Shown: piece after piece, positions 1 to 41,115 of the stretch
Layout: each line of letters begins with the position of its first letter
Numbering within the stretch: position 1 is the stretch's first letter
Assembly: GCA_029262005.1 (NCBI GenBank)
Contig: JAJDAG010000073.1
Span: 1-41,115, forward strand
DNA from: Candidatus Zhuqueibacterota bacterium
GTDB lineage: Bacteria > Zhuqueibacterota > Zhuqueibacteria > Oceanimicrobiales > Oceanimicrobiaceae
Reading direction: 5' to 3'
Length of the DNA: 41,115 nt
Position numbers and translations under genes: made by a program
Notes under the pieces: generated by a model
What the model was told of the DNA's origin: nothing
Seen by the model: only the letters and a program-made list of their open reading frames with translations
Database searches by the model: none

Positions 1-145
1 CTTGCCTTAATCGTCTAGCACGGGGTTTCAGGCGTTGGCGGCATCGACCATGATATTTGATATACAATCCGAACTTAATGATTCTTTACAGTATATAGAA
101 CCCGTACGTCGGTTGCAAACGCCTTATACGGTAATATTATGCTGC
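1..145. other. Gene-free left edge
   Basis: I see no convincing coding region, RNA gene or terminator here. The stretch lies downstream of the minus-strand NmrA-like gene, whose stop codon is at its right boundary. Confidence 0.5.
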
Positions 146-1006
146 TTACATACGTTCCCTCATCGTTCTTTCAACAAAATCTGTAAACCTCGATGCAGGG
201 TGACCAAGTAGACTCTCCAATACCCGTGAATTACCCCAAAATCCATATTGCTCATAATATTGAAACATGTTGCGAAGGGTCTTTATTTGATAATCACCCA
301 TTCCTCGTTTCCTGGAATTGAACTCCCATTCAGTGATAGGTATCCCTTTTACTCGAACGGGAGAACCCAGATTTTGGCCAATTATATTCACTATTTCAGT
401 TTGGGAAAATACTTCAGGACCGCACAACTCGTAAATAGCCCCTTCGTGTCCTGTCTCAGTCAGAGCCAGAGCAGCGATTTTGGCGACATCTTCTAAGTCA
501 ACCATGCTCATTCTGGTGTCCCGCCCATATGGAATCGGATAAATTCCTTCCTTTATTATAAGATTCCAGTGAACCAAAATGTTTTGCATATAAGCTGCCG
601 GTTGAAGAATAGTAAAAGGAATTCCTGATTCAAATATCATTTCTTCCACGCGAAGCTTCTGCCAATGATGCGGCATCGACTCAATCTGGGGATGCAGTAC
701 GGAATGATAAACAAATCTCTCTACACCAGCCGCTTTGGCTGCATTAATCACCGACTGGCCAATGGAAAGCTCGTCGGGATTAACATTCGGACAGATGTGA
801 TAAACTCCTTTTATTCCCAGAAAGATTTTTTTGAGGACCTCTTGCGACCGCATATCGCCAATGGTCACTTTGTGCACACCCAATGCTTTCATTAGTTGAA
901 CCTGACTCTCTTTATGAACCAGTGCTCGTACTGATGTTTTTCTGCTCGTCAATGCACGGATAATCGATTGGCCTGTTTTACCCGCTGCCCCGGTTACAAG
1001 AATCAT
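146..1006 (-). CDS. NmrA-like NAD(P)-binding protein (atypical SDR)
   Basis: A 286-residue protein that opens with the dinucleotide-binding turn VTGAAGKTGQ (residues 4-13), the GxxGxxG-type motif of NmrA/atypical short-chain dehydrogenases. An arginine (R27, in VRALVH) follows the second strand, as often seen in NADP-binding members. The family's usual Tyr-x-x-x-Lys pair is not evident, so the protein may act as a redox sensor or a quinone or isomerase-type reductase rather than a classic dehydrogenase. The length is normal for NmrA proteins. No strong ribosome binding site precedes the ATG. It lies 92 bp downstream of the DUF2235 gene on the same strand and could be cotranscribed with it. 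The family call is firm; the substrate is unknown. Confidence 0.85.
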   Translation of the reverse strand: MILVTGAAGKTGQSIIRALTSRKTSVRALVHKESQVQLMKALGVHKVTIGDMRSQEVLKKIFLGIKGVYHICPNVNPDELSIGQSVINAAKAAGVERFVYHSVLHPQIESMPHHWQKLRVEEMIFESGIPFTILQPAAYMQNILVHWNLIIKEGIYPIPYGRDTRMSMVDLEDVAKIAALALTETGHEGAIYELCGPEVFSQTEIVNIIGQNLGSPVRVKGIPITEWEFNSRKRGMGDYQIKTLRNMFQYYEQYGFWGNSRVLESLLGHPASRFTDFVERTMRERM

Positions 1007-1098
1007 TTATTTTGCTTTGGATTGTTTTTCATATTCTACTATTCGCGGTTGATTTGCCGGTCGTCGCTCTACAACCGATGGTTAGACGGACTAATCCA

Positions 1099-2169
1099 CT
1101 ATTGTATTCTTTCGGTATTTTTCTGCCTGCCGGTAGGTACTTCCTTATTCCATGGCTCTATTTCATACTCAACATCAATAATCCATGGAGAGTATACAGG
1201 ATTTTCAGTATTGTTTTTATTGGGCGTCCTTTTAAAGACACTCTCATGAATTATGGCCTTACCGTGAGACTCCGTATCCCATGAGCGGATCTTTTTTCTA
1301 AAAATAGCTTTTAGGATACCTTGACGCGAATCATGCAGGATGCCGTTGATGTCTTGATTAATCTCAACTTTATGCTCTGGATAAATTCTCAAGCCATGCT
1401 TGACCGCCATTTGCATCATCCATACCAGCGGTATGGATGATAATTCCTGCTCCTTATAACCCCCGCCTACATCCGTGTGTGCCCCACAGAACCAGACCTG
1501 CTTCATATCCTGGTATGACTTCTTCTTGGGCTCCCATAGAACGGGATGAAAAGTGAGACGTTCATCATCTATTGCCAGGGCATGATAGGCATTCTCTACG
1601 CTCGGGCTGAGGTGGAAATTATGAAACTTGTGTCTTAGGAATGGTAATTTGTCAAGAATGAGGTCAATGCTTTTGGAAGGAACGCCCAATGCTGCAACAG
1701 TATCCCAGACGCCGAGAAATGTTACCCGGCACCACATCGTGTGATTTTTATTAATGAATTCCCTGGCCTTATTCTCTCTTTTCTCGCTATCACTAATTCT
1801 GTAAATTTTGTAGGCTTGCCGTATTAGATCTATTCTCGATTTAGGCAAAATTCCAAACAAGTGGATGAATCCAGAAAGACTTCTTACCGTAGCAGCGCCC
1901 CGGCTGAATCCAAACAGGTAAATACGGTCGCCTGCTGTGTAGTTTTGAAATATAAATTCGTAACACTCCATTATATTCTTTGAGATACCCATTCCACTGA
2001 CATTTCCCGCTATTTTTCTCCAACCCGTACCTAAGCCGCGATCATAGAATGCTATCTGTTCTGAGGTTCGATCTTCAATCATGTTGAATAACTTGTAGAC
2101 GTTGGTATTGTATTTTTTCCCACCTTCCTGGCCCGTGCCATCCGAAAACACGACGATGTTCTTTGGCAT
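1099..2169 (-). CDS. DUF2235 alpha/beta hydrolase (Tle1-like fold)
   Basis: A 356-residue protein matching the DUF2235 family. It starts with IVVFSDGTGQE, has the nucleophile elbow GFSRGA (Ser89), the block GVWDTVAALG near residue 155, and CGAHTDVGGGY near residue 235, which would supply the acid and histidine positions. DUF2235 includes the Tle1 phospholipase effectors of type VI secretion, but many members are uncharacterised. No signal peptide is visible, so it is probably cytoplasmic or exported by a dedicated route. The start is well supported by AAGGAG shortly before the ATG. A Pho-box-like promoter lies 234-266 bp upstream and faces this gene, which suggests induction under phosphate starvation and perhaps a role in lipid phosphate turnover. 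That role is inference. Confidence 0.85.
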   Translation of the reverse strand: MPKNIVVFSDGTGQEGGKKYNTNVYKLFNMIEDRTSEQIAFYDRGLGTGWRKIAGNVSGMGISKNIMECYEFIFQNYTAGDRIYLFGFSRGAATVRSLSGFIHLFGILPKSRIDLIRQAYKIYRISDSEKRENKAREFINKNHTMWCRVTFLGVWDTVAALGVPSKSIDLILDKLPFLRHKFHNFHLSPSVENAYHALAIDDERLTFHPVLWEPKKKSYQDMKQVWFCGAHTDVGGGYKEQELSSIPLVWMMQMAVKHGLRIYPEHKVEINQDINGILHDSRQGILKAIFRKKIRSWDTESHGKAIIHESVFKRTPNKNNTENPVYSPWIIDVEYEIEPWNKEVPTGRQKNTERIQ

Positions 2170-2367
2170 ATTTGTCTCCTTCTGTTTTTTTCGTTGTCGT
2201 CCTGGGTGGTGTACCGTTGATGAGTGAGCAGTTTCTTCATCTCTCCCACAAAATTACAATCTTATAATTGACTTGCAACAAAAAAAATCACGCCCATGGT
2301 GTTAACCCAAGTGCATAAAACCGGCAAAGGGCAAGTATTGGCAAAACGGATAACGCCTGCTGCTGAT

Positions 2368-2384
2368 GTGACACCTTGTGTTAC
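2368..2384. promoter_or_regulatory. Possible operator: near-perfect inverted repeat
   Basis: GTGACAC-CTT-GTGTTAC reads as two 7-bp half sites with one non-Watson-Crick position. It lies just downstream of the proposed start of transcription of the DUF2235 transcript. The binding protein is unknown. It could be a repressor or CRP/Fnr-like site, or a chance palindrome. Confidence 0.3.
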
Positions 2385-2402
2385 ATTTTAGTTGAAAATG
2401 GA

Positions 2403-2435
2403 ATAATAAGGTCTTATCGTTACATAACTGTTACT
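2403..2435 (-). promoter_or_regulatory. Pho-box-like promoter for the DUF2235 gene
   Basis: Read on the minus strand, two 7-bp units AGTAACA and TGTAACG sit 11 bp apart (7+4+7), followed after 9 bp by TATTAT. Positions on the plus strand are 2429-2435, 2418-2424 and 2403-2408. PhoB/PhoP-type regulators bind 11-bp-spaced direct repeats that replace the -35 box. The unit sequence, the 11-bp spacing, the 9-bp gap and the TATTAT box all repeat in front of pstS in this window. The implied 5' leader to the DUF2235 start is about 225 nt. Confidence 0.6.
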
Positions 2436-2454
2436 CGCCGGCAGGAGGCTTATC

Positions 2455-2517
2455 ATGAGCAAGCATCGCAATTTCATCGCAGGTGAGAAGATCAATATTC
2501 TGCGGGAAACTCTGTAA
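2455..2517 (+). pseudogene. Remnant of a transposase OrfA start (20 codons)
   Basis: A 20-codon reading frame, MSKHRNFIAGEKINILRETL then TAA, preceded by a strong GGAGG (2445-2449). The sequence resembles the first residues of IS3/IS66-type OrfA proteins (the common pattern is KxRxFxxEEKxxILRExL), where a helix-turn-helix domain should follow. Nothing recognisable continues after the stop. I read it as a decayed or interrupted insertion-sequence start. A genuine 20-residue peptide is less likely but would have a good ribosome binding site. Confidence 0.4.
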
Positions 2518-2555
2518 CCAAAGACAACTTTTTACACCAAATCAGGAGAAGTGAA

Positions 2556-3476
2556 ATGAGCACGATTCGAATCGTCACATTGCTTTCTGTTTTGCTGCTA
2601 CAAAATGTATGTCTAAGCCAAAACATCATTCAAAACGGAGATTTTGAGAATGACTTTACCGGCTGGGTGGAGGTAGGGAATGTTAACATTTCCAGCTCAG
2701 TCGTTCATTCCGGCGCAAAGTCTTTTATGGCGTCGGACACTGCGAAAGTTCAGTATAGTTATGTTTACCAGCAACTAAACCTGGATTATGATACGCACGA
2801 AATAAATTTCTGGGTCTATCCTGCCACTGCAACATACTTCAGCGCTTTTGAGCTTATTGCTAATTGGCAGACTGGCGCAATTTTCATAACCAGGGTACTT
2901 TTTCGGGACAGTACTTTGTCTTTTACTGCACTTGATACGAACGCAACAATTACAAATATTCTCACGCCAAAGAGCTGGAACAAAGTAACGATTCAAGTCG
3001 ATCAAGCAAGCTTGACACAAGATTTCTTCATTAACGATAGCCTGGTCAGCTCTTTAACCTCGTCATCTTTGCCAACAATTGAAAATCTTTTGGTTGGGGA
3101 TTTGAGCGCTGTGGGCATGTTTGGCACTTTATATTTTGATGACATATCCATCACGGATTCGCTAACGACGGATATTTCCGAACCAACGATTATTCCATCC
3201 GAATTTGTGCTCCGGCAGAATTTCCCAAATCCTTTTAATCCATCTACGCAAATCTTTTACAGCCTGGCTGAAGCCACAGAAGTGGAATTAACCATTTATA
3301 ATGTTACGGGACAAAAGGTCAGAACACTTGTAAATGAATTTCAAACAGCGGGCCAAAAATCCAATGTGTGGAATGCTCTGGATGACCGCCGCACTGCTGT
3401 GTCATCAGGTGTGTATTTTTTGCAGTTACGAGCCGGCGTTTTTCAGGAAATGAAAAAAATGATATTGATGAGATAA
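2556..3476 (+). CDS. Secreted CBM-like protein with T9SS sorting domain
   Basis: A 306-residue protein with a signal peptide (about residues 1-21, ending near LSQ). The N-terminal half begins NGDFENDFTGW, the typical opening of a carbohydrate-binding jelly-roll module (CBM4/9-like), followed by beta-rich sequence to about residue 205. From about residue 220 there is a T9SS type A style C-terminal domain: FPNPFNPST, then VELTIYNVTGQKV and a final GVYFLQL...KKMILMR block. No catalytic motif is visible, so it is likely a binding or surface protein. AGGAG lies about 8 bp before the ATG. It is monocistronic as far as can be seen. Confidence 0.75.
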   Translation: MSTIRIVTLLSVLLLQNVCLSQNIIQNGDFENDFTGWVEVGNVNISSSVVHSGAKSFMASDTAKVQYSYVYQQLNLDYDTHEINFWVYPATATYFSAFELIANWQTGAIFITRVLFRDSTLSFTALDTNATITNILTPKSWNKVTIQVDQASLTQDFFINDSLVSSLTSSSLPTIENLLVGDLSAVGMFGTLYFDDISITDSLTTDISEPTIIPSEFVLRQNFPNPFNPSTQIFYSLAEATEVELTIYNVTGQKVRTLVNEFQTAGQKSNVWNALDDRRTAVSSGVYFLQLRAGVFQEMKKMILMR

Positions 3477-3767
3477 GGAAAATTTTGCAGTGGAGAACAA
3501 ATATTGGGTTCAGGGAGATGAATCCAACCAACCTGGCTATCCTTTCGCGCTTGAACGAAAAATGGCGTAACATTCAGGGAATCAGTTTTTATGGTTGAGA
3601 ATATCCATTTTTTTATGTAAATGGAGAATACGGTCTGCGGACTGATTCTTACACTCGACCAACCTGAGAAAATTCAGCGACTTTGGATGACTACGGCAAA
3701 CCCGACGTAGAGGGGTAATCAGGGCTTTCATGACAAATTAATATGCATTAAACCAACCGGAGGGAAC

Positions 3768-4898
3768 ATGAGTACCATGCGCGAGGCAATGAAAAAGCAA
3801 CTTCATCTCAACGTAGAAAGAACAATCCTGAGCATGAGTTTGATAGTGAAAATTTGTGTGGTTGCCATCACCGCCGTCACGCTGACTTTGACTGCGAATG
3901 ACGATCTCTTTGGCAAAGGCAAAGATGAATCCGGCACTTCGGGCCCAGTGGTGATTGTTGTCCTTGGTTCCTCAACAGCAGCGGGAAGTGGCGCCAGCAC
4001 ACCAAGTCGCGCCTGGGTCAATCGCTACAGAACTTTTTTGCAGAGGTTTAGACATTCAGCGCAAGTGATCAATTTGGCCAAAGGGGGTTATACGACTTAC
4101 AAGGTTATGCCAAGCGGAACGATTCCGCCTCCTGCAAGACCGGCACCCGATCCGGATCGCAATATTACCAAGGCACTTTCATTTAATCCCAACGCGATTA
4201 TTATCAATTTGCCAAGTAACGATGCTGCCGGCGGCTACTCAGTGAGTGAACAACTGGCTAATTATGATGTAATTATTGCAACTGCAAATACGCAAGGGGT
4301 ACCGGTTTGGATTTCAACAACACAGCCGAGAAACCTGTCTGTTTCAGGAAGACAAAACCTGCTGACAATGCGTGACTCTACTTTTGCTCGTTTTGGTAAC
4401 AAGGCCATTGATTTTTGGAATGGCATTGCGCGGGAAAACGGAAAAATTCACCCGGAGTTTGACAGTGGCGATGGTACGCATTTGAATGACGCCGGGCATG
4501 CAATTCTGTTTGAACGCGCGGCTATGAAAACGATGGAACCAATACTTAGTGAGCAGATATTGGCAGATCGACCCCGGGAAAAAAGTATAGCAAAAAATCA
4601 TAGCGGTGAGAGGGTGTTGCAATTCGGTCTTCATCAAAACTTTCCAAATCCGTTCAATCCGTCTACGACCATTCAGTTTTCAGTTGCAACGTCTTCGTCC
4701 GTGCACATGAAATTGTTTGATGTGACGGGAAAAGAAGTCGTCACATTAGCGAATGAAACCTACGCGCCGGGCTCGCACGAAATCACATTTTCAGCAACTG
4801 GTTTGCCCAGCGGCATTTATTTTTATCGCCTCGAAGCCAGAGACAACTCGACAGGAGCCAGACAGAGCAAGGTAAAACGACTTATGCTGTTGAAGTAA
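3768..4898 (+). CDS. SGNH/GDSL hydrolase with T9SS sorting domain
   Basis: A 376-residue secreted esterase-like protein. A hydrophobic export segment lies at residues 25-42. Block I reads VLGSSTAAGSG (GSS replaces GDS, nucleophile about Ser69), the block II glycine is in LAKGGYTTY, block III asparagine is in LPSND, and block V is DGTHLNDAGH with Asp and His. This is the full SGNH set, as in carbohydrate or lipid esterases. From about residue 285 a T9SS type A domain follows (FPNPFNPST, then the SGIYFYRL end block), so it is probably attached to or released from the outer surface. GGAGG sits 4 bp before the chosen ATG. A second ATG at residue 23 would give a shorter, more usual signal peptide. 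Confidence 0.85.
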   Translation: MSTMREAMKKQLHLNVERTILSMSLIVKICVVAITAVTLTLTANDDLFGKGKDESGTSGPVVIVVLGSSTAAGSGASTPSRAWVNRYRTFLQRFRHSAQVINLAKGGYTTYKVMPSGTIPPPARPAPDPDRNITKALSFNPNAIIINLPSNDAAGGYSVSEQLANYDVIIATANTQGVPVWISTTQPRNLSVSGRQNLLTMRDSTFARFGNKAIDFWNGIARENGKIHPEFDSGDGTHLNDAGHAILFERAAMKTMEPILSEQILADRPREKSIAKNHSGERVLQFGLHQNFPNPFNPSTTIQFSVATSSSVHMKLFDVTGKEVVTLANETYAPGSHEITFSATGLPSGIYFYRLEARDNSTGARQSKVKRLMLLK

Positions 4899-5106
4899 GA
4901 AAGTGTGCCTGTTGAGAGCGCTGATCGACCCTTCGTTTTGTCAGTATAAGTGCCTGTCTTTATTGCAAATTCATGCATTCGACGAATCGTTTGCGAGAAG
5001 AAGGTTGGCATACATTTAACGATTTTAGATTAGCGATGAAATCTCAGGACAGTCATCCGGGCAGGGTTCGTTTTCTTGAATCCAACATTTTCATAAAGGA
5101 GGAACG

Positions 5107-6873
5107 ATGATAAAAAATAGACCGCTGTTGGCCGTTTTGGGGATAGTAGTGCTGGGATTTCTTTTTAGCACTCCGGCCAGGGCCGAGCCCGATCTGATTT
5201 TGATGAACGGAAAGGTCTACACTTACAAATGGGCAGATCCGCAAAGCGATGGCACACCGGCTTCTGGAGCACCGATCTCCGGCAACATTTGGGAGCCTGA
5301 TGCTCAGGCTATCGCAATTCAGGGTGGACGAATTCTGGCTGTTGGAACAAATGACGAAATCATGGCTCACCGCACAGAGCAGACGCGCGTCATCGATCTC
5401 AAAGGAGCAACGGTCATTCCAGGACTGGTGGATTCGCATGCACACATTGATGGCATTGGTGCGAATCTTGAAAAAGTGGATGTTTCAAATGCCGCAAACG
5501 AGGCCGAGGCCGTGCAGCTCGTCGCGGCTCATGCTAAAAATGTGCCCAAAGGCGAATGGATAGTGGCTCGAGGCTGGGATGAAGGCGCATGGGCCGGCCA
5601 TTATCCTGACATGAAACTGCTAACGGAAAAGGTGCCTGACCATCCGGTTGTCATGGGCAGCTTGCATGGTTTTGTCGCATGGTGTAACCGGCTGGCGCTG
5701 GAGCGGGCAGACATTACAGGCGCGACTGCTACGCCAGTTGGCGGTGAAATCGTTAAGGATGCAGACGGCCGGCCCAACGGTCTGTTCATGAACAACGCCG
5801 TGAATATGCTTTTTAACGCTGTGTCAGCGCCCACCCTGAAGCAAATCAAACGCCGCGTTCTGGCTGGAATCGAGGAGATGGCCCGCTCCGGATATACGGC
5901 GGTGCACATACCGGGTGTGGGCACGGAGCTCATGGCAGCCCTGGAGACATTGGACGGTGCGGATGCTCTAAAAATCCGCATTTACGCCATGATCAGCGCC
6001 AAGGATGAAAAACTAATGCGCACGTGGCTGGCGAAAGGACCTGAGCAATCGAATGACGGCATGCTGATAAGGAGGTCGGTCAAGGCGTATTACGATGGCG
6101 CGCTCGGTTCAAGAGGCGCAAGATTGCTCGAAGACTACACCGACCGTCCCGGCCATCGCGGAGTCAGCGGAGAGGCCTATGGCTTTGACGAGGAACTGGT
6201 CGCGGAAATGATGCTGGCAGGTTTTCAGGTCGGCACCCATGCTATCGGTGATGCAGGGAACAGGGAAACACTCGATTTTTTTGAGAAAGTCCAAAACAGG
6301 GACCCGGAAACTAAAAATGGCCGCCATCGCATCGAACATGCGCAGGTAATCCATCCCGATGACTTCTCGCGGTTTGCAGACATGAAGATTATCGCTTCCA
6401 TGGAACCGCCACATGCGGTTGAGGACAAAACCTGGGCCGAGGAACGCCTGGGGCCTGAGCGAATCAGGGGCGCTTATGCCTGGCGTACTTTGCGTAAGGC
6501 CGGCGTCCGTCTTACTTTTAATTCAGATCTGACCGGCTCCGACCACGATATCTTCTACGGTCTGCATGCTGCCTTCACAAGGCGAAGCAAGGACCTGCAA
6601 CCGCCCAATGGGTGGTATTTTTCGGAAGCCATGACCATGGAGGAAGCCATTCGAGGTTACACCGTTTGGTCGGCCTATGCCGCCTTTCTTGAAAATGTCA
6701 CCGGTGGCCTGGAGGCAGGAAAATGGGCCGATATCACAGCCATCAGCCTTGATCCGCATAATCTTACTTCAGACACAGCAGCGTCTCTATTCGAAGGCTC
6801 GATTCTCTTGACTGTGGTCAATGGCAAGGTTGTTTATGAGAATCCAAATCGCTCGGAGATAACGAACAAATAG
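5107..6873 (+). CDS. YtcJ-like amidohydrolase, exported
   Basis: A 588-residue metal-dependent hydrolase of the amidohydrolase_3 (YtcJ/NfdA-like) group. A signal peptide covers residues 1-26 (cleavage after ARA). Metal-binding motifs include DSHAHIDG (His111, His113), HAIGDAGN and RIEHAQVI in the second half, and the late aspartate in FNSDLTGSDHD. The C-terminal segment returns to the small beta domain (GKWADITAI). Family members hydrolyse N-acyl or cyclic amide compounds, and the substrate cannot be told from sequence. AAAGGAGG lies just before the ATG and a terminator-like hairpin follows the stop, suggesting a single-gene unit. Confidence 0.9.
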   Translation: MIKNRPLLAVLGIVVLGFLFSTPARAEPDLILMNGKVYTYKWADPQSDGTPASGAPISGNIWEPDAQAIAIQGGRILAVGTNDEIMAHRTEQTRVIDLKGATVIPGLVDSHAHIDGIGANLEKVDVSNAANEAEAVQLVAAHAKNVPKGEWIVARGWDEGAWAGHYPDMKLLTEKVPDHPVVMGSLHGFVAWCNRLALERADITGATATPVGGEIVKDADGRPNGLFMNNAVNMLFNAVSAPTLKQIKRRVLAGIEEMARSGYTAVHIPGVGTELMAALETLDGADALKIRIYAMISAKDEKLMRTWLAKGPEQSNDGMLIRRSVKAYYDGALGSRGARLLEDYTDRPGHRGVSGEAYGFDEELVAEMMLAGFQVGTHAIGDAGNRETLDFFEKVQNRDPETKNGRHRIEHAQVIHPDDFSRFADMKIIASMEPPHAVEDKTWAEERLGPERIRGAYAWRTLRKAGVRLTFNSDLTGSDHDIFYGLHAAFTRRSKDLQPPNGWYFSEAMTMEEAIRGYTVWSAYAAFLENVTGGLEAGKWADITAISLDPHNLTSDTAASLFEGSILLTVVNGKVVYENPNRSEITNK

Positions 6874-6882
6874 TCATGTCGA

Positions 6883-6911
6883 TTGGGTTCGTTTTCTTAA
6901 CCCAACTTTTT
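6883..6911 (+). terminator. Rho-independent terminator after the amidohydrolase gene
   Basis: A perfect 7-bp stem TTGGGTT/AACCCAA with a 9-nt loop is followed by CTTTTT. It starts 10 bp after the amidohydrolase stop codon. Confidence 0.65.
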
Positions 6912-7248
6912 GTTAAAATCAACGAAAGAGATGCATGTCGGGTTCTGTGTGCGTGAAACTACCCGGCGGGCTTTGTTTTAGTTATAAAGAGCCCAGGGAA
7001 AAGCATCCTTTCAAAGCCAATGCAATAGATTTGTTATCCTGAGCACTTACACTGTATTTGGCGTTGGCCACCAGACGAAAGTGATTATCCAAAGCCCCGG
7101 CGGTCAGTCAAGGGGTGTTCCACAGGCGTTACCTGCAAGCAGGTGGAGACGCAGGATTGGAAGTCAACCCTGCATCGTGTCAAAACAAATTATGAGCAGT
7201 TTTCCACCCAAGGCAGCATAGAGTCCACTTTACCAGGGAGAATTGATT
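6912..7248. other. Intergenic region without a recognised gene
   Basis: About 340 bp between the terminator and the enoyl-CoA hydratase gene. I find no convincing coding frame, RNA gene or consensus promoter. The end carries the AGGGAG ribosome binding site (7235-7240) of the next gene. Confidence 0.4.
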
Positions 7249-8010
7249 ATGCCAAAACCGGTCATCATCGACAAGAGCGCTGGTGTTTTAAAAGTGACGC
7301 TGAATCGTCCGGACAAGAAAAATGCCTTGAGTATGGAGATGTACGAACTTATGAGCGCCGGGTTGTCCCAAGCCGCGGCAGACGATTCCATTAAGGCTGT
7401 TTTGATCTCGGCAAATGGCGATTCATTTTCTGCCGGCAATGACCTCGAAGATTTTTCGGCTGTTAACAAGGGGGCGGTTGCTCTGATGGAATTGCCGACT
7501 GTCGGGTTTATGAAATCGCTTATGGCGTTTGAAAAACCAGTGGTCGCTGCAGTCCAGGGCATGGCCGTTGGCATTGGCACGACGTTGCTGTTGCACTGTG
7601 ATGTTGTTGTCGCAGGCCGATCGGCAATATTCTCATTGCCATTTACACAATTGGGTCTGGTGCCTGAATTTGGCAGCACATACATTCTGCCTGCTCTTGC
7701 AGGCAAAGTGTGTGCAAGTCAGGTGCTGCTTTTGGGCGAATCTTTTGGTATCGATAAAGCCTCACAGTTTGGCATTGTCAGCACTGTTTGCGATGACGCA
7801 GAAGTGGCTGAAAAAGCCATGGAGAAGTGCCTGGGCTTGACAGCGTTGCCTGCCAAAACCTTACGCGATGTCAAACGACTGATTCGCTCAGCACTAAATC
7901 CGGAAAAATTAAACGAGGCTTTCGATACAGAGTTACGCCTTTTTGCCCAGGCCTTAAAATCGGATGAGCACCGGCAGGCTCTGGCCGTTTTTTTCAACAA
8001 AAAGCCCTAA
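7249..8010 (+). CDS. Enoyl-CoA hydratase/isomerase (crotonase family)
   Basis: A 253-residue crotonase-fold protein. Oxyanion-hole loops are SAGNDLEDF (around Gly63) and the GMAVGIGTT segment (around Gly108-110). VPEFGST carries a glutamate (E140) at the position of the catalytic Glu of hydratases, while the other catalytic Glu seems absent, so isomerase or other crotonase chemistry is possible. The probable role is fatty-acid beta-oxidation or acyl-CoA metabolism, which fits the acyl-CoA ligase gene downstream. The ATG at 7249 is preferred over the in-frame TTG at 7243 because AGGGAG is 8 bp upstream of the ATG. Confidence 0.88.
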   Translation: MPKPVIIDKSAGVLKVTLNRPDKKNALSMEMYELMSAGLSQAAADDSIKAVLISANGDSFSAGNDLEDFSAVNKGAVALMELPTVGFMKSLMAFEKPVVAAVQGMAVGIGTTLLLHCDVVVAGRSAIFSLPFTQLGLVPEFGSTYILPALAGKVCASQVLLLGESFGIDKASQFGIVSTVCDDAEVAEKAMEKCLGLTALPAKTLRDVKRLIRSALNPEKLNEAFDTELRLFAQALKSDEHRQALAVFFNKKP

Positions 8011-8329
8011 CTGTTTTTTAGTCTGCTCTATTTATAAATTTTGCACAGAGTCACACTGAGAATACAGAACATAGAACAAATGCTCTCAATAAAGAAAAAT
8101 CTTAAGAGCGAAGGCAGTGATAAATTCTTTTAGACGGGATAACAGGATTAGCAGGATACTCTAAATTCATAATTGTACTTCTTAGTATGCATAGAACCAC
8201 TGACTAATAAGCCTGAGAATCCTTCAAAAAAGACACACATTGAGCCGCACAAATCGACCTATAACCCTTTTTTTGCCAAGGCAATACTGAATTCAACTGA
8301 ATCACCATAATAACCCTATGGAGGAGAAT
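8011..8329. other. Intergenic region with a degenerate dispersed-repeat-like stretch
   Basis: No coding frame is supported. The segment GGGATAACAGGATTAGCAGG near 8138-8157 looks like a short tandem-type repeat (ACAGGATTA/GCAGGAT) of the kind often scattered between genes. No terminator or consensus promoter was recognised. Confidence 0.35.
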
Positions 8330-9946
8330 ATGCAGGGCTTAATGATGGACTATCAATTGACGTTGACGACAATAATGCGGCGTGCGGAAGTGATTTTCCG
8401 GAATCAGGAAATTGCGACGCGTCAGCCGGATAAGTCATACCATCGCTACACGTATGCTGACTGGATAAAGCGCACTAAGCAGCTTGCGTTGGCACTCAAA
8501 CGGCTTGGGGTAAAAGAGGGTGATCGCGTTGCAACTTTCTGCTGGAATCATTATCAGCACCACGAACTTTATTATGGTATCCCGGCGATGGGAGGTGTTT
8601 TACACACACTGAACCTGCGGCTTGGGGTGGATGATTTAGAGTACATTGTCGGCCATGCGCAAGACAAGGTACTGGTAATCGACGACAATTTGCTGCCATT
8701 GTATGAGAAGTTTAAAAATAGAGTAAAGCTGGACCATGTTATCGTTCTCTCCCGCAGCGGGCAAGTGCCGGAAGGCATGCTTGATTATGAAAAACTGCTC
8801 GCGGCAGAAGATCCCATTGAATTCGAATATGTAGACTGGGATGAAAATAAGGCCATCGCCATGTGTTACACTTCAGGCACAACAGGGCGACCGAAGGGCG
8901 TGGTTTATTCGCATCGGGCCATGGTGCTTCATTCAATGGCCGGCGGCATGTCAACCACTTTGGCGCTGAAGGACTCCGATGTGGTTCTGCCGGTTGTACC
9001 TATGTTCCATGTGAATGCGTGGGGCATTCCTTTCACGGCAGTTATGTGTGGCAGCAAATTGGTCTATCCCGGGCCGCACATGGATCCAACAAGTTTGTTA
9101 GAATCCTATGATAGTGAAAAAGTCACCTTTACTGCCGGTGTTCCAACCATTTGGTTTGGTATCTTGCAGTTGCTGGATGCCAATCCGGGCGCCTACGATC
9201 TTAAGAGTCTTGAAACGCTTGTTGTTGGCGGCGCTGCTGCGCCACAAAGCATGATTGAAGGGTTTGAGAAACGCCATAATCTAAAAGTTGTACATGCCTG
9301 GGGCATGACAGAGACCTCGCCCATGGGAACGGTGAGCAATTTGAAAAGTGAATTATCCCATTTGAGCGATGCTGACAAATTTTCGTACCGTGCAAAACAA
9401 GGTGTTCCCGTGCCCATGGTTGAACTGCGTGTTCGGGGCGAGGAAGGACTGGTGCCGTTTGATGGCAAAAGTATGGGTGAACTTGAGGTTCGTGGCCCGT
9501 GGGTTTCATCTGCTTACTATAAATTAGAGAGTGAAACCGACCGGTTTACCGATGATGGCTGGTTCAAAACCGGGGATATTGCTACTTTGGATGAACGTGG
9601 TTACATGGAAATCAAGGACCGCTCGAAAGACCTTGTTAAATCCGGTGGTGAGTGGATTAGTTCAGTGGATTTGGAAAATTACATTATGGGATATGAGTCG
9701 GTTGCTGAAGCCGCTGTCATTGCCGTGCCGCACCCGAAGTGGCAAGAGCGACCACTAGCCGTCGTTGTTGTGGCTGAAGGGAAAACAGCCTCCAGGGAGG
9801 AAATTATAGAATATCTCGCCAAATCATTTCCAAAATGGTGGCTACCCGATGATGTGGTTTTTGTCGATGAAATTCCAAAAACAAGTGTGGGTAAATTTAA
9901 GAAATTGATTCTTCGGGAACAGTTCAATGATCATTTGACGGGATAA
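8330..9946 (+). CDS. AMP-forming acyl-CoA ligase (AlkK/DmdB-like)
   Basis: A 538-residue adenylate-forming enzyme that activates a carboxylic acid to its CoA thioester via acyl-AMP. The phosphate-binding loop YTSGTTGRPKG is at residues 180-190, the A5 motif WGMTETSP near 322, the aspartate of the A7 motif in FKTGD, the hinge in DRSKDLVKSGGEW, and the catalytic lysine in KTSVGKFKK near the C-terminus. The overall pattern (early MRRAEVIFRNQ, NLRL block) resembles medium-chain fatty acid or methylmercaptopropionate ligases. The start at 8330 is preferred because GGAGG (8320-8324) ends 5 bp before it; an upstream in-frame ATG (8318) overlaps that site. It is probably functionally linked to the crotonase gene before it. 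Confidence 0.92.
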   Translation: MQGLMMDYQLTLTTIMRRAEVIFRNQEIATRQPDKSYHRYTYADWIKRTKQLALALKRLGVKEGDRVATFCWNHYQHHELYYGIPAMGGVLHTLNLRLGVDDLEYIVGHAQDKVLVIDDNLLPLYEKFKNRVKLDHVIVLSRSGQVPEGMLDYEKLLAAEDPIEFEYVDWDENKAIAMCYTSGTTGRPKGVVYSHRAMVLHSMAGGMSTTLALKDSDVVLPVVPMFHVNAWGIPFTAVMCGSKLVYPGPHMDPTSLLESYDSEKVTFTAGVPTIWFGILQLLDANPGAYDLKSLETLVVGGAAAPQSMIEGFEKRHNLKVVHAWGMTETSPMGTVSNLKSELSHLSDADKFSYRAKQGVPVPMVELRVRGEEGLVPFDGKSMGELEVRGPWVSSAYYKLESETDRFTDDGWFKTGDIATLDERGYMEIKDRSKDLVKSGGEWISSVDLENYIMGYESVAEAAVIAVPHPKWQERPLAVVVVAEGKTASREEIIEYLAKSFPKWWLPDDVVFVDEIPKTSVGKFKKLILREQFNDHLTG

Positions 9947-10141
9947 TTCAAAACTCAGGTTTTGCAGCTAGCTTAAGTTTGGGTTCGCGATCTTGTGCTT
10001 TGTGATTATTTAGTATTTGAGCGCAAACGCAATGCGTGCCGTCATTCCGAAGCCATTTCCAGGCTAAGGAGTGAGGAACTGGATCGGGAACTTTTATCTA
10101 AAATAACAAATGCAAGGGGTTTCGGCCAATCGCGATTTAAG

Positions 10142-10185
10142 CTCCCGGCGGTTCAATTGCCATTTTCTGAACTTCCGGGAGTTTT
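10142..10185 (+). terminator. Interrupted-stem hairpin followed by T run
   Basis: CTCCCGG (10142-10148) pairs with CCGGGAG (10175-10181), and inside it GTTCA (10151-10155) pairs with TGAAC (10168-10172). TTTTGTGTTTT follows. It is probably the terminator of the acyl-CoA ligase transcript, although it lies about 195 bp after the stop. It could also be a dispersed palindrome. Confidence 0.5.
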
Positions 10186-10219
10186 GTGTTTTAAGCTGAA
10201 TTATCTACAGATCAAAACC

Positions 10220-10264
10220 AAAAGTGCCACGCTTTTTTTGTAAAAGCAAATGCACGGCACTTTT
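10220..10264. repeat. Nested inverted repeats
   Basis: The outer arms AAAAGTGCC (10220-10228) and GGCACTTTT (10256-10264) are perfect, and the inner arms GCTTTT (10231-10236) and AAAAGC (10242-10247) are also perfect. The function is unknown. It may be a bidirectional terminator or a mobile palindromic element upstream of the phytase promoter. Confidence 0.45.
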
Positions 10265-10359
10265 GTCCGGCTACCCGTCCTACCGTCATATTTATTTGAA
10301 ATACCTGAATAAAATAAACAATCAATAGCCAGAGCTTAAGCGCTGTGGGTTAAGAAAAC

Positions 10360-10374
10360 TGGCATACTAATTGC
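10360..10374 (+). promoter_or_regulatory. Sigma-54-type (-24/-12) promoter of the phytase operon
   Basis: TGGCATACTAATTGC fits the sigma-54 pattern TGGCA-N6-TTGC, with exact GG-to-GC spacing. Transcription would start near 10386, about 125 bp before the preferred phytase start and 40 bp before the alternative one. No activator gene (AAA+ enhancer-binding protein) is present in the window. Confidence 0.55.
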
Positions 10375-10433
10375 GTGAAAAGCCGCGTTGATGGCAACAC
10401 TGCCTGTATCAGGCAGGAGATTTGAATGTCGTA

Positions 10434-10469
10434 CTTACTATATTGTAAGAATTACATGCTTATCTTACA
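10434..10469. promoter_or_regulatory. Cluster of CTTAC/GTAAG half sites
   Basis: CTTAC-TATATT-GTAAG (10434-10449) is a perfect inverted repeat, and TGTAAG (10444-10449) pairs again with CTTACA (10464-10469). The three sites lie between the sigma-54-like promoter and the phytase signal peptide. They could form an operator or alternative RNA hairpins. Confidence 0.3.
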
Positions 10470-10509
10470 TATTAGAAAGTCACTTTATCGCAGAAGGAAT
10501 GGTGCGGTT

Positions 10510-11640
10510 ATGTTGTCGAAAATCACTCTTGTGGGTTTGTTTTTTGTATTTGCAGCAAGTAGCAGCGCACAGACCGTTGTCGTTGAACCTGTTGTCAGCA
10601 CCGAGCCTACTGCCGGCAACGCAGATGATCCTGCAATCTGGATTCATCCGACGGATCCATCAAAAAGCGTCATTATCGGCACAGATAAGGACGCCGGTAT
10701 TTATGTTTATAATATGGATGGTAAAGAGATTCAGCATATTGAGCAGGGTACTCGTACCAATAATGTTGATGTCCGAACAGGAATTGCCTGGGCCGGACAG
10801 CATATAGATATTGTTGCAGCAAATTTGCGCGAAGTGGGTAAGCTGGCTGTGTTCAAAGTCAACCCGAATTACAGCGGTGGCGATGTGCTTATTCAGTTGG
10901 CAGATAAAAATAGCGCAAACAACAATATTCAAGATGACAGTTATGGCTTTACGTTATACAAAGGTCCAAGCAACGCTGCCCTCTATGCGTTTGACAGGCC
11001 TAAAAGCGGTGGCAGTGTGAGACAGTACTCAGTTACAGATGATGGCACTTCTGACGGGGTCACAGTCACGCCGGTTCGTGATTTAAACTATGAGGGTGGT
11101 GTGGCTGAAGGCTTTGTTGCCGATGATGAACTTGGTTTTGTTTATATCACGGAGGAGTCCAAGGGGATTCACAAGTTTCTTGCCGGTCCGGGAGCAAGTG
11201 CAGATCGGATTCTATTATTTGCTGAGGGCGACGGCATTTCCAGCGATCGCGAAGGCCTGGGTCTTTACGCCTGTAGCGACGGTAAAGGATATCTGGTTTT
11301 ATCCAGCCAGGGAAATTCAACTTTCAAAGTATATGAGCGGCAAGATAATAACCGTTTCTTAAAAACCATCGATCCTAAAGATGACAGCGGCAAAAACGGG
11401 TTGGGAACCGATGGACTGGACGTCATTTCATCGGCTGCTCCGCCCAATTTTCCAAGTGGGATATTGGTGGGGCACGATGAATCAGGATCTCGGTACCATC
11501 TTTATGATTGGGCCCAAGTTGCAGAAAACGATTTAACGGTTTGTGTGGATGGTGGAAGTGGAAATGGAAATGGTGGTGGTGTTGATAGGACGCCGCCGTT
11601 ACCACCTCAAAATGTTCATGTTACGATTGACTCTAATTAG
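10510..11640 (+). CDS. Beta-propeller phytase (3-phytase), secreted
   Basis: A 376-residue protein that would hydrolyse phytate (inositol hexakisphosphate) and release phosphate outside the cytoplasm with calcium as cofactor. Family motifs occur in order: DDPAIWIH, NNVDVR, YGFTLY, EGFVADDELGFVYITEE, DREGLGLY, QGNSTFKVYER and TDGLDV. These are typical of six-bladed beta-propeller phytases. A signal peptide covers about residues 1-20 (SSSAQ). A glycine/asparagine linker precedes the C-terminal tail DRTPPLPPQNVHVTIDSN, which recurs in two downstream proteins. An in-frame ATG at 10426 has AGGAG 6 bp upstream and would add 28 residues; I prefer 10510 because it gives a normal signal peptide. It is first in a five-gene run, 19 bp before the next gene. 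Confidence 0.9.
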   Translation: MLSKITLVGLFFVFAASSSAQTVVVEPVVSTEPTAGNADDPAIWIHPTDPSKSVIIGTDKDAGIYVYNMDGKEIQHIEQGTRTNNVDVRTGIAWAGQHIDIVAANLREVGKLAVFKVNPNYSGGDVLIQLADKNSANNNIQDDSYGFTLYKGPSNAALYAFDRPKSGGSVRQYSVTDDGTSDGVTVTPVRDLNYEGGVAEGFVADDELGFVYITEESKGIHKFLAGPGASADRILLFAEGDGISSDREGLGLYACSDGKGYLVLSSQGNSTFKVYERQDNNRFLKTIDPKDDSGKNGLGTDGLDVISSAAPPNFPSGILVGHDESGSRYHLYDWAQVAENDLTVCVDGGSGNGNGGGVDRTPPLPPQNVHVTIDSN

Positions 11641-11659
11641 CAATCTGGAGGTGTCTAAA

Positions 11660-13027
11660 ATGTATAAAAGGATGAACCTGCTTCTGTTAATCTCATTCCT
11701 TGCAGTTGCACTTTTTCCCGTCATGACTCAAGCTCAGAATCCTAACAGCAAAGGTATCTGGATCAGTCAGCAGGAGCTTTCTGCACTACCAACCAGCGGC
11801 AAAGCATGGTGGAATGTAAAGTCTGCTGCCGATGGTTCTACCGGAAAGCCAAACGTTTCCAATCAGGATGATCCGGTTAATGTTCGCGTCATGGCCAAGG
11901 CGCTGGTTTACGCCAGAACAGGCGATGAAAGCTACCGGCAGGATGTTATCAATGCCTGCATGTCTGCCATTGGCACAGAAAAAGGGGGGCGGACCTTGGC
12001 ACTTGGACGTGAACTGATTGCCTATGTCATCGCAGCTGATTTGGTGGGGCTGCCCACCAGCGATGATAGTAAGTTTCGCGCGTGGTTACGCGAAACTTTG
12101 ACTGAGTCATTGAGTGGCAAAACTTTGATTTCGACACATGAAGATCGCCCCAATAACTGGGGAACACATGCTGGTGGCAGTCGTGTTGCAGTGGCTGTGT
12201 ATCTTGGTGATCAGCAGGAACTTGAACGTTGTGCTCAGGTTTTTAAGGGCTGGCTCGGCGATCGTTCAGCCTATTCCGGCTTTAGTTATGGCAGCCTCGA
12301 TTGGCAAAATGATAAAAGTAATCCAGTGGGGATCAACCCTAAGGGCGCTAGCAAAAATGGCCATAGCATTGACGGTGTTTTACCGGACGATCAACGTCGG
12401 GCAGGCGGTTTTAAATGGCCACCTCCGAAAGAGAATTATGTTTATGAAGGCCTGCAGGGCGCTTTGGCGCAGGCGGTCATTCTTTACCGACAAGGATACG
12501 ATACCTGGAATTGGTCGGACAAAGCGCTTTTGCGTGCGTTTGAATGGCTGCATAATGAGGCCGATTTTCAGGCTAGTAGCGATGATAACTGGGAACCACA
12601 TTTAATTAACAAGTATTATGGCAGTAATTTTCCCGCCGGGACGCCCTCTAATCCCGGCAAAAATGTTGGTTGGACAGATTGGACACATGGCTCTGATTCA
12701 GGTAGCGGCGGCATTACCGGCATTGACGGGCGTGTACGGAGTAGCGTTAACGACAATCCTGTTGACGGCGCCACCGTTCAGCTAAAGAGCAATGGTAGTG
12801 TACGTTATGAAACCAACACGAATTCAGCCGGACGTTATAGTTTCAGCAATATTCAAGCGGGAACTTATGAGCTGTATGTAATCAAGAGCGGATTTAATGA
12901 TGCTTCTACCAGCGTGAATGTGCCGGAAGGTCAAACATTATTTGGCCAAAATATTTCCATGACACCTGTTGGCGACTCAGATGCGCCGGCATCACCGCAA
13001 AATGTCAGTGTATCTGTGGTTGACTGA
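11660..13027 (+). CDS. Alginate-lyase-like protein with carboxypeptidase-regulatory-like domain
   Basis: A 455-residue secreted protein. The signal peptide is residues 1-26 (TQAQ). Residues about 50-345 look like the all-helical toroid domain of the alginate lyase family (PF05426-type): MAKALVYARTGDESY, GRELIAYVIAADL, RPNNWGTHAGGSR and GHSIDGVLPDDQRR. NNWG and the histidines are in places typical of polysaccharide lyases, but the substrate is not predictable. Residues about 350-440 form a CnaB/CarboxypepD_reg-like beta sandwich (GRVRSSVNDNPVDGATVQL...NIQAGTYELYV). The protein ends DSDAPASPQNVSVSVVD, similar to the tails of its neighbours. GGAGG lies 8 bp before the ATG. Its role next to phytase may be to open a phosphate-bearing polymer, which is speculation. 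Confidence 0.75.
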   Translation: MYKRMNLLLLISFLAVALFPVMTQAQNPNSKGIWISQQELSALPTSGKAWWNVKSAADGSTGKPNVSNQDDPVNVRVMAKALVYARTGDESYRQDVINACMSAIGTEKGGRTLALGRELIAYVIAADLVGLPTSDDSKFRAWLRETLTESLSGKTLISTHEDRPNNWGTHAGGSRVAVAVYLGDQQELERCAQVFKGWLGDRSAYSGFSYGSLDWQNDKSNPVGINPKGASKNGHSIDGVLPDDQRRAGGFKWPPPKENYVYEGLQGALAQAVILYRQGYDTWNWSDKALLRAFEWLHNEADFQASSDDNWEPHLINKYYGSNFPAGTPSNPGKNVGWTDWTHGSDSGSGGITGIDGRVRSSVNDNPVDGATVQLKSNGSVRYETNTNSAGRYSFSNIQAGTYELYVIKSGFNDASTSVNVPEGQTLFGQNISMTPVGDSDAPASPQNVSVSVVD

Positions 13028-13070
13028 TGATGACTCGATTAGTCGCGTCGCTATTATTAGAGTAAATATA

Positions 13071-13310
13071 ATGCAATGGACAGGTTACAGAAACGAAGTT
13101 GTGCAATTGTCGGGGAGTCGGTTTGCCTGGTCGGTCATTGGCTTATTGATTTTACTTTCTTTGAGTAAACTGTTTTCACAGCCTGATTTAGCGGTAGAGG
13201 CTAACTTCGTTTCTACACCTGCTTCAACTGTGAATGTTTCTTGTTTGCCCGACGCTAATGTGGAAGGTGAGTTTTCAAAGATGTCCACTATGTGCGCTTT
13301 GAGTGAATAA
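13071..13310 (+). CDS. Small predicted membrane/secreted protein
   Basis: A 79-residue protein that I do not recognise. Residues about 16-34 (FAWSVIGLLILLSLSKLF) form one hydrophobic segment, followed by a polar, probably external part with two cysteines (VSCLPD, MCALSE). It sits between the lyase-like gene (43 bp before) and the TPR gene (start 13 bp after), so it fits the operon by spacing. The ribosome binding site is weak. It may be a real small protein or a chance frame. Confidence 0.4.
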   Translation: MQWTGYRNEVVQLSGSRFAWSVIGLLILLSLSKLFSQPDLAVEANFVSTPASTVNVSCLPDANVEGEFSKMSTMCALSE

Positions 13311-13323
13311 GGTTGATGAAAAT

Positions 13324-14211
13324 ATGAAGTTAGATTTTTTTAGTCCGCCTAATTTTGTTTTAATTTTTATCGGATTATTGTGCTTTTGGGGTTTTCCGCA
13401 AGCAAGCAGCGCGCATGGAGACATTCATGAAAGGATTGAAGCGCTGACCAGAAAGATCAAACTGGCCTCTTCTAATGCCGAACTATATTTGCGCCGGGCC
13501 GAACTCTATCGTCATCATCAAGATTGGCAATCTGCCCTGAACGATTATGAGCGTGCAGCACAATTGAATCCAGCATTGCATGTTGTCGACTTGGGTCGTG
13601 GCAGAATGTTTCTCGCGGCCGGAATGTATGAACAAGCCAGAAGTGTGCTCGACCGTTTTCTTGAAAAGCAGCCTGATAATTTTGATGCTTTAATAACCCG
13701 TGGCAGAGCTCTCAGGCAATTGGATGAGAACTTGCTTGCTGTAGCAGACTTTAACCGGGCTCTACAAAAAATGGCGGAGCCAAAACCGGAATATTTCATT
13801 GAACGGGCGAAAGCTTTGGTTGCTCAAGGAGACGACTCTGTTGATGCGGCGATTCGGGGATTAGACGAAGGTCTTGTTAAACTGGGACAAGTCGTGACAT
13901 TGCAGCTTTGTGCTATCGAACTACAAGTACGGGCTGGACACTTTGACGCAGCATTAAAGCGGATTGAATTGATTTCCAGGCAATCTCGGCGCCAGGAAAA
14001 GTGGACTTTCCGCAGCGCTGAAATATTGAGGCGCGCTGGTCGAGTGGTTGAGGCAAAAGCCAAATATGTTGCAGCGCTTGAACAAATTGAGTCGTTGCCT
14101 TTGCGTCGGCAGAACACGCGTTCCATTGTTGGCCTTGGCACAAAGATACGTCTGGCTTTGGACGAATTGGCTGGGCAGAGCGAGTTGGAGAATACAAATG
14201 CTTCGTTTTAA
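13324..14211 (+). CDS. Secreted TPR-repeat protein
   Basis: A 295-residue protein with a signal peptide (about residues 1-33, ending QASSAHG) and several tetratricopeptide repeats from about residue 45: AELYLRRAELYRHHQDWQSA, FLAAGMYEQARSVLDRFL, and DNFDALITRGRALRQLDENL. These form a binding superhelix and show no enzymatic motif. It probably acts as a periplasmic or surface scaffold for products of the same operon. The ATG at 13324 with AAGG upstream is preferred over a GTG at 13303. Its last 14 bp overlap the start of the phosphatase gene, which indicates translational coupling. Confidence 0.82.
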   Translation: MKLDFFSPPNFVLIFIGLLCFWGFPQASSAHGDIHERIEALTRKIKLASSNAELYLRRAELYRHHQDWQSALNDYERAAQLNPALHVVDLGRGRMFLAAGMYEQARSVLDRFLEKQPDNFDALITRGRALRQLDENLLAVADFNRALQKMAEPKPEYFIERAKALVAQGDDSVDAAIRGLDEGLVKLGQVVTLQLCAIELQVRAGHFDAALKRIELISRQSRRQEKWTFRSAEILRRAGRVVEAKAKYVAALEQIESLPLRRQNTRSIVGLGTKIRLALDELAGQSELENTNASF

Positions 14212-15562
14212 AATAGTGGTTGTGGCTCTTTGTCTTGTCGCTACGCAATTGGGTCTGGCGCAAAATGTTGTACGTGGTCCGTATTTGCAAATCGGTACCC
14301 ACACCAGCATTGTCATCCGTTGGCGCACTGACGCCTCTACAGACAGTCGTGTGAGCTTTGGCACATCATCTGGTAATCTCACTCAAGCAGAAGATGTTTC
14401 CGGCGCTACGAAGGAACATGAAGTCATGCTGACAGGGCTTTCTCCAGACACAAAATATTATTACGCAGTCGGCACCACCGATGGTGTTTTGGCAGGTGGA
14501 AACAATGCGCACTTTTTCGTAACATCGCCGCCGCCTGGTAGCAGCAAGCCAACCCGGATCTGGATTTTAGGAGACTCAGGGACTGCCAATTCAGATGCAC
14601 GGAACGTGCGCGATGCTTATTATCAGTTTACCGGCAATCGCCACACAGACCTTTGGTTGATGCTTGGGGACAATGCCTACAGTAACGGTTCTGATTCAGA
14701 ATATCAAAAAGCTGTTTTTGAAAATATGTATGAAGACATGTTGATTAAATCAGTGCTCTGGGCAACTCTCGGAAACCATGATGATGGAACCAGTTCAAAC
14801 CCTGGGCCCTATCCGTATTACGATATTTTTTCTTTGCCCAAGAGAGGTGAAGCCGGCGGTATGACATCAGGAACTGAGGCTTACTACTCATTTGATTATG
14901 GCTACATTCACTTCATTTGTCTTAATTCGGCAACCGACAACTTGCGCTCGGCTAACAGCGCAATGTGGACCTGGTTGGAAGAAGATCTTGCTGCAAACGA
15001 CAAGGACTGGACAATTGCTTTCTGGCATCATCCACCCTATACAAAAGGCTCGCATGATTCAGATAAAGAAAGTGAGTTGATAGAAATGCGTGAAGAGGCC
15101 CTGCCAAGGCTGGAGAGCAGTGGCATTGATCTTGTTTTAGGCGGCCATAGTCACTCTTATGAACGCTCATTTCTAATTGATGGCCACTACGGCAAATCGA
15201 ATTCATTTGCCAGTAATATGGCTTTAGACCAGGGCGATGGCAAAGAAGACAAAGACGGCGCTTATAAAAAAGCCACACTTGGCCCGGCTGAACATGAAGG
15301 TGCCGTATATGTTGTTGCTGGTAGTTCCGGTAAGAAGAAGTCAGGCGACTTCGATCACCCAATAATGGTAACATCACAACAAGAGCTTGGCTCACTTGTT
15401 CTTGATATTGACGGAAATCGTCTTAACGTAACTTTCATAAACGAGAGGGGCGACACAAAGGACTATTTTACCATCATAAAAGGCGATGGCAGCCCACCTC
15501 AAGTTGACAGACAACCGCCGGCTCCGCCGATGAATATCAAAGTTGTTATTTCAGAAGATTAG
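14198..15562 (+). CDS. Purple-acid-phosphatase-like metallophosphoesterase, secreted
   Basis: A 454-residue secreted phosphatase with a signal peptide at residues 1-21. Residues about 25-110 form the N-terminal fibronectin-like domain of purple acid phosphatases (RGPYLQ, VIRWRTD, LSPDTKYYY). The catalytic domain has all five metal-binding blocks: GDSG (Asp126), GDNAY (Asp158, Tyr161), GNHD (Asn193, His194), HHPPY (His277/278) and GGHSHSYERS (His317, His319). It likely cleaves organic phosphate monoesters and would complement the phytase. The C-terminal tail DRQPPAPPMNIKVVISED matches those of the phytase and lyase-like proteins. GGAG lies about 7 bp before the ATG, and the start overlaps the TPR gene by 14 bp. 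Confidence 0.92.
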   Translation: MLRFKIVVVALCLVATQLGLAQNVVRGPYLQIGTHTSIVIRWRTDASTDSRVSFGTSSGNLTQAEDVSGATKEHEVMLTGLSPDTKYYYAVGTTDGVLAGGNNAHFFVTSPPPGSSKPTRIWILGDSGTANSDARNVRDAYYQFTGNRHTDLWLMLGDNAYSNGSDSEYQKAVFENMYEDMLIKSVLWATLGNHDDGTSSNPGPYPYYDIFSLPKRGEAGGMTSGTEAYYSFDYGYIHFICLNSATDNLRSANSAMWTWLEEDLAANDKDWTIAFWHHPPYTKGSHDSDKESELIEMREEALPRLESSGIDLVLGGHSHSYERSFLIDGHYGKSNSFASNMALDQGDGKEDKDGAYKKATLGPAEHEGAVYVVAGSSGKKKSGDFDHPIMVTSQQELGSLVLDIDGNRLNVTFINERGDTKDYFTIIKGDGSPPQVDRQPPAPPMNIKVVISED

Positions 15563-15625
15563 CTGACCTTCCAATGCATGCCGCAGCGACCTTGCCTGTT
15601 TCGCTGACGGTTTTCAAGCCATTAC

Positions 15626-15643
15626 GGCAAGTTGCAACTTGCC
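15626..15643. repeat. Perfect 18-bp palindrome
   Basis: GGCAAGTTGCAACTTGCC is fully self-complementary. It lies 64 bp after the phosphatase stop. It could be a dispersed palindrome, a regulator site or part of a terminator, but no T run follows. Confidence 0.45.
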
Positions 15644-15867
15644 AAATCCCAATTTGTAAAACCCCAATTATGAGTTAGTCACAGGTTTTTTTGAATCTTT
15701 GCTCTTTTTTCAGAATAGCCAAGACGATGCCTGTTAATAACCTGCGGGAATGATCTTTTTTGGTGTACACAAATCAAATTTCGAAATATGGATTATTCAA
15801 AGTCTTGCTGAAGTTGTATTATATAATTAGTGCCCGGCCGAATTGCCTGTATCATTTTTTTCGCGCG

Positions 15868-15932
15868 CTTTTGTGCGGGAATCTCCTGCCTAAACCCATA
15901 AGATTCCGGCAAAAAAATGCAGGAATGTCAGC
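15868..15932. repeat. Dispersed palindromic element, copy 1
   Basis: The core GTGCGGGAATCT (15873-15884) and AGATTCCGGC (15901-15910) form a stem with 9 of 10 pairs. The same element with the same layout occurs at 22483-22545. One arm position differs between the copies (C in one, T in the other) and the opposite arm changes to keep the pair. Confidence 0.6.
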
Positions 15933-16002
15933 GTTTTACGAGATTTCGCTCCGACACTAATTCATAACTTTCCGTCGGTTACTTTTTTATTAAGGAGATA
16001 CA

Positions 16003-17160
16003 TTGTCGCTTTCGAATAACTGCTCCCGCAAAATCATTGTCAATATTTTATTCAGTTTCATGATAAATTATTCTTATTTCGCTCAAGCGGTTTCAGCCCA
16101 GGAAGCCGTGGAGGAAACGGATGAAAATAAGAATGAAGTTAACAAGAAAGTCACACAGATTCTCTCCGGTTTTGCCATCGGCAAACACATCCGCCTGTTC
16201 CCGTACCTGAGCTTGGAAGACTGGTTTGACCCGTACGCGGGCTTAAAGTTAAGCCATCCCTCGTTTTTGAATTCTGAGGACAAAATGTTTCATAATGTTA
16301 AATTTGAGAATATTGACGATTATTCCTGGAAATTCAGATACCTGGCTAATTCAATTTCCTCGGAGAAAACGAAAGTCAGTTTTCTTTTCAAAAGGAAAAC
16401 CGACCGTGACTTGTATTTTTATGGCATCGGCAATTCGACTTCAAAATCGCAAAGGATTGCCGTGAAATATGCTTCAATCTTTGTGGGGGGTGAAGTCAAA
16501 CGATATATCTAATCTGGCCTGGTTTTGCGCTGGTCACCGGGGTTTTGGAAATTCACTTCAGGCCTGGATGAAGGTGGGGAGTTTGAACAAGCCTCGAATG
16601 TTAAATACATTTCATCACGGTTTACTTTGAGTGATAGCCAATCTATTGATTTTTGGAGGATTTTTTTACGAAACCAGTGGGCTGCGTTTGTTGAAATTGC
16701 TCATCCGGTCAAGACTAATGCGACTGCATACTTTCGCTTTAATGCGCGGACGCGAACACAATTTCCATTGTTCAAGAATCTCGATTTTAGTATTGGCAGT
16801 CAATTTGAACATCTAATTGCCGATGATGAAGATTTTTTGCCCTACTATGCTTTACCGGAAGTGGGTTCAAAAAACGGTCTCAGGGGTTTTTCCAAAGAAC
16901 GATTTCGAAATTATACAGTTGCAGTCGCCAACTTTGAATTGTCCCTGCCTGTACAGAAATACCTGGAAGTATTTCTACTGGCAGATTTTGCAAAAACCGC
17001 TTCGAGTCCGGCAAAGTTGCCGGGGGAAAAACTTCATGCAAATTTTGGTTTTGGATTTCGTCTGCGTAACACAACTCGGCATCCCATCACCGTTGGATTT
17101 GCCGCAGGCAGTGAAAAGAAAAAGTTATTTTCGTCAGTTGCCCCTGGCAGCACCTGGTGA
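16003..17160 (+). pseudogene. Surface-antigen (BamA/TamA-like) outer-membrane barrel, in-frame stop
   Basis: One reading frame encodes a signal peptide (about residues 1-35, ending VSAQ) and then a beta-rich protein, but a TAA at 16510-16512 (after EVKRYI) interrupts it. The same frame continues directly after the stop (SGLVLRWSPGFWKF) to 17160, with features of the surface antigen D15/BamA C-terminal barrel, such as GSKNGLRGFSKERF and LEVFLLADF. No polypeptide-transport POTRA domains are visible before the barrel. The start is TTG at 16003 with AAGGAG 5 bp upstream. The stop is a single codon with no shift of frame, so this is a recent nonsense mutation, a sequencing or assembly error, or readthrough. 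It is followed 25 bp later by a histidine kinase gene. Confidence 0.75.
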
Positions 17161-17185
17161 TTGTCGATGCTCCGGACGTGTTTTT

Positions 17186-18628
17186 ATGAATAAAAGGTCA
17201 ACCAAATATAAGCGGAAACTAACTCTGGTTACGTTGATTGTTGAACTGGCTGTGATAGCATGTGTGTTTATATTCTCAGCGGTTTATCTTCAAAATTATA
17301 TCGAAAATGACCTTCAAAGCACTTTACTCTCAACCGCGCAATATGCCTCTTTTAATATTGATGCCATGGACATAAAAAAAGTAAGGCACACCAATGATAT
17401 TTATTTCAACAAGATCAAAAATCAGTTGGTAGTTATTGAAGGAGTTTACAATCTTAAAGATGGAATAGCCTATGTCGTCGAATTGAAAGCGGGAAAGCCG
17501 GTTTTTAGTATCATGACTAATGAAATTCCGTTTCGAGGCCACCTTTATCCTGAAGAAATAGCAGAACGGATTCATGCAGTTTACCGGGGAGAAGAAGTCG
17601 TTGCAGATTATTATGAAGATAGAAACGGTACATTTATTTCAGTAATTGTTCCTCTGTATGCTGAAAGCAAGGTGACTGCAGCCTTGGAAATAGACTTTCC
17701 GGGTGAACAGTACCAAGAACTGCTTTACTCCAGAATCGTGCCTTTTTTGCTCGTGCTTTTTGTTCTGCTCGTGTTTTCGTTCACAATAGTTTCTGCAATT
17801 ATCGTCAAACTTTACAACGCCCGGGAAGAACAATTCAAGCAACGACAACTTCAGGTGATTCAATCTGAAAAAATGTTTTTTCTCAGCCGACTGATTGCCG
17901 GCATTTCCCACGAAGCGAATACGCCAATCAGCACTATTAAAAATACCTCAGATATGTTAACCCGTGCTATTGAGAAGATGGTCACGGTAATCGAAACCAG
18001 TAAATCTTTGGATGATGTCAAAAATAACGCCTCTTTCACCAAATCAGTAAAAGTGTTCAAAAATACTAACAGTTTGATATTTCAGGCTAACGAGCGGCTT
18101 GGAAAAATGGTGAATCGTCTCAAGAAATTTTCAAGGTTGGATGAAGCCGAGTATCAAAAGACGGATATTAATGAGAGTATAGAAACGACGTTAAATTTAG
18201 TACAAACTGAATTCAGTGATACAATAACAGTTGAAAAACAGTTAGGAATTATTCCAGAAATTTACGCGTTTCCGGTACAATTGAATCAGTTGTTTATGAG
18301 CCTGTTAGAGAACGCTGCCCAGGCCATCACCAATTCCGGGACAATAAAAATTATTACTTCCCCGGGCAAAGAATCCATCAAAATAGAGATATCGGACACC
18401 GGCAAAGGAATTCCGCCCGACAAACTTGAAACTTTATTTAGAATGAATTTTACCCCCAGGGATTCACATGTCCGGATGGGAATGGGATTGTTAAATGCCT
18501 ATAATATCGTGCAAAAGCATCAAGGAAACATAGAGGTAGCAAGTGAAGTTGGGCGGGGAACAAAGTTTGTCATCAATCTGCCGATTCCGGGAAAACAAAT
18601 CCCAGTGGTTAAATTTCAAGTTCCATAA
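17186..18628 (+). CDS. Orphan sensor histidine kinase
   Basis: A 480-residue membrane kinase. TM1 is at about 12-34, an external sensor domain of about 150 residues follows, and TM2 is at about 184-208. The phosphoacceptor block is GISHEANTPIST (His242); the helix after it is longer than usual. The ATPase domain has SLLENAAQAI (N box), DTGKGIPP (G1) and MGMGLLNAYN (G2). The kinase may act on a regulator encoded elsewhere, since no receiver gene is adjacent. It begins 25 bp after the barrel gene and may be cotranscribed with it. The gene converges on phoR. The start ATG at 17186 gives TM1 near the N-terminus, as expected. Confidence 0.88.
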   Translation: MNKRSTKYKRKLTLVTLIVELAVIACVFIFSAVYLQNYIENDLQSTLLSTAQYASFNIDAMDIKKVRHTNDIYFNKIKNQLVVIEGVYNLKDGIAYVVELKAGKPVFSIMTNEIPFRGHLYPEEIAERIHAVYRGEEVVADYYEDRNGTFISVIVPLYAESKVTAALEIDFPGEQYQELLYSRIVPFLLVLFVLLVFSFTIVSAIIVKLYNAREEQFKQRQLQVIQSEKMFFLSRLIAGISHEANTPISTIKNTSDMLTRAIEKMVTVIETSKSLDDVKNNASFTKSVKVFKNTNSLIFQANERLGKMVNRLKKFSRLDEAEYQKTDINESIETTLNLVQTEFSDTITVEKQLGIIPEIYAFPVQLNQLFMSLLENAAQAITNSGTIKIITSPGKESIKIEISDTGKGIPPDKLETLFRMNFTPRDSHVRMGMGLLNAYNIVQKHQGNIEVASEVGRGTKFVINLPIPGKQIPVVKFQVP

Positions 18629-18775
18629 ACCAAATAACAAACGTGTTCTAAAGAGCTTTCCAACCGGTTAAATCACAGTACCATATATGATTTGCATGCA
18701 AGAGCCGTGTCATTACAAAGATATGATTGAATTGCTCAACACCCCACGCCTGCCGTCTTGAATCTGGTGAAACGA

Positions 18776-20548
18776 TCATTTGCCTGGCAGTGAAAATGTA
18801 AACGTCGCGCCTTTACCTAAAACGCTTTCGAGCCAAATTCGTCCTCCGTGCCGCTGCACAATATGCTTCACAATGGATAATCCGAGTCCGGTGCCGCCCA
18901 TTTCCCGCGAACGCCCTTTGTCCACGCGGTAGAAGCGTTCAAAAATGCGTGGTTGCTCTTCGGTTGGAATGCCAATGCCTTCATCCCGAACCGAAACATG
19001 AATTTCATTTTTTTGCAGCCGGGCCGAGACGTAAATCGTTTTCTTGTCGCCGCCATATTTAATGGCATTTTCAATTAGATTTTGCAGCAAGGTTTCAATT
19101 TCTGCAGGCACGCCTTGTACAGCCGGAAGTTCCTCGGGAAAGTCTATTTGCAGATTAATTTGCCCATTTTCAATTATGCTTGAAAAGGCTTCTGCTACTC
19201 TCTGAACGATTTGCCGCAGATCAATATCTTCTTTACTCGTGGGTTTATCGTTTGATTCGAGTTTGGAGAGATGAAGTAAGTCGGTTATAAGCATTGTCAT
19301 TTTATCGGTGTGCTTTTGAACTTTGGCCAGGAACATATCAGCCTGTTCACGCTTCAGTGTGTCAGCATCGATAAGGGTCTCGATATAGCCTTTGATGGCC
19401 GTCAAAGGTGTTCTCAGTTCGTGCGAGACGTTGGCGATAAAGTCGCTACGAACCTGCTCCAGGTGTTTCAGGCGAGTTAGGTCGTGAAAAACCACAAGCA
19501 GGCCGGAGCAAGTTTGACCTTTGCCAAGTCTGGCGATTTGTGCTTGCAAGGTCTTCTTTGCTGGCGTGTGCAGCTCAAAAGTTACTTGCACGGATTTGTT
19601 GTGGTCTCGGCACTCATAAAACGCGTTCAACAGTTTTACGTCTCTGAACAACTCGCGCACTGAACGCCCGGCAACAGTTTTATCAAGGTGGAATATTTTT
19701 TGAAAAGACGGGTTTGTCAGCAGAACATTGTCTGCTTCGTCGGTTACAAGCACCCCTTCGATCATGCTATTTAATATTGCTTCGAGTTGATCTCGTTCTG
19801 TTTTTATGCCGGTTACATGATGTTCCAGATCGCTGCTCATCTGGTTTAGGGCTTCGCCCAGTTCAGAGATTTCATCGCCGCCGGTCGTAACCATTTTTTG
19901 TGAAAAATCTCCTTGTGCCATTTGTTGGGCAGCCCCGGCCATAGTGTGCAGACGGGCGGTCATCGAACGTGCACTGACAAAGCCTATTCCTATAACGAGG
20001 ATGAGCCCGATGCCGCTTGCAAGCCAAATGAGCATCCGAATTTCTCCGAGCGTTTCAGCAATTTCGGAATAGGGAACGGCAATACGCACAAAGCCCGCCT
20101 GGTTTTGTGCGGTGTTGAATGGCACGGCAAGGTAAAGCAAGTTCAGGTTTACGGTTGTGCTGAAGCGCAGGCTTTTGCCAAAGCCGCTATTACGCGCAGC
20201 GACAATCTCGGGCCGGTCGGCATGATTTTCGAGTGCTTCAAGTTCGTTTAAAGGTACCCGAGAATCTCCGATAACTTTGCCGTCAGAATTGATCAGGGTA
20301 ACACGGAGTCCAAGAAGTTTGCCGGTTCGGCCCGCCCAGGCGTCGGCTCTGGTTTCGCTAAAAAGGCCTACTCCCAAAGTTGAGGCATAGTCGCTGACGA
20401 CGGCAAGTTCTTTGGCCCAGCGATTTTCAAATTTATCCTCAAAGTAATTCTCAAGACGGTAGCTGAGGTAAGAAACCATGAATAGTAACATGGCTAGGCC
20501 CACAAAAAAGTGGGCGGCCATCCATTTCCAACGAATGCTTGTTTGCAT
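18776..20548 (-). CDS. phoR: Phosphate-regulon sensor histidine kinase PhoR
   Basis: A 590-residue kinase in the usual PhoR order: TM1 about 10-30, periplasmic domain about 31-170, TM2 about 172-192, HAMP about 193-245, PAS about 255-355, and HisKA with the phosphoacceptor in NVSHELRTPLTAIKG (His376). The HATPase domain has NLIENAIKYG (Asn494), DEGIGIP and GGTGLGLSIVKH. It is longer than the E. coli protein because of the periplasmic domain, as in PhoR of Bacillus and many other phyla. The start lies 5 bp after the phoB stop, so the two genes form an operon. Its position beside pst genes supports the phosphate assignment. It likely phosphorylates and dephosphorylates PhoB, with PhoU/PstB input. 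Confidence 0.93.
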   Translation of the reverse strand: MQTSIRWKWMAAHFFVGLAMLLFMVSYLSYRLENYFEDKFENRWAKELAVVSDYASTLGVGLFSETRADAWAGRTGKLLGLRVTLINSDGKVIGDSRVPLNELEALENHADRPEIVAARNSGFGKSLRFSTTVNLNLLYLAVPFNTAQNQAGFVRIAVPYSEIAETLGEIRMLIWLASGIGLILVIGIGFVSARSMTARLHTMAGAAQQMAQGDFSQKMVTTGGDEISELGEALNQMSSDLEHHVTGIKTERDQLEAILNSMIEGVLVTDEADNVLLTNPSFQKIFHLDKTVAGRSVRELFRDVKLLNAFYECRDHNKSVQVTFELHTPAKKTLQAQIARLGKGQTCSGLLVVFHDLTRLKHLEQVRSDFIANVSHELRTPLTAIKGYIETLIDADTLKREQADMFLAKVQKHTDKMTMLITDLLHLSKLESNDKPTSKEDIDLRQIVQRVAEAFSSIIENGQINLQIDFPEELPAVQGVPAEIETLLQNLIENAIKYGGDKKTIYVSARLQKNEIHVSVRDEGIGIPTEEQPRIFERFYRVDKGRSREMGGTGLGLSIVKHIVQRHGGRIWLESVLGKGATFTFSLPGK

Positions 20549-20553
20549 AGCAG

Positions 20554-21243
20554 TTATTTCTTATCACGAAATCGATAACCGATGCCCCGAACCGTTTCGA
20601 GGTGTTCGCCCCACTTGCCGAGTTTTACACGCAGCCTGCGCATGTGTGTATCAACCGTGCGCGTAAAGCCCATGTAATCATATCCCCAAACTATCTCCAG
20701 CAAAACATCGCGTGTCTGTACACGGCCTTTGCGTTCAAGCAGCGTTACCAAAAGTTTGAACTCTGTAGCCGTTAGATCCACCGGGTTATTATCCAGCAGT
20801 ATGCTATGTCCGGGGATGTCTATTACGATACCATCCAGGCGAATGATCTCATTTTCATCTTGTGGCATTTGAGTTCGTTTTAGGATTGCCTTAACGCGCA
20901 GAATAAGCTCGCGCGGACTAAACGGCTTGGTTACGTAGTCGTCGGCGCCCAATTCAAAACCGACAACTCTGTCTATTTCTTCGCCCTTGGCTGTCAGCAT
21001 TACGATGGGTATGTGCCGCGTCGCCTCATCTTGCTTCAGCAACTTACAAATTTCGGTACCTGGGATTCCGGGTAGCATCAGGTCGAGTATTACAAGCTCG
21101 GGCTGCTCTTTCTCTATTGTGTCAAAAGCCAGACCGCCATCACTACATCCGATTGCCTCGAATCCTTCCTGTTCGAGATGGAATACCACCAGTTCGAGAA
21201 TGTCCGCTTCATCTTCAACTATGAATATTTTTTGTTTCGCCAT
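20554..21243 (-). CDS. phoB: Phosphate-regulon response regulator PhoB
   Basis: A 229-residue OmpR/PhoB-family regulator. The receiver domain has the acidic pair Glu10/Asp11, phosphoacceptor Asp54 (VILDLMLPG), Thr84 and Lys106 (VTKPFSP). The winged-helix DNA-binding domain (about 133-226) ends with the typical TVDTHMRRLR and TVRGIGYRF blocks. It probably binds the 11-bp repeats at 21334-21373 to activate pstS and the similar site before the DUF2235 gene. It is divergent from pstS and precedes phoR, so autoregulation from the shared intergenic region is likely. Confidence 0.94.
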   Translation of the reverse strand: MAKQKIFIVEDEADILELVVFHLEQEGFEAIGCSDGGLAFDTIEKEQPELVILDLMLPGIPGTEICKLLKQDEATRHIPIVMLTAKGEEIDRVVGFELGADDYVTKPFSPRELILRVKAILKRTQMPQDENEIIRLDGIVIDIPGHSILLDNNPVDLTATEFKLLVTLLERKGRVQTRDVLLEIVWGYDYMGFTRTVDTHMRRLRVKLGKWGEHLETVRGIGYRFRDKK

Positions 21244-21333
21244 GCTCTATTCTCTGGTTAAATTCTGATTTTTATGCCCAAATATAAGTCTGTACTTGCC
21301 CTATCGCAACAAAAAAATGCGGGCGGGTTGTAA

Positions 21334-21388
21334 AGTTACCAAACCTCAATACCCGCGTAACACAACCGTAACAAACCGGTTGTATTAT
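21334..21388 (+). promoter_or_regulatory. Pho box array and -10 box of pstS
   Basis: Four 7-bp units at 11-bp period: AGTTACC (21334), CTCAATA (21345, degenerate), CGTAACA (21356) and CGTAACA (21367). After 9 bp comes TATTAT (21383-21388). The two perfect units give the 7+4+7 structure typical of PhoB binding. Transcription would start about 40 bp before the pstS ATG. The phoB gene starts 90 bp to the left on the other strand, so the array may serve both directions. Confidence 0.75.
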
Positions 21389-21429
21389 CCTAAAAATTAA
21401 TCTTTGTTTTACTTACAAGGGAGAAAATA

Positions 21430-22440
21430 ATGTCGAAGAGAAATTTTTTGGCAGAGACTGTGAACCGGTTAATGCTTGCATGTTCATTGCTGTTTCTGCT
21501 TGCGCCTGCAATTGCACCTGCGCAACAGAAGCCGGTGGTGGACAGCAAAATTGCTGTTTATCAGAAGGTCAGTGGTATTTCAGGCAGCCTCAATAGCATC
21601 GGCTCTGACACCATGAACAACCTGATGACCTACTGGGGCGAGGCTTTTGCTAAATATTACCCGAATATACAGTTACAGGTAGAAGGAAAAGGTTCAAGCA
21701 CTGCGCCCCCTGCTTTGATTGCCGGTACGGCACAGTTTGGCCCGATGTCCCGCAAGATGAAAGCCACGGAGGTTGATGGCTTCGAAAAGGCATTTGGCTA
21801 CAAACCCACGGCATTGCGGACTTCGCTCGACGCTCTGGCTGTTTATGTCAATAAAGACAATCCTGTTTCGGGTTTGTCGTTGCTGCAAGTTGATGCTATT
21901 TTTGCTAAAACGCGCTCAGGTGGCTATGAAAAAGATATAAAAGCATGGGGTGAGCTTGGCCTTGGCGGTGACTGGGCTAACAAGCCAATCAGCCTATACG
22001 GCCGCAATTCTGCCTCAGGCACTTATGGCTATTTCAAGAAGCATGCTTTATTCAAAGGCGACTATAAGGATACGGTTAAAGAGCAGCCGGGCTCGGCTTC
22101 GGTGGTACAAGGTGTTGCAAAGGATCGCTACGGCATCGGTTACAGTGGTATCGGTTATATCACCTCAGGTGTTCGGGCTGTGCCGCTTTCGAAGAAAGCT
22201 GACGGGGAACTTGCAACCGCGAGTATGGAAAATGTCATGAAAGGTAAATACCCGCTCGCGCGTTTTCTATACCTGTATATTAACAAAGAGCCGGGCAAGC
22301 CGCTGTCGCCTCTGGTCAGAGAATTTTTGAGATTTGTCTTCAGCAAAGAAGGGCAGGAGATCGTTGTTAAGGACGGTTATCTGCCTTTGCCTTTTAAGGT
22401 TGTACAGGAAGAACTCGCCAGACTGGAAGGGACGAATTAG
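21430..22440 (+). CDS. pstS: Phosphate-binding protein PstS
   Basis: A 336-residue periplasmic substrate-binding protein with a signal peptide about 1-31 (APAQQ). Family features include the SIGSDTMNNLMTYWGEAF segment, the GKGSSTAPPALIAG loop, the RNSASGTYGYF phosphate-binding loop and SGIGYITSG. It would bind inorganic phosphate and deliver it to PstCA. The ribosome binding site GGGAG is 7 bp before the ATG. It is first in the pstSCAB-phoU cluster and is directly preceded by the Pho box. A palindromic element separates it from pstC. Confidence 0.95.
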   Translation: MSKRNFLAETVNRLMLACSLLFLLAPAIAPAQQKPVVDSKIAVYQKVSGISGSLNSIGSDTMNNLMTYWGEAFAKYYPNIQLQVEGKGSSTAPPALIAGTAQFGPMSRKMKATEVDGFEKAFGYKPTALRTSLDALAVYVNKDNPVSGLSLLQVDAIFAKTRSGGYEKDIKAWGELGLGGDWANKPISLYGRNSASGTYGYFKKHALFKGDYKDTVKEQPGSASVVQGVAKDRYGIGYSGIGYITSGVRAVPLSKKADGELATASMENVMKGKYPLARFLYLYINKEPGKPLSPLVREFLRFVFSKEGQEIVVKDGYLPLPFKVVQEELARLEGTN

Positions 22441-22482
22441 TGTCTGACTCAAGATTCGTCAGAGCAGTCGTTCTTTTTATCC

Positions 22483-22545
22483 TTTGTGCGGGAATCCCAT
22501 GCTCAAGTCACTGGATTCCGGCAGAAAAGAAAGCCGGAGTGACAG
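22483..22545. repeat. Dispersed palindromic element, copy 2 (pstS-pstC gap)
   Basis: GTGCGGGAATCC (22486-22497) and GGATTCCGGC (22513-22522) form a stem with 9 of 10 pairs. It matches the element at 15868-15932 in order and spacing. It fills most of the 152-bp gap between pstS and pstC and could stabilise the pstS message end or lower downstream expression. Confidence 0.6.
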
Positions 22546-22592
22546 GTTGTTCGAGTTTTCGGTCAGACATGCATTAAATTGGATTGCACTCT

Positions 22593-24899
22593 ATGCAAAT
22601 AGAACTTGGTGAAAAAGCGGTAACCTCGCAACGCCGGTTGTCTGACCGGGAATCGCGTGTTCGACTAATGAAGCGGAAGCTGTATGATCGGATTGCCAGG
22701 TGGGTTGTCGCTGGCGGAGGCTTCACAATCATTGCCAGCATTCTGGCAATTCTGTTGTTCATTCTAATGGAAATCGCCCCTTTGTTCCGGCCGGCAGAAG
22801 TAACAGAGGTGAACCGCAGCACGGTTACGGCTCTGTTTACCGATACGCCGGAAATCGGGGCGGATATTGTGGCGCTCTCCATCGATGAGAATCGCGAAGT
22901 AGCTTGCCTGTTATCGGCTGGCGGCGTGGTACAATTCATTTCACTCAAAACATGGCAGCTTCTGGAGTCGCATTTGTTGCCGGAGATCCGTGGTCAGAAG
23001 ATTACGAGTGTTTGGCAGTCTTTCAAAAGCGACCGGTTTGTCCTTGGCACCGACCATGGCCTGGCCGTGCAATTGCATATTGGCTACAATGCCCGTTTCT
23101 TTGAGGGACAACGCAGTTACCGGCCTGCTATAAACAGCGGTTCGACTTGGCCGGTTGCCCCCTCAAATGAACGGTTGACAGATGTGGCATTCTCGGGTGA
23201 TCCTGAGGAATCCATGATAATCGCGGGTATTTCGGATAAAGGCCGGGTTCATATTTTTCAACAAACAAAAGAAGCCTCGCTCTTCGGGGAAGCTGAGGTG
23301 GATTCAGCGCATTATCAGTTGGAGCAAATTTGGACCGGCAAGCCTGCGGCTGTCGCCATTGACGGGACCATGCGCAACTTGTACATGGGCAGCACCGATG
23401 GTAAAATATATCACTGGTTGCTATCTCCGGCCGCAGCGCCTGAATTCGTTACCACTACAAAGGCCGTTTCGGGCGATGGTGGCGGCATTACAGACTTGCA
23501 GTTTTTATTGGGCGGTCGTACGCTTATTGCCGCTGATTCAAACGGCGGCATCGGCGCCTGGTTTTTGGTGCGCGACAGTATCGGCCCGGCAGGCTGGCGA
23601 CTCACCAAGATTCGCGACTTGCAGACACATGTGGGTTCCGTTGTTAAGCTTGCACCTTCCGCCCGCGGTAAGGGTTTTATTTCTGCCGATGCCGACGGCA
23701 ATTTGTTTTTGCACCACAGTACGTCAGGGCGATTTCTGGCAGAGTTTAGTACGGGCGCCGGCATTCCAGTCAAGGCCCTCTCCTTTGCTCCAAAAGCCAA
23801 TGGCGCGCTCACCCTGGCTGCCGATGGCAAGCTGACCCACTGGAATGTGGACAATCCGCATCCGGAAGCCAGTGTGAAATCATTTTTCGGCAAAGTGTGG
23901 TATGAAGGTTATGAAGAACCGGAGTATGTCTGGCAATCAACCGGTGGTACTGATGAATTCGAGCCGAAACTCAGCTTGGTGCCGCTTTTGTTTGGCAGTT
24001 TGAAAGGCACGCTTTATGCGCTTGTCATCGCGGTGCCGCTCGCTATTTTTGGTGCGCTTTTCACGTCACAATTTATGCATCCCGGGTTGCGCAACAAAAT
24101 TAAACCGACGGTTGAAATCATGGCCGCTCTGCCCAGTGTTGTGCTCGGATTTCTGGGTGGTCTGTGGCTCGCACCAAGAATCGAAATAATTATCCCGGCT
24201 TTGTTGTTGATGGCCGTGGTTTTGCCATTGCTTACCCTGTTGGTTTCAGCGCTTTGGAAGGCTTTGCCCGGTCGTTACCGTAGCAACGTTCGCCCGGGTG
24301 TTGAAAGCCTGGTGCTTGTACCGGTGTTATTGTTCGGAATATGGCTGTCGCTGCAGCTAAATGGCTTTATGGAAACGATGCTGTTCGCAGGTGATTTTAG
24401 AGTTTGGCTTTATGAACAGGCAGGTATGAGTTTTGACCAGCGCAATGCCCTGGTAGTGGGCCTGGTGATGGGCTTTGCCATTATCCCGCTCATTTATACG
24501 ATCTCGGAAGATGCTTTTTCCAATGTGCCCGGAAATCTCGTTTCCGGCTCGCTCGCGCTGGGCGCGACCCGCTGGCAAACCGCGCTCAAAGTGGTGGTTC
24601 CCACAGCAGCCGCCGGCATTTTTTCAGCCGTCATGATCGGGCTGGGGCGCGCTGTCGGCGAGACCATGATCGTGCTCATGGCCACCGGCAATACGCCGAT
24701 CATGGATTGGAATATTTTTAACGGATTCAGAACCTTATCGGCCAACATTGCTGTCGAAATTCCTGAAGCGCCACTTGGCGGCACCCTTTACCGGGTACTG
24801 TTTCTGGCTGCGATGTTGCTTTTTGTCATTACATTTGTCGTGAATACCGCAGCCGAACTGGTTCGGCAACGGTTGAGACGTCAATTTCAAAAATTGTAA
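22593..24899 (+). CDS. pstC: Phosphate ABC transporter permease PstC, long form
   Basis: A 768-residue inner-membrane permease, more than twice the length of E. coli PstC. An N-terminal membrane segment (about 35-60) is followed by about 400 residues outside the membrane. These look like a WD40/YVTN-type beta propeller, with repeated blocks such as VAIDGTMRNLYMGSTDGKIYHW, ITDLQFLLGG and GKGFISADADGNLFLH. From about residue 465 the usual permease domain follows (SLKGTLYALVIAVPLAIFGALF, the LALGATRWQT coupling loop and GLGRAVGETM). Long PstC forms with a large periplasmic insert are known in Pseudomonas and relatives. The ATG at 22593 is preferred to the TTG at 22584, with only a weak ribosome binding site. 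pstA starts 12 bp after the stop. Confidence 0.9.
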   Translation: MQIELGEKAVTSQRRLSDRESRVRLMKRKLYDRIARWVVAGGGFTIIASILAILLFILMEIAPLFRPAEVTEVNRSTVTALFTDTPEIGADIVALSIDENREVACLLSAGGVVQFISLKTWQLLESHLLPEIRGQKITSVWQSFKSDRFVLGTDHGLAVQLHIGYNARFFEGQRSYRPAINSGSTWPVAPSNERLTDVAFSGDPEESMIIAGISDKGRVHIFQQTKEASLFGEAEVDSAHYQLEQIWTGKPAAVAIDGTMRNLYMGSTDGKIYHWLLSPAAAPEFVTTTKAVSGDGGGITDLQFLLGGRTLIAADSNGGIGAWFLVRDSIGPAGWRLTKIRDLQTHVGSVVKLAPSARGKGFISADADGNLFLHHSTSGRFLAEFSTGAGIPVKALSFAPKANGALTLAADGKLTHWNVDNPHPEASVKSFFGKVWYEGYEEPEYVWQSTGGTDEFEPKLSLVPLLFGSLKGTLYALVIAVPLAIFGALFTSQFMHPGLRNKIKPTVEIMAALPSVVLGFLGGLWLAPRIEIIIPALLLMAVVLPLLTLLVSALWKALPGRYRSNVRPGVESLVLVPVLLFGIWLSLQLNGFMETMLFAGDFRVWLYEQAGMSFDQRNALVVGLVMGFAIIPLIYTISEDAFSNVPGNLVSGSLALGATRWQTALKVVVPTAAAGIFSAVMIGLGRAVGETMIVLMATGNTPIMDWNIFNGFRTLSANIAVEIPEAPLGGTLYRVLFLAAMLLFVITFVVNTAAELVRQRLRRQFQKL

Positions 24900-24911
24900 G
24901 AGACTAATTGG

Positions 24912-26537
24912 ATGAAGAATTTTTGGAAAAGCGGCGACCCGTTTGTCTGGCTGACCGGCGGCGCAATAGCTCTAAGCCTGATTATGATTTTGGGTCTGTT
25001 GGGACTGATTGTTGTGAATGGGTTGCGGCAATTCTGGCCGCCGCAAATAGTTGAACTTCATCTACAGAACGGCGAGACGGTTCTTGGAGAAATTTGGGAG
25101 CGCGAAGAAATTCTTGCTCTTGATGGCCAGGGGAGCGGCCACCGAATCAGGTTGAAAATTGGCAACCGCGACCTTTATCCGCTTGATTTCAGGTGGATTG
25201 ATGAGAGTGAAATTGTTGCAAAGCGATATCCTGAAAATGTGCTGGTTTTGGAAAGATTAGAGTGGGGGAATTTTTACGGGCGTTTCAATACGCTTAAGCA
25301 GGGCAATACCATCCTGGCGAATTCACTTGGCACTGGCCAGGAGGCTCTGGCAGACGCTCTGGCGGAAATGGCATTGCTGCGTACCCGCATTCGTGAACTT
25401 GAAAAAGATGAAATCGGCAGCATTAACTATGACCTGGAAAAATTGAGGCTCGAGGCAAGAAAATTACTGCTGACATCTGACACAACTTCTGTGGCTGTTC
25501 AGCGCTCTCTAACTGAAAAGCGCAAAAAAATGACCGTACTCCAGCGCCAATACCTTGAAAAGGAAAAAGCCCTGTCTGCGCTCTATACCAAGTCGCGCGA
25601 AATGGTTTTGACCGCAACCTCAGCAGATGGCCGCGAAAAAGCGATTAAAATATTTGATATTGTTCGTTTGACTACGCCCAACGCTCTGGATGTTGTAGCA
25701 AGGTCGCGTGTTTTTCTCAGTCGCGTTGCCGAGTTTGTCAGCGCCGAGCCGCGTGAATCCAATACCGAGGGCGGCGTTTTCCCGGCTATTTTTGGCACGG
25801 TTATACTGGTGTTGATCATGAGCGTTGCAGTGGCGCCGCTCGGGGTGCTGGCTGCCGTTTATTTACATGAGTATGCAAAACAGGGGCTCGTGGTCAGTGC
25901 GATTCGAATCGCGGTGAATAATCTTGCCGGCGTACCGTCTATCGTCTATGGTGTGTTTGGTTTGGGCTTTTTTGTCTACGCCATCGGCGGCACCCTTGAT
26001 CAACTTTTTTATGCCGAAGCATTGCCGACGCCAACACTGGGTACCGGTGGCATTTTGTGGGCATCCTTAACGCTGGCATTGTTGACGGTTCCTGTTGTCA
26101 TCGTTGCCACTGAAGAAGGGTTGGCCGCGGTACCACGAGAAATTCGTGAAGGATCGCTGGCTCTGGCTGCCACGCAATTTGAAACATTGTGGCGCGTGGT
26201 GATTCCGAGCGCCTTGCCCGGGATTCTGACAGGCTTGATCCTGGCCATCGCCAGGGCGGCCGGCGAGGTTGCACCGCTCATGATCACCGGTGTTGTCAAG
26301 CTGGCCCCCTCAATGCCATTTGATGGTCGTTTTCCGTTTTTACACCTGGAGAGAAAATTCATGCATCTCGGAGTTCATATTTACGACGTCGGATTTCAAT
26401 CTCCAAATGTTGAAGCGGCCATTCCTATGGTTTACTCGACAACGCTTCTGCTTATTTTGATTGTGATACTGCTTAATGTTGTGGCAATTTCAGTGAGAAA
26501 CCGGTTGAGAAAAAAATTGGCTTACTCGGTTTTTTAA
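24912..26537 (+). CDS. pstA: Phosphate ABC transporter permease PstA, long form
   Basis: A 541-residue permease, longer than the usual 280-300. TM1 is at about 14-36, and then about 240 residues precede the transport domain. That region holds a beta-rich part and a coiled coil (about 150-215; heptad-rich [34 protein letters not shown]), similar to the DUF3333-type N-terminus of long PstA proteins. From about residue 290 the permease domain follows, with the coupling loop [15 protein letters not shown] and [13 protein letters not shown]. It pairs with PstC to form the phosphate channel. The gap to pstC is 12 bp and to pstB 14 bp. Confidence 0.91.
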
Positions 26538-26551
26538 ATTTGGGAAGACTG

Positions 26552-27442
26552 ATGACAAATGTAAAGCAACCTATTTGGGAAACAAAAGAAATGATAAATG
26601 GTATGGCGAAGGAGCAAAGTATAGCCGGCAAGAAAAGACCGGGCCTGAGCGCACAGGGCGTATCAACATTGGCGCAGGCAAATGCAGAGCAGCCTGCGCT
26701 CAAAACCGAAAACTGGTTTTTCAGTTATGGTCAGGATTGGGCGATTAAAGACATTACATTAGAAGTTCCAACCAAGCAGGTTACGGCTTTTATTGGACCG
26801 TCCGGCTGCGGTAAGAGCACGCTTTTGCGCTGTTTCAATCGTTTGAATGATTTGATCGCCGGCGCGCGCTTTCAAGGGCAAATTTATGCAGAAGGCACAA
26901 ATATTTATGACCGGGATTTGGATGTTACCGATTTGCGCAAGCGCATTGGCATGGTTTTTCAAAAATCAAACCCGTTCCCGAAATCCATCTATGAAAATGT
27001 GGCGTATGGCCCCCGTATCTCTGGAATCAAAAAATCCGGCGACCTGGATGAAATTGTTGAACGGAGCTTGCGCCAGGCTGCTCTTTGGGATGAAGTGAAA
27101 GATAGACTTGATAGCACCGCTCTGGGACTTTCAGGCGGTCAGCAACAGCGTCTTTGTATCGCGCGCACCATTGCTGTTGAGCCGCAGGTTGTATTGATGG
27201 ACGAGCCCTGTTCCGCCCTCGATCCTATTGCATCCGCAAAAATCGAGGAACTGATCCTGGAACTGAAAAAGGATTACACCATCGTTATCGTCACACACAA
27301 CATGCAGCAGGCAGCCCGGGTTTCGGATCTGACCGCATATCTCTGGCTCGGCCAACTCATCGAGTTTAACAAGACCGGCCTTATTTTTACCAACCCGAAG
27401 GAGAAATTGACCGAAGACTATATTTCCGGTCGGTTTGGCTAG
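26552..27442 (+). CDS. pstB: Phosphate ABC transporter ATPase PstB
   Basis: A 296-residue ABC ATPase with Walker [10 protein letters not shown] (82-90), the Q loop in VFQKSNPFP, the signature LSGGQQQR (193-200), Walker B VVLMDEP (213-219) and the H loop [11 protein letters not shown]. These match PstB closely, including the ENWFFSYG start of the domain. About 50 residues of polar sequence precede that, longer than most PstB proteins. The true start could therefore be one of the later ATGs (26591 or 26603). It energises PstCA and passes phosphate status to PhoR with PhoU. Confidence 0.95.
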
Positions 27443-27507
27443 TTAAGTAAACTCTTGCTTAGCACCAATGCAGTTTTATTTGGTATTTGCCCACAAGTTT
27501 GAAAAAA

Positions 27508-27591
27508 CAGGTCATTCCGGCACCCGGCAATTTCCGGACAGAAATGATAGTTATTGCATTTTCGGTTAGACATTATTTGAAAGGGCATGAA
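27508..27591. repeat. Partial palindromic element in the pstB-phoU gap
   Basis: GTCATTCCGG...CCGGACAGAAATGA gives nested arms TCATT/AATGA and CCGG/CCGG. The following stretch TTTTCGGTTAGACAT resembles TTTTCGGTCAGACAT before pstC, so the pstS-pstC and pstB-phoU gaps share related non-coding sequence. It may be a diverged member of the palindromic family. Confidence 0.4.
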
Positions 27592-28275
27592 ATGGAAAGA
27601 CATTTAGACATAGAGCTTAAAAGTATCAAGGAGGATTTGCTGAAAATGGCAGGTCTGGTGGAGCAGGCCATCGACAGGTCGATCAAGGCCATAAAGAATA
27701 GGGATGAAGACCGGGCACAAAAAGTCATCGATCAGGACCGAGAAATCGATGCGATGGAGATTCAGATTGAAAATGACTGCTTTACAATTCTCGCTCGTTA
27801 CCAGCCGGTCGCTGCGGATTTGCGTTTTATTATGGCGTCGATCAAAATCAACAACGATTTGGAGCGCATGGGCGATCACGCAGTGAATATCGCTCAAAAA
27901 GCACAAAGCCTTGCCGCTGCACCAAGCTTAAAGCCGCTCATCGATATTCCACTGATGGCCGACATTGTTCAAGGTATGCTGCGGGATTCTCTCAATAGTT
28001 TCGTGAACGGAGATGTCGAACAGGCCAGGCTTGTTTGCGAAAAAGACGATGATGTCGACGCCTTGGAAGTCCAGGTGCACCGTGAGCTTTTAACCTATAT
28101 GATGGAAGATCACCGAAATATTTCGCGCGCGTTACAGTTGACCATGATCGCCAAAAACCTGGAACGCATCGCCGACCTTTCCACCAACATTTGTGAGGAA
28201 GTCATTTTCATGGTTGAGGGCAGAACGATAAAACATCATTCTGAAGATTTACATTTAAAGTCTGACAAAGAATGA
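27592..28275 (+). CDS. phoU: Phosphate signalling protein PhoU
   Basis: A 227-residue all-helical protein with two PhoU repeats. Each has the expected acidic metal-binding helix pattern: DREIDAMEIQIENDCF and RFIMASIKINNDLERMGDHAVNIA in the first, DDDVDALEVQVHRE and LTMIAKNLERIADLSTNICEE in the second. It would link PstB to PhoR and prevent Pho activation when phosphate is plentiful. The ATG at 27592 is chosen because AAGGG is 6 bp upstream and PhoU homology begins there; longer in-frame starts add repeat-derived sequence. It ends 8 bp before the stop of the convergent ATPase gene. Confidence 0.94.
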   Translation: MERHLDIELKSIKEDLLKMAGLVEQAIDRSIKAIKNRDEDRAQKVIDQDREIDAMEIQIENDCFTILARYQPVAADLRFIMASIKINNDLERMGDHAVNIAQKAQSLAAAPSLKPLIDIPLMADIVQGMLRDSLNSFVNGDVEQARLVCEKDDDVDALEVQVHRELLTYMMEDHRNISRALQLTMIAKNLERIADLSTNICEEVIFMVEGRTIKHHSEDLHLKSDKE

Positions 28276-28283
28276 AAAGCAAC

Positions 28284-29444
28284 CTAATCCGCACTATTCC
28301 CGGCAAACATGACTTGTTCATTCATCACTTCTTTCAAAGGCAGAACCGTTATCCTGTCTTCCAGGGCATAAGTCTCACTACCTGGATAGACTATCCATAA
28401 ATGGTGCAGGTCTAAATCCGCAACCGCCGCCAGCATTGATTTGGTCCGCTTTGGTGCATCCATAAATTTAAATTCAATGCCGTGGTTTTTGCCGCCTTTT
28501 TGCCAAAAGAGATCGACCTCTGCTCCTTCGTGAGTTTTCCAAAAATATAAAGGTCTATTACTTCTCTCGATTGTTCTGCTGACGCCTTCCAAAGCAAACC
28601 CTTCCCACGACGCACCAAGTTTTGGGTGGTGGAAGAGTTGATCTTCTGATTCAATAGACATCAGACTATGAAAAAGGCCTGAATCTCTGAGATAAATCTT
28701 CGGTCTTTTTACAAGACGTTTTTTTGTATTCTGGTACCAGGGCTGCAAAACTCGAATCATAAACGTGCCTTCCAGAATATCAACATACTTCCGAATCGAC
28801 ATGTCAGAGATTCCAAATGATCGGCCAAGTTCTGCATAATTCAAAATCTGTCCGTGATAGTGGCCCAACATCACCCAGAATCTATGCAGAGTTCTGGCAG
28901 GTATTTGAATGCCCAGTTGAGGAATGTCTCGCTCCAAAAAGGTAGCAATGTAATTCTCCCGCCACAATTGACTTGCTGCTTCTGTTGCTGCCAGATATGC
29001 AAGTGGATAGCTTCCGCGGGCCCATAAACATCCGATATTTTTCGACCAAATGTCTCGTATGCTAAAACCACCAAGATAATAATAGCCAATTCTGCCCGCC
29101 AGGGACTCGGAACTCTGTTTAATAAGATCCCGTGAGGCGCTGCCCAGAATCAAATATTGTTGCTTTTTATGGGTGTCAACAAGGTAACGAATTAGTGAAA
29201 AGAGTTCCGGGGCCCGTTGGATTTCGTCAATTGTGATTAAACGACGGAGACGCTCAAGGGCTAGTTGTGGGTTATCAAGTCTGGCGAGATCCCTTGGGTT
29301 TCCCAGGTCAAAATAGTGATCAAACGAAAATTGTTTTGCCAGCGTGGTTTTTCCACATTGTCTTGCGCCCAGAATTGCGGCAACTGGAAAAGTTTGCAAC
29401 AATCTTTTTATTGCAGCCACATCTGATTCTCTTTCTATAAACAT
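28284..29444 (-). CDS. AAA_14/DUF4143 ATPase
   Basis: A 386-residue protein: an N-terminal P-loop ATPase with Walker A GARQCGKTT (26-34), Walker B LITIDEIQRAP, and a C-terminal DUF4143 domain (VDLFWQKGGKNHGIEFKF). That block resembles a PD-(D/E)XK-like core with Glu/Asp and the E-x-K pattern. The family is common in uncultured and anaerobic prokaryotes and its role is not established. The gene is alone on this strand, converges with phoU and has no strong ribosome binding site. It is unrelated to phosphate metabolism as far as can be told. Confidence 0.88.
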   Translation of the reverse strand: MFIERESDVAAIKRLLQTFPVAAILGARQCGKTTLAKQFSFDHYFDLGNPRDLARLDNPQLALERLRRLITIDEIQRAPELFSLIRYLVDTHKKQQYLILGSASRDLIKQSSESLAGRIGYYYLGGFSIRDIWSKNIGCLWARGSYPLAYLAATEAASQLWRENYIATFLERDIPQLGIQIPARTLHRFWVMLGHYHGQILNYAELGRSFGISDMSIRKYVDILEGTFMIRVLQPWYQNTKKRLVKRPKIYLRDSGLFHSLMSIESEDQLFHHPKLGASWEGFALEGVSRTIERSNRPLYFWKTHEGAEVDLFWQKGGKNHGIEFKFMDAPKRTKSMLAAVADLDLHHLWIVYPGSETYALEDRITVLPLKEVMNEQVMFAGNSAD

Positions 29445-29626
29445 ATAGAGTTTCTTGAAATTTCCAATAAAGTGCTTGATATTTCAGGGTAAAAATTTCA
29501 CGAAAAAACAGGCCGCTGTTCATCGCAAGATAGTTGGTCCGGCCGACAGTGCAAATCATTTCCAGATTATTGCCTGAGATTGCCTGCCGTATGGAAATTG
29601 CTTTTGCTCAAATATCGTAAGGCAGA

Positions 29627-29659
29627 AAACCTCCCGGGTTGCCTAAACCTGGCGGGTTT
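29627..29659. repeat. Imperfect inverted repeat (dispersed-repeat type)
   Basis: AAACCTCCCGGGTT (29627-29640) and AACCTGGCGGGTTT (29646-29659) pair at 11 of 14 positions around a 5-nt loop. It lies between the divergent ATPase and glycosidase genes. Similar AACCTGGCGGGTTT palindromes are often scattered in genomes of this group, from memory and not checked. The rest of the 29445-29731 gap shows no gene. Confidence 0.4.
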
Positions 29660-29731
29660 GAAATTCACGGCAGCCTGCATCCCCACAAAATTTCCGCTTT
29701 ATTTTTATTCTATTTTGCCTTATATAATTGC

Positions 29732-31348
29732 ATGCTCAAAACCAGAATAAACATAAATTGCCGCGAAGTTGTTCAAACCCTCAAGCCAATCTGGCGCTCT
29801 TTTGGCTACGATGAAATAAACTGGACTTACACCCCGCGCGGCAAAAAAATATTTGCTGAAATTGGCGGCCTGTCAGGTGAGCCGTACTATATTCGCTGTC
29901 ACAACATTTTTACGACTGGCAACGGATTGTCTGTGCCCACAAAAGGTTCAACCAATGTCTGCACAGCGGTCGCTGGTGAGACGCTCAAACTTGATTTTTC
30001 ATTGCTCGATCAGGTTTTTGATACCTTTCTCAACAACAACTGTAAACCGATTGTCGAACTGGGTTTTATGCCCGATGTCCTTTCATCCGGCCCCGCGCCA
30101 AAACCGACTTATAACTACAGCGGCACAAACCTCTGGGCTTATCCCCCAAAGGACTATCGTAAATGGCAGGATTTGGTATTCCGAACCGTTCAATATTATG
30201 TCCAGCGCTATGGCGCAGAGGAGATTCGCACCTGGTACTGGGAGCTGTGGAATGAACCGGACAACCCGGGCTTCTTTCGCGGCAGCATTAAGGATTACTG
30301 TAAAATGTATGATTTTGCCGTTGCCGGTGCAGTGCAGGCTCTGGAGACGATAAAAATCGGCGGGCCGGGCTTGGCCACCAATCCGAAGTTTCTCGATAAA
30401 TTTTTGCGGCATTGTGCCGGAGGAAAAAACAAGGCCAGTGGTGGCCGCGGCACCCGGCTTGACTTCATTTCTTTTCATGCGAAAGGGACGGATTGGCCGC
30501 TGACCGGGCAGCCTTTCAAGATGCCTTCTATAGATAAAATCATCACACATTTGCATGATTATAATTCAATTGTTAAAAAATATCCGGAATTTACACGACT
30601 ACCCTGTCTGCTCGATGAGTGCGACATGGCCGTGGCCACCAATTTTGGTATGTTCGATTTCCCAGAACTTGAAATAAACAATTCAGCATATTTTCCCGTG
30701 TTCTTAATCAGGATGGCGAAACAAATTTGGGATTTTTGCCAACAGACGCAAATGCCAATTCAGTTATTTACAACCTGGGCATTTTATTTTGAGGGCAAGC
30801 GTTTTTTTGAAGGCAACCGTGCCTTGTTTACAAATGAGAATATTTGTAAACCTGTTTTTAATGCATTTAAGCTACTGGAAAAAATTGGTGAAAAACGTCT
30901 CTCCATGCGAATTGAAAACAGCAGTTCCGGGCTACAGTCATCTCCACAACTGGATGGGCTTGCGGCACTACGGTCGGACGGTGCAATAACAGTTTTACTC
31001 TGGAATTTCATGGAGACTCCAGTTGAAGCAAGTGCGCTAGATGCAACAGTTGAAGTTGAATTGTTAAATCTTTCTTTTGACTCGGTGACATTCACACTGC
31101 AACATTTCAGAATCGATGAAAAGCACTGCAATGCGTTTTCCGTATGGAAAGCACTCGGGTCACCACAAGACCCATCAACGGAGCAAGTTCAGAAAATCAG
31201 GGAAGTGGAAGGCCTGAACGATAGGGACGTGACGACCGTGGAGGCAGACAAAAGCACAACCAGTATTAAGCTTGAACTTGCGGCTCAGTCTGTTTCTCTC
31301 CTGATTTTCCGCAAAGGTGTAGGACCCCCTACCGGGGAATGTGAGTGA
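29732..31348 (+). CDS. GH39-like glycoside hydrolase (beta-xylosidase-like)
   Basis: A 538-residue TIM-barrel protein that resembles GH39 beta-xylosidases. The acid/base is in WELWNEPD (Glu175) and a likely nucleophile in PCLLDECD (Glu296), with LDFISFHAKG between them. The early FGYDEINW and GEPYYIRCHNIF segments fit the family's N-terminus. A beta-sandwich region follows the barrel. No signal peptide is visible, so it is probably cytoplasmic, acting on imported oligosaccharides. The ATG at 29732 is preferred to an in-frame TTG at 29639, whose extra residues look like translated spacer. Its last 20 bp overlap the end of the convergent PorV-like gene. Substrate unproven. Confidence 0.85.
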   Translation: MLKTRININCREVVQTLKPIWRSFGYDEINWTYTPRGKKIFAEIGGLSGEPYYIRCHNIFTTGNGLSVPTKGSTNVCTAVAGETLKLDFSLLDQVFDTFLNNNCKPIVELGFMPDVLSSGPAPKPTYNYSGTNLWAYPPKDYRKWQDLVFRTVQYYVQRYGAEEIRTWYWELWNEPDNPGFFRGSIKDYCKMYDFAVAGAVQALETIKIGGPGLATNPKFLDKFLRHCAGGKNKASGGRGTRLDFISFHAKGTDWPLTGQPFKMPSIDKIITHLHDYNSIVKKYPEFTRLPCLLDECDMAVATNFGMFDFPELEINNSAYFPVFLIRMAKQIWDFCQQTQMPIQLFTTWAFYFEGKRFFEGNRALFTNENICKPVFNAFKLLEKIGEKRLSMRIENSSSGLQSSPQLDGLAALRSDGAITVLLWNFMETPVEASALDATVEVELLNLSFDSVTFTLQHFRIDEKHCNAFSVWKALGSPQDPSTEQVQKIREVEGLNDRDVTTVEADKSTTSIKLELAAQSVSLLIFRKGVGPPTGECE

Positions 31349-34300
31349 ATTCTTGCTGTGTTGTTTCCGGTGCCGACTCCAGGCGAATTTCTATGCGGCG
31401 ATTCATTTGTCGGCCAAACGGGGTTTCATTATCGCTCTGGATCAAGATTTTGTCTCCCTTTATTCGAAATGAAAAAGGGAAGTCGCGGTTGTGTTTCTTG
31501 CCGCTGAGAAGCTCGTAAGTAATTTCCTCAAGCTCACCCTGATTGTGTATATTTAGTGTTTCAAGGAAGAGCTGTTTGCTTACCAGCATGGCAAACGGTT
31601 CGCTTTCGCCTAATCCCCGTAAACCGATTTTGTGAAAACGTCCGGCCATTTTTTTGCCGAGTTGCGGCTGGCGCTTTATTAGTTCCTGATAGAAATTCTT
31701 GGCCCTTGCCATCGATAGTTTAACATTGTAGCTTGAATCTCCGATTGCGCATGCGTGGCCGACCAGGCTTGCTGTAACAATTTCTTCATCGTCCAGGCAA
31801 CTGTTGACTCTGCTTACGATGTTTGACCAAAGTAGATTGCCATCCGGTCGTTGCTTGCGAAACTCCGCAACACCAATGATGACGCGTTTGTTTATGAGAT
31901 TTTTTCTTCGGGTTTTAAGTCGCACCTGCGCTGATTTAGAATAAAACACACGGCCAAGATCATCTCGCAGTTCTATTGTATAATTGATCGTAGCATCTTC
32001 CAGCGATTTTTGTTGTGAATCATTCAGGCGCCATTTGAAAGAATCCGGCTTAGCTTCTGAATATTCAAGTGCAAATTTGTGGCACAGGAGGGTGTCCACA
32101 TGCAGATTTGCCTGAGCTGTTTCCAGAGCGCGAAAACCGGTTAGCTGCGCTGTAAAAAGTACCGGCACAGGGGTTTTTGATTTAGGCAGAGAGACGGGCA
32201 CTGAAAAGAACAATTGCGCATTCTGCCTGTCCCGGCTGTGTTGGTGGTGTGCTGTTATTTTTACAAAGCGTTTTTCGGCGAGCACCCAATTTTGCTCGGC
32301 TTGTTTTAGCGAGTCCGGTGATGTTGATTCTTGTTGTGGCGTCATCGGGCGTAGAATCTGCAACCGGGCATCTTCGACGCCAAGATCAAGCAAGCGCTGT
32401 TTTACCGCCAAAGCCCGTTCAACGCCCAGCGATTCCGGCTCGCCTTCAGTATCGTCGAAAGAACCTTGCAGCTTCAGGCGTATGGCCTTATGTTGCTTGA
32501 GCCGGCTCGTCAATATTTTCAGGGGCGAGTAGATGAGCGACGAATTGAAAGTTTGGATTGCGGCACTGCCCGGCTTGAAATAGACTCTCGGAATAAATGG
32601 TAGTTCATATTCATACAGAGAATCGATTTGCGTTATTGCAGTTTTTTCTGTTCTGAAGTAGCCGCGCGGAATCGTAGAAAAGGATTCAATTTGCCTGTTA
32701 TTTGTTTCATCGGTTTCATGTATTGAGTCGCCCGGATCCAGAACAACCACAATTTGATGCAGTCCATGTTGCGCCGTGTGCCACGGCAGTGAAATGACCG
32801 TTTTTGCAGCCGCGGATAATTCCGGGACCTTAATTTTTGTCTTGTTTAATTTAGTCGTATGTCCGTTTGCATAAAAACCTGCCTGTGGCGCTGTTTGTAG
32901 CAGCGAATCGAAAATGGCAATTGTGCTACTCTCCGCTTGTGCCGCGCCCCGGTTTGTGATAGAGATGCGCAGTTCCCCTTGATAATCCGTCTCGGTTATC
33001 CACTTGCTGGGAGAAAACACAACTTTGGTGATTTGCAAGTCCGGTAGAATACTGAAATGCCCGAGTTGGCCGACATCTACACCGGCAAATCGACTGTGTT
33101 CATCTTTGTCAATTGCTAGCACCGTCCAGTAGTATTCGCCTCTGGGCAGATCCTTCTGAACAACCCCGATCTCTTTTGATTGACCGCTGCCGGGAAACAA
33201 TAAATTCCGAATTAGGAAGAACGAAGATTTTTCTTGCTGCAACAGTTGTTTGATGTTGCGGCACCCTGTATTGCACCGCTTGATAAAATCGCTGAGCGCT
33301 GTTTTTTCTGCGAGATTTTCATGCCTTTCAAGAAGCAGGACATAGCTGACATCATCGAATAAATCCGGATCCGCTGATGGGCTCCAGGCAAATTTCACAG
33401 AACTCTGCCCGACATTTTCGCCCTGGCGCGGTTGCTGCAATTCGAATGTTTCCGGTGCTACCGGGAACAGGCCGGCGCTCACGTGATAAATACTTGATAT
33501 CGGCGTGCTTCGTTCAAGACCTGCCATATCAAGGCGCACTGCACGATTTCGTCCGGGAAGAGAAGTGAGTGGCGTAAAACGATCGTCTAACTTAAAACTG
33601 ATACCAAACGAAAAACGGTTCAGCACTTTGCTGTTAAAATGATACCCTGCTCTGAGTGAGAAGCGGTAGCTCCAGCTCAGCTCGGAACCCAGGCTGAAAC
33701 TCAAGCGCTCATCACGGACTTTGTGTAAGTCAGCAGATATTTGCATCTGCAGGCCATCATGCGTGCCTATGTTCATGGCGGTTCCCGCTCGGAATGTGCG
33801 CGGCAGAGGCGTGCTTCTGTCGATGAAAGTAAGGGGTGCCCCGAGGTTGGTGATGGCCGCACCAAAAGAAAATATCGCATTCTCGAAAAACGGGTTATCA
33901 AGTTTTTGTCGTTTCGTTCGGTAAAGCATGCCAAAGTCGAAAATCCACGACGAAGCGCTCAGATTGGCCAGTTGACTATGAAGGAGTTTCAGGTTTGTTC
34001 CAAATGATAAAAGTGGCGAAATTGCTGAAATGGGACTGGAAAAATTGACTGTAATCAACTGGTCACTGGCTGAGGCCGCTGACTCTTTATTATTCGTGCT
34101 GTCAAATTCGCGAATACCCTGGTGCTGAATACCCAAAGCGATATGCGAGTGTCGGCTCAGCGGCGTTTTGAACCTGCGGGAGTAAGTTAGAGAGGCGTTG
34201 TAGGTATCCGCAAACCACTCTGTGTAGGTCGAAGACCACTGCCATTCCCGCGCGAACCCGGAAGCTGCAGGGTTTGCGTAAAGTGAGTAGATGTCGTCGA

Positions 34301-34487
34301 GTGCGCCGGTCAGGCTTGAGCCCATGCCATGCTGACGGGCTCCCGGTAGAACTTTCAAAAAAGAACCACCGGCGCGAATTTGTGCCTCGAGACTACTAGA
34401 CGTTACGGCTGTGAATATAAGCGCGACAGCCATCAGGAACACTGGTTTCCCGGCCCAAAGGCGGGCGTTGTTATATTGAAATTTCAT
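31329..34487 (-). CDS. PorV/PorQ-like barrel fused to CARDB and two OmpA-like domains
   Basis: A 1052-residue outer-membrane protein. After the signal peptide (about 1-36, ending LEAQ), GGSFLKVLPGARQHGMGSS and LYANPAASGF mark the PorV/PorQ-type barrel (about 40-330). A mid-region with YYWTVLAIDKDEHSRF and a CARDB-like domain (PGDSIHETDETNNRQIES) follows. Two OmpA-like peptidoglycan-binding segments come next, one near VYFKPGSAAIQTFNSS...RALAVKQRLLDLGV and one at the C-terminus (ASLVGHACAIGDSSYNVKLSMARAKNFY...NRRIEIRLES). PorV shuttles T9SS cargo, so this may be a combined shuttle and cell-wall anchor. Its ATG overlaps the upstream stop as ATGA (34484-34487), with no clear ribosome binding site, so translation is likely coupled to the DUF11 gene. 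Confidence 0.82.
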   Translation of the reverse strand: MKFQYNNARLWAGKPVFLMAVALIFTAVTSSSLEAQIRAGGSFLKVLPGARQHGMGSSLTGALDDIYSLYANPAASGFAREWQWSSTYTEWFADTYNASLTYSRRFKTPLSRHSHIALGIQHQGIREFDSTNNKESAASASDQLITVNFSSPISAISPLLSFGTNLKLLHSQLANLSASSWIFDFGMLYRTKRQKLDNPFFENAIFSFGAAITNLGAPLTFIDRSTPLPRTFRAGTAMNIGTHDGLQMQISADLHKVRDERLSFSLGSELSWSYRFSLRAGYHFNSKVLNRFSFGISFKLDDRFTPLTSLPGRNRAVRLDMAGLERSTPISSIYHVSAGLFPVAPETFELQQPRQGENVGQSSVKFAWSPSADPDLFDDVSYVLLLERHENLAEKTALSDFIKRCNTGCRNIKQLLQQEKSSFFLIRNLLFPGSGQSKEIGVVQKDLPRGEYYWTVLAIDKDEHSRFAGVDVGQLGHFSILPDLQITKVVFSPSKWITETDYQGELRISITNRGAAQAESSTIAIFDSLLQTAPQAGFYANGHTTKLNKTKIKVPELSAAAKTVISLPWHTAQHGLHQIVVVLDPGDSIHETDETNNRQIESFSTIPRGYFRTEKTAITQIDSLYEYELPFIPRVYFKPGSAAIQTFNSSLIYSPLKILTSRLKQHKAIRLKLQGSFDDTEGEPESLGVERALAVKQRLLDLGVEDARLQILRPMTPQQESTSPDSLKQAEQNWVLAEKRFVKITAHHQHSRDRQNAQLFFSVPVSLPKSKTPVPVLFTAQLTGFRALETAQANLHVDTLLCHKFALEYSEAKPDSFKWRLNDSQQKSLEDATINYTIELRDDLGRVFYSKSAQVRLKTRRKNLINKRVIIGVAEFRKQRPDGNLLWSNIVSRVNSCLDDEEIVTASLVGHACAIGDSSYNVKLSMARAKNFYQELIKRQPQLGKKMAGRFHKIGLRGLGESEPFAMLVSKQLFLETLNIHNQGELEEITYELLSGKKHNRDFPFSFRIKGDKILIQSDNETPFGRQMNRRIEIRLESAPETTQQEFTHIPR

Positions 34488-37381
34488 CGTATCAGGATGA
34501 CTTTTTTCCAGCAATTCATCAGCCCGGAGCGGAGAAAAATTATGTAAACACCGCTTCCTGCTTCGCTGCCATTGGCAATTCGGCCGTCCCAGTCAAGCCT
34601 GTTTGCCCCGGCACTGAAAGGACGATTGGCCAACTCAAGAATATGGTAACCCGTCATGTCATACACATCTATCCGGGCATTTTTTGGTGCGCCCAGAGTG
34701 AAATTTATGGCCAGGGGCTGATCGGTATTTGGTTTGTAAATATTTAAGTCAAGTGTGAGGCGATCGCAATTTTCTTGGGGAGTTGGCTGGGAAAAGGCAA
34801 AAACCGATTCTCCCAAAATCGAGAAATTGTTGGCAAGCTTTGACGGATCTTCGTTGTCTGCCGTCACAAACGCCCGGTTGACTAAAGAGACGTTTGCGCC
34901 GTGCGGTATTTGTTTTGAAACTGTTGCCTGGAATGACATGTTGTGCCGTGCCAGGGGAGGCAAATCACCCAGAAACCATTCGAGCGTGTCACCGCCGGCG
35001 AGACCGTTTACTGCAACTGAATCCGGAACAATGTCTTGGACTAATACATTTTTGGCCTGCACATTTTCCTGGTTCACCACAGTCAAAAAATAAGAAAAGG
35101 AATCGCCCGCTCGTGCAAACCAGAGCGTGTCATTACCTGTTGTGCTGAATGAGTCGGTTCGGGCAGTTTGAAATATGGCCAGGTCTGTAACTTCAACCGG
35201 TGCAGGCTGGTTGAAGTTGAACACAGTTTGGCTGGCTGAATTGTCGAAGCGATGATTTTCGGGCTCATTTGTAGCAGTAACCGAGGCATGGTTAACCAGT
35301 ATATTTAAGCCTGTTGGCAGGTTTAAGGAAAGCCTAACCGGCAGGACAAGGGTGGTGTCAGCCAATGGTTGTAAGTCGCCGGGCTCAATTTGAACCGTGC
35401 CGGATTGTTCCACACCGTCGGCGCTAACATAGTCAGGCAAATCGTTCAAGAGCAAAACATTTTCGCCCGCAGCGCTACCTGAGTTGATGACACGCATTAA
35501 ATAATTGAACGCTTCACCAGCGCGGGCAAACCATTGCGTGTCGGCGCCGGCAACGGTAAATGAGTCTGTTGTAACAAACTGAGTTAGCGCGAGATTGGCA
35601 AAGCCGGCAGAAATTATATTATAAACCGTGTCCATTGCCACGTTGTTTAACAGGGCAGACGGCGGCTCTTCGTCTGCCGAAACCAGGACAGTATTGACAA
35701 GCAGGTTTTGCCCCACCGGCATGGTTGCGGCAACAGACAGATTGACCACCCGGGTTGTGTCTGTGTTTGGCGCGAGCGTGCCAATGAACATTTTCAGGGT
35801 GTCTGCCCCAATCGCTGCGGCGGCAGAAGCAGAGTCAGGAGGGATATCGACCACAACAACGTTTCGGGCTTCAACATTGCCTTCATTGTGTACTAAAATA
35901 GTATACTGGTATGTTTCCCCTGGCTGCGCAAACCACTGCGTATCAGCGCTGACAACAGTAAATGAGTCTGTCCTGACAAATTGTTGGATGGACAAATCTA
36001 TACGTTGTTTGGGGACAATGTTATACACCGTGTCAATAAACGCATTGTTCAGCAGTGCATTCGGATCTTCATTTTCAACCGTAACGCAAACGCTGTTGCT
36101 CAAGATGTTTGTCCCTTCCGGCATGATTGGCGCCAGACGAACGTCTATTGCAAATGTCGTATCAGCAAAGGGCGGTAGAGAGCCGAGTGCAAATTTGAGC
36201 GCATCCGGACCTGAGGTTGAATTGGCTGAAACAGAATCAGGCACTGCATTGACGACAACCACATTTTGTGCTTCAACATCGCGTTCATTTTTTACTGTGA
36301 AAACGTAGCTGAAAATTTCACCGGCCCTGACATACCAGGTTGTGTCGCCACTGATTACAGCAAAAGAGTCGGTCACAGTAGTTTGTAGAATCGAGACATC
36401 TGCGAGAATATTGGGCGGCCTGAGGATAACGCTTGAACTATCAAGATTATTGTCTTGATCTGTATCGCAGACCGAAACGAGTCTGCTTTTGCTTAAAATA
36501 TTTTCATGTGTTTTAGACGGGAAATCCGGCTTTAATGATTCTGCCGAAAATGAAATATCAATTGCGTTGCCGGTAGACAACGAGTCAAAAGTCCAGTGCA
36601 GAAGTTGGCTCGAATCTCCGACAGCAATGGAGTCCGGTGCAATTTTGTAGCTGGTTGAATCGAGTTTCAGAAATGTGGGTATTTCGTCGATCAGGCTAAT
36701 GTTGTAGGCAACGCCGGGGCCATTGTTGGTAATTTTCAACTGGTACGAAATGGAGTCTCCAATACTGATGCTATCGGCTGTTACAGATTGATTTAACTGT
36801 AAGTCATAGTCTGAATTAGAAAAGTATTCTAGCTGTAGCAGGTAAATGTGAACACTTTCCGGGCCATCGAAGCTACCGATTTTCGGATCTATGAATTGCG
36901 GATATTCCGCAGCGATCAAGGCGTAATGGTTCAAGGTAATGGTGTTCAACCCCTGTTGAAAAAAGAACACCCCGGCATCGCGAATGATGTCTGTTTCAAC
37001 GTCTGGAATATCTTCAACCACTTTAACGACTTTGACATTGTCGGCATTTGCATCACACAAGGAGCCGATGCCGGAGTCAGCATGAATAACTTGCAGGAAA
37101 AAGCTCTCGTTGGACTTTCCACCGGAATATTCAACGCCGGCCCGGATTCTATAAAATCCCTCCGCCGCAACATCGACACAGGCAGCTTCAATGGATTGCT
37201 CTGCTTCGGTCATATCCGTGCGCACAACTAAGGAGTCACGATTTGTCTCGATTCGGGCGGTGTCACCAATTGCTGAAAGCGCCACAGGAATGCATGTTGA
37301 TTGCGAATGGCCATTTGTTGCAAAAATCAGCACGAGCGCGGCAAGCAGGCAGGGAGTTTTTGAGCTGGGTGTCTTATTCAT
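34484..37381 (-). CDS. Giant DUF11-repeat surface protein with T9SS-type C-terminal domain
   Basis: A 965-residue secreted protein with a signal peptide (about 1-27, ending GHSQ). Residues about 30-190 are an unrecognised beta-rich domain, and a first DUF11 domain (DSISIGDSISYQLKITNNGPGVAYN) follows. Four more repeats of about 135 residues each contain the pattern TDSF-x-V-x-x-x-DT-x-WF-x-x-x-GE, then ENVLVxDxxPD and a LPPLADT-like block. The C-terminus (about 885-965) has IDVYDMTGYHILEL, GANRLDWDGR and GVYIIFLRSG...KKVILIR, typical of T9SS/FlgD-like sorting domains. No catalytic residues are seen. It likely forms an adhesive or structural surface filament, with the PorV-like protein encoded directly after it. 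No strong ribosome binding site precedes the ATG. Confidence 0.85.
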   Translation of the reverse strand: MNKTPSSKTPCLLAALVLIFATNGHSQSTCIPVALSAIGDTARIETNRDSLVVRTDMTEAEQSIEAACVDVAAEGFYRIRAGVEYSGGKSNESFFLQVIHADSGIGSLCDANADNVKVVKVVEDIPDVETDIIRDAGVFFFQQGLNTITLNHYALIAAEYPQFIDPKIGSFDGPESVHIYLLQLEYFSNSDYDLQLNQSVTADSISIGDSISYQLKITNNGPGVAYNISLIDEIPTFLKLDSTSYKIAPDSIAVGDSSQLLHWTFDSLSTGNAIDISFSAESLKPDFPSKTHENILSKSRLVSVCDTDQDNNLDSSSVILRPPNILADVSILQTTVTDSFAVISGDTTWYVRAGEIFSYVFTVKNERDVEAQNVVVVNAVPDSVSANSTSGPDALKFALGSLPPFADTTFAIDVRLAPIMPEGTNILSNSVCVTVENEDPNALLNNAFIDTVYNIVPKQRIDLSIQQFVRTDSFTVVSADTQWFAQPGETYQYTILVHNEGNVEARNVVVVDIPPDSASAAAAIGADTLKMFIGTLAPNTDTTRVVNLSVAATMPVGQNLLVNTVLVSADEEPPSALLNNVAMDTVYNIISAGFANLALTQFVTTDSFTVAGADTQWFARAGEAFNYLMRVINSGSAAGENVLLLNDLPDYVSADGVEQSGTVQIEPGDLQPLADTTLVLPVRLSLNLPTGLNILVNHASVTATNEPENHRFDNSASQTVFNFNQPAPVEVTDLAIFQTARTDSFSTTGNDTLWFARAGDSFSYFLTVVNQENVQAKNVLVQDIVPDSVAVNGLAGGDTLEWFLGDLPPLARHNMSFQATVSKQIPHGANVSLVNRAFVTADNEDPSKLANNFSILGESVFAFSQPTPQENCDRLTLDLNIYKPNTDQPLAINFTLGAPKNARIDVYDMTGYHILELANRPFSAGANRLDWDGRIANGSEAGSGVYIIFLRSGLMNCWKKVILIR
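34800..36400 (-). repeat. Tandem protein-coding repeat array (four units of about 400 bp)
   Basis: The block coding for TDSF-x-V-x-x-x-DTxWF recurs at about 36330, 35930, 35529 and 35118 on the plus strand, so the period is about 400-411 bp. The units are similar but diverged, which suggests old duplication with few recent exchanges. Array length could vary between strains. Confidence 0.7.
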
Positions 37382-37431
37382 ATCGGTTTTGACATTTTGG
37401 GTGCAGTCAGAAGGACAGAGAGACTGATCAC

Positions 37432-37581
37432 TCAGTCAAATGGCAAGATATCTCGACTTGTCAGGGCTTGCGACAATAATTTCCAATTAGCAGCTATGAC
37501 CATAATTGGGCTGCCCGGAGCGTCTGGTGGGGTTTCCCGGTTAACCAGATTGACGTAATGTCTTATGCGTACATTGCTCAT
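37432..37581 (-). CDS. Possible 49-codon small protein
   Basis: A frame of 49 codons, MSNVRIRHYVNLVNRE then proline-rich PPDAPGSP, MVIAANWK and a C-terminal TSRDILPFD. AAAGG lies about 9 bp upstream of the ATG, a fair ribosome binding site, and the gene ends 50 bp before the DUF11 gene on the same strand. I recognise no family, and it could be a leader gene or chance. Confidence 0.3.
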   Translation of the reverse strand: MSNVRIRHYVNLVNRETPPDAPGSPIMVIAANWKLLSQALTSRDILPFD

Positions 37582-37722
37582 AAATTTACGCCTTTCATGC
37601 AAGGTTATTAATACTATAGTTACATTTATGTCGAGGTGCGCAAAATGTCCCAATTAAAGTATAGCGCCCAATGCGAGTTCAATTTGTTTGCTGCAATGAT
37701 TGGTTTCTATTTTCTAATGTGC

Positions 37723-37751
37723 TTGCAAAAACCGCGGTTATGGGTTATATT
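37723..37751 (+). promoter_or_regulatory. Sigma-70-type promoter for the metH/metF-like gene
   Basis: TTGCAA (37723-37728), a 17-bp spacer and TATATT (37746-37751) match the housekeeping consensus. Transcription from about 37758 would give a leader of about 225 nt before the preferred start at 37985. Confidence 0.55.
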
Positions 37752-37779
37752 TAGAGTTGTAAAAAAACGCAACCATTCA

Positions 37780-37958
37780 GGCGTGAGGGGAGAAGAGCCT
37801 CGGAGTGATTCAATGAAAATCGTCTCACAAAGCGTTTCACGCCATTATCAAGGCCTTCTGAGTAACTCTTTATACAGGTAGCTTAGAGTGAGACTGCGAA
37901 AGCGGTTGCAGGGCTGAATAATTACGATCACACTTTTGCGCAGCAACGTAGATGCTGC
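37780..37958 (+). ncRNA. Candidate structured leader of the methionine-synthesis gene
   Basis: GGCGTGA (37780-37786) pairs with TCACGCC (37837-37843). Inside, GAGG (37785-37788) pairs with CCTC (37798-37801), and GAG-GATT (37803-37810) pairs with AATC-CTC (37818-37826), which gives a possible three-way junction. Downstream there are further hairpins, ACTCT/AGAGT, a GAAA-loop hairpin near 37895-37906, and GCAGCA/TGCTGC (37940-37958). It does not match the SAM, SAH or cobalamin riboswitch consensus as I remember them. Confidence 0.4.
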
Positions 37959-37984
37959 CTAACAATATGGAGTTACAACACAGT

Positions 37985-39844
37985 ATGCGGAAAAAGGATT
38001 TTTTAAAAGATTTGGATAAACGCGTTATTCTATTCGATGGCGCCATGGGAACGATGTTATATAGCAGAGGGATTTTTATTAATCAGTGTTTTGATCAGAT
38101 TAATCTCAGCAATCCAAAATTGATCAAGGAAATGCACACGGCCTATGCCAATGCAGGTGCGGATGTTCTGCAAACAAACAGTTTTGGCGCCAATCGCTTT
38201 AAGCTGGCTAATCATGGATTAACCGACTCGCTGGAAGCGATGAATTACCAGGCAGCCAAACTTGCAAAGGATGTGGCTGGTGAGCAACTTTATGTCGCTG
38301 GTTCAATAGGGCCCCTGGGCGTAAAGATCGAACCGTGGGGAAAAATTAGCCGCGATGAGGCACATAAAGCATTTGCCGAACAGGCGCAAGCACTGTTCAA
38401 TGGCGGTGTGGATCTGTTTGTTCTTGAAACATTTTCAGACTTGAGTGAAATTGAGCAGGCTATCCGCGCAGTCCGTGCTGTTTGTGATTTGCCCATTGTG
38501 GCGCAAATGACCATCGATGAATCCGGGAATTCTCTGTACGGCACTGCCACGGAGACCTTTACCTATTGCCTTGATAAATGGGATACGGATGTCATTGGCT
38601 TAAATTGTTCGGTCGGCCCTCCAGCGATGATGGGCGCGCTTGAAAAGATGGTGCATGTCACCAAAAAACCGATTAGCATTCAACCCAATGCCGGCAACCC
38701 CAGAGTGGTTGAAGAGCGCAATATGTATCTGGCCAGTCCGGAATTTATGGGCGAATATGCCATGCGCTTCATCAAAGCAGGCGCCCGCCTGGTTGGTGGA
38801 TGCTGCGGGTCTACACCGGAATATATCAAGGCTATGGAAAAGTCAGTACGAATGCTGAGTCCGCGTCAGCACAATTTTATCATAAATATTCCGCCGGAAC
38901 TTTTGCAGGAAGCAGAGCCGGTTCCTACCGCAGAGAAAAGTCTTTTCGCGGGAAAACTGAGCAGGGGCGAGCTGGTTACCAGCGTGGAAATTGTGCCGCC
39001 TCGCGGTAGTGATGCGTCAAAAGTAATTGCGGCGACACGCAGGCTGAAGGATTTTGGCGTAGATGCCATCAACGTCCCGGATGGTCCCAGGGCCATGTGC
39101 CGAATGGGCGCGCAACATCTGAGCATTATTCTCGAGCAGCAGGTTGGCATCGAAACTATCTTGCATTATTGTTGCCGCGATCGAAATTTGTTGGGGATGC
39201 AATCAGATATTATGGGGTTGTCCGCTGTGGGTCTGCGGAATATCCTGATCATAACAGGTGACCCGCCCAAGATGGGGGATTATCCGGATGCAACCGCTGT
39301 GTTTGATGTTGATTCTATCGGCCTGACCAATATGGTGAACCGCATGAATCACGGTCTGGATTTGGGTGGGACCAAACTGGATGCACCGTCGGCATTTCAT
39401 ATTGGCGTCGGTTTGAACCCGGGTGCCATTGCTGTGGAACAGGAAATTAAGCGTTTTGAATGGAAGGTGGAAGCAGGGGCTGAGTACGCCATTACGCAAC
39501 CGGTGTTTGACCCGGCAATATTGTTGAAATTTCTACCTAAAATAGCCCATCTGAAAATACCAATTATTGCCGGTATATGGCCTCTGGTTAGCTTGCGCAA
39601 CGCAGAATTTATGAATAACGAAATTCCGGGTGCAGATGTGCCGGAACGCTATATGAAACGCATGCGCAAGGCCCAGGAAAAATCCAAAGAGGCTGCCCTT
39701 GAAGAAGGACTTCGCATCGCCCGGGAGGCAGTTGAGCAATGTGTTGAGCATGTGCGGGGCTTTCAAGTCAGTGCGCCTTTCGGCAGGGTGGAGTATGCCA
39801 TGACGGTGCTTTCGGCCTTGAAGCAATTCGGCGGCAAGGTGTGA
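37985..39844 (+). CDS. Bifunctional homocysteine S-methyltransferase/methylenetetrahydrofolate reductase
   Basis: A 619-residue fusion. Residues about 1-300 are a homocysteine methyltransferase domain with the zinc cysteines in GLNCSVGP (Cys208) and GGCCGSTPEY (Cys273/274). Residues about 325-610 are methylenetetrahydrofolate reductase (LVTSVEIVPPRGSD, LIITGDPPKMGDYP, EYAITQPVFDP). It resembles YitJ of Bacillus. It would make 5-methyltetrahydrofolate and methylate homocysteine, although the methyl donor used by the first domain is uncertain and there are no B12-binding modules. The ATG at 37985 is preferred to ATGs at 37952 and 37967 because GGAG precedes it and the earlier one lies within a hairpin. 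A terminator candidate follows 130 bp after the stop. Confidence 0.92.
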   Translation: MRKKDFLKDLDKRVILFDGAMGTMLYSRGIFINQCFDQINLSNPKLIKEMHTAYANAGADVLQTNSFGANRFKLANHGLTDSLEAMNYQAAKLAKDVAGEQLYVAGSIGPLGVKIEPWGKISRDEAHKAFAEQAQALFNGGVDLFVLETFSDLSEIEQAIRAVRAVCDLPIVAQMTIDESGNSLYGTATETFTYCLDKWDTDVIGLNCSVGPPAMMGALEKMVHVTKKPISIQPNAGNPRVVEERNMYLASPEFMGEYAMRFIKAGARLVGGCCGSTPEYIKAMEKSVRMLSPRQHNFIINIPPELLQEAEPVPTAEKSLFAGKLSRGELVTSVEIVPPRGSDASKVIAATRRLKDFGVDAINVPDGPRAMCRMGAQHLSIILEQQVGIETILHYCCRDRNLLGMQSDIMGLSAVGLRNILIITGDPPKMGDYPDATAVFDVDSIGLTNMVNRMNHGLDLGGTKLDAPSAFHIGVGLNPGAIAVEQEIKRFEWKVEAGAEYAITQPVFDPAILLKFLPKIAHLKIPIIAGIWPLVSLRNAEFMNNEIPGADVPERYMKRMRKAQEKSKEAALEEGLRIAREAVEQCVEHVRGFQVSAPFGRVEYAMTVLSALKQFGGKV

Positions 39845-39974
39845 AGCGGCACAATTTTGAATACTGAACCGGCGGTCAAAAAAGAATTGACCTGCAGTAC
39901 CCTTCTCGGTGGAGTGCAAAAATTTAGTGGTTCTATGTTGATCTGCCTAGATAACGTGTGAGCTTGTAACAGGG

Positions 39975-40003
39975 GCGTCGGCACGACGCGGCGGCCCTTT
40001 TTT
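39975..40003 (+). terminator. Terminator candidate downstream of the metH/metF-like gene
   Basis: GCGTCG (39975-39980), a GCA loop and CGACGC (39984-39989) form a 6-bp stem; GGCGG then CCC and six T residues follow. G residues just before the stem can extend it with that CCC. The T run makes a Rho-independent terminator likely. Confidence 0.6.
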
Positions 40004-40253
40004 CTTCCCGGTTCTGCTTTTTTAAAGGCAATCTGTTTTTGCAAAAAAAAAATGTTGGCCTTCCGCAAACGTTCTCTTCTGTTTTTCAATAATCCAGGCG
40101 GTTTATAAATCTGACGCTTGAGCTGGACTTGCCGAACCTGCATAGGCCGTCGCGTCTTCAGGATTGGGTTGAAACTTTTGCTTGTTTTTCATATTCGTGA
40201 CAAGTACCTTGTTTCGTTTCCATGCATCACCCAATCCTCAGAGAATAATAGAT
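40004..40253. other. Intergenic region without a supported gene
   Basis: About 250 bp of AT-rich sequence after the terminator. I found no coding frame with a convincing start or family, and no known RNA gene. The hairpin-rich part begins at 40254. Confidence 0.4.
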
Positions 40254-40348
40254 GGAAAAAGTTAAGCAATTTTTCCGTTTTTAACACATCTATCACAAGA
40301 TAGATAGAAAGTTTTCCGTCCATGTGAGTTGATCGCATGGAAAATTTT
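40254..40348. repeat. Hairpin-rich segment upstream of the SIR2-like gene
   Basis: Three inverted repeats follow each other: GGAAAAA/TTTTTCC (40254-40276), ATCTATC-ACAA-GATAGAT (40288-40305) and CCATG/CATGG near 40320-40340. They could be operators, a small RNA or a decayed mobile-element end. No function can be assigned. Confidence 0.4.
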
Positions 40349-40415
40349 CCACTGATCCACAAGTTAGATTTCTGATAGCAATCGATAAAAAGAATAAACA
40401 AAAAACGAGGCACTC

Positions 40416-40802
40416 ATGAGATTCGAAAATCAAAAAGCATTTGAAAAACTAATAACAAACAACGGCATGAATTTGTTTCTGGGGGCTGGTTTTTCTGTTT
40501 TATCGTATGATAAAGAAGACACTAAATTGATGCTGGGATTCGAATTGAAGGAATACCTCATAAAGCATTTTGAGTTAGAAAAATATAAGTCGTATTCATT
40601 GCCAAAGATTGCGAGTCATCTCAAACGAACCAGAAAAAGTGACTTGTACTACATTTTAAAAGACAAGTATTTCGTTGATAGTTTTAGCCATAAGTATAAT
40701 TGTATTACAAAACTCCCTATAAACAATATTTTCACAACCAACATCGATAATCTCTGCGAAAGTGTTTTGGTTCAGCGTGAATTGGACAAAAGAGCATTAT
40801 GA
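40416..40802 (+). pseudogene. Truncated SIR2-like (defence-type) protein
   Basis: A 128-residue reading frame with the N-terminal half of a SIR2-like NAD-binding domain. NLFLGAGFSV (about 20-29) is the nucleotide-binding glycine loop, and NIFTTNIDNLCE (about 109-120) corresponds to the TTNxD motif. SIR2_2-type domains are found in several anti-phage systems that deplete NAD. The domain normally continues well beyond this point, so the gene is cut off within it. The last residues (QRELDKRAL) may already be foreign sequence. CGAGG lies 5 bp before the ATG. An IS3-family element begins within a few tens of bases, so insertion is the probable cause of the truncation. Confidence 0.65.
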
Positions 40803-40812
40803 AATAAGGTAG

Positions 40813-41115
40813 TCATGACGTTAACAATTGACAAGCGAGATTTTGTTTGTGAGTACTTTTTTCGTTTACCGTACTTCTGTTATTATTGATGTAGTTCTGT
40901 TGTCGTTTTTTTCGGGCTTGTTCGAGTTTTTGCTCTCGTTGTTTTAGAATCGACTCAGCACGGCCACTGAGCACAGCTTCCGGGGGTAGATAGTGAATGG
41001 CGCTGTGTAGTCGTTTGTGATTGTAGCAATCAATGTAGTTTTTGACAGCAGTTCTCAGTTCACCCTGAGTTAAAAAACTCTGTCGGCGCAAGCACTCTGT
41101 TTTGATGCTTTTATG
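40813..41115 (-). mobile_element. IS3-family transposase, C-terminal part (runs off the window)
   Basis: The frame continues to the window edge. It reads IKTECLRRQSF, then AVKNYIDCYNHKRLHSAIHYLPPEAVL, which is the C-terminal end of the integrase core (rve_3-like) of IS3-family OrfB. The protein ends with a basic, glutamine-rich tail (EQARKKRQQN). Its stop is close to the SIR2-like frame, so one end of the element lies in about 40780-40820. I could not define terminal inverted repeats or target duplication from one side. Confidence 0.85.

Follow-up and report, generated by a model that had tools for sequence, protein, structure and literature searches.

A short peptide tail closes three exported enzymes for the scavenging of phosphate and polysaccharide that are encoded in the window, that is, the whole stretch of 41,115 nucleotides of DNA analysed here. 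We show that this tail is real, under selection and strictly C-terminal, and we believe, with a probability of about one half, that it serves as a tag for docking or sorting at the surface and acts by beta-strand addition. The tail looks previously undescribed: no model in Pfam or NCBIfam covers it, and literature searches returned no title or abstract describing such a tail.

Tail-bearing enzymes in the window operon

The preliminary description reported that a phytase, a lyase-like protein and a phosphatase share the ending D-x-x-P-P-x-x-P-x-N-V/I-x-V close to their stops; the pattern is exact in all three, and the stops are true ones. The genes and tails are located as follows.

10510..11640, + strand: exported 3-phytase (PF02333; Pfam Phytase, E=7e-60) with signal peptide, Gly/Asn linker and C-terminal tail
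11584..11637, + strand: tail 1 (phytase), DRTPPLPPQNVHVTIDSN, stop at 11638-11640
11660..13027, + strand: exported alginate-lyase-like enzyme (Pfam PF05426 and CarboxypepD_reg, PF13620, then the tail)
12974..13024, + strand: tail 2 (lyase-like), DSDAPASPQNVSVSVVD, stop at 13025-13027
13303..14211, + strand: exported TPR protein (Pfam TPR; synteny and homology), without tail
14198..15562, + strand: exported purple acid phosphatase (Pfam PF16656 and PF00149) with short linker and tail
15506..15559, + strand: tail 3 (phosphatase), DRQPPAPPMNIKVVISED, stop at 15560-15562

The phytase starts with the hydrophobic signal MLSKITLVGLFFVFAASSSAQ, read directly from the translation, and ends exactly with VDRTPPLPPQNVHVTIDSN and the stop at 11581-11640. 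The same exactness was found for the endings of the lyase-like protein (GDSDAPASPQNVSVSVVD and stop, 12971-13027) and the phosphatase (VDRQPPAPPMNIKVVISED and stop, 15503-15562). The ATG of the lyase gene lies 19 bases 3' of the phytase stop, behind a GGAGG ribosome-binding site, and a continuation into a fibronectin III (FN3) domain was sought in the other frames beside the three window tails and not found. Because the signals of the next gene follow right behind the phytase stop and no frame extends FN3, the tail stops look real. That they arose in a longer FN3 gene, by frameshift or by a premature stop, was considered and rejected, since the next genes start at once and the orthologues end at the same place.

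By synteny and homology, the exported TPR protein adjoins the phosphatase also in genomes G002 and G005 and in the distant genome G237, where the TPR protein (L276) has a C-terminal membrane segment. A 79-aa ORF with a hydrophobic N-terminal segment and no Pfam match lies at 13071-13310, between the lyase and TPR genes.

Downstream of the operon, a phosphate regulon with genes for a histidine kinase, a response regulator, PstS, PstC, PstA, PstB and PhoU was found at 18776-28275. Because the operon is close to this kinase/response regulator pair and to pstS-pstC-pstA-pstB-phoU, its tail enzymes probably serve phosphate acquisition. A search of plasmid DNA for relatives of the phosphatase gave only matches below 30% identity.

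Tail sequence and its likeness to FN3

The tail has the consensus D-T-T-P-P-A-P-P-x-[NG]-V-[RK]-[VI]-x(1-7)-stop and measures approximately 16 residues (range about 13-21). A Pro-rich linker, D-x-x-P-P-x-x-P, is followed by one beta-strand, x-N/G-V-R/K-V/I, after which 1-7 mostly polar residues precede the stop. Among 90 aligned tails, D occupies position 1 in 83; P occupies positions 5 and 8 in 90/90, V/I/L position 11 in 90/90 and V/I/A/L position 13 in 89/90, and all four of these positions were partly imposed by the registering pattern. Compared in pairs, the three window tails agree in 6-8 of 13 core residues but in only 22-24 of 39 bases, and the residues that they have in common are often encoded by different codons. 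The low DNA identity and the differing codons therefore agree with the earlier view that the tails are not a recent DNA copy.

The idea that the tail resembles the opening strand of an FN3 domain of which the rest is missing is strongly supported. It corresponds to the FN3 (PF00041) inter-domain linker and strand A; of the seven-strand A-G fold it lacks strands B-G, the protein ending at the A-B loop. Internal matches of the tail profile sit at the starts of fn3 domains, and full FN3 domains outside the phylum open with the same letters. Five weak matches to the tail were found in the PDB, most of them in FN3-containing proteins.

Distribution and C-terminal placement

All counts rest on matches from profile searches of genomes and on retrieved loci. 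The profile was built from C-terminal tails and did not encode the stop; its earliest versions contained no tails but the three of the window. In the window genome (5.77 Mb, 205 contigs), the three-tail profile recovered its own three tails and one new clear match, likewise C-terminal, in a DUF2271 and CarboxypepD_reg protein that ends with DTTPPAPPKNVIVSTQN and the stop. Once further tails had been added to the profile, a fifth match, ending with DSSPPSIPQGVEVSTSN and the stop, was found in the same genome. In the seven other genomes of the family, the stop lay 12-20 residues past the D in nearly every match.

The phylum sample comprised 82 genomes of the KSB1/Calditrichota type; KSB1 has been named Zhuqueibacterota (PMC11683472). 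Tail matches were found in 46 of the 82, and in 55 with a broader profile, while about one third of the genomes had no match at the cut-off used. As a pattern of three proteins in one operon, the tail was correctly described for the window; it is not specific to that operon, occurring on dozens of unrelated proteins in these 55 genomes. In the DNA of the retrieved matches, 92 of 94 distinct classifiable phylum matches have a stop within 15 residues, of which very few may be chance short ORFs, whereas random placement in a protein of approximately 500 residues would give about 3%. The C-terminal placement is thus far above a background rate, and only 2 of the 94 are internal FN3 copies. Outside the phylum, matches were seen in 16 of approximately 306 genomes and are mostly internal FN3: 12 of 18 are internal, typically at the start of a complete FN3 domain. 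C-terminal tails outside the phylum were found in G237 (five scored and one by eye on contig C20), G154 (one) and G411 (one). Mis-binning was considered as the origin of the G237 tails and rejected, since the GC and tetranucleotide profiles of the contigs concerned fit the remainder of G237; the genes on these contigs are ordinary ones.

Among the carriers are phytase, purple acid phosphatase and alginate-lyase-like enzymes, as well as polysaccharide lyase 8, DUF2961, GH5 cellulase-like and pectate-lyase-like proteins; carriers found outside the phylum are sortilin/BNR and NHL-repeat proteins. A GHL15-golvesin enzyme carries the tail about once per genome in many genomes. As regards signal peptides in the matches, 66 of 69 complete carrier ORFs pass a test for a hydrophobic N-terminus, which is a crude proxy and not a signal-peptide predictor. 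The tail is like C-terminal sorting or docking tags in the broad sense in that the same short ending is found across many unrelated exported proteins.

Retention of the tail in orthologues

The order phytase, lyase, TPR protein and phosphatase recurs in G002, and also in G005 with a different protein in the place of the lyase. A lyase paralogue in G002 (L123, 3359-4561) is without tail, and its C-terminus looks frameshifted or degraded. The phosphatase orthologues of G000, G002, G005 and G237 have 54-70% identity to the window protein. Between enzyme and tail, they carry no insert (G000), a Big_1-like insert recognised by eye (G002 and G005) or a long unrelated insert (G237). Despite these differences, all four end with PxPPxN[VI] and a few further residues or with PAAPTGLRV, and the orthologues do not continue into full FN3 domains. 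The G005 phytase has gained a CarboxypepD_reg-like module before its tail, and in 10 aligned GHL15-golvesin enzymes the PPxxP of the tail (P680, P681, P684) is invariant. That the tail is kept last behind different inserts bears out the earlier suggestion of selection on the protein. Two Chloroflexi golvesin homologues (L151, L154) show by eye SLH-like repeats at the position of the KSB1-type tail; Pfam did not confirm their SLH identity, and they were not used as evidence.

Mini-FN3 proteins as candidate acceptors

Strong matches to a mini-FN3 profile were found in 79 of the 82 phylum genomes, and this profile also matches FN3 in larger proteins. Most of the 20 retrieved examples are 200-250 residues long, run from the signal peptide straight into strand B, without strand A, and end in a T9SS-type CTD. 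The same layout of a small exported protein with FN3 from strand B, a flexible linker and a T9SS CTD was seen in L248 and L251-L267 (for example, G000:C57, 251 aa). In G004, G005 and G007, a mini-FN3 paralogue bears the tail in place of the CTD. The Pfam fn3 match of the tail-ended G004 paralogue begins at profile position 16; that of a CTD-bearing mini-FN3 protein of the window genome begins at position 6, but inside the signal peptide. AlphaFold modelled the tail of a tail-ended mini-FN3 protein as a strand (106-113) with moderate confidence (pLDDT about 66-70), and a Foldseek search with the mini-FN3 model gave weak matches, many of them FN3 domains and none below E 0.001. The phosphatase model had a mean pLDDT of 38.7.

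We speculated that exported FN3 domains without strand A might take up the tail as their strand A, a split-FN3 docking that we consider rather improbable. The enzymes would then plug non-covalently into a T9SS-anchored surface layer of proteins made of A-less FN3 and CTD. The A-less type also occurs in genomes without tail matches, and at 1e-8 no candidate acceptor of this type was found in the tail-bearing G237. By the same kind of strand uptake, the mini-FN3 proteins of G004, G005 and G007 that bear the tail might form head-to-tail polymers of themselves.

Possible function of the tail

In the docking and sorting role that we favour, the enzyme would be exported by Sec, for which the signal peptide was read directly. 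Its free C-terminal strand would then be added to a partner protein of the envelope or surface, at an open edge. Such docking may prevent scavenging enzymes, among them phytase, phosphatase and polysaccharide lyases and hydrolases, from being lost by diffusion and so hold them at the cell. The shared complex or surface location suggested in the preliminary description is plausible; a place at the surface would fit the match of the phytase to a myxosortase-dependent family model and the mini-FN3 proteins that end either in a T9SS CTD or in the tail.

The main rival is that the tail is a short T9SS export signal, which replaces the CTD of 70-80 residues and is read by T9SS or by a PorV-type shuttle. 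We think this unlikely, even though SprA is present in all 53 phylum genomes tested, Por_Secre_tail (T9SS CTD) has 140 matches in the window genome, two of them within the window, and the same mini-FN3 module bears either CTD or tail. There is also a precedent: the last 22 residues of the T9SS CTD, which form two beta-strands, export GFP in Porphyromonas gingivalis (PMC4804311). However, the CTD models of Pfam and NCBIfam do not match the tails, and SprA gave no match in G237, a genome that is 95% complete and has six C-terminal tails on native-looking contigs. Since SprA is undetected in this carrier genome, it seems that T9SS is not required by the tail. At 31329-34514 (- strand), the window encodes a protein of the PorV/PorQ family (NF033709, E=2.6e-39) with an OmpA-like part fused at its C-terminus; it is possibly a peptidoglycan-anchored relative of the T9SS shuttle proteins.

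It is less probable again that the tail has no binding partner and is a stability cap, its Pro-rich end shielding exported enzymes from tail-specific proteases in the periplasm or outside the cell. Such a cap would fit final residues that are polar or Pro, a Pro-rich core and flexible linkers, and it would also account for attachment to any fold. It would not explain, however, why the N/G-V-R/K-V strand is conserved, why the tail matches strand A of FN3 and why it is mainly restricted to one phylum. We consider it very unlikely that the tails dock only to the exported TPR protein encoded beside the phosphatase. G000, G002, G005 and G237 all retain the TPR protein beside the phosphatase; among the retrieved loci, which cover most tail genes, however, TPR relatives occur only with this operon, and the other tail genes are without such a neighbour in the retrieved flanks. 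The least probable account is an evolutionary leftover from repeated loss of C-terminal FN3 arrays by stops in the A-B loop. The correspondence to FN3 linker and strand A, with an end at that loop, is what it would leave behind, but a leftover would not be expected to stay last behind unrelated inserts or to keep PPxxP invariant across the aligned GHL15 family, and internal FN3 copies in the phylum almost never match the profile.

Comparison with known systems

Known C-terminal sorting signals of Gram-negative bacteria are either a full CTD (T9SS) or a tripartite tag with a membrane helix. Like the T9SS CTD (Por_Secre_tail, TIGR04183/PF18962), the tail is C-terminal, is found on Sec-exported enzymes and occurs in the same genomes. 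The CTD of a T9SS type A substrate, in contrast, is an Ig-like domain of 70-80 residues with another sequence, whereas the tail is shorter and is also found where SprA is not detectable. The preliminary description was therefore right to set the tail apart from the T9SS domain.

The MYXO-, PEP- and GlyGly-CTERM and LPXTG tags are tripartite, with a motif, a transmembrane helix and a basic end, and are handled by sortase-type proteases (PMC11980579, PMC3237569). The tail is like the sortase-type CTERM tags in that both are short and recur, within one clade, on many exported proteins that are unrelated to each other. A further likeness to MYXO-CTERM is that phytase-like relatives have a family model described as myxosortase-dependent (NF045638), which the window phytase matches with E=2.7e-53, though below the model cut-off. 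Unlike these tags, the tails have neither a transmembrane helix, on which such proteases act, nor a cluster of basic residues after the motif, and they are therefore not signals of the LPXTG/PEP-CTERM type.

If the favoured reading is true, a soluble tag of approximately 16 residues of the FN3 strand-A type, conserved over a phylum, would add to the known means by which exported enzymes are placed. It would also point out a number of probable surface enzymes in uncultured bacteria of the FCB group. As the tail is a short transferable peptide, its effect is directly testable. A likeness in working principle is to chaperone-usher pili, in which donor-strand complementation supplies a strand in trans to an incomplete Ig-type fold. 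The strand addition proposed here would follow the same principle, as an analogy and not as membership of that system.
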